This document shows positions 1 through 64,000 of a stretch of 64,000 nucleotides of DNA, one piece after another (position 1 is the stretch's first letter; each line of letters starts with the position of its first letter). The stretch comes from Apostichopus japonicus (taxonomy: Eukaryota > Echinodermata > Holothuroidea > Aspidochirotida > Stichopodidae): positions 26,252,841 through 26,316,840 of the forward strand of contig NC_092575.1 of the NCBI RefSeq assembly GCF_037975245.1, given 5' to 3'. The notes beneath the pieces were generated by a model that was not told the DNA's origin, made no database searches, and worked only from the letters and a program-made list of their open reading frames with translations. Made by a program: the position numbers and the translations under genes.

Positions 1-460
1 TTAATCAAGAGGAATTTTATACTAGTGACTAATAATTAGTAAGCAATGTTAAAATAAATAACAATTCTCAACATTAAAACGCTATAGAAATATGCCCTTT
101 GCAAATCACAGGTGATATATGTTCTGTTCCTTTATTAACAGATCTATTTATTCTAAAAAGGTTCTTTTCACTGTGAAAAGGTATTTTTTGTGGCATGAAA
201 TAGTTATCTTTCGGCAGGGTTCATATTATGTTATTTTCTGAACATTGCAGTAAATGAACCCACCCATTGTATGTTAAGCATTCTGTGGTTTCAGTCAGTC
301 TTTTCAGTCAATTAACATTTTCTTGCTGTCAAGGTAAAGTAGTATGCAATTACCTCTTTGTTTAATTAACAAGACATATCATGTTGCATTGTGCCTGGAT
401 CAAAAACAACAGTTAACTTAAATTTATGTGCATTTTGTGTACGACATTTTGTAGTTTTGG
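1..460. other. AT-rich non-coding sequence
   Basis: No open frame, repeat or motif is recognised. Confidence 0.6.
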
Positions 461-670
461 TTCCTTGCTGAAAGCAAAGGAACCTTTGTAATCAGGTCGG
501 TGTGTGTGGGTGTATATGTGTATGTGTGTGACACTTAAGTTTTTATGCACGATAACTCAACAAGGGCTATGATTGATCAATGCTATATTTGGTGGGTGGG
601 TGGGTGGTCCATAATTTGTTGATAAAAATATTGATTTTGGTGCTCATATCATGAATATTAATGAGGTCAC
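461..670. repeat. End fragment of the same TIR repeat family
   Basis: TTCCTTGCTGAAAGCAAAGG followed by a GT-rich stretch and ATAACTCAACAAGG matches the reverse complement of 4980-5081 in order: terminus, GT microsatellite, then ACACTT and a CTCAACAA block. The opposite end was not found, so this is a fragment. Confidence 0.5.
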
Positions 671-1975
671 AGGGTTAAACCTACAGTAGACAACCATAAG
701 TCACAGTCCCATCAAAAGTGAGTGTGTTATTGATAGGTAGCTTACACATGGTGATGTGTGTTACAATTGATAACGTGTGTATTTATGAGGTGTGGCTTTG
801 TAAGGCAATTATTGATCTTGCTTCATCATTACATACTTGGAGTGTTCCCTGTTAATCAATGAGCAGCAGCAGGAACCATGAAATGTTTTCATTCTGGTTG
901 ACAGTACCTTGCCATGCCAAATGTATCTTGGAAATACCATAGCTGGTTGTGTTTCATATGTAAATTAGTATGTGTGCTTTGTGCTTGCTTATTTCTACTT
1001 ACGATCTAGTTGCTGGAAAAAAGCAGTGATTTGTTTTGTTATTCAAGTGATATCAAAGCATATTTGTGGTGAATAAAGGCAATACTTTAATCTGGTGACA
1101 GTGCAACAAGAGGACTGTACTTGGTGATTTCAATAAACTCAAGTCGCAATTGATAATGGTATTTGGTTGTTTATTTCATTAACTATTATTGACAGATGGA
1201 TAAAAATCCACATTCTTGACATTTTTATTATTACGGAAGGGACTCCGTCAGCATGTCTACAGCACATACTGAGCAGAACATTTTGGGTGTGTCTCCCCTG
1301 GGGATACTGAGCAGAACATTTTGGGTGTGTCTCCCCTGCCCCCCCCCCTATCTGTCATACCCTCACACTGGATGTGAATGACTTTGCAAGTGTGGGGGTC
1401 CATGTTTAATGTTACCACAAAAAACATGACCCTCTAGGGAGGCTGATTTATTTATAACATTTCCACTTTGCCCCCTCCCCCATACCCAAGTGTTTTCGTA
1501 GGGAAAACTCGGAAAGTTGCACCTACAACAGCACTCCTATAATGCTAACAACAGCCCGATCATTTAAGTTTGGAAAAGGCAATGGTCAGGCAAAACTCTT
1601 CTTCGCACCAACATCATGCAGTATACTACTGCCAAGGGGAGTGGGGGGGGGGTATCAATAACCTCTCATAGGTTGGTCTGATAGGATGAAGAATCTCAAC
1701 ACTTTAAGGCTTATAGCTTTGAAATATGACAGGTTATGTATCTTACATTAATGTAAACAAAAAGGTATACATGGCTCTGAATGTAAGTAGAACATAAATT
1801 AGCTCTAAATGTAAGCTAACAAGAGCGCCCTCTACTAATATTTATTTGTTCCTTGGCCACATTTGCATGCCATTTTAATCACGGGACATTTTAAATCGGG
1901 CAAGACTATAAACAATAGTGAGTCCCATCTGTGGTCTTGTACCAACAACATAAGTTCAAAGTCAACGTGGCCTCC
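671..1975. other. Non-coding stretch with plus-strand AATAAA words
   Basis: AATAAA occurs near 1071 and 1131, which would suit 3' ends of a plus-strand transcript. No coding region precedes them inside the window. C- and G-runs occur at 1337 and 1645. Confidence 0.5.
1266..1338 (+). repeat. Short tandem duplication, about 38-bp period
   Basis: ATACTGAGCAGAACATTTTG plus GGTGTGTCTCCCCTG occurs twice back to back, followed by a C-run. It is an isolated short duplication. Confidence 0.85.
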
Positions 1976-2646
1976 CACTGTGGCGTAGCCAACATTCAAT
2001 TGTTAGGGGGCAAGATTTTTCTTAAGAGGGGTTGATGGTAGGAATTACCAAGAAATTTAACGGGCACCTCGTCTGCACAAATACACATCTAATGGTTCAG
2101 TGGAACATGACACACTTTCACTTAATTTACCTTTATTGCGGAGACAGTCGTCGTGGTTTCTGCATAATTCCGCACAATATGAAAATGATACAGTGAATAA
2201 ATTTGCTACTCTAATTCACAAGATGCCCAGATTCCCACAGAAACAAGTTTCACTAGGCCTATAGGACCTATACGTGCAGTGAATATTCTCCAGAAGTGGC
2301 ATCATTGGTCGCTGAAAATAAACATGGGTTGCTAGCGTTAGTTTGTAACGGTTATACAACTGGCCAAATTATTGGCGCTTTTTCTGTAGGACGATATTGT
2401 GGGTATGATGAAGGCCCAAAATGTATAATATTTCGGTCTGATTACCAAGTTCTGACCTTACATGAAGTATGAACATGAGCCCTGAGGTATGAATACTTGT
2501 GATCAGAACACGAAGAAATGTTAAAAAAAAAGTATAATTTTGAATACATCACTGGATCTCATTTGGGGGGGGGGGGGCAAGACTGTAGCACAAAGCAAAT
2601 TTGAAGAAGAAAAAAAACCTGGCTCCCTCTGGCTACGCCCTAGCTG
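1976..2646. mobile_element. Probable MITE with GGCGTAGCCA ends
   Basis: CACTGTGGCGTAGCCA at the left and TGGCTACGCCCTAGCTG at the right form an imperfect inverted pair of the type often seen at ends of hAT-like MITEs. A poly(G) run (near 2565-2577) lies close to the right end. The target duplication is not clear and there is no coding frame. Confidence 0.5.
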
Positions 2647-4148
2647 TATAGACTCGGAATGATATCATAATTATCTACCCTTTCATTCTCCTCTCAATCC
2701 CTACAATAATGCATTTGATCGTCCTGATCATTGCATCAATGGACCCAGCGAGTCCAATTCTATCACAAACAGTATTTTTATCTATATTTATGACGTTATA
2801 TTGTGGAGCGGTATTTTGCACCAATGTAAACTTTGCCCGACTGGCTTGAAATTCTATATTTAAATAATATAAAGACAAAGCTCAGTTTTGCAATGTCATA
2901 TCGATTGCCTCCGACCTCTGGTAATTTTTTTATTATATTTTTTAAATTTTTGTATGTCTTTTATAACATGCCGCCTTTTATTCAAGTATAAGAAAAGATG
3001 TGAAACTTAAGAAGTAGGTCTAAGAGAAAATGTCATGCTGTATATACGCCACAAATTATCATGCCATTGAATGTTGCATTTCCGACTTATTGACGTTACA
3101 CGACTACGTCACATCCGCTTGGAGTTAAAAGACGGGAAAATCGGGATTTAATTTACAAAACGTACCTTTCCAATTAGCTTTCAAGGTAATTATAAGTTTC
3201 AAGTTCACAAATCTTTCCAGTGCTGTGGGGTTTGCCTTAGAAAGTATTCTTATGAAGCGCCCTCACATGGAGAGCAACTTCCAATGAGCTTATACATGGA
3301 TATCACGTGAAAGCATCGGTCTGCCATAATATGCATTCGGAGGTTCAGCTTCCTATAGACCTCTTCATTTAGACACCATAATTAATCAGGCTAATCCAAA
3401 TGGTAAACCTTTAGGGTGTGGGTTAACGCCATAATTGTTTCGAAAATTCTTTTCGAAGTCGAAATCCTTTCCACTGAATGCCGCACATTTTTAGTTCCAA
3501 CCAAGATTTTGACTTTCTTAAGACTTTAATATTTTGGACATGCCATTCTCCTGTGATTCTGTGACGTTATCACACTCGTTTGGAAGGTGTGGAAGTTTTC
3601 CATAGAAACTATTAGTTCTGCAAGTTTCTTTCGATTTTTAGCCTCAGTTTGAAAATATGGCCAGTTTAGCACTCTAACCTTTAACCTTCTAAACCAGAAA
3701 TGGTATGAGCATCCGTCTCGAATATGTTTGGGAACTAGTGACCCACTAAGCCATACAATTAGAAGATCGGACCCCCACCCCCTTCAAAGACCCCCCCCCC
3801 CCACTCTTACGGAATACCTTTGAGAAAACAGGTGTATTGGACTATATATGCTACAAAACATGTGCATTACTGTGTATAGCTGATCATGTGAAGGTTTATT
3901 TAGAAGCACTCCTTCCTTCCGCAAATTGTTCTCATCTGTTATTGGTATATTTCGAATCAGCCTGCTGAACTTTGGTCCGGTGGTTAGCTATTCAAACATC
4001 TTACATCACTGCTCATTTATTAGCCGTGCTGCTGTGGTATTTTTCTTTATTATTCACTTTTCTTAAAGGATAAGAACATCATTTACAAAAGGGCAATGAG
4101 CAGCCTATAGTAATGAACAAATAAGAAACCAGAAAGTCAAAGATTTAG
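2647..4148. other. Non-coding stretch
   Basis: The short minus-strand frame at 2675-2878 has no protein-like features. A C-run lies near 3790. Nothing else is recognised. Confidence 0.5.
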
Positions 4149-5081
4149 TGATTCCTTGCCGGGCCCATAGGAGAAATTTTGTTAGGGCTTTGATTTCAAC
4201 TAGAGATTTGGATATACCATGTTTGTAGGTTATTCACAGTTTGGGCTGTATTGACCTTCACCAAAACAATAGGGTTATTTAATTGATATGGATCATCGAC
4301 ATACCAAGTACATATCAAAATCTTATTGCTTACTACAAAGATACTGGCCAGAGAGAACCTACAGGAACTCAGCAACTTACGCGAAATGCAGCTCGTACAT
4401 CGGTTTCGTTGCGACAGTTTTGTACGGATGCCTGATCCGGACGACGAAATGATATAGGCTTGTGCATCATGATCGTAATGCAGAAACATGTATGTGATGA
4501 TAGTATGGTCGATGTTGGGTACCGTAGATTGGGTTTTCTGAAAACTACTTCTCTTGACCTCAAAGGAAATTTGACACGCATGAAATTCCACAGCGATTTT
4601 GTTCTCACCAAAGGCAATCTACGTGCTTTGTTTGTACATTAACGCAATTTCACTTTTAGAGTAATTTCTCACAAGATTTTCAGACTTTCACCTCAGATCT
4701 GCTGACCTCACATGGCTGTTGACCCGCGTCCAATATAATAGGGATCTCCTACACAATATGGGCCATCTACATACTAAGTATGAAATCCTTCCAAGTTACC
4801 CCTTCCTACAAGATATTGTGTTTACAAGCAGTTTAAGAGGTTTTTTAGTTTGACCTCTGGTGACCTCAAATGACCTTTGACCTCCACCAAAAACAATAGT
4901 AGTCTTTTTCCTAATATGGGTTACCCATATGAAGAGTATGAGTTACATACAAGCTTCAATTGTTGAGATACGTGTTTACAAGAAAGTGTCTCATACACAC
5001 ACACACCCACGCACGCACGCACACGCACTAACCCACACAATCACCATCGCATTGATTTCTTCAGCCTTTGGCAAGGAATCA
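4149..5081. mobile_element. TIR-bounded repeat carrying AGGTCA half-site units
   Basis: TGATTCCTTGCC at 4149-4160 is matched by the inverted GGCAAGGAATCA at 5070-5081. Inside are degenerate units of about 130 bp that include TGACCTTTGACCTCCACC (4871-4888) and the phrase ACCAAAAACAATAG. A CA/ACGC-rich microsatellite lies at 4995-5035 next to the right end. No target duplication and no coding capacity were seen. The short open frames here do not resemble a protein. Confidence 0.6.
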
Positions 5082-5339
5082 AAAGAGGCCTCTTTCTGGA
5101 TATAATGCCCCAGAGAACTACAGCAACTGAAATACAATGACTCAGACTTTTCTATTTTATTCCTTTTATTTCAAACCAAAAATATAGTATAAATGTAAAA
5201 ATACACGAGGTACACAAAATATGAATATATAGGGTAAGAGAAAAGATGTGATAAGGAGCTTGAAATAAACTTGATTGAAATGTACTGTAAAAGTCATTAC
5301 AATCCCAGTTACCTATACCACTCCACCCCCTCCGAAGAC

Positions 5340-5596
5340 TTAATAATAGAAATATTGATGATAATGATGATAATGACGATAATAATAGTAACAACAACAA
5401 TAATAATTAGAATGATGATGATAAAGATAACAATAGTAATCATAGTAACAACAACAACAAAAATAATAATAGCAATAAGAATGATGAGGATGACAATGAC
5501 GATAATCATAATAAAAGTAATAATAGTAAAAACAACAACAATAATAATAATAACAACAATAAGAATGACGATGAATAATAATAATAATAATAATAA
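5340..5596. repeat. Imperfect AAT/GAT/ACA trinucleotide microsatellite
   Basis: A stretch of about 255 bp of mixed AAT, AAC, GAT and AGT triplets, ending in a purer AAT run at 5573-5596. Open frames on both strands are low-complexity artefacts. Confidence 0.9.
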
Positions 5597-5599
5597 AAG

Positions 5600-8549
5600 G
5601 CATTTATACATTAAGTTGCCCATGGATTGGTGTACCTGAAACTCTCGACCTGCCCACCCTCCCTCACATCACCCCTCCGCTTTTCTTAATGGATGTGTGC
5701 AAGTAACCATGGTTCACTATTTCACTCAACAAATGCTGCAACATGCTTGGACCACAGAAACACTGAGTGCTCCAAACCACCGTACTTCAGATGTTGTCAG
5801 CAACTGTTTCCATCGTCGAGGCATTTCAAGTAACACACTTTGCATTGAATTGGTGCCTTCATGAATAAAATGTAGTAAAATAAACGAATAGTTAGGAAGC
5901 AATACAATATATTTCGTAGATTTCAGGAAGTTAAGAAAACAAAATTAACAACTGTTCATAACTTTCTGCAGATCATTTCTCATGTTTTTGCTTTGTCGTG
6001 GCTCCTGCTTCAAGGTGTCCTTGTTATTACAGGGTATTAAACAAAGTCATTGCCCACGAAACCATGAGTATGATGCATTGAATTCAATGAATTTTTAATT
6101 ATTTCTAGAAGTATAGAACAAATTAAAACCATGGGATAAACACAATCATTTCACATACTGAAAGGTGCCTTGTACTTACTGCATTGGTCAGGAGAGAAAA
6201 CCCATAGGTTACCTTCATGTTTAAAGTTAAGCCTCTATTTTTCCATTTCTTCTTTGTTATAAGTGATTTGCTTGTAATACTATCAAGAATATTGTTTCCC
6301 AGAAGACATACTGTGTTTATGCTTCTAATTGGCAACACCTATCAGTTTTAGTCAGATACCTCCAGCCCCTCAACCTCCACCCTAAAGTACTACAAAGTGC
6401 TTACTGGCAGGTGGTGGTTCCCAGTGTCAGCCACTATAGAATAACAATACTTGTTCATACTTTTGGGGGTATTTTGGAACAGAGATTAGTCGAACTTTTG
6501 GCTTTAAAGGTAGTCAGTATAGGCCCCAAATTCTAGCATGCTATAACTGCTAGAAGTTTTCAAAAAGTACTTTCCTGGAGGTCTTTACTATACAAACTGT
6601 TCTCAGAATTTTTTAAGGAACACACAAGATGACTAAATGTCCCAGTTAGGAATTTTCCTCAAAGTTTGTAATAAAAATTTTTAAAGAATATTGACCAAAG
6701 GTGACCATATTTGAATATCTAGCATAGTTAGCCAATAAAGTACACCTTTAAGAGGAACCCCACCTGGAATTAGTGATTTACTTCAAACACTCTCAATGCA
6801 TATCTACTTTCTTTTAACCGGGCCTCTATATTGCACAAAACTTTTTACTCATTAACTTTTTCCTTGCAAGAATATAAAGAAATTACAAGAGACCTTTACA
6901 TAGCCACAGGAACAGTGACACCAATTTATGTGTTCATTATGCTGTCCCCAATTCTCCATAGGCTAAATGTATGCTGTGTCCAATTTCCATTTACCAGTTT
7001 CAGTATTAAACACTTCTGGGGTGGTACAGTGCCCTAAAATGGACAAAAACTAGACAGATAATATATGTGATTCAGTGACTAATGCATGTCCTTAATGGAA
7101 AACTGGGGAACACAGAATAGCAAATACGAAGGGAGAATTTATGGAGAACACTATACAAGATGAACATTGTTCATGATAACTTTATCTGGGGTGGTTAGGT
7201 GCAAAGTTAAGCACAAATGGATTACATACAAGTGAAAATATCGGTTTTTTTCCAGTCATCTAATGGTGCTTATGAACACATTGGCTTTACAAGAGGTGCT
7301 CAAAATCATCCAATGTTAGCTCAGCCATGCCAACATGCTGTAATATTTGCATAGTTCAACAATTTGTTTCGCTGATGAGAAATGTATGCCTATGTGTGTA
7401 ATAAAAATTTCTTTTGTTTAAACATATGGGCCTACACTAGCCTATAGAGCATCCGGGTGGGAAACTTCAGGTCCACTAACTACAGACATTTCCATACACA
7501 TGTCTTATGGTGGATAACCAGTTTGCTGAAAGCTGTTCTTCTCTATAATAGTTATCTGTTCCAGTAGTTCCAAAGTCTGAGATGGCAACATCCAGACACA
7601 TTTTCTTTAAACAGTTTTTGTTGCTGTTTAATCTGAAGTTAGCTGCCGAGCTAACAACTCATTTTGAGCCTTTCATTGGAACACCAGTGGATGGTCTATA
7701 ATGAAGTCATGATAACTTTAAAATTACCCCTACTGTTCGCATTTGTTATGTAGAGTGATTGACACTAGAAAGCTAGATTACTGTATCACAAAGAAAATTC
7801 CTATGTAGACAATGTGAGGAAATTCAACGAGAGCTTTGCCATTGAAAAATCCTGTAATTCCTTTTGTTACAAGTCTCATGATGGTGCCGAATACTTGACC
7901 TTCTTTTTGGAAACTGTATGGCTGTATGATATCTGTTGATGGAATTGAACCATCTGCTGAATGAATTCTGCATCACCAGAACAGATTATATAATGGCCTA
8001 ACAAGTTCCAAAAAGAAAAAAATCAATTTGGTCTATGTTTCTAGCACCTGGAACTTTAAAACTGAAGTCCAATTTTGGAGTTGAATGTCAAAGAACAAAT
8101 CATACCTCAATACAATTGCCACACATACTGTAGGGAATGAAACTTTGGAGAACCATCAGCAGGGGGATGAATGTATGAATATGATGAATGTGGAGTAAGT
8201 CATGGATGTGGAGTAACTCTCCACTATATGGAAAATACATTGCATTCCACACAGCCCACCTATTTTGAGAAGACTTCATCAGGGGAAGAATAATCTTGTG
8301 CAACCTTTAAAATGTTTTTTTTTGCAGACAATGTTATTAATGGCACAATCAATTTACAACGAATATCATTACATGTACAGGCCTATTGAAGTTCAATGAG
8401 TTTACACAGTTGGAGACCATTGCATTTCAATATCTCAATCAGACCTTTGTTTGTCTTCAAATCTATCATATTTCTGAAATATCATGGGGAAGTAGGAATA
8501 ATATCTTCTTGTTTGAACAAATGTAGGACTGGAGAAGAAACATTATATA
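5600..8549. other. Non-coding stretch
   Basis: Only short frames with no recognisable similarity are present, and there are no obvious repeats. It could be intronic, but no splice-bounded exon was recognised. Confidence 0.5.
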
Positions 8550-8557
8550 GCCTAGAC

Positions 8558-9056
8558 CAGGGTTGTCCAACCTACGGCCCGCGGGCCACAGTCCGACCGG
8601 CCTCAGGGCTGCGTCCGGCCCGCCAGAGATTATCTACGGTGCGAAATTTTTGTGAGCAGATATATTGATAACAATTTGAAGCTATATAATCATCATCCGA
8701 ACCTTCTGCGTCCAAAAAACTGCATACAGGTCAGTTTTTGTGACACTCTCTCAGTGGAGGGGGGGGGGGGGAGGGGCGGGCGGCTGAACTTTATTCATCC
8801 GTTTTATCAGGACGGAAAATAAATCAGTAGTACCATCAGGGCCTGACTTTAGAATCCGTACCATATGAATGTGAAAGCTTACTTCGAATCGGCAGAATAA
8901 CAAACTGTATAATCAGTGCGCTCTGCTCGCAGTGCTCACATTTTGTTGCCTTGGGCTTCGGGCAAAAAATCGAGCGTAGACTAGGGTTCATGCGGCCCCC
9001 TCCTTCATCATAATCATTCCATGTGGCCCTCCTCTGCAAAAGGTTGGACAACCCTG
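8558..9056. mobile_element. Non-autonomous hAT transposon (MITE) with perfect 8-bp target duplication
   Basis: The 499-bp element starts CAGGGTTGTCCAACCT and ends with the inverted AGGTTGGACAACCCTG. It is flanked on both sides by the 8-bp duplication GCCTAGAC (8550-8557 and 9057-9064). The CAGGG terminus and the 8-bp duplication are diagnostic of the hAT superfamily. The subterminal region is GC-rich (CGGCCCGCGGGCCAC). There is no transposase reading frame, so movement would need a transposase supplied from elsewhere. The perfect duplication suggests a fairly recent insertion. Confidence 0.92.
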
Positions 9057-9064
9057 GCCTAGAC

Positions 9065-10945
9065 CTACCTGCCTGGAAGATCCACATGAATCTTCAACAC
9101 GTCCCTCATCATGAGTTTGGTTTTCAGATAAATAGGTACAGGTGCCATACGAGCTGTAAACGTTAGGCCTTTGCCTATTTAATTATTAGGGCCTAGCCTA
9201 CTCCAGTCTCACGTCTCAGTGTGTAACTGACTCATATGGACGAATTGTCAATTTGTCAAGTAACGCAATAACGTTATTTTGTGAAAATCCGACCACTTTT
9301 ACCTGCTAGTCCTCGGCACAGTCACCGGGCACACATGCATTGCGTTCATATCAAAAATAGGAACTGAAGCCTTGACTTTGGTTGTTCAGCGTAATAAAGT
9401 GACTGTAACTAGTATAGGCCTTGGCTATTAGTGCGTAATTCCATGTACACTACTGAAACCGGGATCGGCATAAGTTTACACAAGGGCGCAGACATGTTGT
9501 TTATCCAGGAAATGCCTGCGATTGGCTGAAACCCCAAACCTTCTTTAAGATCTATTTTGATTGGTGCTAACACTCTGTGACAACGTCGTAGTGGTAACTA
9601 GGTACGGAATCGGCAGACAGCACTTCGCATTATCCTAAACGAAATAACTTTACCTCACTCGTTTAGTAACTTTACCTCACTCGTTTAATATCTGATGTTT
9701 TGAAAAGAATGCCTGTTCAGCCTATGGATGCACACACCGGGATGTTCGTGGAAAACGAGAAAAGGGGTTAAACTTTCACAGGTAGGCTATGCCGATTACC
9801 TGGGATGGGAATTCTAGTTAGTCTTTTGTACTACGTTGTATGCACTGGCGAGAATATGGACGTGTTTCGCGAAAGAAATAAGTAACATGATAAGTAACAT
9901 TAGCTTTTCGACATATTTAGGTCTACTTGCATCAAAGTACAGTTTTCAGTACACTGCGTGACGTACTGAATACATGAGGAATTATGTGTAGCTTAATAAT
10001 TGAAAGGGTATACATAGGCTTACCACCTAACTCAGTTTTGAAAACAGAGTTGTTGCCTAACTCAAGGCACAAGCCTAAGCTTGACTTATTTGGAAATTTG
10101 AAGCCTCTCCTTTTATGAATGAGTATTACTAAGGACAGGTTACAATTCAATTGGTTAAATTATTTCGTTTCTACAGATGAATTTTATATTTATATTAAAA
10201 ATTTCAATGTTTTGTTTATGTAATTTGCAGATTACTCCAACTCGTAACTCGTAAGCCACCATCTGCAAGACGATCCAGCCCAATCCCAAGTACAAAACAT
10301 GAATTACCAAATGCGGAGTGCAGTGAACATGGAGTACCCCTGGAGATCCTACATATGCTATAATGGAGTCTCCTAGAAAGCTAAAGCGCAAAATACCCGA
10401 CATCACATACATTTTCATGCATACTGGGTTGAAACTATTTATCTTTTCATTCTTTTTATGTCAAGAGACATGTTCAAGGGCATAAGAGACCTCATTGAGA
10501 AAGTTTCATGAGAGCAATATAAGCAGAAAGACATGACAGTAATCACACATGGGGGAACATGGGGGATGTGGCTGAACATTCCTAGTGTTAAAATGATAGA
10601 ACTTATAGTAAAGATTTTGTCAGTACTTTTTAGGCTCTGTTGCCATCATAATTATCACATTTCTGCCATCCAATCATACAGTTAATGAAGAAGAAGTTTA
10701 AGTTTCATTATGTTTTTAAACAATATGGAAACATTTCTCTGACCTCTAGTGGCAAAACATCTCGTGATTTCTATTGTTTGGTGTTGAAGTTCTTGCCGGA
10801 ATTTGTTTTTGTATAGGTTAAATGATAATTTTCAAGCACTAGAAGCATTTCATGGATTTGCAGGTTCCACCCTATGTATTGTTTTACTTTTTATACATAA
10901 GGACCTTACCTTTATAGTCTTTTTGGAAAGTTTCATGACATTTGT
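9065..10945. other. Non-coding stretch with a CpG-containing segment
   Basis: 9230-9620 has more CpG than its surroundings and two CCAAT boxes on the minus strand (GATTGGCTG near 9521 and GATTGGTGC near 9559), so it may be promoter-like. No exon was recognised. Confidence 0.4.
9646..9688 (+). repeat. Two copies of TAACTTTACCTCACTCGTTT
   Basis: A perfect short direct duplication separated by about 20 bases in otherwise unique sequence. Confidence 0.85.
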
Positions 10946-11345
10946 AACCACCAGAAGCATTGCACTGACTTCCTCTGCCCATACTGTAATGTTTTTAGAT
11001 TATGAAATGTGAAGTTCTTGCCATTATACTTTTTTTAACAATATTTTTATAATAGTCTTTTATATGTGAAGTTCTTGCTGATTTACTTTAATATTTTTTT
11101 TATAAATTTTAACCACCAGAAGCATTGCACTGACTTCCTCTGCCCATACTGTAATGTTTTCAGATTATGAAATGTGAAGTTCTTACCATTATACATTTCT
11201 TAACAATATTTTTATAATATTCTTTTATATGTGAAGTTCTTGCTGATTTACTTTTATATATTTTTATAAATTTTAACCACCAGAAACATTGCATTGACTT
11301 CCAGGGTCCCGAGTGTAATGATTTTAAATTTTCTGGAAATGAAGT
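10946..11345. repeat. Tandem repeat with a 165-bp period, about 2.4 copies
   Basis: AACCACCAGAAGCATTGCAC starts at 10,946, 11,111 and 11,275 (AAACATTGCAT in the last). Units also share ATTATGAAATGTGAAGTTCT. The third copy is diverged and incomplete. Confidence 0.9.
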
Positions 11346-11970
11346 TCTTGTTGGACTTTTTAAGTGCTAACAAGTCACTACAATCAATACTATTACAACT
11401 GTGTCACTTGAACTGAATATATTTAAAGAAAAGGATATTTGTTTCCATTATGTGCTTTCATAGTTTACCTTGTCGGTTCTCTATTTGTAATCATTTAAGG
11501 GTAAAGCTGAAACTGCAAGCACCCAACCAGTAAAGACAATAGCATTATAGCATAAACATGAAATACCACAGTTTATGACTCACGAGATTGCTCTTAGACT
11601 ACAACTGTTTGAAAACTTCGAATTTTTGATTCCCCTCCACCCCCCCTCCCCTCCACACCAACCCCTCAATGTTGCTTTCGACCAAGAATATATTCGGAAA
11701 GGCTTTTGAGTTGTCCATATTGATCTGCTTTTGCAACCCTCATTTTACTTGGTCAATTAACCGCAATAAAAAATCAATCTAATATTGAGTACGGGGGCAC
11801 GTCTCCCGACCACCTCCCCCCCCCACCACCTCAGTGACACACACCTAATATCAGCGCCCCTTCTCTTGTCTTGGATACTTTCTGTCTACAAGAAAACAGT
11901 CATTAAATCAACGTTCAAATATCGCTAGCATACAAAATCAGTGAACTGTATCGCTCTTCTTGGGTGAACA
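11346..11970. other. Non-coding stretch with C-rich runs
   Basis: C-rich segments at about 11,636-11,665 and 11,805-11,830. Nothing else is recognised. Confidence 0.5.
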
Positions 11971-12012
11971 AACATGGCGGACAGTAACTTCCGGTGGCTT
12001 CACAGAGTAGGC
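11971..12012 (+). promoter_or_regulatory. YY1/ETS-type initiator with a possible first coding exon
   Basis: AACATGGCGGAC followed by ACTTCCGG resembles the YY1 and ETS pair found at TATA-less housekeeping start sites. The ATG at 11,974 opens MADSNFRWLHR and meets a possible splice donor AGA|GTAGGC at 12,006/12,007. There is no further coding support. Confidence 0.3.
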
Positions 12013-12281
12013 CTGTTGCTCCAATCCAGTTAGTGTACAGATCAGTGGGATAGTCCGACGCCATTACAAAACCGGGCAAATTTTGCGCAAGATGTCAATG
12101 TCGTCTGCTCACTGTTTACCTTCTCTATTTCATTTTTTCTTTCCCTCTAATGTTTTGAATAAACAAATAAACGAGCGCCACTGATTGGCGACGCATATCA
12201 AAAAATGGTTCTCACTAATTTGCACTTTTCAGATTGAGGAAATGGGACAAAGGGGGGCGGGGGGGAGGGCACTTTTAACAC

Positions 12282-13139
<858 letters not shown>

Positions 13140-13259
13140 GCAAGGTAATTAACCATTCCCACAAAATATATATCTTCTTTGCAGACGATGACCAAACCTT
13201 CATAGCTGTCAGTTGAACATTCGTCACCATAGCAACGAAGAGAGCGACTTCAACGTTAA

Positions 13260-13607
13260 AGGCATTGAAGACTGGCCCCAAACAGCGTGCCGCCGTCTTT
13301 AAAAAGTTAACTTTCCCTTGCTTGCAAATTAAGTTTTTCTCTTGTCGCTACAAAATGCAGACAGTAATGAAACGTGATACCTTGTTATCTTTAGCTGGAC
13401 CTGAAATGTCCATCGCTGTATCGTTTGTACACTGTGCTGTGGGTATTGCGGGAGCTGTATGTACTGACTGTACACTAGTGACTAAGCTAGCTGTGTGTGT
13501 ATTTTCTGCGATCGATGGTGGTGTCTAACACTTCTGTTACACCTCATTCAAAACTAGGTCAGATTACTGGCATTAGACGTTTCTTTTTGCGCGAGTCTTC
13601 ACACGCT
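13260..13607. mobile_element. 348-bp MITE flanked by TTAA
   Basis: Terminal inverted repeats AGGCATTGAAGACT and AGTCTTCACACGCT (imperfect) bound the element. It is flanked exactly by TTAA at 13,256-13,259 and 13,608-13,611. TTAA target duplications are characteristic of piggyBac and Kolobok transposons. It has no coding capacity. A second copy lies 3.5 kb downstream. Confidence 0.8.
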
Positions 13608-13966
13608 TTAAAAGATCGGAACACGACGTCATCGGCGTAGGTATGTACGCCTACTACTCTAAGTTTCCCCTACGCATAAGAGAAGACGTCTCCCTGTAAG
13701 AGAAGCTTTCTTTGGTGGTCAAAATGCAAGCAAAATGTAACAAACATGCAATTATTTTTAACTTGTTATCTTATCAGAGGGTAACGCACTTCTTTTTCGA
13801 TTGGACGACCTACACAGTGGTACTTAACACAAATCCTGATAAGCATACAAAATTGTTAAGGCCGCGCGGATCCAGCAACTGCCATTTTGCAGCAAACATG
13901 ATGTGGATAATAGAGGGCGTATTATCACAACACCAAAATTAATCAATCAGTATACTCTACGAATAG

Positions 13967-15762
13967 CAGGCGCGTATCCAGGATTTTCTAACCCGGGGGG
14001 CGCGAATTACTATCTAAGCGGAGCGCCACCATCGGTTGGCGCGGAGCGTACAAGAAAATTTCTGGTTTTGATACCCCCCAGATCACCGGAAATGGCACTT
14101 CTCGGGCTTGAAAATGAGCAACCAGATGTACACTTTTACCTGAGAACCAAGTATTTCCCAAAAGTTTTTTTCCATCCACAACCTTTTTGAAGATTTTCAC
14201 CAGTCACACATCATGTTCGACCTGATTGCATGTCCTATGGATCATTGCTTTTGTAGGTTATTCTACGTCACGGCCCACAATATCCGAAAGCCCCACTTTT
14301 CAAGGTTTTAAGCCCATTACTTGTTGAGAATTTGAAAATTCACTTTTCTCGTGAATAAAATCACTTCAAAACATACCCATAATGTTGCACAAAATTCAAT
14401 CTATAGACAACCAATATAGAAAAACTCCTTGAACCCCTAACAGACAGGTCAAAATTGAACGAGTAGAGGAAAGTATGATGAAGAATGTTGGTGAGGAAAT
14501 TTTGGAAAATTCCGACACAGTTAATTTATTGGTGTAGAAATATTGCAACCTCTTATAATGGCTTTTACAAAACTTGGTTGAAGGAACAGAAAAATAGCAG
14601 ATATTTCCGATATCAGGTATATCGAAACCGAACACTTCACTCATAGGCGTAGGTCCCGTAGGAGGCGGGGGCTGCAGCCCCCCAATTGTTTTCCCATTTT
14701 TTCGGGCACCTACTGAAAATAAAATAAATAGCAATAAAAAGCTTAAAATTATCTCCTTGGTTATTTAAATAAAGTTGTAAGCTTGGCTGACATTACTACT
14801 GTAAAAGAGAGTTTTGACATAAATGGATCTGTATGCTTTTTCTCCATCTACATGAGACATTTGGTTGTTTACATTAGCATCCGGCGGTATACTGTGCAAC
14901 TTTCACGGACCGTGCGGTACACGATGCAATACAATGTAATGACCGATCTTGCCTATATGATATTGGCATCGATATGTTGAATGCGCGCTTCGCGCTTGAA
15001 AAATTTTGCTTTTTTTTCGGGCAAGTCAATACAGCCCCCAAATCCAATCTGGCTCCTACGCCTTTGACTACACACATAGACAGTTTTTGAGGCTGTTCAT
15101 CGTGAAACATGCATTTCAATGCTCACTGATATGATGTTATATCTGCTCTTTGCTTTACAAATTCGAACAGGCGTGTAGCGAGTAATTGCCAAGGGAGGGC
15201 GAAGCCTGTAGGCAAACTATGAGTTGGCGCGAAGCGTACAAGAAAAAGTTTGGCCGAAAATGCCTCCCAGATCGCAGGAAATGACACTTCCCAGGCCTTG
15301 TAAGTTGCATCTAAGCATTGTCTATTTTGAAATTACTAGCGATGTCATAAAGAAAATTTGCTCGGGGGGGGGGGCGGTCGCCCCCTTCCCGAAATGCGTT
15401 ATGTTCCCCGACGACTCGGTCGAGTTCAAGTACATTAGTGAGAGAGGAAAAACGGAAACGTCAAAAATGGAGTTGTCGGGGTAAGGGGTAGGGTGAGGCG
15501 CACACGTACCCCCTCCGTAATCCTTGATCTGTCACTGGCTACCCTGTGTATATAATAGGGATCTTTCTCTTCCCGAGGTCTTGGCTATCTTCTACTCCCT
15601 CCTTTTCTCCTTTTCTCTCTTTTTTCTTTTTCTTTTCCCTTCCTTCCTCTCCTCCTTTTTTTTTTCCCCTCCTTTTCCCTTTTTTTTCTCTTTTTTTTTC
15701 TCTCCTCTTTTCCTTACCCGGGGGGCGCGCGCCCCCAACGCCCCCCCCTGGATACGCACCTG
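13967..15762 (+). mobile_element. Composite TIR transposon, copy 1 (1796 bp)
   Basis: Begins CAGGCGCGTATCCAGG and ends CCTGGATACGCACCTG, its inverted repeat, and is flanked by AATAG on both sides (13,962-13,966 and 15,763-15,767), a 5-bp target duplication. From left to right it holds a region near the left end, an internal hAT-like element with 12-bp ends at 14,642-15,066, a truncated element starting CAGGCGTGTAGCGAG at 15,168, a G-run, and a polypyrimidine tract at about 15,590-15,715 next to the right end. Relative to copies 2 and 3 it lacks about 110 bp near 15,430. The short open frames inside it are not genes; they recur only because the DNA is repeated. Confidence 0.88.
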
Positions 15763-15767
15763 AATAG

Positions 15768-16796
15768 TAGGCAAAGCCGTAATACTAGATATACAATGCT
15801 CATATCAAACGCGAACTGGATTGGGGAACCAAACTTACAGTATTAATAATTGCACCAGCTTCATGGAAGAGTAATAATACCAAGAAAAATATAATTTAAC
15901 TTTAACTTTTATTACAATAAGACCTGAAACGGACGCTTATCACTACACGAAAATATCGATTTCACTTCCCCAAAACATAGAAGCAATAATATTGAAGGCG
16001 CACGTCACTTGCATTACATATAATACACGCGTATTGATATTGGATGTATATCTAGTATATAATATTCGGGCGGAAAGATGCTATTTTCTTTAATTTGGAA
16101 AGTTAATAATCAGATGAGTGGCTATCATTTTGAGAGCAAAAATAGACTTGTACTTGTATATACCTGCCATTTTGTCAATGTATGGTGTCACACGGTGCCA
16201 CTTTGGTGTAACCATTATAACGTTCCATTGCTTTCTGTTGCTTATCATATTTGAATGGGAGAACGTATAGTACTGTAGTGATGATAATGAAAACTACAAA
16301 ATAGTCTATAAAATATAACTTCATTATTTTAGAATAACCATTGGTATAAAAAACCCATATCAGTCAAAGAAAAGAAACGTATGTGTAAGATTCATGTATA
16401 TTACATTTCATTAACCAGAGCATAGTTTTTATTTTGGCAACATATAGCACTCCGAATGTTTCCTTGAGTCACGTTGTATACGATTGGTGTTATCATGTTC
16501 ATGCACGTGTTCACATTTCTGGTGTAAGGGGTTATGTTAATGAGAAGACAGTGTTAATTTTCACATAGTTTCTCGAGCCCCCAAATTGACCCGGTCCCTG
16601 GGGCTGTGCTCTTCTCGCCAGGCTTGCCCTCACCAACCCCAACCCCCCCCCCCCCCTCCCCCGTTCTCATGTATGTCAGCAAATTGGAAGCTATACTGAT
16701 TAAACAACACACAATTTTGCATAAAGTGAGTTACCCGTGTGTACTTTAATTAACATCCGGGATTTTGTAGCTGGCACAAAACTTTTTCGGTGTTTG
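15768..16796. other. Spacer between inverted composite copies
   Basis: AT-rich sequence without a gene, with a C-run near 16,640. Together with the second TTAA MITE it forms the loop between composite copies 1 and 2. Confidence 0.6.
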
Positions 16797-17143
16797 TCAG
16801 CTCCAAACCGTGTGCCGCCGTCTTAAAAAAAAGTTAACTTTCCGTTGCTTGCAAGTGAGGTTTTTTTCGTGTCGCTACAAAATGCAGACAGTAATGAAAT
16901 GTGATACCTGGTTATCTTTTATCTAGACCTGAGATGTCCATCGCTGCTATATGTACACTGTGTTGCGGGTATTGACCGTATCTGTATGTATTGAGCACTA
17001 GTGTCTTATTACCGACGGTAGCAAGCTGTGTGTGTATTTTCTGCGATCGATGGTGGTGTCTAACACTTCTGTCACACCTCATTCGAAACTAGGTCAGATT
17101 ACCGGCATGAGACGTTTCTTTGTACCCGAGTCTTCAATGCCTT
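16797..17143. mobile_element. Second, decayed copy of the TTAA MITE
   Basis: This is colinear with 13,260-13,607 in the same orientation and shares the blocks GTGCCGCCGTCTT, ACAAAATGCAGACAGTAATG and TGCGATCGATGGTGGTGTCT. The right terminus AGTCTTCAATGCCT is better preserved than in the first copy and is followed after one T by TTAA. The left terminus is lost. Small internal indels separate the two copies. Confidence 0.75.
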
Positions 17144-17523
17144 TTAACATCGAGTCGTAACTATATAATACCCGCAGGGATATGCGACCTAGATCCTGGA
17201 GATATCCACAGAATTTTGGTAGCCAAGAATACCCCCAATAGCTCCATGTTAGACTAACTAACACGTCCTTGCTTTCACAGCGTGCATGCATGGACTGTAA
17301 CATTACTCCTTTCGTTCTTTCCCTGTTAGTTCGGTTATATTTCGCTATTGCAATTATACAAAAAAAAGTTCACTTTGGAATTCTTGACAAGTATCCTAAA
17401 TTGTTAATTAATTTTCTAATTATTTAGGAGACCTTGGAATTCTCTCCCGGAGACTCTCCATGAAGCGATGACCTTTACAATTAACAAAGCCTTGGAGACA
17501 ATAGTCAAAATATGTAACAAAAT

Positions 17524-19472
17524 CAGGTGCGTATCCAGGGGCGTATCCAGGGGGGCGTTGGGGGCGCGCGCCCCCCGGGTAAGAAAAAGAGGAGAGAAAA
17601 AAAGAGAAGAAAAAAGGGAAAAGGAGGGGGAAAAAAGAAAAGGAGGAGAGAAAGGAAGGGAAAAGAAGAAGAAAAAAGAGAGAAAAGGAGAAAGGGAGGG
17701 AGTAGAAGATAGCCAAGACTTCGGGAAGAGAAAGAGGAACAGTCATAGTTAAAGCACTGATCCCTATTATATACACAGGGTAGCCAGTGACAGATCAAGG
17801 ATTACGGAGGGGGTGTGCGCCTCACCCTACCCCTTACACCAACAACTCCATTTTTGACGTTTTTCCCCCTCTCTCACTAATGTATCTATATAAATACTAT
17901 ATATGGTCTATCATAACGCGTGTGTGTGTATGGACGCCTTAAACAATTGTACAATTGTGCTATATGGAACCAACTGTGGCTGGTCTTGAACTCGACGGGG
18001 TCGTCGGGAACATGACGCATTTCGGGAAGGGGGCGACCGCCCCCCCCCCCGAGCAAATTTTCTTTATGACATCGCTAGTAATTTCAAAATAGACAATGCT
18101 TAGGTGCAATTTACAAGGCCTGGGAAGTGTCATTTCCAGCGATCTGGGAGGCATTTTCGGCCAAAATTTTTCTTGTACGCTTCGCGCCAACTCATGGTGG
18201 CGCTTCGCTTAGATAGTTTGCATACAGGCTTCGCCCCTCCCTTGGCAATTACTCGCTACACGCCTGTTCGAATTTGTAAAGCAAAGAGCAGATATAACAT
18301 CATATCAGTGAGCATTGAAATGCCTGTTCCACGATGAACAGCCTCAAAAACTGTCTATGTGTGTAGTCGAGGGCGTAGCCCAATTGGATTTGGGGCTGTA
18401 ACGACTTGCCCGAAAAAAGCCAAAATTTTTCAAGCGCGCGTTCAACATATCGATGCCAATATCATATAAGCAAGCATCGGTCATTACATTGCATGGCATC
18501 GTCTACCGCACGGTCCGTGAAAGTAGCACAGTATACCGCCGGATGATGCTAATGTAAACAACCAAATGTCTTATGTAGATGGAGAAAAAGCATACAGATC
18601 CATTTATGTCAAACTCTCTTTTACAGTAGTAATGTCGGCCAATCTTAGAACTTTATTTTAATTACCAAGGAGATCATTTTTAAGCTTTGCATTGCTATTT
18701 ATTTTTCTTTCAGTAGGTGCAAAATGGCAAAAAAATTGGTTGCGGGGCGGGGGGTGGGGGCTGCAGCCCCGCCTCCTACGGGACCTACGCCTATGTGTGT
18801 AGTGTTCGCTTTCGATATACCTGATATCGGAAATATCTGCTATTTTTCATTCCCTTCAACCAACTTTTATAATAGCCATAATAAGAGGTTGCAATATTTC
18901 TTCACCAATAAATTAACTGTGTCGGAATTTTCCAAAATTTCCTCACCAACATTCTTCATCATACTTTCCTCTACTCGTGCAATTTGTACCTGTCTATTAG
19001 GGGTTGAAGGAGGTTTTCCCTATTGGTTGTCCATAGATTGAATTTTGTGCAACATTATGGGTATGTTTTCAAGTGATTTTTATTCACGAGAAATGGGAAT
19101 TTTCAAATTCTCAACAAATAATGGGCTTAAAACCTTGAAAAAAAGTGGGGCTTTCGGATATTGTGGGCCGTGACGTAGAATCGCCTACAAAAGCAATGAT
19201 CCATAGGACATGCAATCAGGTCGAACATGATGTGTGACTGGTGACAATCTTCAAAAAGGTTATGGATGGAAAAAAAATTGAGAAATACTTGGTTCTCAGG
19301 CAAAAGTGTACATTTGGTTGCTCATTTTCAAGCCCGAGAAGTGCCATTTCCGGTGATCTGGGGGGTATCAAAACCAGAAATTTTCTTGTACGCTCCGCGC
19401 CAACCGATGGTGGCGCTCCGCTTAGATAGTAATTCGCGCCCCCCGGGTTAGAAAATCCTGGATACGCGCCTG
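17524..19472 (-). mobile_element. Composite TIR transposon, copy 2 (1949 bp, inverted relative to copy 1)
   Basis: Same family as 13,967-15,762, in the opposite orientation. It begins CAGGTGCGTATCCAGG and ends CCTGGATACGCGCCTG, and is flanked by AAAAT on both sides (17,519-17,523 and 19,473-19,477). The left terminus carries a short tandem duplication of GCGTATCCAGGG. The internal hAT-like element is bounded by TGTGTAGT duplications near 18,359-18,366 and 18,795-18,802. No transposase frame is present. Confidence 0.88.
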
Positions 19473-19477
19473 AAAAT

Positions 19478-20106
19478 AACGTACATAAGTCACAATTCAA
19501 AATCAAATTCATTTTGTAGAAATCTCTCTCTGCATCGATGTATCAACAAAGGATTGCAAATGGCGTAAAATGCACGGTAGAGGGTGTGGGGTATACACCA
19601 CCCCTTGTGAACCCCACTCCAAACATTAAATGTAGTTTGTAGCACAAAAACAATTGCGTGTAGACCTAATTATAAACCTAATTAAATTATAGACTAAATA
19701 TGTCTCAGAGTGCACAATTTCGTGTCTTAAATTTGTTTTCTGTGTGAGCACCCACACATCCCCTCCCCCCTTCCATCCCTACATGAGATATGCAATCAAC
19801 GATCCCAGAGCCACACCGCCGGTTTAAATCATGGATCCGTCCTTGTGCTAGTGATGAAACTAAAATCCTGCAAAGTGTCATCAATCTTAAAACAGCTTTT
19901 AGCGTTTGATGAGAAAGGTTATCTTTATATATTGAGTTCAACCTAGTAAACTAATTTAACATGATTTCATGACGCCACTGACTTGCTGATATGCATGGTC
20001 GTGATTTCGAATATCATTAAATTATTACATCATTACGTCTTTATATCATCTTTCCGGATACAGCTCACACTCTAGATGATAACCCACTAGGCTCGGATCC
20101 AGGATA

Positions 20107-20138
<32 letters not shown>

Positions 20139-23100
20139 GCACGCCCCACCCTAATTCGACCTTACTCAAAAAATAAAAAAGTACAGCTCATTGCTGATCT
20201 TGCGTTTATCAGTACTACTTACAAACCTACTTTATAGTCTAAAATTGCCTCAGAATGCACTATATTTAACGTCTATTTTCCCTTTTTTGGGGGGGGGGGG
20301 AGGGGGAGAACGCATAGACCCATAGGTCAACACCCTCCAATATAAAATCCTGCATCCGCCCGGCGTGTCTTTCCCCACCCCTTAGCATTCATCATGCCTG
20401 CTCCAATTCAAGGAGCATTCGGAGTCTAATTGGGAATAACCACACACAAAAAAAACACAAATATATTCTTCAATCAAATTATAGATTTTGTTTGGTAAAA
20501 TAAGTCGAAACATCAAAATGATATACGGCACAGACCCTCTGTTCACACCTATCCATCCCCCTCCTTACACCCCAAGTGTTTCGGAATGAAGACTCGAAAC
20601 TCAATCGTCCTTCTGGGCTTAGTAAGGTGACGCTACCTCAACCCTTACTATTGTATATTAAGATGGAGAAGGTCTTCGAACTTTTTAATCTTCTCTCTGT
20701 TTTCTTGTTTACGAACGTCTCGCTTTTTTCACACATGTAAACATGTCGAATGGAGTTTTAAGTCAAAACGCAAATATTGATTTTTTTCCCGGTGGTTTTC
20801 GATTGTCTTATAGATGTTTGGTTTGTTAGGCAACCGCTAAAATCGAATTTGTTTCCATGATGATAACGCTCTGGGATTGCTAGTTTATCATTACTTTACT
20901 TGAGCGCATGGTAATTTCCTGTACAGTTCTCTTTGAGTAAGAAGGTGATGTTGTCTATAGTACTATCAGAGAGGTATCTTTCTACGTACATGTCTATATA
21001 CCTAACACACAAGGAAAGAACAGCAGTTATGAGTATGTTATGTTAGGGCAAGGGTTATGTTATGAGTAAATTAACAAGGACAAGAAAGTCGTCTCCATCG
21101 AGACGTATATTAACCCAACCAGAGAAGTGGAGGCAGGGTTGGACTGGGGAAAGTGCCCTATCATACTCTCTTAAATTTGAAGACTGAAAAATTCAGTCTT
21201 AGGTTTGACTGAAATTTATTTCAGTCCGTAAGACCGATTTCCAGACGTTAAGACTGGAACTGGTTCCGAACGAAATTCAGCCTGCAATAGACTAAATGCA
21301 ATACCCAATCAAATCATTGTATTTTGTCACGTGCTCATTTTAATTTCAGTCCATGCGAAGACTGACCAGTTTAACCAATCCGGTCTGTCCAAATTAATGA
21401 CGTGTTCCTAATCTACATATGCCCGGCCGCGTACGTACGTACCCATGCTCAAACCCACATTTATTCGCGTATGGTCAACCTACGCAGTATACGCACTTTT
21501 ATTTATGTATACGATATAAAATCATATATGAGAAATATCTCACTGAAAAAGCTTCATCCCTAAGATAATGTTCATTTTACCCGCTCCCACCCATTCCTCC
21601 TCTCCCCGCCCCTTCCATCCTTCACTCATAATGCATAGAAATATGAAGAAAAGAGCTCTACACATTATATCACGGGACTGAAACACTTTCATGCATGAAT
21701 TGTTCTCTTCCATCGGCACAATGATCACGTGATAACGGCGATGCCTAATCTATTGTTGTATAGCAACTCATAAATGTGTCACCTTTCTTCAAGTACGTCG
21801 CGTATATGAATACGTGGTCATATAATTCATATACAGTTTCGTTCTATAACTGTAGATTGAATTTTGGCTCAGGTAACTTCACTTCAGTATAAGCGACATC
21901 AGAGAAATTCTAGTCCTTTAAGTTTATTTCCAATGATTTTCTAGTAACAAAACATAAAAGTTCGACTTTTGGCACCGTATGGCGTCACATTTCAAACACC
22001 AAAATGTTCACTACCAAGTTGAAGTTAGCAGGTACATTCGACACGCTTACATTATTTTTCGACAATTATCTTGGACATGCTCATTTTGGTAGAGGTATAA
22101 TTCTTCATAGACGGGCTGTAGGCGGAACGTTTTTAAAAAAAAAGGAGGGATATGGCTGTGGGATCATTGAATGCGGTTCTCACTTAGGGAGGCCTGCCGC
22201 CCCCCCCCCCCCGAATATAGTATAAACGTCAATAGTGCATTATGTGGCATATTTTAAACTATGAATTAGGTATTTTATTAGCGCTTCACAAAAGGTTGTG
22301 GTAATAAATACTTTTGAAGTCTGGGCGGGAAAACCCCGACTGAACGTTTTCAACCGGACTTACGGACGCCATACAATGTGTCATATAAATTAGCCATGCG
22401 TATCCATATCGCGTGTGGACAAATAGGTATAGCTGTTCCTGGGACAGTATACTGTATATATCTATAACATCACGTAGACTGTATATTTTGTACGACTGCC
22501 ACAGAAAAAAAAACTCGATCAGGAAATTGTTCGTTCTGAGACGAAGTAGATGTAAGCTTAAAATTTTGTGGGAGGTATAAAAGGGGTGTAAATACCCCCC
22601 CCCCCTCCCGCTTACCCTTCTCATTCAACACACACCCCAATATCCGCACCCAATTCCCCTTTACATTTGAAATATGACCAAACATGCGGTAATGAAATTT
22701 GAATTGGATAATGAGTTTGGGTGTGAAAATACTAAGAGTTGGAATTGGCCCCTCAATCCCCCCCCCCCACCCCCTTCTGAAATCTGTTTTGTTCTCACCT
22801 TGGATACGTTCACAATTACCCTTTGAGAGTACCTTGAGCTTTGTTTTCTCCCCAGAATCGTGAAATTCACCATTTAATCTGAAATCAGAGGAACGGATGA
22901 TAATATCACTCCCTGTACGGAGTAGCGTTTCATTCTATTTACCAAACTGATATAGAGCTGTTATATTGCTCTTTCTTATTTTAATTAATGTTGCAAACTA
23001 ATGATGAGGTTATAAATTTAACTCTTTGAAAAGGAACAATTCAAACATAGCGGTTACTGCCTCCCTCAACATTATACCCCACCCCAACACCCCCCATATT

Positions 23101-24647
23101 ACCCTTACCAAAATCCTGATAAAGAGACGACTTTGAGAGACGAAATCTTAGTGCTAGTCATTTTCATATAGTTATTCAGGACTTCAAGACATTCATATTT
23201 AAAGTATGTTAATATCTCTGGAATGCTCCTTTAAGGCTAAATTAATGATGACGTCATCCTTTATTAAAATTAGGCCTAAATCCGCTTGCTTTTCATATGT
23301 TTTCTGACTCATCTTATATGGTTGCTACTCATCATTAATAAAATTGCAAGTTTCCTTGTCAGAAAATCAAAAGATTATCCACAGAAGATGAAGATGAAGG
23401 CCACTAATTATTTATAACTATTATTATATTACTAATCATATAACTATTATGTATTATTCTTGCGACATTTCTCCCATCTGAAACATACCTTCTTTATAAC
23501 CACAAGTATATAACTAAGTTGATTTATAGGTTAGTATGTAATATATATATCTATAAACTACGGAGTACAGGCGGCATTGTATACGTCGACAGAAGCTGCA
23601 TAACGTCGATGACGTAACAGTTAATAGATAACCTAATGGAGATCATCCTTTCATTTGTTTTACGATAATCAGTTAATGGGAAACTCTAGATTAAACACTC
23701 TGCTTGGTGCTGTTTTCGCGGTCAACGGTATCGTTCAAAGAGAATCTTGTACTTAGCATGATTCTGACGACGTTGTATAGGTTTGGAACAGATCAATTAA
23801 CCATCTGTATAATACTAATACTGTAAACAAAACGTATGTTATTTCATACTTACAATCAAGTTTATTATACCCATTAATAACTTACGACCTAAGTTCATGT
23901 TATGAAAAGAAAAGAAATGGAACCATTGGCGCCTGTTTTTCACTGGTATTAGATTTTCACTTCAATATACTGGGGATGGCGGTATTGGCCACGAATAGTA
24001 TATATGCTAATATCAAAGTTCAACGCACTTTATTGGTTTTACTCACTCATTAACCAGGCGAGAACTTGTAAAGCGCCAAATACCCACCTTATACATACGG
24101 AAAGGACGTTTAATAATTAAACAATGCAAATATGCTCTATATGTAGTAAAATTCTTAGCCTATGACGGAGTCAGATAAAGAGAATTCTTACTAAATTGTG
24201 TTGTGTGACCGAATATATAGACGGCACAGAGAGAAGAGTAATATATTTAAGTATAGTCAGATTACGTTTGTTTACTACATTGTGGTATACGGCCTAACAG
24301 TAATAGGCACGCGATAGTTGAGAAATGAATCATAATGACGTCATCATGTGGCGCAAAGATATAAAGAATAATAAAAAATGTAAAAAAATAAGATCGGTCA
24401 CAAAATTAAGTTTGATATTTGTAGACCGTTATGAACAGTTATAAGATAAATGCAGGTGGTGTAACTATGTCCTTTTTTGTTTCGAAAAATATCGTTAAAG
24501 GGAATATAGAAATTGATCTAAAAAATGCTAGATATGTGCTAACATGGACACTTTTAGAAAATGTAACAAGGAGTCACCTTATTTAGTTCCAACCCAATTT
24601 TCATATCGAGCAGACACAAATCAAAATGATAGTATAATACCTTACCT
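19478..24647. other. Non-coding stretch
   Basis: Contains several poly(G)/poly(C) runs (20,115, 20,289, 22,200, 22,600, 22,760), a small palindrome around AAGACTGAA/TTCAGTCTT near 21,180 with further TTCAGTC words to 21,365, and two perfect TGACGTCA sites. The short open frames resemble no protein. Confidence 0.5.
20090..20365. repeat. Possible small inverted-end element with G-runs
   Basis: CTCGGATCCAGGAT at the left and ATCCTGCATCCGCC at the right form a weak inverted pair around two long G-runs and a GT microsatellite. It resembles the other short elements of the window but has no recognisable duplication. Confidence 0.3.
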
Positions 24648-26850
24648 CGTGGACCAGTATAGTATATCCCACTGAGCCAACAGACTAATATACCCACCTC
24701 ACTCCATATCATACATGAAACAAATATAAACCCCACTTATATTAGACTATGGTGGGCCAGTAAAGAGTATACCACTGGGTCAACAGACTAATATACCCAC
24801 CTCACTCCATATCATACATGAAACAGATATAAACCCCACTTATATTAGACTATGGTGGGCCAGTATAGAGTATACCACTGGGTCAACAGACTAATATACC
24901 CACCTCACTCCATATCATACATGAAACAGATATAAACCCCACTTATATTAGACTATGGTGGGCCAGTATAGAGTATACCACTGGGTCAACAGACTAATAT
25001 ACCCACCTCACTCCATATCATACAGGAAACAGATATAAAACCCACTTATATTAGACTATGGTGGGGCCAGTATAGAGTATCCCACTGGGACAACAGACTA
25101 ATATACCCACCTCACCCCATATCATACATGAAACAGATATAAAACCCACTTATATTAGACTATGGTGGGGCCAGTATAGAGTATCCCACTGGGACAACAG
25201 ACTCATATACCCACCTCACTCCATATCATACAGGAAACAGATATAAAACCCACTTATATTAGACTATGGTGGGGCCAATATAGAGTATCCCACTGGGACA
25301 ACAGACTAATATACCCACCTCACTCCATATCATACATGAAACAGATATAAAACCCACTTATATTAGACTATGGTGGGGCCAGTATAGAGTATCCCACTGG
25401 GCCAACAGACTAATATACCCACCTCACTCCATATCATACATGAAACAGATATAAGCCCCACTTATATTAGACTATGGTGGGGCCAGTATAGAGTATACCA
25501 CTGGGCCAACAGACTAATATACCCACCTCACTCCATATCATACAGGAAACAGATATAAACTCCACTTATATTAGACTATGGTGGGGCCAGTATAGAGTAT
25601 ACCACTGGGCCAACAGACTAATATACCCACCTCACTCCATATCATACATGAAACAGATATAAGCCCCACTTATATTAGACTATGGTGGGGCCAGTATAGA
25701 GTATACCACTGGGCCAACAGACTAATATACCCACCTCACTCCATATCATACAGGAAACAGATATAAACTCCACTTATATTAGACCATGGTGGGGCCAGTA
25801 TAGAGTATACCACTGGGCCAACAGACTAATATACCCACCTCACTCCATATCATACATGAAACAGATATAAGCCCCACTTATATTAGACTATGGTGGGGCC
25901 AGTATAGAGTATACCACTGGGCCAACAGACTAATATACCCACCTCACTCCATATCATACAGGAAACAGATATAAACTCCACTTATATTAGACCATGGTGG
26001 GGCCAGTATAGAGTATACCACTGGGCCAACAGACTAATATACCCACCTCACTCCATATCATACATGAAACAGATATAAACCCCACTTATATTAGACCATG
26101 GTGGGGCCAGTATAGAGTATACCACTGGGCCAACAGACTAATATACCCACCTCACCCCATATCATACATGAAACAGATATAAACCCCACTTGTATTAGAC
26201 TATGGTGGGGCCAGTATAGAGTATACCACTGGGCCAACAGACTAATATACCCACCTCACTCCATATCATACAGGGAACAGATATAAACCCCACTTATATT
26301 AGACCATGGTGGGGCCAGTATAGAGTATCACACTGGCAACAGACTCATATGTACCCACCTCACTCCATATCATACATGAAACAGAGATAAACCCCACTTA
26401 TATTAGACCATGGTGGGGCCAGTATAGAGTATCCCACTGGCAACAGACTCATATGTACCCACCTCACTCCATATCATACATGAAACAGAGATAAACCCCA
26501 CTTATATTAGACCATGGTGGGGCCAGTATAGAGTATCCCACTGGCAACAGACTCATATGTACCCACCTCACTCCATATCATACATGAAACAGAGATAAAC
26601 CCCACTTATATTAGACTATGGTGGGGCCAGTATAGAGTATCCCACTGGCAACAGACTTATATGTACCCACCTCACTCCATATCATACATGAAACAGAGAT
26701 AAACCCCACTTATATTAGACCATGGTGGGGCCAGTATAGAGTATACCACTGGCAACAGACTCATATGTACCCACCTCACTCCATATCATACATGAAACAG
26801 AGATAAACCCCACTTATATTAGACCATGGTGGGGCCAGTATAGAATTTAT
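24648..26850. repeat. Satellite array, about 21 copies of a 103-bp unit
   Basis: Each unit reads GGCCAGTATAGAGTAT, CACTGGGCCAACAGACT, CCCACCTCACTCCATATCAT and CACTTATATTAGACTATGG in order. Subfamilies are visible: GGGTCAAC units at the start, GGGACAAC units next, alternating CATGAAAC/ATAAGCCCC and CAGGAAAC/ATAAACTCC units in the middle (25,430-26,000), and CTGGCAAC with ATATGTACCC units at the end. The edges fade into unique sequence. Confidence 0.95.
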
Positions 26851-27364
26851 CGACTGCAACAGACCCCATTCACCCTACTGCTCCCACAAAAACCCTTCTG
26901 CTAGACTTCTTCCGTGTTTAACTGAACCAGACGGTGTATACATTTACCTATATACATGTAGCAAATGAAAATATGTTTCCAAAAAATATGTTGACAGTTC
27001 AAGTGCATGAGGTATATGTATAACATGCAATACCCTACAGTGTCATATATCTTTTAGCTTCAACATTCCTACCATCCACTAAGCATTAAATTGTCTAAGT
27101 GTAATAGACCTTATCACTTCACTCTTCACGTTTAAACTTTAGCCTGGATTCAAAAACCTCTAGAAGATATCTTGTCCGTTAGCGTTATATTTTACAAATC
27201 TATTTTGGTGAATGTATATATCTTCCTATATAACAAGTGGTTGAGGTTTTACCAAAATTTAACTTACACAAAACAGTTTCATATTTTAACGAACACTTTT
27301 ATAAATATATAGTGATCGGATGAATATGTATGATAAGTTGTTTTTCTTTAATGTATATGCCGGT

Positions 27365-27720
27365 GGATAGATTCTTACTCAAGTCGGTACTCGAGTACAT
27401 TTTCCTGTACTCTGACTATTGACTTTGTTCTCGTACTCGCAGAAAGCAAATTGTACGTACTCGTACCTGGGGAATTTAACTCATATACTTTGTACTAGTA
27501 CTAATTCTCAGACTTTGTACTCACACTCGGGGCCTTGTTCTCGTACTATGGGCTTTTTACTCGTATATTATAATACTCGGGGCTTCGTGTCGGATACTCG
27601 GGGCATTGTACTCGTACATGTACTCGGGGCTTTGTCCTCGTACTCGGGACTTTTCACTCGTATATTATAATACCCGGGGCATTTGTGTCGTACTCGGGAC
27701 ATTGTACTCACACTACAAGT
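27365..27720. repeat. Degenerate repeats of GTACTCG and ACTCGGGG
   Basis: More than ten imperfect units such as TTGTACTCGTACTCGGGG follow one another, with two larger near-duplicates containing TCGTATATTATAATAC (27,560 and 27,658). Open frames on both strands are products of the repeat. Confidence 0.75.
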
Positions 27721-28302
27721 CTGTATATATAGTTGGACAAAGTTTACCGTTTGAAACAATTCGTTTTAGATTTGTCTGTACTTGTAGTACGGTCTGTAAA
27801 AAAAAACCACACTCTTTCTTCGAATTTCGAAGTTGCATCTCTCGCTGCAATAGCAGATTGAATGACGTCATACGATAATTGAACTGAAAATCAAAATTGA
27901 AAAATTCATAAAGGAGAATAGTATTCTTATCAAAAAAGAAAAAGAAAAAAGACAGAGCGCTAATTCATTAACAGAAAAGCTGAACAAATGTTAGTGTCAT
28001 TTCAAGGTAACCCAACAAGACGATTGTAGATAGAACATTATGAAGTAGCTAGGCTATGTGTGTTGTAATGACATCACCGACCGCCTACTATTTTCGACTG
28101 TGATGTATTTCCTGTGGTTTGAAGTGTTTATCTGCCGAAAAAAAAAGATCTCTCAAATTATATAGACTTAGGGAGAAGATATTGAGTGTGGAAAACAGTT
28201 CACATGTGTTCAGTAAAGTTTAAATATGAAAATATTACCGTGGGCCATAACTAAAAGAAAATCTTTGTTGCAAATATTGGGGGGGGGGCGGGTGGTGGGG
28301 TG

Positions 28303-28386
28303 CAGCTTGTTTCCATGGTTCCTATATCACTCTGCGCCTCGGGTATTTCCACGGGCATCGTGCGGGACGGGAGAGGACCGCTTTAG
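28303..28386 (+). pseudogene. Possible degraded actin fragment
   Basis: In the frame starting at 28,303 the peptide SLCASGISTGIVRD (28,327-28,368) lines up with the conserved actin stretch SLYASGRTTGIV followed by a variable residue and D. It reaches a stop at 28,384 soon after. Nothing actin-like precedes or follows, so if real it is a tiny relic. The longer open frame at 28,226-28,474 is in another frame and resembles nothing I know. A chance match cannot be excluded. Confidence 0.3.
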
Positions 28387-28843
28387 CCAGCAGAAGGCGT
28401 TTAACCTACAGCAGAAGATACAATCGCAGGAAAATCGGTATAATAGAAAACGATTTCGAATGGGTTTGTTATAAGAGCATCTGTTTTACCTCCATGATAA
28501 GAGTAACCAAGGCATATTCCTGGTTAGTCGATATACGTGATCCAAACAATAGTTGATAATAGATCATAGATCGAATGATTACATAATGTCGTATTGTTGC
28601 TATATAACAAGTCAATAATGGGGGTATTGTGGACCAAGCGCTTCGCCATTCATTAATATAAAGATAGGTTATATACTTTGTATACGAACAGTGTTATACC
28701 AGCCGGCATACTGTGTTGTATTCTCAATTGTTCATTCCAGAGGGATCTTACGCTCACACATTCACATTGATATGATTGTATACATTAAAGTGTATGCATA
28801 TAAAAAGTATACTGTGTCATGCTAATATTACGTCCATGCAATT

Positions 28844-30817
28844 CAGGTGCGTATCCAGGGGGGGGGGCGTTGGGGGCGCGCGCCCCCCGGGTAAGGAAAA
28901 GAGGAGAGAAAAAAAGAGAAGAAAAAAGGGAAAAGGAGGGGAAAAAAGAAAAGGAGGAGAGGAAGGAAGGGAAAAGAAAAAGAAAAAAAAAGAGAAAAAG
29001 GAGAATAGGGGGGGGGGGGGGAGTAGAAGATAGCCAAGACCTCGGGAAGAGAAAGAGGAACAGTCATAGTTAAAGCGCTGATCCCTACTATATACACAGG
29101 GTAGCCAGTGACAGATCAAGGATTACGGAGGGGGTGTGCGCCTTACCCTACCCCTTACACCGACAACTCCATTTTTGACGTTTCCATTTTTCCTCTCTCA
29201 CTAATGTATCTATATAAATACTATATATGGTCTATCATAACGCGTGTGTGTGTATGGACGCCTTAAACAATTGTACAATTGTGCTATATGGAGCCAACTG
29301 TGGCTGGTCTTGAACTCGACCGAGTCGTCGGGGAACATGACGCATTTCGGGAAGGGGCGACTGCCCCCCCCCCCCCCCCGAGCAAATTTTCTTTATGACA
29401 TCGCTAGTAATTTCAAAATAGACAATGCTTAGATGCAACTTACAAGGCCTGGGAAGTGTCATTTCCAGCGATCTGGAAGGCATTTTCGGCCAAAAATTTT
29501 ATTGTACGCTTCGCGCCAACTCATGGTGGCGCTTCGCTTAGATAGTTTGCCTACTGGCTTCGCCCCTCCCTTGGCAATTACTCGCTACACGCCTTTTCGA
29601 ATTTGTAAAGCAAAGAGCATATATAACATCATATCAGTGAGCATTGAAATGCATGTTCCAGGATGAACAGCCCCAAAAACTGTCTATGTGTGTAGTCAAA
29701 GGCGTAGGAGCCCAATTGGATTTGGGGGCTGTAATGACTTGCCCGAAAAAAAAGCCAAAATTTTTCAAGCGCGAAGCGCGCGTTCAACATATCGATGCCA
29801 ATATCATATAAACAAGCATCGGTCATTACATCGCATGCCATCGTTTACCGTACGGTCCGTGAAAGTTCCACAGTATACCGCCGGATGATGCTAATGTAAA
29901 CAACCAAATGTCTTATGTAGATGGAGAAAAAACATACAGATCCATTTATGTCAAAACTCTCTTTTACAGTAGTAATATCGGCCAAGCTTACAACTTTATT
30001 TTAATTACCAAGGAGATCATTTTTAAGCTTTGCATTTCTATTTATTTTTCTTTCAGTAGGTGCCAGAAAAAAATGGAGAAAATTTGGTTGCGTGGGGGGG
30101 GGGGGGGGGCTGCAGCCCCGCCTCCTACGGGACCTACGCCTATGTGTGTAGTGTTCGCTTTCGATATACCTGATATCGGAAATATCTGCTATTTTACATT
30201 TCCTTCAACGCAGTTTTATAATAGCCATTATAAGAGGTTGCAATATTTCTACACCAAATTAACTCTGTCTGAATTTTCGACAATTTCCTCACCAACATTC
30301 TTCATCATACTTTCCTCTACTCGTGCAATTTTGACCTGTCTGTTAGGGGTTCAAGGAGGTTTATCTATATTGCTTGTCCATAGATTGAATTTTGTGCAAC
30401 ATTATGGGTATGTTCTGAAGTGATTTTATTCACGAGAAATGGGAATTTTCAAATTCTCAACAATAATGGGCTTAAAACCTTGAAAAAAAGTGGGGCTTTC
30501 GGATATTGTGGGCCGTGACGTAGAATCACCTACAAAAGCAATGATCCATAGGACATGCAATCAGGTCGAACATGATGTGTGACTGGTGACAATCTTCAAA
30601 AAGGTTATGGATAAAAAACTTTTGGGAAATACTGCGGTTCTCAGGCAAAAGTGTACATCTGGTTGCTCATTTTCAAGCCCGAGAAGTGCCATTTCCGGTG
30701 ATCTGGGGGGTATCAAAACCAGAAATTTTCTTGTACGCTCCGCGCCAACCGATGGTGGCGCTCCGCTTAGATAGTAATTCGCGCCCCCCGGGTTAGAAAA
30801 TCCTGGATACGCGCCTG
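28844..30817 (-). mobile_element. Composite TIR transposon, copy 3 (1974 bp)
   Basis: Begins CAGGTGCGTATCCAGG and ends CCTGGATACGCGCCTG, with the 5-bp duplication CAATT on both sides (28,839-28,843 and 30,818-30,822). It has the same internal order and orientation as copy 2. The purine tract at about 28,896-29,030 is the complement of the polypyrimidine tract of copy 1. It contains the best preserved internal hAT-like element (29,697-30,144). Confidence 0.9.
29697..30144. mobile_element. hAT-like element nested inside composite copy 3
   Basis: Starts CAAAGGCGTAGG and ends CCTACGCCTATG (one mismatch between the ends). It is flanked by perfect 8-bp duplications TGTGTAGT at 29,689-29,696 and 30,145-30,152. 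The same insertion, with the same duplication, is present in copy 2, and in decayed form in copy 1 (14,642-15,066). It therefore inserted before the outer element spread. Confidence 0.85.
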
Positions 30818-30822
30818 CAATT

Positions 30823-33800
30823 AGCCATTCATAATTCACATGAATTAGTAATAACCGCAGTGTTATAAGGAAAGCAAATCAGAGAAAATATAACATCAGT
30901 AGCCGATAACAATCATAAGCGCCAACGACATCTTATACGTCTTTCGCAATTGGTGTGAAAAGGCAATGGCGTAACTTTCCTCACAATTTTTTTTTGTTAC
31001 CCTCCAAATTATTCCTATCTATGGGCACTTATGAGTGCAAAGTTAACAATGCGACACATCAAAAAGAAGGAATGTAAACAGGTTTCATTCTTCTTGGGTA
31101 ATTCCAAAAATGTTATTTGTTATTCGTAAACTAAGAACAAGTACGTCATATATATATACTAGAGCTATTGATCCATATACACCCTTTGTGTATCAATGGC
31201 GTCTAACAATAGGCGTCATATTTGATATGGAAGGTCCTGTTGGTTAACGTTATCTTATACATCGACATGTATATAGGTTACATTAATATGTTGTTATAGG
31301 CCCTGTATTATACCAATCCGCTTAGAAACTACAATGCTAAACGGAAGCGTCCCTCCTTCATTTCCCCCCTTTTCCTAGTTTTTTTTTTGGTCCAATGTGT
31401 TTTTATCAAGGGATATTTTATCTGATGGAAGCAACTTCTGTCATTTACAGAAATTTCATAATCTGAATAATTTATTCAACCTCGACATTTTAACCTCCCA
31501 ATGAATTGAAATTTTTGCAACCTCTGATTCAATTCAAGTTAGGTACACTTAGCGTCATTTTCATAGATTTTCTTAACACGCAGGAAAGAGGAAAAAATGA
31601 AACCGATTAAACTGCCAACCATGTAATTAGTATAGGATTGTATACGGCAAGTGTTTACACGTGGGAATTTCTAATGAACGCCAGGCGGGAAGACAGGCCT
31701 TCTCTCGGCAAGCACATTCGCAAAACTGAGCTTCCAGGGAAATCATTACATCAACATGATTTCATTACACTTTTTTATCAGGTGTTGCAATGACTGAGAT
31801 AGCTAATGCGTCCCAACGGGACTTCGGTAATAAATTTCCCTCTCTCGTAATTTCCATATGGTATATATTTGGGATTTGGTATTTAAGTCCTACAGACTAT
31901 AAATTATAGCGAGATTTTATGTATAGCAAAAGCTATGGTATCAAACTATAGCCGTATTATCGTTATTCCACAGTGAGGTATATCGCAGGAATACAACTGG
32001 CCCATGGCCGTACGCAGCACTTTGTAAGAAGTGGTGCGTTTATGAAGACGCCATGCTTTCTATTGAACACCGACCTGGGGGGGTCACTATATTCTTGTAT
32101 AATTAATGGTTTTCGTACGCAGAAAGAGGTGCTCTTGTTTACTACGGTACCATATCAATTTGTTTTGTGACATTTGACTCAGTTACTGTTTATGCCCCCC
32201 CCCCCCCCCCAGCAGCACAAAAGACCATTCTCTATCCAAGAAAATGTATAACCTCCCAAATTGGCGGGGATGGAGGGAAGGGGGTTGGGAGCGGATACGC
32301 ACCCGTCACACCCTCTTGCATATACGGGCCTGTATAGCCACAGTTTCAAAAGTCATCAAGTGAGAGGAACCAAATAGGCAAGACTTTTGAGGCATTTGGC
32401 ACAAAATGGAATCTAATTCATATCATGAACTACTACTACACATAATTATACGCTTGGCTAAATAACCTGCAGAAAACAGAGTAGAAATAATAATGACTTG
32501 AATCGCATTCTTTTTCGTGATCGCGTACGCGTAATGTATAGATGATCTGCGCGCATTGTATACACATATCAATATAGAACGTCACCTTGTATTCATCAGC
32601 GTAAAGGTTTCGACGGGGAGTGGGAGAAGCAGGGGCAAGTTATTCGAACTGGGCAATTGTTTCTTCGGTGGTATATGTACCCTGCAAAAGGTAAATTTAG
32701 ATAATGACTAAGTGTCAGTAATGGCTGTACTTAGGTTTTCCTTGTACCGCGCATCTGTCATTTAACAGGTCCCTAGTTATACGAACATCTTTCTGCCCCC
32801 CATCATATCTTCTCGCAATCAGGCTATTCATTCTACACCATGCACCTAATAATCAGTTTTTCCATTGCTCAAACTATAACATCAGTTTTGGTGTGGGGGA
32901 GGGGGAGTCGCATTTCTGTCCCCATTTTCAGGCATATAGCGGTACATTGCCTTCCTGGAGTGGGCTTAAGGGTAGGGGTCGTCCCCCTCCCCTTTTGAAA
33001 ATTTTGTTTTTCGAAAAAGACTAAGATGAAATATGGTGTTATCAATTCCATTTTTATAAACTACATTCGTGTACTACAAGTTTCCTTTTTTGGTAAAAAA
33101 AACTTCACCAAGTTTTTGGGGAAAGAACGAAAAAATAATGTGTGCACCTGCGCGGTCGAAAAGCATCAGGTTATTATCACATGTTAAAAAAAAGTATATG
33201 TGAAAACAAACATATATATGGCCACTCAGAGAGACACTGCCTCCGAAAGCGTGTCGCAAATACATTTGAGGAGACCGTTCATTAAATTCTCTTTGGTAGT
33301 CTTCACCCCCCCCCCCACACACACACCATTGGCCCCATCCCCGAGGTTTGAGTAAATCTAGATTTTATGTTTGCTCCCTTTGATTTTTCAACGTTGCCCA
33401 TCGAGTCCCCAGAAATTGTTGTGGGGGGAACTCTGCCCCACCCCGCTGGCTACGCCACTTCATTATACTTATCTATGCGGTATAGGTTAAGATTATGTAT
33501 ATATATATACCAACATTGTGTTTTGCCACAATTGTGAACACTGACTTTAATTTTAGCACAAACAGCAACAGTTTTCACTCAATGGACCACATACATACAT
33601 TCGTACTAAATGCAACATTTCTAACAACCTACATGATTTAACTATAGACCCAATGTGGGCATAAATGACCTTATGTGAATATACCCTGTAAAACGGTTTG
33701 GGTAACACCTTCACAATGGATATGCAAATTGACTGAAGTGTACCGATGTATGGTAAATAAGTATACAAAGCGGTAATAAAGTGTTATTGAGCTTTCCCCC

Positions 33801-34127
33801 CAAGGTTAAATAATGAGTATCAAGTCTGCAGTATATACCCACCGTTAAAGACAGTATATTCTTTAGTAAAGTTATGAAATTAAAAGTGCGTTCAACTGTC
33901 TTTCTGTACAAACGAATAGCGGTAATACGATACCTTACGTTCTGTTATTTTACATAACGGGCAATGCATGTTAACTAACGATGAATGCACGTGCTAAATA
34001 ATAACGAAAAACGGCATTTTACTGTTTACATTGTACAAAACCGTGTACCACAGTTGCATTACGTCAAAATATCACCTTTAATTTACCGTTGTAACAGTGT
34101 GTGAGGGAAAGGAAGGGGTGAACTTGA
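30823..34127. other. Non-coding stretch
   Basis: Short open frames only. C- and G-rich runs occur at 32,195 and 33,305. A fragment CTGGCTACGCCAC near 33,445 looks like the lone end of a MITE of the type at 1976-2646. Confidence 0.5.
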
Positions 34128-34379
34128 CAGGCGCGTAGCGAGGAATTTGCCAAGGAAGGGGCAAGCTTGTTGGCGAATTATCTAAGTTTGGGCGAAAATG
34201 CCTCCCAAATCGCTGGAAATGGCACTTCACAGGCCTTGTAAATTGCATCTAAGCATTTTCTATTTTGAAATTACTATATAAAAATTACGATATCATAAAA
34301 AAATACAACAAATATGCTCAAGGGGGGGGGGGGGGGCGGTCGCCCCATTCGTCCCCCCCCCCCGGTGGCTACGCGCCTA
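34128..34379 (+). mobile_element. Short MITE related to a segment inside the composite element
   Basis: Starts CAGGCGCGTAGCGAGG and ends GGCTACGCGCCT. The interior is colinear with 15,168-15,380 of composite copy 1, including the AAATGCCTCCCA block, the CAGGCCTTGTAA block and the G-run followed by CGGTCGCCCC. No target duplication could be recognised. Confidence 0.7.
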
Positions 34380-35710
34380 TGTATTACATGATTATTTCTT
34401 CAGGATGTCAAGAAACAAAGTGATCTTGTGATTTTACTCCACCAAAACTGTAGCATTCATGGCTATCATAGCAGTCCTGGGAGTAATACTATTAGGTCGT
34501 TGAGCGGAGCTCGCAGAGCAGTAGATCTACGCGGCTCTGGCTTGTATGCTATGCTAGTATCCTCTGCAGTCGTTCTGAAAAACCTATGATTTCTACACAA
34601 AGATTTCCTTTATCGCATTGTATCACAGTATTCGTTCAAAATAAAAGGAGAATTGTACAACAGATCAGTTCTTGCACATGCAAGCTGTGATGTAATAAAA
34701 AGCATACAAAAATATTGAAAATAATGAAAAATCGAGAAACTTACACCTACTTTCAAGATATTATATATGATATCATATGGTTGAACAAAATGGCGGATAT
34801 ATAATACCGTCTGACGTTCAGACGATGATTATTCCCAAAAGGAATAAACACGATTTTTCTAATATATTGGATGCACTTTCATATCACAAACACGACAATA
34901 AGGTGAACATTATATATGTTTTGGTGTGATCTTATTTCATTGAAACAAATGAATTTCATTTCTGCGTATAGAAGGAGAATATGAACCCGGCCTGTATTTC
35001 AATGTTAATGGTGCATTGCAATTTGATAGATGCATGTCTATACATCTCATTCATTCCATCCTATACATGCTTAACGTAAACCGACGGCCTGTCGAAATGT
35101 AATGACACTCTGATAAATTTGTTCTTCATTTTACTCATATCCACGTCTGACTGCTTATTTCCGGAAACTACCGGTATATACGCATTGGATACATACATTT
35201 GTCTTTTATCGTGGCGTTTGGTGAAGGTTTTTGAGGATAACACTTTATAAATAAATTACCATTCATCACATTGCATCGCGTAACGTTATATCTCCATGTG
35301 AGTCCTTTGTTATCAGGAAAGATGTAATATATATTTTAGTGAACAAGTATTCGCAGATGCGATATAAAGTGACTTATATGGCTATACGCATGTTCACGGT
35401 GAATATGATGACGTCATACATAATTCGGCGAACGGGTCTCACGAGGTATGCACGGCTGGAGATATATATATATACCATCTTGAAAAAATTGTTACAAGTT
35501 CTCAGTTTTACAAAGGAAATAAGCTTATATATGTTTTTGAAGGAGTCGTCATTGCAAAACAATTGACTGTGACTGAAAAACAAAATTGTTTGGCCTGTAT
35601 AGCCTATACGCTAAAAGTTTTTTTTTAATTCCAGATATAAGTTCCTATATGTATTTTGACATATATTTGCAAAATGAATCTATGAGAAAATCCTACTGTA
35701 ACAAACTACG

Positions 35711-35855
<145 letters not shown>

Positions 35856-36233
35856 GAAGTAGGCCTAATACTATGGATAACAAAGCATCCAATTTAAATC
35901 AGGCAGAATGATATAATGATTACCTCATTTTCATTGCATCACTCAAAGTTAGCTTAAATAACATCATACCGAAATAGTCAAGGAAAATATACAATTTCAG
36001 CTAAAGAGGAAGACAGGAAATAAAACAACGAAAACCTACACCATTTGTCTCTCAAATTACGTCATGCATAAACACTTCCTTCTTTATTTGTAGTTCAGGT
36101 ATAACAAATATCTTCGGATTATGGACAACGAAGTTCATCGTTCATGTGTGTTTATGTAAATATATCCGTATATGTGTGTATCGATGAGGGTGTGTCTGTC
36201 GATGAGGGTGTGTCTGCGTTTGTTTTGCTATCT

Positions 36234-36379
36234 GACCGAGGACTTGAACACGATTTCAGGTCCTCGGTTGTGATTTCTAAAGAAGCGCCACGTCCTCGGA
36301 AGAATTCTATTGTATGGGGTATTGTTAAGGTTAGGGTACGTGGATTTGAACAATGGAAAATACAATGGGGTCCTCGGTC
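36234..36379. repeat. 146-bp segment bounded by GACCGAGGAC / GTCCTCGGTC
   Basis: The ends are perfect 10-bp inverted repeats, and two further GTCCTCGG blocks lie inside. It could be a very short MITE or a remnant. A 17-bp direct duplication (GATGAGGGTGTGTCTG) lies just upstream at 36,183-36,217. Confidence 0.4.
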
Positions 36380-37170
36380 TGAATGTAATACAAACGTATA
36401 TGTCTGTGTTTGTGCGTGTGTGTCCGTACGCTCATCGTGTTGTTATGGTCAGCTTTGGAGATACCAACTGATAGTTGCTCGTTCAAATTTCAGACTCAAG
36501 TCTGCAGTATTCATTACCTCACATCATCATGATTGTAGCATCTATAGAGACATACATGCAAACAATATATACTACTGTGTGTGTTTGTATTGACCTTCGT
36601 GTCTATTTGTATTCCGGGGGACGTTACTCTGACGCAATTAGCTGTTTTAAGAATTTGACAAATCAATTAATGTTCTTATTGTCTATTATCATGCTTCCTC
36701 CACAAAGTAGCCTCTATTCACACTTAAATTGAAACAGAAAACATAAAGGCCACGGGCAACGTGTGCTGACATATCAATAGATAGCATATCATGAATTCAT
36801 TTCCAGATAATCTATAAATAAGTTATTACGTCAATAAATGTATTTATTTAAAGATATCATGAATTAATTTAATGATCTATGAAACTCCCTTTCATGATAT
36901 CAATAAATGAAGTAATGATATCGTAAATTATTTAATGATATCTATATATCTAAATATATGATATCATATATATTTGGGATGGTAAATAAAAAGTTAAACG
37001 GCTTGCCATAACGTTCATGTTATGCCGTGTTTTGTTTAGTTATTATTTTTCTGTGTATATAGGCAGATAGGTAAGAGCTGTTTCAGATAGCGGTTTTTAA
37101 GGGCAACACCTGCACCTGCTCGGTTAATGGATTAATCATTCTTAATGGATTATTATATTAATTTAACCGT

Positions 37171-37400
37171 ACAGTCTCAAAATAGTCTTTTCAATATACC
37201 AAGTTATATCGCAGTGTCGTTGCGGGCTGCTGAGTAACACTGAAAGTGACTTTCAGGTTTTATTAAAACCGTTTAAAATCAATTCAAATGGTTATAACTA
37301 CAGTTTTATAATAGTCTTTTTGATATACCACGTTATATCGCAGTGTCGTTGCGCGCTGTTGTGTAACACTTAAAGTGGAATTTCAGGTTTTGTTAAAATC
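37171..37400 (+). repeat. Direct duplication, 129-bp offset
   Basis: ACAGTCTCAAAATAGTCTTT (37,171) and ACAGTTTTATAATAGTCTTT (37,300) each lead into ATATACCA-GTTATATCGCAGTGTCGTTGCG and a TTTCAGGTTTT block. The copies are clearly diverged, so the duplication is not recent. Confidence 0.8.
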
Positions 37401-37507
37401 GATACCAAATCGGCCGTGTCAGGGTTATTCTAAGTAGAGCATAAATAGCTGTTACTTGCCTTTCGTATTCACAATGCCAGTTCTTTAACCGCGGACAGGA
37501 GCTAAAA

Positions 37508-37519
37508 TTTGGCGGGAAA
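37508..37519 (+). promoter_or_regulatory. Perfect E2F-type site
   Basis: TTTGGCGGGAAA matches the E2F consensus. Five bases downstream an ATG at 37,524 opens a 56-codon frame ending at 37,694 (MNEARQTLKKPMSIDRK at its start) that I do not recognise. A single motif is weak evidence for a promoter. Confidence 0.25.
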
Positions 37520-38129
37520 GGGTATGAATGAAGCCCGGCAAACACTGAAAAAACCTATGTCTATTGATCGGAAAGGGCTAATTCAAAGGAAACCCAAATT
37601 CTTGACGAGACCGTTGCGGCAAAGAAATTATGTCGCTCTTTGTATAAAGGAAGTCTTGCGAGTGTGCTTAGTTGGTTACTTGACAAGCTTATGATCAATG
37701 CCTGCAGAAGTTAGGAAAAGATTATATCAGTTAATTGTAGTCTCGTCGATGTACAAGAGGGAATGTTTTGAATGTGGATCAAGTTGTTTGGTTTTCGTGC
37801 CGATGCCAAGGCTCGATCATGGATGGTCTTTCCTAAAAGTAAACAACAACAACTATAAAGTATCATATAGAAGCCATAGCGAATTCAAGTTATATCAGCA
37901 ATATATGTATGTGATATGAGTAAATTTAGTCAATATTTGCCCGCCGTACAGGTAAGGCACAACGATTAGTTACCCAATTAACTCACATATTAAATTCGTC
38001 AACTTCCGAGGTCGTTCATAAGTGTTCAGATACTGGCATGTCCAAAACACTGTATATGATATCGCTGAGGGATTGGAACGTGAGCGTGGATTTCGAGCTA
38101 TTAATCTTGAAAGTGCGTACGTGGTAGTG

Positions 38130-38375
38130 ACTTGTTAGTTTGTAGTGCGAGTACAACCGTATATGAGTACAAGCATAGCCTAATTTGCATTGGTTTGACT
38201 TGGATAATCATATCATGAGCTCTATAGCCACAAGTGCTTAATCTTGTACTATAGGGTATAGTATAGGTCCTACCATATGTTGTTGTAACCCCGAGTACGA
38301 GTATAACCTTGGAGTACAAATCCACGAAAGCGAGTACAGGTTTAATGATACTCAGAGAATAAGAGTACACGTTTA
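38130..38375. repeat. Scattered GAGTAC units related to 27,365-27,720
   Basis: Units such as GCGAGTACA, CCGAGTACGAGTATA and GAGTACACG recur about every 25-60 bp. The core word is the reverse complement of the GTACTC word in the 27.4-kb repeat, so this is probably a diverged inverted copy. Confidence 0.4.
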
Positions 38376-39954
38376 AGGGAATCACTACACAAGTTTGAAG
38401 TTTATAACAGTATGGTGTACGGCTTAACCAACCCGTAGTCTGCGCGTCGTGATTAACTGACGAATTTATCTAGGGGCCTACAATTCTCCAAATTTTACAT
38501 CAGTTAGTATAGGTTAAACCCACACAAACAAAAGACGATGGTGATAACTGGATCAAGCCTTAATTACCTCATTATAGTCTAGACATACCCCGGGCTCCCC
38601 TCCCCGACAATAGGTTAATCAATTTGGGGAGTTAATTACGTAGCTCTATAGTAATTGATATTGTGCTATATGGTACATTGGAGTAGCCAGTAGTAACAAG
38701 AGGATATAAATGGGCCTAAAAAAGATATTCGTCCACAGGCATCCTTACCCAAACGGCATGGTTGGTTCAAATATATATATATATATATATATATGACATA
38801 TGGCACCTATAAGCGCCTGGATACGGCACTCTCAAGTGGAATCTGTTGACGACAGGTCTTCGGCCTATGTGGTTGTTTTTTTTTAGGAGTGGGAGGTGGG
38901 GGGGGGGGGGTACTTGTCATCGGTATATATATACTGGTGTTTATACCTAGCGTGTTGAGACCAGGATACGATTCCATTATTACTATACTGTTTAACAATT
39001 AATACCGGAAGATCTTTGTAGATAGTTCATTTACCACATAAACCAGTAATCGAAGGGAAAATAAGACCGACTCATCACCTTAAGCTTATAGGAAAGTGAT
39101 TTTTCTGATGAGCATACCCCCTCCCCCTCCTCCCACCGCCAGCGTCAATATCTAAGGATGTTCCTTTTCCTTTAGAACTTAGATATTGGGGTCTAACAGT
39201 TCCATCAGGCCGCCTGTCACCTCATAGTGTCTCTATATAAGAGATGAAACATTTGACCGTATGTTGCTCTTCATTTTTCTTTTCGATCTTCCAAGGTGCC
39301 TGTGAGTAGCCTCTAAACAGTCGTTTTTGCCCTATAACAATTCCATGAAAACACCACAATGAGGAAAAAAAAAAAAACAATTTTTTTTTTCATTATTAAA
39401 AATCCATGTAAATTGTATTTCTTCAACGGAGTACATTTTAAACTCACCAGTTTTGGCTTAAATATATATGAATTTACTTTTAAGTCAGGAACAAATCAGT
39501 GATGTTGTTACCGTCATAAACCAAATCATACCACCATTTCAGTCTGTTTGTATTATTAATTGTAGTCTTTGTTATACCAGAAGAGGATGAAAAAAATCAT
39601 AAAAAGGTATTAAATATAGACGTTTTACAAGTGCTTTTTTCTTTTCCTTCAGCTGCCATTTACCGACGTCTCGGAATTTATTTAATTATTCTATTTCGAT
39701 TCGTGATGAAAGATATAATCGGATTAAAAAAACAATCATAAATTTTAAGTATGTATCATTGAAAGTAAGGGTCAGCTGCATTCCTTTGCACGTCTTACTA
39801 GTTTAAATTTACTTCAGAATAGATATTTGTAATTATTTTTATGTAAATGTGAATAAGAATTAAGAATCTAAATTTGGGCAGACTGATTGGATAAAATAGG
39901 GACCAATTAGAATTGACTTATAAACACGAGTGAAAAAACTGTAGGTTGGGGTAA

Positions 39955-40021
39955 GTACGCATGCGCAGTGCATACGGAGCGCGTATATACACACTGCCGT
40001 CTGTTCTGCACCTAAGTAAGT
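39955..40021 (+). promoter_or_regulatory. NRF1-type promoter motif with downstream splice donor
   Basis: TACGCATGCGCAGTGC (39,956-39,971) matches the NRF1 consensus. A GCGTATATAC box follows, and about 30 bases further on a perfect donor AA|GTAAGT lies at 40,015/40,016. The spacing fits a promoter with a short non-coding first exon on the plus strand. No downstream coding exon was recognised. Confidence 0.3.
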
Positions 40022-40613
40022 GCTATCACCAACTTGTAACTGTTATTAGACAAGATTTCACTCCATTTTGAAAACCATTCTAAAGTGCTTGAAAAGCTTC
40101 ATTTGGACATCCCTGACGTCATAACGGATGCACAAGGATAAGGAATTTGTTCTTCAAGAGCATTTTCCAGAAGGATTACGCAATAAATTGTTAACATGTC
40201 CATGTTGGTCATACCAAATAGCCTATGCAACAATCCGTCTGGTACAATGATTTGTTATTATACAGTCACACAGTGTTTTAAAATAGAGTGATTAGATTCA
40301 AAATGATGCTTTGCAGTGTAACCATATACCGTCTGTGAATGCAAACTGCTATACGGCAGTCCGTGAATTCAACTGATACGGTATTTTGTGCTATTGAAAG
40401 CACTCGGAATTTAACATTGTTGTCACGATTAATACATTGAATATCATTTCTTAGAAAGATCATAATTAGATTTGAAATTAAATGAGGGTGCACGCAACAA
40501 TCGTCCCTTCCAAAATGAATATTAAAGGAATACTTTACTAATTATATAATTACTGCATATGGAGTCATAGAGCTTATATGAACTGCATAGATTATAATCT
40601 AATATTAAAAATG

Positions 40614-40640
40614 ATGTGTGTGTGTGTGTGTGTGTGTGTT
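40614..40640. repeat. (GT)n microsatellite
   Basis: About 12 uninterrupted GT units. Confidence 0.95.
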
Positions 40641-41325
40641 CATACTGCACAAACCGGTGAGAAAGAGCAGTGGGTATGCTACATAAGAGAAAAGTTACTA
40701 TCATTAGTGGCAATTCACTGGATAGCAATCCACTGGAAAAGTTAGTTCTGGTAATAAAGTTAGGGAGAGCGTATTCGATTCCACACCTCGGTGATTTCTT
40801 TAATCCACGTCATAGGTAGAGGAATGGCTGCCCCCTTTCATATATCAAATTATGAAAAAAAATATTGCAAAAAAAGCTTTATAAAGACGGAATTATTGAT
40901 ACCATACAAAATATATGAAGCAGCGCAGTGGCCTGCAAAATCTTGCCCTGTAGAACGGCATATGGAAAATATACATAGATACCATGCATGGAGAGGTATA
41001 TAGCAAAAACCCCTTCCACTCCAAGTTGATCACTTTAGGTTAAATTAGGATTAGTTCAATTATGTCAACTCAGGTGGAGGACGAGACTATTTCAATTCTC
41101 CATCCAGTCCTCGCCCCACCCCCTATCTTGCAACTACCAAAGTTATGTCAGTCTAAGTGAAATCATTCGGCAGTTAATCTTCGGCAATATTGAGTTTGTT
41201 TAGCATTTGTTTGTGTATTATGGTCAACACGCTCACTCATGTAACCAGGCTGTCCGAGTGAAACGATGTGGCTAGCATTGGTAAAACAAACCACCTAAGT
41301 ATGTAACCGCCACAATTATAGGTCG

Positions 41326-41371
41326 TTCTTCACCACAACCCACCCTTCATATGAAGGGTTGTGGTGAAGAA
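41326..41371. other. Near-perfect hairpin around CATATG
   Basis: TTCTTCACCACAACC with CCCTTCAT on the left pairs with ATGAAGGGTTGTGG and TGAAGAA on the right. The only irregularity is a 4-base bulge in the left arm. The turn is too tight for a typical microRNA precursor. Confidence 0.85.
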
Positions 41372-43120
41372 TTTCCATCATATCATGGCTGCTAACTGGT
41401 ATCGAAATGCTGCATACAACCACCATAAAATCATGTTTTATTGTTAAGCGTCAATACCCTATAAACTTCATTTTGTTAGCCTACTATTTCATGTTTACTT
41501 ATACGGTTCATCGTATCACCTGATGATTACATTTCATTCTATTTGGCTTGTATTTCAGTCATTTATTTAACAATAATTCATCAAATATGTCTCATAAAAT
41601 TTTCAAACAACAATCATGCATGGTGATTACTAAGCGCTGTTTCTTTGTCAGCTTAATATCAAACTGAAGATACCGTATATGTGCACACACGTACGTGTCT
41701 GTTAATTATAACGTCATTCACGTTTTTTCGACAATGCACATGGAAAACAATACAGCATCTACGGTGATTCACGTTAACCAGTAACTAACAAAGACAAAAA
41801 TAACGTTTACGATCCGTCCCCACGAATGAATGACTAAAATGAAAAATCCACAAAACAATTGGTTATACTTAGAAGAGAACCCATATCTATACGTAACGTT
41901 AACCTATACACAGGTATCTGCAAACACCACTAACATTGTTTATAAATTGGTAACAAGGCTTATCATACCCCCATATGCTGGCAAAAATTAAGAAGAAGAA
42001 AAAAAAATCGTCACATTAAAAACATGTCAATAAAACAAAACAAACGTAACAAAACTAGGTCAAGGTGTATATGTCCCGTAAAACGTAAGTTTTTGTTTTT
42101 AGTGATTAGGACACATCGACACCATACAATAAACCTATATACATAGGAGAAAAATGATTTCACTTCAGCGATCGTCATTATTTGCTTTCATTTTTGTGAG
42201 CGTAATTAAAGCATCTTAGTTGACGAATAAAGAAACTATATATACCGCTTATTCGATTTACAGAGGCCAAAAACTATTGAGCTCACTACATGCATCAAGG
42301 CATGGCCCAGGCAGTTGTCAAGGTAACATCAAACACAATTCAAAGCAAAACCCAAACCAGACTCAGGCTGATTCCTGCTATAAGAGCGACTTGTTAATTA
42401 CTATTAAACTTCTTGCAGCTTAAGAATAATTATTGAAGCCTTCTGTTATCTCTTGGGATTAATACTCAAACAGAAAAATGCGAATGTAGATTACACTTGT
42501 GGGTCTATACAGGATGACAGCACGTTAGCGAACACTTATAGTCTGCTGCAGTTGTGCATAAATTATACACACCAAGTTTTATCAATTTATGTGACTAGAA
42601 AATGGAGATACCACTCCCAGGAAGCAACGTCGCTGTTTTATTTGACCAAATATTTCACAATTCAGCGGAGTCTTGCTGTGCCCTGTTTACTTTACCATTA
42701 TTTCTAATATTGTCACAAAAATAAAAAAATGTGAATATCAAATTCAATAGAGATATCAATTGACTAAATGACCGTCTGCTCAAAACAATGCTGTTAAACA
42801 TTGAAACGGTGGCCATTTCATCATATCTAACTAAGAATTTTTGTGTCACTCTGTTGGTCCTTCATAATATTTCACTTACTTCAATCTACGGGCTCCAGAT
42901 CTATGTTATTGCCAGTGTGTATTCTGTATTGATCCATGCCATGTATACGTGCGAACGAAATAATGACAGAATTTATGAAAAAAAGTACTAAAAAATGTTA
43001 TGTATTATCGCCTAAATTGCCACTGGTCTTGTTATGACCACTATATCATTCCTATATTTAGAACGTTAGTTATGATTGAAGCTTGGCCGAGTCCCAACCA
43101 GAAAATTCCATATAGGACCA

Positions 43121-43607
43121 CATACCAGTTTTACTGTGTATTCTAACACAACTGACACTAGAATGTTATAGAATGGTTGCGTTTTACCATGGTTACCAAG
43201 AATGCAGCAATATATACAGTTGTACAAAGGCTAGCCTATAGTAAAACCGATTTTGTATGTTGTAAATATATATTGACGCCTGCTGTACTATAACGGCTAT
43301 CCGTGTGAGATACTATATACATGTAAGTCATTGACATTTTGACAAAGTCACAAACGTGATAGGCCTACATACCAGTTTTACTGTGTATTCTAACATAACT
43401 GACACTGGTATAGAATGTTATAGAATGGTTGCCGTAACCAAGAATGCAGCAATATATACAGTTTTACAAAGGTTAGCCTATAGTTAAACCGATTTTGTAT
43501 GTTGTAAATATATACTGACGCCTGCTGTACTATAACGGTTATCCGTGTTAGATAGCCTTCTATATACATGTAAGTCTTTGACATTTTGACAAAGTCACCA
43601 AACGTGG
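43121..43607 (+). repeat. Tandem duplication of about 240 bp
   Basis: 43,121-43,357 and 43,368-43,607 are colinear, sharing CATACCAGTTTTACTGTGTA, AAGAATGCAGCAATATATAC and GCCTGCTGTACTATAACGG. They differ by small indels and point changes. Confidence 0.9.
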
Positions 43608-44979
43608 GTAAACTTGTAACGTATGTAGATCAAAACAAATATACTTATTGTTTGCTACAAAACTAGATATGTGTAACTGCTGTTTGAAATTGACACTTCA
43701 CAAAACATATGTATACGAAGAATATCATAACACATTCATCATGTGAGTTCCCAGCGACTACTCACACACGTAAATACAAAATGGTCGAATTTTACATGGC
43801 AGCAGTATGTGTAACCATGAAGGAAAGAAATGCTTCCGGAATGATACTATATCTTTATCTTAACATGTCACAAAGGTAATAAGATGCATGTTTGTATATG
43901 CAGAAAGCAAACAAATATATACAAATAACATCTGAAGGATCCTCCAAATGCCTCATTGGATATTTTACTAATAGTATCATGTTAATCATTTATAACAGTC
44001 ATATACGCACACAACCATTTTAACCCTCTGATCACCTTTTACTTTTGTGGTTTAGAGTGTGACACTTACTAAATACCAAATTATGCTAGTAAATGCCTCG
44101 TTTAACCCATGAAAGGATGTAATGTTCTAAATTCTAGGAATATATTTCACCATTAAATCCGCCATGTGGATTTGTGGGTTGTTACCATTTCCAGGACTAT
44201 CAGGTATATAGGTGAAAGGTTACTCACTAAAGCTTGCAAACTTAAGCAATCAGATAATTTTAAAAAAAAAACTGCTTCCACCAAAACATTAAGAAAGGTA
44301 AAATTAAAGGAAAGTCAAACTGGTCTAAAACAGGAGAAAAACAAAAAACAAGTCTGAGATTGTTAGTAATACTTTAAATGAACATTATTTTGAACACATT
44401 GGTGATATGACTTAACACTTTAAAAACACGTTTGGCGACATTGCGACTGATCTTTAAATCGATACGCCCATATATATACACCAATATAGCGAAACATGTG
44501 AAATAGGCACACTGAACTACTGTGTGTACAAACGTATGTATTTACAATGCACTAGAGATTTGTAAAGCTGTAATTTGCATAAAACCAAATGATTGTGGCG
44601 TAACAGGATAAACGGACAAGTGCACCATGCAGTGAACAAAAGGAACCTTTATAAAAAGCCGGGTTAATGTACAAAGGAGAAGCCAGCATTCCTGGGCAAT
44701 CGAGCGTAATTAGACGCTTGTAAAGTTCAAACAACTACTAAAGCATGATCAACTGAATGGGGAATGCAATTATAAGATGTTAGAGGGGGGAATCCTGTCG
44801 ACTAGGCTACTTCAATAGTTAAACGGTGAAAATGATGGCTTTAAGCTATACGAGATAGCTGTATGTCGTGGGGAGTACACTGGCTATAATCAACACCGCC
44901 CTGTTTTAGTACACGTAATAGATATTAGGTTCCATATTGACACATTTTCTATTAGTCATCATTTGTCAGCTCTATGATA
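43608..44979. other. Non-coding stretch downstream of the elongase
   Basis: Nothing recognisable. The short frame at 44,166-44,357 is Lys-rich and low in complexity. Confidence 0.5.
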
Positions 44980-44985
44980 TTTATT
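44980..44985 (-). promoter_or_regulatory. Candidate polyadenylation signal of the elongase gene
   Basis: AATAAA is read on the minus strand about 510 bases downstream of the elongase stop codon, giving a plausible 3' UTR of about 0.5 kb. I did not exclude variant signals closer to the stop. Confidence 0.4.
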
Positions 44986-45496
44986 TATATAAGTGAGTGA
45001 ATGTGATTGAGTTAAATCATATGTCCAAATCCCTACCCTCACAGCAAACTTCCTAAAATGTCAACCCTGTTTACAGACTGGTTACACAAGTTGGGGTAAA
45101 ATAAATTTGGAACCAACATAGTATACCACCCGTAAATAAAGCACACATGACCGCACACCGAACCCGGTATATGCTTGCGCGTTAATAATGTAGCCTACAC
45201 CATCTCGATGACACACCATGTCACATCTCCAAGAAGAAATTGATATAGTTGTCGGAATTCATCTGGCTTCTTTTAACGGGCTGGTTCGACAACCGATTCC
45301 GAGGGGATGACAGCGACGGATTCTCTCACAGCCTTAGCAACGTCGAAACACGTAACCATGGGCAGCAGACGACACATAGGTGCATACAGCTTAATTTAAA
45401 AGCCTAACCATCAGTTTGTAATCCTGTCATGTAATATTTATACATTGTAAGAATGAGCACAATTTAATACTTTCAAGTTCCCGACGAAGGCTTCCA

Positions 45497-46468
45497 TCAA
45501 TCGGTTTTGTCAACTTTAGCCGATCCATTGGAATGAGACCCATTGGTGGTGACATGACCGTTGGAGAGAGATGAAGCGCCGTTTGAGGCGTGACCGTTGG
45601 CGACGGAAGTACCATTGGTGTATGAAATACCATTGGTATAAACATTTCCATTTTGCTCTCGCTTTGATACTGCTTTCGATCTTTTGGCGAGATAAGCTTG
45701 AAAGAAATAGTTGGCAAAGAGTACAAAGTAGCTAGCGTACATGAGCATCGCAACAGTTATATTGCTATCGGCGGTGGAACAAAACTCACCATTTGACCGA
45801 TAGTGGTAGGCTAGAAGGTTGACGATGACCCCAACAACCATTTGAGAGATTTGGATGAGGGTGATACAAATGTTAATCCACTTAGGGATGCGGACTATCC
45901 TAGAGGCTTTTATTGCATAATAGGAATACATAATTGAATGAACAGAAGAGTTCATTAAGATAAAATAACGGCCAGGTGCAACCAACATCTCATAGCTGTA
46001 GAAGGAGTACATTAATACAGTGATGTGGTGATACCAGTGTAGAAAGATTAATGGTTGCTTTCGGAGCACTACGAATAAAGTGTCGCCGAGCTCAGGTAAC
46101 TTACTGAGGACGAACAGCAAAGACCAGAATCCATTCACACCAGAATATCCAATTTCAGCATCGCACATGGTGGCTTTCCAACCGAAAATACCTTGATAGC
46201 GGAACAGTTCTCTCCAAAGTCGCATGGCACATACGGTACTGAATACAGCCAACGCTAGAGACCATAGAACCAGCGCTGAGCGTAGTCCGAAAGGTTGCCG
46301 ATCTCGCATTATACGTTTGATGGAAAATATAACAATCACGTATATCACGCTTGCCAAGGCTGAAATTTTCCAATATTTGTGAAACCATTCCAGCCATGGC
46401 CGATGGTCAAAATCCTCCTCGAATGGGAAAATCGTCTGCTGAAAGATAGGATCGAGGTGTTCCAACAT
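45497..46468 (-). CDS. elovl6: ELOVL6-type very-long-chain fatty-acid elongase, single coding exon
   Basis: This encodes a 323-residue membrane enzyme of the ELO family, which carries out the condensation step of fatty-acid elongation (acyl-CoA plus malonyl-CoA) in the endoplasmic reticulum. All four ELOVL motifs are visible: KLPELGDT at residues 123-130, the catalytic HWYHH at 144-148, HSIMYSYY at 177-184 and TLIQISQ at 203-209. The context FLHWYHHITV is typical of the ELOVL3/6 group, which acts on saturated and monounsaturated C12-C16 chains, rather than of the PUFA elongases. Hydrophobic segments begin near residues 35 and 65 and continue through the core. The open frame extends upstream to a stop at 46,700-46,702, but the first ATG is at 46,466-46,468, with A at -3, and it starts at the expected ELOVL6 N-terminus. 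The coding region has no intron. The tail after about residue 272 is rich in Asn, Gly and Ser and has no counterpart in vertebrate ELOVL6 (about 265 residues). There is no clear KKXX retrieval signal. Confidence 0.95.
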   Translation of the reverse strand: MLEHLDPIFQQTIFPFEEDFDHRPWLEWFHKYWKISALASVIYVIVIFSIKRIMRDRQPFGLRSALVLWSLALAVFSTVCAMRLWRELFRYQGIFGWKATMCDAEIGYSGVNGFWSLLFVLSKLPELGDTLFVVLRKQPLIFLHWYHHITVLMYSFYSYEMLVAPGRYFILMNSSVHSIMYSYYAIKASRIVRIPKWINICITLIQISQMVVGVIVNLLAYHYRSNGEFCSTADSNITVAMLMYASYFVLFANYFFQAYLAKRSKAVSKREQNGNVYTNGISYTNGTSVANGHASNGASSLSNGHVTTNGSHSNGSAKVDKTD

Positions 46469-46517
46469 TGTTAGGCTATCTATGTAGCTCTCGTGCACAG
46501 CTGATCTTGGATTTCTA

Positions 46518-46540
46518 CTACAAGGAAAAACAAACTGGTC
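46518..46540 (-). promoter_or_regulatory. Putative 3' splice site before the elongase coding exon
   Basis: On the minus strand a pyrimidine-rich run (TTTGTTTTTCCTTGTAG) ends in AG 50 bases upstream of the elongase ATG. It fits the usual arrangement of a non-coding first exon spliced to a coding exon whose 5' UTR here would be 46,469-46,517. It is inferred from sequence only. The donor and the first exon were not located. Confidence 0.5.
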
Positions 46541-46702
46541 ACAGCCAATGAAATTCTCCACGGCAAAAGAGCTCTCGTTCAAATGAGTATCTCCGATATG
46601 ACACAAGAACTCGTTGTAAACAACACTATTTTTAAAAGTAAATTGTCTTGTTTTCCAATCTCGCTTCAGGTTTGCTTTCCAAGGCTGCTTGTATTCACCT
46701 CA

Positions 46703-47511
46703 CGCGTACTACTACGAGCGGTACCAATTGTCTGTGAGACTAAAATCCTAGTTACCGTCGGTACGTCCCTTGGTTAGTTCTGGGCGTGTTTGCCGGTAAG
46801 GTTTATTCTGAGCGACAGTACTGCTTCACGATTGATACGTCATCTGTCGCCCCATAAACTGACTCGTCCATTATTTATTTGGGTTTTAATAGTATTATTT
46901 CTGGTTATTTTCTCGCCGAAAATTTAATATTGACATATCATTAACATAATTAAATTATTTTAAATTGTATTTATAAATATTTATTCTGAATAACAGTATT
47001 ATATGATCAAATAATTAATAAAATGATTAAAAAGTTTAATTGTAAACGTCCATCCGTCATTGATTAACCTATTGCTATAACGACCGAACCGGTGTAGTAT
47101 CAAATGTTGCACTTATCTGAAGCAACCTGCAATAATATGAATGGGTTAATATATCGTTTCTTGCTCTTTCCATAATTCTCATGATATGGACATAAACGTT
47201 TGTAAATCAAATGTCGTGATTATTCTCCAATAGGATAGTAGTAAATACTTAAAACATATATAAACAAATACGTTGTACTTTCATGCTGTACTGTCTTTGA
47301 CTGTGACTTTGAAAATGGAATCGCCCAAATTCTTGTCCCTGGACTTGATGAATCATGCACTACAGTCCTAGCCGAATTGGTTTTGTTTGTCAATGAAGCA
47401 AACACGTATATGAACGTAGTATTTCAAGTTCATTACAAATTCTAACAAGATAAAAAAAATAAAGGTGTTAGCAAACTAGCTGCTTATCCACTAGAGAGAA
47501 TGTGTAAAACT
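46703..47511. other. Region upstream of the elongase
   Basis: Should contain the promoter and any first exon of the minus-strand elongase. No TATA box or clear initiator was recognised. Around 46,900-47,040 it is very AT-rich. Confidence 0.4.
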
Positions 47512-47581
47512 AGTTGGCCTGACGTTTCGATCCTAGCAGGATCTGGCAGAATCCTGGTAGGATCGAAACTTCAGGCCAACT
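47512..47581. repeat. Long hairpin: two head-to-head copies of a retroelement-like end
   Basis: Two 31-base arms (47,512-47,542 and 47,551-47,581) are complementary except at two positions and are separated by the 8-base spacer CTGGCAGA. The flanks (GTGTAAAAC and CTTTTACAC) extend the symmetry imperfectly. The arm word CCTGACGTTTCGATCC recurs singly at 49,700 (as CCTGATGTTTCGATCC), which shows a dispersed family rather than a private hairpin. Confidence 0.85.
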
Positions 47582-48379
47582 TACTTTTACACAAGATGGA
47601 ATGAAGAGAGAGAGAAAAAATGTGCTTGAAGAGTGAAAATAGAAGAGAATTAAACGGAAAGGAATGATAAAATTAAAGGCCTAATAAATTCAACTAGAAA
47701 TGTTTTCTATATGCAGAGACGTAACCGGACTTTTTCATGAGGGGGGGGGGGGGGTGGTTAGGGGGTTGACAGGAGGTGACGGGAGGTGGAAAATGTTCGA
47801 GTGGGTGAGGGGTGGGAGGTTTCGCGCGTCACCAGTTTGGTCATTTTAGTTAAATTTGCAATATGCCCCATCCCAATCACTTGTTACCTTGTCTCATATA
47901 TTATTATCATTGCACCATATATGGTTTGATGCAGTGTAATGTGCAAACAGTGATATATTGGCTATACTTATTGTTCATCGATGATAAATTTGTTTGCTTC
48001 GTAAATAATTGATTTATATTAACTGATTGGAAGTAAACGTTTGCCATTCCAGTTTGATAGTAATTATAAGCTTGTGTCAATTTGCATAATTATAAGCAAC
48101 GATAGAGAAGTATAAACAAGTTATCTTTTTCTTTGTAATAAAATTAAGAAAAGCAAAAGTAAAAAACGTACGGGAGAAAACTTCATATGATAGCTGACCA
48201 TCGGCGATCTTTGCAGTTTATATTTGAAGAAAATTTCCAGTTCAGAAGGGAGCAAGGGGTTGGTGAAGGACTGGATTCGGGTGCCTTCGGATGAAGTTTC
48301 AACAAACGGGAACTTTTAAACTATAATATTTTAATTTTTCAGAAGAACATTACTTTTTTATTACAAAAATAGAAGTAAT

Positions 48380-49115
48380 TGTAAGCCTTTTTGGTGTCGA
48401 TAACAAGAGAAACCAATGTAGTCATGGTGACGAGTGCGTGTGTGTGTAAGACCCAGCTTATAAACACGATAGATCAAGATATGAATCATGGATACTTTCA
48501 TACTTGGCATGTATATGCCCCATGTCGAATAGAAGAACCTTTATTGTTTTTGGTCATCTCAGATCACCAGAGGTCAAAATGTAAAATCCTTGTAAACAAA
48601 GTAACTGGACTTAGAAAGAATGGGTGCTTGTCATACTTGCATATGGATGAATTATAGTGAGTGGAAGAACCCTATTGCTACTGGTGGAGGTCATAGGTCA
48701 TCTGATGTCACCAGAGGTCAAACACAGAAAACATTTGTAAACACCATATCTCAAGATAGGAAGCATTTATATTTATCATACCTAGCATGTAGATCCGTCA
48801 TATTGAGAAAACGAAGCATATCGTTTCGTAGAGGTGAAAGGTCATCTGAGGTCACCAGACGTCAAACATAGCCTATCTCAAGATAGGAGGCATGGACACT
48901 TTTCATACTTATCATGTGAATGTGTTACATTGGATAGACGAACTGAATAATTTTTGGTGGAGGTCAAAGGTCATCTGGGTCAACAGAGGTCAATCTCTGG
49001 AAACCTTTTAAACATGATATCTAATGATAGAAATCATGGCTACTTCTCATACTTGGTGTGTGGATGCATCACATTGAGTACAAGAACCCTATTGTTTTTG
49101 GTGGAGGTGTGTCTA
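48380..49115 (+). repeat. Degenerate tandem units rich in AGGTCA half-sites
   Basis: Roughly 120-140-bp units repeat the order CTCAAGATAGGAAGCAT, TCATACTTGGCATGT, AAGAACCCTATTGTTTTTGG, GGTGGAGGTCAAAGGTCAT, TCACCAGAGGTCAAA. At least four diverged units are visible. They are the same family as the interior of 4149-5081. The short open frames at 48,391-48,871 are products of the repeat, not genes. Confidence 0.7.
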
Positions 49116-49696
49116 AGCAGAGTATACTAACCTGTGTTTATCATGCCATAGTGTAATTGTACATCGAAATAGTGGTTCAGATCATTTATATTAAAAGAGT
49201 TATTTCTGGTGAACAAACAAAAATCTAGTGTAATGACGTAATCGAAACCGCAATGCATTTTGCATTCTGGTTTATTTTACCGTTGTTGCAGTCAAAATAG
49301 GGGGCGTACTCCCAAAGTACACAACTCTCAAAGTGAAATTGAAATCTTTTACATTATCTTTGCTTGAAACAGATTACAGATGAAATAATGGATGAATTGC
49401 AGTTGAATATTTTTCTTCATAAAATAAACTTGATACTGTGCTCATAATATACTAAATTCTGTTTCACTTTGACACACACTGATCTTTGAGAGCTGATTTC
49501 TTGTGACTTCGGTTGACTATCTATGGACACCAAGTGTGTATTGTCAATATGAGGACATAAAATTTTATGTGGACAAAAAAGGATGAAATCTGCGTTTATG
49601 TAAAATTTACGTGGGCATGTTAATGTAAGAACATGAAATCAAAATTCTTTGTGGACAGAAGTATGGATAGTTGATTATATGTGTAAATGTAAGTAA

Positions 49697-49733
49697 GGGC
49701 CTGATGTTTCGATCCTAGCAGGATCTTCTTCAG
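49697..49733 (-). ncRNA. Hammerhead-ribozyme-like core, candidate 1
   Basis: Read on the minus strand: CTGAAGA, then A, then a 5-bp stem GATCC/GGATC with a 5-base loop, then GAAAC, ATC and AGGCCC. The order CTGANGA - stem II - GAAA - short stem III - NUH is that of a hammerhead ribozyme, a motif known from Penelope-like elements and retrozymes. One extra A lies between CTGAAGA and the stem, and stem III would be only about two bases, so activity is doubtful. Confidence 0.35.
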
Positions 49734-50012
49734 AGACTGATTTTATGTCAACATGAATAAATGAACAGTTTTATATAATTTGAGATGCGTTTGAACTATT
49801 GGGGTCATAGGAGGTGGCATTCCTTTCACAATCTAAAATGTTATCAATGTGTTAAATTTTTAAGAACATATTGAATTATATGATATTGGGATACTGATGG
49901 TAACTTGTAACATGCTATGATTTTATAGATGAGGATGAGTTATACATTTTGTAGAACCAATAACGACAGAGCAAAACCACACAAAACTATTATTTAAAAG
50001 TCATGTTTAATA

Positions 50013-50049
50013 CGAACGTTTTCAAAGATAATCACATCTTCCTCTTCAG
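50013..50049 (-). ncRNA. Hammerhead-ribozyme-like core, candidate 2
   Basis: On the minus strand CTGAAGA is followed by G, a 6-bp stem GAAGAT/ATCTTT (one G-U pair) with a GTGATT loop, then GAAAA and CGTTCG. It has the same layout as candidate 1, 316 bases away on the same strand, and the same single extra base before the stem. It could instead be a conserved end of an unknown repeat. Confidence 0.25.
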
Positions 50050-51639
50050 GTTAATGAAATCAAATAACGCGTTACAGATATATAATTCTATATCAGTTAG
50101 TTTAATAAATGATAACTGGTTCGACAAACGCTAATTATTTTTCCTGTCATTGTGAAACTTACGGTTGTGTCATTAAGTGCGTTCCATGTACTGGAACCTA
50201 ACTGCACGCGAAAACTGTAATATAATATTCTACTCTAACTTCTTAATTTTAGGTTTGGGAATAAGCCTCGTTCATCCGTCTTTCCATGATATAAGACCAC
50301 AATGTTTTCGGAGAAAGAGTAGGATGTCCCCTCAAATCAAAAGGAGTTTAACCACTGGTCGACCTCGCGAGAGGTCGTACGGGGGATTTCCCCTCTGTGA
50401 ATGCATGCATATAGTCTTATAGCTGTGTATGAATATCGTGGTGTACTTGTTTATATTACGAACCGTTTCCTTTGTCACATGATATTAACAACACACAACA
50501 GCTCTTGAATTAAACATCTGTGCACGTTTATGCTTTGTTGTCACTATTGAGTGGCGATTATAACGATGAAGTCGTGTAACTTAACTAACTATATAGTTTA
50601 TTGAAATTATTGTCTAAATAAATAAATAAGTAAATAAACAATACAAGCTTGAGAAGAAAGGGGAAATGGTGGGGGTGGGGTGGGTGGGGACCCTCTTCCT
50701 ATCTTGTAGTCTGCATTCAGCGCTTTTACAGATATTCTAACCGAGGAAACGTGGTAGCCTGGAGGTAACACATCTCAGATTAACCAAGTTAAATCCTGAT
50801 ACCAATGCCCTTGTTGAAGAGCATCAAGCTCGATGGTCCTTTTTCATTCTATTTTGTGTATTGCATAACCATAAACATTGATTGAATCGTATAATGTTTG
50901 CTGTTATAGCATGTGAAAGAAAGTGATTGAAAATATATGTGAATACGGTTTGTAAGAAATATTTGGGGAGTGGGTGGGAAGCCGTTGTTACCCAGGTAGG
51001 GTATATGAGATGAGAGAAAAGGTTGAGAAGTACGGCCTTAAATGAAGGATTTGAATATCCGGGATCAAAGGTCCAGCTGTGATAGTCATGGTTATGTTAC
51101 AGTCCAGAGGTATATACTTATGTGAGTGACATTCCTAATTTAATTTACCGTCGTTATACATGAAATCCGTAATTCTTATTTCAACCCAGTGGATAAGTTC
51201 TATTTCTCATCGGGTGTTTGAACAAATGAGAATAAAACATTAAGAACTACGTATCTCACTGCACAATATTTGAGCTCCTTTTATGAGATGCACGAGTCAT
51301 TATGAGCCTGAAAGGCATATAGCGCCTACGCGAGTCAGTCCCTAAACCTGGGGGGGGGGGGGGGTGTGGTGGGTTGATATGATGTCCCCACCCTTCAAAA
51401 AGTGGGGGTGTACATGTCCCCCTGTCCGCCCTTGATTGACACCCCTTTCAGGCACTGCTCATTGAAAACAACATTAATCTCTCAGTTATGGATGGAGAGT
51501 ACGGTATCTAATAGTTCTGACACAGCTTATTGATATGCTGGTCAGAGTGACGACACAATTGAATATTCAATACACCGGGACGCCACACCCACGGCAGGTC
51601 GACCATTTTGCAATGTTTTATTTCTAGTATAAACATATA

Positions 51640-51700
51640 TAGATAGATAGATTGACGGATGGAGCGATGGATGGATGGATGAATGGATGGATATAGAGAA
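51640..51700. repeat. GATA/GATG tetranucleotide microsatellite
   Basis: Imperfect ATAG then GATG units with one GGAGCGATGG interruption. Confidence 0.85.
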
Positions 51701-51854
51701 ACAGATGCAGTTTCATGGTATGATATGATTCACACCAGTGTCGTCGAAGACTACTTCGATCCGCGGGGCAAACAATGAAACCAAGCCCCATTTTTACGCC
51801 CTTTATTTTCCGTCATAGCATGCATTCTGAAAATAAGAGGGCGCTATTTTCGCG

Positions 51855-51893
51855 AGCTCCCCAGAGCCGTCTCTATATACGGCTCTGGAGCTC
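51855..51893. other. GC-rich hairpin
   Basis: GAGCTCC plus CCAGAGCCGT pairs with ACGGCTCTGG and AGCTC across an 8-base loop, with a 2-base bulge. No U-run follows it. It may be a transposon-internal fold. Confidence 0.6.
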
Positions 51894-52005
51894 CCTTATT
51901 GACCCCGGGTCCCGGGCTGTAGCCCTCTGGCCCTCCCCTCTCACCAGGTTTAATTTGCACACGCAAGGCTGAACGGAATGGAAGTTATATGGACAATATG
52001 GAAAC

Positions 52006-52024
52006 ATCACACACACACACACAC
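52006..52024. repeat. (AC)n microsatellite
   Basis: About 9 uninterrupted AC units. Confidence 0.95.
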
Positions 52025-54631
52025 GAAAGATTGTAAAATTAGTTTGCGATAGTGCCTCATGTGAAAGTGTTGTTGGCTCTATAGTGTGTTGGCCTATCCG
52101 TGCACCGATATCGTTATTCTCCCGGAAAGGAGCAAAGTACAGATAGTAAATTGCGGCTTTGATAAGCCAATGAGGCTTCTTCGCGAGTTCCTGCTTGCAG
52201 GAGGATCTAACAAAAATACAAACAAAATTATTGCATTTCTTAGTAATAAAAGTGTCATGTGCTAGTCAGTATCACTCCCCTAAAATACCACACGTGATAG
52301 ACTTTGAACAAAACCTAATATTGACTTAGTTTTGTCATGGACAATTTAGATCATATAAGTATGTCGTTCCCTACTTCCATTGTAAATACGAGAATGCGAA
52401 GAAAAATTGAAAACGACCTCTGTTGAACGACATTTATTACAATTACCGTCAACATTAAAAGGGTTATTAATATCAAAATAGGCGATACCGATTCCATAGA
52501 TAGGCTATCACCTATAGCCTCATCGGTGGGGGAGGGGGGGGGGGGGTACATGGTAAAGTGATGGGGTAGAGGATATGGCGAGAACGAGAAGGGGGGGGGG
52601 GCATCGGAGAGGTACGTTTGGAGATATACCTTGTTGTTGTAACACGTCACTCATTAAAGTAAGTACCGGCAGATTAGACAGAGCATGCATAAGATATGTG
52701 TAGGGGTGAAGGTTATATAGGCGTTTAGAGTGGAGTTGGGTGGCCGGGAAAGGGGATGGCCAGAGGAGGTGGTTGTAGTTATGTTTTTTTTGTGTCTGAA
52801 CTGGCAAGTATATTTCTACTTTTGTGATAATTTTGCTTGAAAAGTTATTCAGGAGTTTTGCCCAACGTGTAAAACATGATCAAATGTGCATTAATAGATG
52901 TGAAGGGTTAAACAATTAGCAGGGTGACAAAACCATGGAACTTCATTTCTGAAAAGGGATAAGCTTCTCATAGAATTGACGCACACATGTCGAATTGACC
53001 CCTGTGGCCCGGCTCGCGACCCCCCCCCCCCCCCCTCCCACCCAAACAGGTTTGCAATTACGGAGTTTTCAGCCAATCAGATTGCTCGTAACGTCGGCAT
53101 CAATTATGACCATTACTTGGAAGTTGGAAGACAAACACCGAATCAGAAGAGTGATAAGATCCATGAATGAGTTAATTGACGTCACTGAACAGATTAATGT
53201 TGTTATTGTTTGACCTGTGTCACTTAGTTATATCTGGTTATGAGGTTTCCTTCCAAACTCCCTAACTTTAATTTTAATGCTTGGAACACATGTTAACCTT
53301 ACTTATGATACATACGCTACATTCCATTGGGTTCGTGTTTACGTTATCCAAGGTTCGTGAGCCGTTCTATTGAAATCGGAATTCGTTTCGTGGAATGGGT
53401 ACACTAAAATCAACTTCACGACGCGAGTTCACGAATCTTGAATGCATATATACGCAAGACATGACAGCAGCAATAGTTTGAATCGGTACAATACGTGAGT
53501 GAATTGTGCGACTAGATTAGGACACTGTAGCTTCTTGTTTAAAATATGGAAAATGGTACGCGAATAATCAAGGCTTAATTTACACAATTTTTCTGTTGAA
53601 TAATATGTTACTCCATTGGGGAAAATCATATATAGAGGAAACTATTGAATAAACACCGTACATATAGGACGAGTATATCTTCGTTGCATCGAATGGATGC
53701 AGACATTTTGGTAACCTCAAAGTGAAGGTTTCTACGGTGATGACGTAATTTTCCGACCAATCATGAGCGACTATTTAAACTTAACTGTAACCCTGTTTGG
53801 GAGAAAAAAATCACGCCCGACTCCTTCCTCTATTTTCAACAGGCGACCATCTGTGTAGCTTACCCCAAAAAAGTATTTTCATTTATGAGAAAATGAAAGA
53901 ACCATAAAATCGGTATGGGCGGGCTTACGATACTTGCTTTAACAAAAATGGTTACTTTCAATTTCTGGAAAGGGCCAGTTCTAAAGTTTTTGCTATATAC
54001 GAACGGGGAGACTATTCTTGTTTAAGAAAGGGGGGGGGGGGGGGGGCGTGTTCCCATAAGCGTCATTGGCAAGCCTATTCATTGCTTCATCTGTCACCGA
54101 TCTAACCAGATTTAAAAAAAATAGATTGTGGGCATTTCGTGAACAATTTGGACCAAGTCGTAACACAGTGTGACGTCAGTGTTGTGACGTCAGAAAATAT
54201 ACACAAGGATGGTTTCAGTCCAAATAACTTCTGGCGGGTTTGTCAAGTTTCGTGTCGTTGCCACAAGTTAAGTGCTTGAACATCTGTACGGCACCAAAGT
54301 CAATAAACAATAGTTTCAAACGTTAACCACAGCACGTTTACTATAGGCTACGTGACTAACAAGTGGAAAACATCCATTCCTCTTTTCTTCGCTTTTGAAA
54401 GCCCAAACTGTATTCACCGAAAGGCAAATATGGTCAAACTAAGCAAAGAAGGACTGACATAGTTTTAAGGGAACAAAGATTGATTTAATGTCATTTGAAG
54501 AGTCCTAATTAAGCTAGGTTGACAATGTTAGAAAAGTCCGGCAAACAGTGTCAATAGGAACTTGCCAACAGAATAGAATAATAGAATGTTTACCATTAAC
54601 TGACTTCAGTAACTTTTAAGGTTGGTCAATA

Positions 54632-54670
54632 TTACAACAACAAAAACAACAACAAACAAATAACAAACAT
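54632..54670. repeat. AAC-rich microsatellite
   Basis: Imperfect AAC/AAAC units. Confidence 0.8.
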
Positions 54671-55540
54671 CCATAAAACTGCGCATTAAATTTGTGGGAC
54701 ACAACATCGTTTGGACCTAACCCACGGTTATCATAATTCAAGAATGATTTTTAACTATTAGAGCTCTCGTCTAGCTGGAGGGAGGGGGGGGGGGGGATCC
54801 AGATATGTGTGAATAAGACAAGCCTCGGTCTGAATAATGACAAGTATACGCAACACAAAATGCAGTTTTAACGAATCTTATAGGGTAGTGCCTGATTATC
54901 TACCAGTAACTACCCCCACCCCTTGGTCAAGAGGCATTCGCGAACAACTCCAGGTAAATCACACCAACTTCCTATGTTCTTATTGTGCCAGCAAAATATA
55001 ATAATAATAACAGGTGGGGGGGGGGGTGAGCATAAACGATGCCTTTAAGCTCAATATTGGGTGTTATTCGCGTCTCCCACCCCCCCCCCCCCCCGCCCTC
55101 CTCTCCCCCAATCTGCTTCTTCTCGACGAAACTAAAGTCAACTCATCAAGCGGTGGCATCCGGGTCGGGTTGTCGGAAATTCCGATATCGACTTTCGTCG
55201 TCGATGTCAGGAGATGAAGTCCCTAATGTCAGGAGAGAACGTCAAATATGGAACGGTCGGCCGATGCAGTGATCAAGAACATGAAAAAATATAAATGTGA
55301 ATCAGAGATGATACCGCAAGTAGTAAGCGCTAGCCAGGTCGCTCGACCTGATCTAGCTTTTTAATCACCGAATGTATATATGTTTTTGATACAGGTTGTG
55401 GGTCTTCGAGAGCTATGTCGTGGTATGTGGACAATTATGTAACAGGCACGCCTATAGAAGTCTTTATTTTCTTCCCTTGGCCTCTAATATAATCCCTGAT
55501 ACCAGTCTGTATCCCACTTACTCCCCCCTTCCCCTCTTCG

Positions 55541-55844
55541 CAGGCGCGTAGCGAGGAATTTGCCAAAGAGTGGGCGAACCTGTAGGCAAACTATCAGAGC
55601 CGTAGATACGGCATTGCAAACTATCTGAGCGTAGCACCACCATAAGTTGGCGCGAAGCGCACAAGAAAATTTTGGCCGAAAATGCCTCCCAGATCGCTGG
55701 AAATGGCACTTCCCAGGCCTTGTAAGATGTAACTAAACATTTTCTATTTTGAAATTACTAGCGATATCATAAAAACATACAAAAAATATATGCTCAAGGG
55801 GGGGGGGGGGGGGGAGGGGCGGTCGCCCCTTCGCTACGCGCCTG
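55541..55844 (+). mobile_element. Short MITE, second standalone copy (304 bp)
   Basis: Starts CAGGCGCGTAGCGAGG and ends TCGCTACGCGCCTG, giving matching inverted ends. The interior matches 34,128-34,379 and the homologous part of the composite element. No clean target duplication is visible, so the insertion is probably old or the flanks have changed. Confidence 0.75.
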
Positions 55845-58129
55845 CCCCTCGACAGGCCTCTGTCGGTGATCATTACCTACAAATCGAATTACTAAGATAT
55901 GTCCTGACGATATGCCCGCTTCTTGTTGTATATTCCTGTTTGGTCAAAGTTGCATAAGTTTCTCTATAATCAGGTGAATAGTACGACCCTATAGAATGTG
56001 TTTATTCCCGAAAATACGATTTTTTTTTTAATACGTTGAAGTAAAGTTTTATGCATGGATTTGGCAGCACAATGGGTGACGTCATCATGGCAAATGAGTT
56101 TGCAATATTTGTCTTTTTCTTCATTATGTGTACAAAGAATTTATCACAGAAAATATTCTACGGTATTCGTGTAAAGAGAAGAATTTTGTCTATAGCTAAC
56201 CAAACATTCCAATTACTCTATATTTCAATAACAATGAATCAACAAAGTTGTTGACTACGTTACAGACCACCTACTGTGAATCTTTTGGCAACGCCCCCCC
56301 AATAAACAAGAAAGAATTAGTCAATGGCGTCAATGAAGCCGACCCCTAAGTTTATGGGGGATGAGGGGGGGGGGTGGAGACGGGTCTGGGGACCTCCCCA
56401 GCAAAACAAAACTAGAGTCAAATGGTGCATTCTGATGCATATTTAGACTTAGTAATAAATTCAAAACTTCCCGTACTGATTTAGGTAGGGATATGTCTTT
56501 ATGGGGAAGGGCAGATGAGAATGAAGTATTTTATAAAGAAGAGATGTTTTCGTGTGTTTTGAAGCCAACTCCTTTATGGGGGGGGGGGGGGGCTGGAGGG
56601 GTGTGCACCTGTGGATAACCCAGAAACCGAACTTAAAAGTGTAGACGTCAAATGCGGCATGCTGAGGCACATTTATAATATATATATATTATGTCTATAT
56701 AGGAAGCAGATGTTGCTCAATGTTGCACTCAGGCAAGTCACATGGTAGAGAAACGCTGCATCAGGAGGGGAGGGGGCTACGTCCAAACAATCGAATCTTC
56801 GCTAATTGTTACATGGGTGGGGATACAGACATGCCATTCCTTTGAATATACATGCTGTAAAGGTGGGGAAGGGCTGCGGGGGGAGGCGTACGTTTTGTTC
56901 TGTGCATAAAATCTGAATTGCATTGAATAAAATGAAATTTTTTAGCATGTGGTGAAAAATTTTAATACTTAAGAATTTAAAAGATGTGAATAATATATCC
57001 ACCTTGGCAAAGTCAAGAATAGTCACTATAAGAATAAAGACAACACTGGTAAAAAGACCTGTATGAATATTTAACATTTATTACAAGGATATGGCACAAG
57101 ATTTTATGTCTACTCATGCATTTTGAGAAGACAGAAATCAGATTATTTCAGCAAACCAGTTTTTTCCCCATAATCATCCATTATTAATTAATATGATACA
57201 TTTACATGTAGACGGGGAAAAAAAAAGACCGTCGAACAATCAGCTGAGCAGAACATCTTGAGTTTATCAACCAGCTAAGGGCTACAATGCTGGGGAGGGG
57301 GAGGATGGGGCAATGAGTCCCCAGATAAAAAACTAATTCTAACTACTGTCATTTATGTAATATTTGAATTATTAATTATAAATTTTTAAACCAAGGAGTA
57401 CTGTCTGCTTTAGATACTGTTCTCTAGTTTCAGAGTATGGCGTGACTAGTCACAACATGACTTAGACTGAACACATGCTTCTGGTATGTAATGTAACTTC
57501 TTAAAGTAATATAACAAAATGATATTTCTTCAAAAAATAAAGAGAAACTTTCTTACAAGAAGAGTCGATAGAGAGAGGTAAACCAAGGAAGAAATCGTAG
57601 TCTTGAATATGAAACAATTTATCCGTGGGCCTGCATAGCAGTTTTTTGAAATTGTTTCTAAAATATATTTATTTACAACATGATTCCTATAGTCAACCCA
57701 AACCTGACAACATCAGTTATTTGTTTCGGTTTAGTTTTCAGCTTAAAGAAGTTTTGTTTAATATGAGAGAAAGAAAAGAAAAAAGAAGAAGATAATTCAA
57801 TTCACTTTGTGAATTTTTTTGTGGCATAACTAAAAATTAACCATGTAAGAAAATAACTGTATGATCTGACTTTGTCAACATTTTTGTTACAGTAATACAG
57901 GAAACTCACATCCGATATTTTAAATCCCTTCAGGTTTATTTTTGGAGTAAGCTTTTACGATAAAGTTCAACCCTTTTCCATGCTTGATTGTTTCCTTCTT
58001 CCTCAGTGTAAATCGATTACACAGAAAAAAAACCCATCTTATCATCTAGTGGCATCAACAATTCAACGATTCAACATTTCACATTAATGTTGTAATCCTT
58101 AATCATTATACCTAGTACAGCTTGGTACA
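55845..58129. other. Non-coding stretch
   Basis: G-runs at 56,365 and 56,580. From about 56,900 the sequence becomes uniformly AT-rich with few transposon signs, and TTTATT words (minus-strand AATAAA) near 57,068 and 57,666 would suit the 3' end of a minus-strand transcript. Confidence 0.4.
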
Positions 58130-58765
58130 TGATTAACATCCTCAAATTAGAATTATTAGGAGGTATGAGACTTGAATAATACAGTTAGGTAAGATGGACA
58201 TCCTCAAAGCAGAATTGTTCAGAGGTATGAGACTTGAATAGTACAGTAAGGTGGGGTTAACATCCTCAAAACAGAATTATTAAGGGGTATGAGACTTGAA
58301 TAATACATTTAGGTGTGATTAACTTCGTCAAAACAGAATTATTAAGAGGTATGAGACTTTAATAGTACAGTTAGATGTGATTAACATCCTCAAAACAGAA
58401 TTATTCAGAGGTATGAGACTTAGGTGTAATTAACATCCTCAAAACAGAATTGTTCAGAGGTATGAGACTTGAATAGTACAATAAAGTGTGGTTAACATCC
58501 TCAAAACAGAATTATTAAGAGGTATGAGACTTGAATAATACATTTAGGTGTGATTAACTTCGTCAAAACAGAATTATTAAGAGGTATGAGACTTTAATAG
58601 TACAGTTAGATGTGATTAACATCCTCAAAACAGAATTATTCAGAGGTATGAGACTTAAATAATACAGTTAGGTATGATTAACATCGTCAAAACAGAATTG
58701 TTCAGAGGTATGATACTTGAATAGTACAATTAACATCCTCAAAACAGAATTGTTAAGAGGTATTC
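58130..58765. repeat. Tandem array of a roughly 62-bp unit, about 10 copies
   Basis: Units contain ATTAACATCCTCAAAACAG, AATTATTAAGAGGTATGAGA and CTTGAATAATACAGTTAGG. One unit is shortened by about 13 bp near 58,420. A four-unit block of about 235 bp repeats (compare the TTAACTTCGTC variants near 58,320 and 58,555). Confidence 0.9.
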
Positions 58766-59175
58766 CATTAAGCAGAAATCATTTTCAAGGCTGGCTTTAT
58801 CAGTTTTCTCTTTCGAGTGATATACTTTCAAGAGATATAGTGTAATGTTATTCAAACAACTCTCCTACCCCCCACCCATACCCCTTCCCATCCCTGCTCT
58901 ACCAAATCTAGGTAACAAAAGCGACAACAACAGCAAAAGCTTTAATCCCAGAATGCCATAAACTTCATTGAAAACATCAGCAAGGTATTAAATATATATT
59001 AAGTACTGTACTGTAATCAGTGGTAAATCCAATTACCATCTTGAATAAAACACCATTTCATTTTTTTGACACAAATAAAAACTTATGAAATTTCATGTAT
59101 TTGACTTGATTAATTATTGGGGAAAACGCAAGGGCAAGCAAGGTTAGGTGTTAAAGGAGAAGGGAAAACCAATTC

Positions 59176-59283
59176 TCACTTCTTAGACAGATATCCAACG
59201 ATTTTGTAAGCAGCAATGAGGTCGTCTTGGACCCCACTATGCACGTTGGTGAGTAGTCTACAAGCTCGGCCAAATGTTAGATA
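59176..59283 (-). CDS. Candidate C-terminal coding exon, unknown protein
   Basis: On the minus strand an acceptor-like GACCCAGCTACAG is followed by 35 sense codons and TGA. The peptide starts YLTFGRACRLLTNV and ends AAYKIVGYLSKK. Its composition and helical pattern look protein-like, and it is the only frame open after the acceptor. I do not recognise the family and found no convincing upstream exon. It may be the end of a minus-strand gene whose other exons are outside or hidden in 59.3-62.5 kb, or a chance frame. Confidence 0.25.
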   Translation of the reverse strand, partial: YLTFGRACRLLTNVHSGVQDDLIAAYKIVGYLSKK

Positions 59284-60639
59284 CTGTAGCTGGGTCCGAA
59301 CTAGCAATTATGTCTAACCTATTCAATGAATGGTGTACTGCTATCGCTTGCAAACCTCACAGATGGGAAGCTTTAAGGTGATTTTTCTTTCGCATCTTAA
59401 AACGAGCAATTTGTTTGAAAAATATGCAAATATAATATATTATATACCATACAAAGAAAAAAGAAGGAAAAAAGAGAATAAAAAGCAAAGGAAAAAGTAG
59501 GTCACCTGGTAATTTTAAAGATGAAGAAGGATCATACTTAGTTCACTCATCATGGATAGCTGATGCCTAAAATACCAGATGTCTCTAAAAGGGTTTATTT
59601 TAATGTAAGTATTACTCTCTAGATGAGGGTTGAACTAGACTAGCCATGTATCGTGAGGGATTCATTCTATTCGTAGACGCCTTTTACTGACTTAGACCTG
59701 GCTAGACATAACTAGGATCAATTTCCCTCGGTTTTCGTACACACTGCTTCGTCTTCTCAATCCAGTGCGATCACAGACATGTCATCGTAGGTTACAAGGC
59801 TGGCGATTTTAGTTATACTGTGGAACCAAAAGAAGAAAGGGATGAAAGGTTCTCAAAAATCATGGCCCGAAAAGTTTACAAAAATTTGATTTAAAAACTT
59901 TCCTGAAGTATCATGAATAGCTTAAAGCATCTTTCCTCATTAAAAAAAAAAAAAAAATCAAGTCATGAGCTATTGCATGGGTTACAGCAAATGTTAAGAA
60001 AGGTTCTTGCATTGGTCATTATAAATCTTTGATACTGTACTTTAACCAAATTCCCATCACAACATAAATTATTAGCTGGAGTAGACAGGCTTCATTGAAG
60101 TCGGCTCAGGAACATTGCCTATTTGTATGATGTTTATACCAGGGATGAGCCTGGGGTAAAATACAAATCACAGAATTTTCAAACGTTGCGGTATAGGCTC
60201 CAGTTTGCGGATGCTACAGTGTGTTAGGATAATAGTTTTTGTCCCTGAGGTAGAAAAGAAATCACGGATATTCCGCGTTATATTCCGCTGTTATACACTA
60301 ACTGAAAGTCTCTAAACAATAAATGAAACAATATTTCATTCATAGTTCAAAGTATGTTTGTTGAATAACAACCTGATACACTGTTTCATCAATTGAAATA
60401 CAGTTTCAGAGTAATGATTGTTGGGTCTGGTAATACTGGTAACCACATGCAAATACAGTCTGAAAAATGTCTTATAAATGTGAAGATATGTATGTATTTC
60501 AATGGAATGCAAATAAAGGATGGTTAGAAAATTAGATTCTAAACCTAAAAAGACCAAGTCTTCCCACTAAAGCTTTCCAAACTTTACCGCCGATGCTTTC
60601 ATTTTGAACAATTTTTCTGCCTTCCTGTTCGCTGTGACT

Positions 60640-61960
60640 CATACAGGTTTTCAGGGTCTGTAGTACTACAGCCTTATCACATTGTAGGCTTGCCTTCAAC
60701 ATTACACGAGTCTAATATTTATGAACATTATAAAAGCAAAATAGACTGTGTAAGTTCCACAGACTCTTTCTAATAGAAAATTTCAACAATCAATGTTACA
60801 ATGTCTTTTAACTAAAACTTAGATCATAAAAATGTGATAATTTTAACACAAATCAATTGTTCTCTTGTGAGAACAAAGGAACCTCCAGCTGTGGCATTTC
60901 TTTTGTTGCATAATTCATGTTTCTTTTGTGTCAAAGGTAGATGATTTGAATAAGAATTGATGTTTCATAATTATTCAAATTTGCAAAAGTAATCAAGATG
61001 AAAACGTCGCTCATTCATGGGAAATTTGGCCAAAAATGATATGAGATTATTGATTAAGAGTGGAAATATTTGCTATTATATGACTTACTATTTCGTCAGT
61101 TATGAAAAATTATGATCTCTTCAAAACATAAATTTACATATATAAAAAAAAGGTAATTTATTCGTAGCTTCTTCAATTAAAATCATTTAACTTACTTGAT
61201 TTACCTACAAAATTCTGGGCTAAAGTTATTACTTTCATCAAAAATTAATTGGGTGAATTCCCATCAAACTGCACCATTTTGGGCTTGTATCAAATCAAAT
61301 AAGTAACATTTGTCAACATAGATATTAACCAACTTATTAAATTTCATTTGAAACAAATTTGAGGTAAATTTGAGTAAATAAACAACAAAGTCACTTTCAT
61401 AAATTATCTGCCATGGTTATTCATGATGTTACACTGTTGGTATGGCAAGTCCGCCAACCAAAAGCTCTCCACAATTGACCATTAATTCTTCCTTTTTTTC
61501 AATAATTTTTCGTCTCTTTATTTGCCTCAATCACTGAGCTGCATACGGGCAGTCTGTGTTGTGTTGTGGTTCTGCAACAGTATCGCAGTGCAGACTTGCC
61601 TTCAACAATACACTTGTAATTTTTGCTCATAAATTTTCAACTACAGTATCAATGACATTACAGTTTCTTTTGCGTAGTACCCATAATTAAAAACTTCATT
61701 CATGGAAGTACTATATGGTGTTCGAACAAATCAATTGTACTCTTGTGAGAACAAAGGACCCTCCAGCTGTGGCAATTCATTTGCTGAAACTGTACTGCGT
61801 AATTCATGTTTCTAAAATTAAAATTGATTTTGGATATTTAAGAAACAAATTTTGAAATCAATAATTCAAGGTGGACACATTGCTCGTTCATGGGAAATGT
61901 TACAAGTCGAAAAGAAGAAAGTGCTATTGATTAAGAGCGGAAACGACTTGCTATTCTATA
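60640..61960. repeat. Diverged duplication, offset about 880 bp
   Basis: 60,640-61,060 and 61,535-61,960 share, in order, GCTTGCCTTCAACA, AAATCAATTGT, TCTTGTGAGAACAAAGGA, CCTCCAGCTGTGGCA, TAATTCATGTTTCT, TTCATGGGAAAT and GATTAAGAG. The 25-30-bp block around the CCTCCAGCTGTGG word is far better conserved than the rest. Confidence 0.75.
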
Positions 61961-62504
61961 ACTGGTTCATCAAATTACGGAAAGCGACCCTTAGCTGCAC
62001 TGTGTGCGGGAAAGCAATTGCAGCAAAACTGTTTTGAAATTGAAAACAGTTATCCACAACAAACTGTTCGCTATTTGCATGATGATGTCACTATAAAAGT
62101 TAAACATTTTGCCAAATTTATTTTAGTATTTCCCACCATTTAATGATTTGTTTGGTCACCTGCTATCAACTTTTGTGACAACATAAACTAAACCCGAAAA
62201 TAACTTATTGAAACAACATATAAAAAACATAAAAAAAAAGAAAATATGAATTATGAGCTGCAGGGATATTGAAGCTTGACATCACAATGTACATAAAGCT
62301 TTATTTACAAAACCCGGAGTTCACTTATTTACACATTTCCACCTGACTCCAGTACTAATCAGATGGAAGTACCTAAGATTTATGACAGTAAAACAATGAG
62401 TATATAGCAAACCACATTGAAACGAAGAAAGTAAATAAAATGTATAAAAGATTAATGATCTAGGCACATGACAAATCTCTTTTCAAAAATTAGCAATGAC
62501 ATCC

Positions 62505-64000
62505 TTTAAAAGTTTATTGAAACTAATCAAAAGTAAACATACAATATCAACAAAACCTTACTGAAACTATTCAAAAGTAAACATGCAATATCACCAAAAC
62601 CTTACCGAAACTATTCCAAAGTGAACAAACAATATTACCAAACCATACTTAAACTATTCAAAAGTAAACATACAATATCACCAAAACCTTACTGAAACTA
62701 TTCAAAAGTAAACATGCAATATCACCAAAACCTTATCGAAACTATTCAAAAGTAAACAAACAATATAAAAAAAAACCTTACTGAAACTATTCAAAAGTAA
62801 ACATACAATATCAACAAACCCTTACTGAAACTATTCAAAAGTAAACATACAATATCAACAAAACCTTACTGAAACTATTCAAAAGTAAACAAACAATATC
62901 ACCAAACCTTACCGAAACTATTCAAAAGTAAACATGCGATATCACCAAAACCTTACTGAAACTATTCAAAAGTAAACAAACAATATAAAAAAAACCTTAC
63001 TGAAACTATTCAAAAGTAAACATACAATATCAACAAACCCTTACTGAAACTATTCAAAAGTAAACATACAATATCAACAAAACCTTACTGAAACTATTCA
63101 AAAGTAAACATACAATATCAACAAAACCTTACTTAAACTATTCAAAAGTAAACATACAATATCAACAAACCCTTACTGAAACTATTCAAAAGTAAACATA
63201 CAATATCACCAAAACCTTACAGAAACTTTTTGAAAGTAAACATACAATATCACCAAAACCTTATCGAAACTATTCAAACGTAAACAAGCAATATCAACAA
63301 AACCTTACCGAAACTATTCAAAAGTAAATAAACAATATCATCAAAACCTTACTAAAACTTTTCAAAAGTAAACACACAATATCACCAAAACTTTATCGAA
63401 ACTATTCAAACGTAAACAAGCAATATCAACAAAACCTTACCAAAACTATTCAAAAGTAATAAACAATATCATCAAAACCTTACTAAAACTTTTCAAAAGT
63501 AAACATACAATATCACCAAAACCTTACTGAAACTATTCAAAAGTAAACATACAATATCAACAAACCCTTACTGAAACTATTCAAAAGTAAACATACAATA
63601 TCAACAAACCCTTACTTAAACTATTCAAAAGTAAACATACAATATCAACAAACCCTTACTGAAACTATTCAAAAGTAAACATACAATATCACCAAAACCT
63701 TACAGAAACTTTTTGAAAGTAAACATACAATATCACCAAAACCTTATCGAAACTATTCAAACGTAAACAAGCAATATCAACAAAACCTTACCGAAACTAT
63801 TCAAAAGTAAATAAACAATATCATCAAAACCTTACTAAAACTTTTCAAAAGTAAACACACAATATCACCAAAACTTTATCGAAACTATTCAAACGTAAAC
63901 AAGCAATATCAACAAAACCTTACCAAAACTATTCAAAAGTAATAAACAATATCATCAAAACCTTACTAAAACTTTTCAAAAGTAAACATACAATATCACC
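62505..64000. repeat. Tandem array of a 44-bp unit, reaching the window edge
   Basis: About 34 copies of a unit reading CTTACTGAAACTATTCAAAA, GTAAACATACAATATCAACA, AAAC. Variants (ACAGAAACTTTTTGAAAG, CAAACGTAAACAAGC, AAGTAATAAACAATATCATC) recur in the same order 483 bp apart, so the array has higher-order repeats of 11 units. It continues beyond 64,000. Confidence 0.95.

Follow-up and report, generated by a model that had tools for sequence, protein, structure and literature searches.

Three copies of an outer element of ~1.8-2.0 kb, each holding a further element, lie in a stretch of 64,000 nt of Apostichopus japonicus DNA (GCF_037975245.1, NC_092575.1: 26,252,841-26,316,840, forward strand; hereafter the window). 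Did the inner element enter once, and did the package then multiply as a unit? We name the outer element A and its nested parts B, C, D and E.

Composite copies in the window and across the genome

The 16-bp inverted end of A, CAGGYGCGTATCCAGG, is exact at all six ends of the window copies, and with up to three mismatches allowed it has 11 matches in the window vs 0.33 expected. All three copies are flanked by an exact 5-bp duplication (Table 1), other lengths from 2 to 12 gave no match, and a chance 5-bp match has a frequency of 0.0015 (200,000 trials, random place pairs 1.5-2.2 kb apart). These data confirm the common outer ends and 5-bp duplications of the original prediction, as well as its claim of a hAT-like inner element in each copy; this element, C, aligns at one position across the three. 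The 8-bp duplication TGTGTAGT that it had described around C in copies 2 and 3 is likewise exact in both. The depth of nesting was underestimated, however: B had been missed, and D and E can be seen only in copies elsewhere in the genome.

Table 1. Positions of element A, its nested parts and related features in the window
Feature	Position	Strand	Remarks
A, copy 1	13967..15762	-	c1 subfamily, without the ~100-bp stretch X100; AATAG at 13962-13966 and 15763-15767
A, copy 2	17524..19472	+	AAAAT at 17519-17523 and 19473-19477
A, copy 3	28844..30817	+	CAATT at 28839-28843 and 30818-30822
C in copy 1	14642..15066	-	425 bp, hAT-like; minus-strand reading: TGTGTAGT at 15067-15074, right-hand duplicate AGTGAAGT at 14634-14641
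C in copy 2	18368..18795	+	428 bp; TGTGTAGT at 18360-18367 and 18796-18803
C in copy 3	29697..30144	+	448 bp; TGTGTAGT at 29689-29696 and 30145-30152
B remnant, copy 1	15168..15389	+	3'-side boundary approximate, by eye
B remnant, copy 2	18026..18266	-	approximate
B remnant, copy 3	29354..29595	-	approximate
Stand-alone B-like element	55541..55844	+	ends CAGGCGCGTAGCGAGG / CAGGCGCGTAGCGAAG; no clear duplication
Stand-alone B-like element, decayed	34128..34379	+	no clear duplication
Subterminal module (~107 bp), right end of copy 1	14009..14115	-	
Subterminal module (~107 bp), right end of copy 2	19324..19430	+	
Subterminal module (~107 bp), right end of copy 3	30669..30775	+	

Across the 671.6 Mb of the host genome, the A-end 16-mer is found without mismatch 3,942 times (1,973 forward, 1,969 reverse); the reversed-pattern control gave 0. 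Among 34 facing end pairs sampled from the genome, 29 carry exact 5-bp duplications, rather than the 8-bp or random flanks that the original prediction had named as evidence against it; the remaining five comprise one 6-bp and one 4-bp duplication, one with a mismatch and two copies without duplication. Where both ends of a C-free copy were located, two of three have an exact 5-bp duplication (CTAAT, ATTAC) and L110 has none. Among the papers listed from the open-licence PMC literature we recognised none on family A, and the 20 of 59 listed for the terminal motifs are all unrelated by title. Viral contigs were rejected as a source of homologues: the 16-mer occurs in 33 viral stretches with one match apiece, and comparison of copies 1 and 2 and the first part of copy 3 yielded nothing more than 16-19-bp matches and two weak ones of 36-40 bp, which are therefore taken as chance.

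A tree of 30 copies, with all non-window copies taken from contig C1, resolves subfamilies. The 12 D-bearing copies form one clade (support 100), and copy 1 (c1), L062 and L065 form another (support 100), sharing both AGTGAAGT and the loss of X100. Each window copy is nearer a contig-C1 copy than the other two window copies. Since each of the window copies belongs to a different subfamily, they are no local duplicates.

Divergence of A between types is 4.3% at the ends vs 15.1% in the interior, the exactness of the outer 16 bp being imposed by the search itself. In the window copies the right 158 bp contain no variable column, vs 130 among the other 1601 columns, a result matched by 6 permutations out of 20,000. 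This total invariance is partly luck, as a block-varying rate reaches it in 4.5% of simulations and the right end varies by 2-4% in the larger copy set; the relative conservation of the right end stands.

Nested cargo elements

C, D and E are MITE-like elements of the ordinary hAT kind, with an 8-bp duplication beside inverted ends. The ends of C in copy 3 are CAAAGGCGTAGG and CATAGGCGTAGG. The two sides of C share a 13-bp string, CTATGTGTGTAGT, because the 3' end of C, CTATG, matches the left flank; judged from the C termini, the target duplication is probably 8 bp. The right junction of C is identical in 35 of 37 copies, and TGTGTAGT is exact at the right flank in 31 and at both flanks in 14 of these 37. 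An exact C-free site is present at 30 other places in the genome (control 0), and the fetched C-free sites have the A left flank in 10/10 cases, directly followed by the A right flank in 8/10. From the same junction and the C-free sites we therefore conclude that C inserted once and that the composite then multiplied, which supports the predicted order of inner insertion first and spread later. Independent inner insertions at scattered positions, the outcome that would have spoken against it, were not found in this sample. Pieces resembling C are present in L089, L095 and L097 as well.

D lies within C at one site in 13 of the 34 sampled A copies, and its 8-bp duplication, CCGCCGCG, is exact in 11 of the 13. 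E was found in some C-free copies. It is complete in L112, with the 8-bp duplication CACCAATA, and its junctions are present in five of ten C-free copies (left in L109, L111 and L112; right in L110, L112 and L113), whereas 33 of the 37 other A copies sampled seem to have this site empty. The sampled copies show one junction for each of these cargoes, and inheritance by subfamily.

B behaves differently. No duplication was found at the two stand-alone copies or at the nested remnants of copies 2 and 3, and the C-free copies L108, L110 and L112 have ~640-750 bp at the place that B occupies in the composite. Because C-free copies hold other sequence there, a clean insertion of B was rejected.

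Transposase search and subterminal module

A Pfam scan of 20 stop-free pieces of the window A copies found no family above cut-off. The longest copies among the 34 facing pairs, L048, L069 and L075, were rejected as autonomous partners, their length being due to other inserts; nine scanned pieces of the L048 and L075 inserts contained no hAT transposase. The L048 insert has one THAP-domain piece, that of L075 terminates in ACACTGAAAA, and the long open frames of L069 were read by eye as a non-LTR retrotransposon.

We also examined 30 of 150 scored matches to the hAT dimerisation domain with 1.5-kb flanks. None of these 30 loci lies between exact A ends; L100 merely adjoins an A copy. The ends of two truncated hAT-domain loci, L098 and L104, resemble those of A and show its left/right asymmetry: both loci share the left end CAGGCGCGGATCCAGAGGGG, and L104 has the right end CAGGGCCGGATCCAGGATT. 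The PF05699 match of L104 lies between ends within three mismatches of those of A, with short frames (255 and 102 residues) and no flanking duplication. In L098 the right end appears to be cut; the sequence past it has TAAAAG (6 bp) in common with the left flank, and there is no 5-bp duplication. L089, which spans a PF05699 match, is the only hAT-domain element among those examined with a convincing duplication at its ends, 8 bp long; one L089 end is identical to the A right end at 18 of 21 bases (by eye). L085 was rejected as a duplication-bearing element, since its match is merely a T-run. Four near-identical loci, L099-L102, have 804-residue frames and one end CAGTGGCGGATCCAGG. Among the facing pairs and hAT-domain loci examined, we found no intact autonomous element with exact A ends.

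A, B, D and E have in common a module of ~100 bp, located 40-80 bp from one terminus and in the same orientation across the copies measured. It is shared despite unlike duplication lengths (5 bp for A, 8 bp for D and E). The module might be an exchangeable recognition cassette, with related transposases binding the same DNA or families swapping end modules, although we regard this as rather doubtful. If true, recognition and duplication length would be separable, through differing strand-transfer spacing of related hAT transposases, and the cassette might explain why these elements repeatedly landed in, and rode on, one another.

Proposed history and comparison with known systems

Very probably, A is a non-autonomous, hAT5-like cut-and-paste DNA transposon that moved in trans, was hit by hATs making 8-bp duplications and multiplied as a package. 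A would have been mobilised by a transposase binding the 16-bp inverted repeats and the conserved right subterminal region; we infer both the identity of this transposase and the assignment of A to hAT5. While active, A would have been struck by other hATs. C would have entered the main A lineage once, and D would later have entered C in one sublineage; E may have entered a C-free lineage, presumably older, and B probably arrived with a deletion of ~700 bp of A. The A transposase would have kept moving the whole package because the cargoes left the A ends intact, so that the cargo multiplied as subfamilies.

The window copies might instead have arisen from one region by tandem or segmental duplication, which would make their common C uninformative on transposition. 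All three indeed fit into 17 kb, and copies 1 and 2 each have upstream a copy of a duplicated 344-bp stretch (13275-13601 / 16800-17136, 83%). However, no other similarity was found between the copy flanks (12001-13966, 15763-17523, 19473-24000, 27001-28843, 30818-33000), copy 1 is inverted, and the distinct 5-bp duplication of each copy together with the tree refutes this reading, to which we give scarcely any probability. Repeated independent insertion of C at a hotspot in A would agree with the identical site, and hAT elements do have target preferences. Such a hotspot has next to no chance of explaining derived changes inside the duplication common to c1, L062 and L065, the single site of D within C, with all 12 D-bearing copies of the tree in one clade, or the lack of any C in opposite orientation or offset by a few bases among copies with a junction found. 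Precise excision of C, rather than an ancestral state, could also have produced the C-free copies, as perfect excision would leave a single exact TGTGTAGT. We consider this very unlikely: hAT excision usually leaves footprints, and the C-free copies differ elsewhere too, at the place of B and in the E junctions, which points to a separate lineage.

The same low standing applies to A belonging to a non-hAT superfamily, Transib for example or an undescribed one. Duplications of 5 bp do occur in other superfamilies such as Transib, and no intact transposase was found. Against this stand the A-like asymmetric ends of L098 and L104, the resemblance of the A right end to one end of L089, and the module that A has in common with the 8-bp elements D and E.

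The locus clearly exemplifies an already known type of process, not a new kind of element. Its value is that the layering of nested DNA transposons within a single genome is unusually complete: C, D and E are each bounded by a duplication of their own, unoccupied counterparts exist for the sites of C and E, and with the derived marks shared by subfamilies much of the event order is directly readable. It shows that a hAT-like 5-bp element can keep amplifying while loaded with several 8-bp elements. The copies also form a defined set for probing what transposase recognition needs, conserved ends vs drifting interior, and whether duplication length can be uncoupled from recognition.

Short inverted ends beginning with CA, as in elements with a hAT transposase, are present in A; its duplication is 5 bp, not the canonical 8 bp of the superfamily. 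The published exception is hAT5, a hAT group with 5-bp target duplications according to the parts of PMC12730594 and PMC9004415 consulted, named in 2007 (Kapitonov and Jurka, Repbase Reports 7:1188-1191, as cited in PMC12730594). The consulted part of PMC9004415 reports it from some invertebrates and fish, so that an invertebrate-type host fits; the "hAT-5" in the portion of PMC6004678 seen is an amoeba element with 8-bp duplications and not this group. The A pieces scanned encode no transposase, which gives no phylogenetic placement within hAT5; CAGG ends together with a 5-bp duplication agree with this group. Membership in hAT5 fits A but is unproven, because the nearest hAT-domain loci with A-like ends are truncated; we therefore call A hAT-like. 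The "unusual hAT branch" of the original prediction accordingly agrees with published hAT5, but no intact transposase ties A to it.

C, D and E resemble ordinary 8-bp hATs and their MITEs in duplications and hAT-like termini, and in L089, from the same genome, ends of this kind enclose a hAT dimerisation domain. In contrast, A makes 5-bp duplications, and C, D and E are seen as its cargo. In bacterial composite transposons, the outer ends likewise flank a cargo that travels as one unit, but A is one element with others inside it, not cargo between two complete elements. Nested or hitchhiking insertions, in which an outer element carries an inner one, are a general phenomenon; the A package differs in having grown into a large family, whose insertions are stacked and can be ordered, alongside C-free relatives in the same genome.

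Three copies in the window and their relatives across the genome

The exact 16-bp inverted end of the outer element, here termed A, occurs six times in the window, as three facing pairs; with up to three mismatches allowed, 11 matches were found where 0.33 were expected. All three pairs are bounded by exact 5-bp duplications, while other lengths from 2 to 12 gave no match, and the chance rate of a 5-bp match is 0.0015 for random places 1.5-2.2 kb apart. This confirms the original prediction of three copies with common outer ends and matching 5-bp duplications. The left end of copy 2 is partly doubled (17524-17551, CAGGTGCGTATCCAGGGGCGTATCCAGG), and a direct duplication (13275-13601 / 16800-17136, 83% over 344 bp) lies upstream of copy 1 and of copy 2. 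Among six window frames scanned, the sole Pfam match was to the ELO family (see table), a result in keeping with an animal host.

Features and their coordinates. Positions refer to the window; rows naming L098 or L104 refer to these fetched genomic loci.
Feature	Position	Orientation	Remarks
A copy 1	13967-15762	inverted vs copies 2 and 3	exact ends, duplication AATAG
A copy 2	17524-19472		exact ends, duplication AAAAT
A copy 3	28844-30817		exact ends, duplication CAATT
L104 hAT-domain remnant	749-1791		short, between A-like ends
L098 hAT-domain remnant	1495-2044		short, between A-like ends
GGCGTAGCC-type ends	1977-2642; near 33456		possibly more hAT-like elements
Trinucleotide repeat, ~950 bp	12198-13148		single-residue frames poly-D, poly-S, poly-H, poly-I, poly-M
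Tandem array	24546-26923		units of 103-104 bp
ELO-family (GNS1/SUR4) fatty-acid elongase frame	45497-46699	minus	400 residues, E = 3e-65
Tandem array	58070-58842		units of 62 bp, one step of 49 bp
Tandem array	62404-63977		units of 44 bp, almost to window end

In the 671.6-Mb genome (35 contigs) the exact 16-bp end was found 1,973 times in forward and 1,969 times in reverse orientation, and the reversed pattern was found 0 times. We sampled all 34 facing pairs closer than 8 kb, picked by eye from the first 100 places listed, all on contig C1; about 3,840 further places lie beyond those 100. Tabulation of the duplication lengths in this contig C1 sample gave an exact 5-bp duplication in 29 of the 34 pairs. 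The exceptions were L043 (6 bp), L069 (4 bp), L045 (a single mismatch), and L051 and L057 (none). With the three window copies added, 32 sites have exact duplications. Across them, A or T stood at positions 2 and 4 of the duplication in 58/64 symmetrised counts, and the third flanking base was A (before the duplication) or T (after it) in 32/64. A rare variant end, CAGGCGCGTATCCAGGT, was seen at five places on one strand only of G000 contig C16 (44.2-45.1 Mb), and their spacing of ~0.18-0.34 Mb suggests a large repeated block.

History of the inner element C

The inner hAT-like element, C, occupies an identical position in the alignment of the three window copies, and its termini in copy 3 are CAAAGGCGTAGG and CATAGGCGTAGG. 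As predicted, copies 2 and 3 carry TGTGTAGT on both sides of C; copy 1 has TGTGTAGT / AGTGAAGT. For copies 2 and 3 the string common to the two sides is 13 bp long, and the duplication is taken as 8 bp from the start of the inverted ends. Fuzzy searches recovered the right junction from all but two (L045 and L075) of 37 copies, and 31 of the 35 have TGTGTAGT there. On the left, a junction was seen in 21 of 37 (17 exact; one of the 21, L068, looks like a mis-hit), because that side was lost in a subfamily bearing element D inside C. Both flanks were exact in 14 of 37 copies.

A tree was built from 30 of the 37 copies; L045, L048, L063, L069, L072, L075 and L073 were omitted for length or structure. 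It groups copy 2 with L042 and L074 (support 100), copy 3 with L051 (95) and copy 1 with L062 and L065 (100). According to the tree, every window copy is more closely related to copies elsewhere than to the other two in the window; since the non-window members all come from contig C1, the tree is silent on closest kin genome-wide. Copy 1, L062 and L065 also share AGTGAAGT and the loss of a ~100-bp stretch of A, and we therefore conclude that the altered duplication was inherited.

The predicted C-free site with a single TGTGTAGT occurs exactly 30 times in the genome (control 0). Ten of these were fetched. The left A flank was present at all ten and the right A flank followed directly in eight, with other sequence in its place in L110 and L114. 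L109 carries a partial, C-bearing second copy of A beside the C-free one. Both ends could be located at three of the ten sites; exact 5-bp duplications bound L108 (CTAAT) and L112 (ATTAC) but not L110 (ATAGT / GAGGT). Together, the common right junction, the inherited duplication and the C-free sites bear out the proposal that C inserted once and the composite multiplied afterwards.

Further nested elements and a shared subterminal module

Element D lies inside C in 13 of the 34 sampled copies. Its ends are CAGTGGCGGAGC, and its length is mostly 373-385 bp, with 338 bp for L064. Of the 13 copies, 11 keep an exact 8-bp duplication, CCGCCGCG, around D, and two show it with a single mismatch. Twelve copies with D were included in the tree, where they group as a single clade (support 100). 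Element E is a 583-bp insert in the C-free copy L112, with the 8-bp duplication CACCAATA. Among the ten C-free loci, the left junction of E was matched by L109, L111 and L112, and the right one by L110, L112 and L113. Of 37 sampled A copies, 33 have an apparently empty E site, with extra bases there in L064; the right E junction is seen in L075, and copy 3, L043 and L045 gave no match there. The remnant B is an incomplete element in the composites, where at least 182 of 259 probe bases were covered in 33 of 34 sampled copies (101 in L075). Between the flanks that enclose B in composites, the C-free loci L108, L110 and L112 hold a different sequence of ~640-750 bp, and insertion at this site was therefore probably accompanied by a deletion.

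Single copies carried other inserts. That of L048 (1897-5181 of the oriented element) has ends CAGAGCCTTATATAGAGAG, a 9-bp duplication, GATAGTAAT, and a THAP-domain piece (E-value = 3.9e-06). By eye, L069 has long open frames with the look of a non-LTR retrotransposon, and L075 contains a ~4.7-kb insert with ends ACACTGAAAA.

Between the two main A types, divergence is 4.3% in the right 158 bp and 2.1% in the left 50 bp, the outermost 16 bp being exact by search requirement. All that lies outside the right-hand 158 bp diverges by 15.1%, a figure inflated where D takes the place of part of C. The A-right interior alone diverges by 9.9%. Conserved ends would fit selection for mobility during the active period of these lineages. 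Among the three window copies alone, the right 158 bp show no variation, versus 130 variable columns of 1601 elsewhere, an invariance that is partly luck.

A module of ~107 bp stops short of the right end of A, by 42 bp in 32 of 37 copies and by 41 or 43 bp in four; in the remaining copy an insert has displaced it. It recurs in B, D and E at ~77-84% identity in copies with a long match, 63-65 bp from the end in D (13/13), 54 bp in E (L112) and 79 bp in a stand-alone B at 55.5 kb. Its orientation toward the element end is the same in A, D, E and the stand-alone B, whereas duplication length differs (5 bp for A, 8 bp for D and E). Either common ancestry of the recognition ends or exchange of the module could account for this sharing.

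Candidate transposase source and classification

Twenty stop-free pieces of A were compared with Pfam, 17 from copy 3 with a length of 55 residues or more and three from the other two copies, and no family scored above cut-off. The genome does contain hAT transposases, with 150 scored PF05699 hits among 633 candidates. In a search for a transposase-encoding element with the ends of A, exact ends were found around none of the 30 PF05699 hits examined with 1.5-kb flanks, but A-like ends were found at L098 and L104. These related loci (98.7% alike over 551 bp) have short frames and share the left end CAGGCGCGGATCCAGAGGGG; L104 also has the right end CAGGGCCGGATCCAGGATTC and keeps A's left/right asymmetry, with GGGG after one end and ATT after the other. 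A flanking duplication was not found in L104. In L098, TAAAAG is common to the left flank and the sequence past the right end, which is apparently cut. Both are candidate relatives of the element supplying A's transposase and the best lead to the family moving A. In L089 the ends CAGTGGCGTAGCCA and TAGTGGCGTAACTA enclose a hAT domain, and the duplication, GAAGTAAG, is 8 bp long; by eye, 18 of 21 bases of an L089 end match the right end of A. Four near-identical hAT loci (L099-L102) with an 804-residue open frame and the end CAGTGGCGGATCCAGG were possibly active recently.

The original prediction placed A in an unusual hAT branch or another superfamily. According to PMC12730594 and PMC9004415, the name hAT5 has been in use since 2007 for those hAT families that make 5-bp duplications. 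A has the same duplication length as these and hAT-like ends, which favors the first option; we regard it as hAT5-like rather than a proven member of hAT5.
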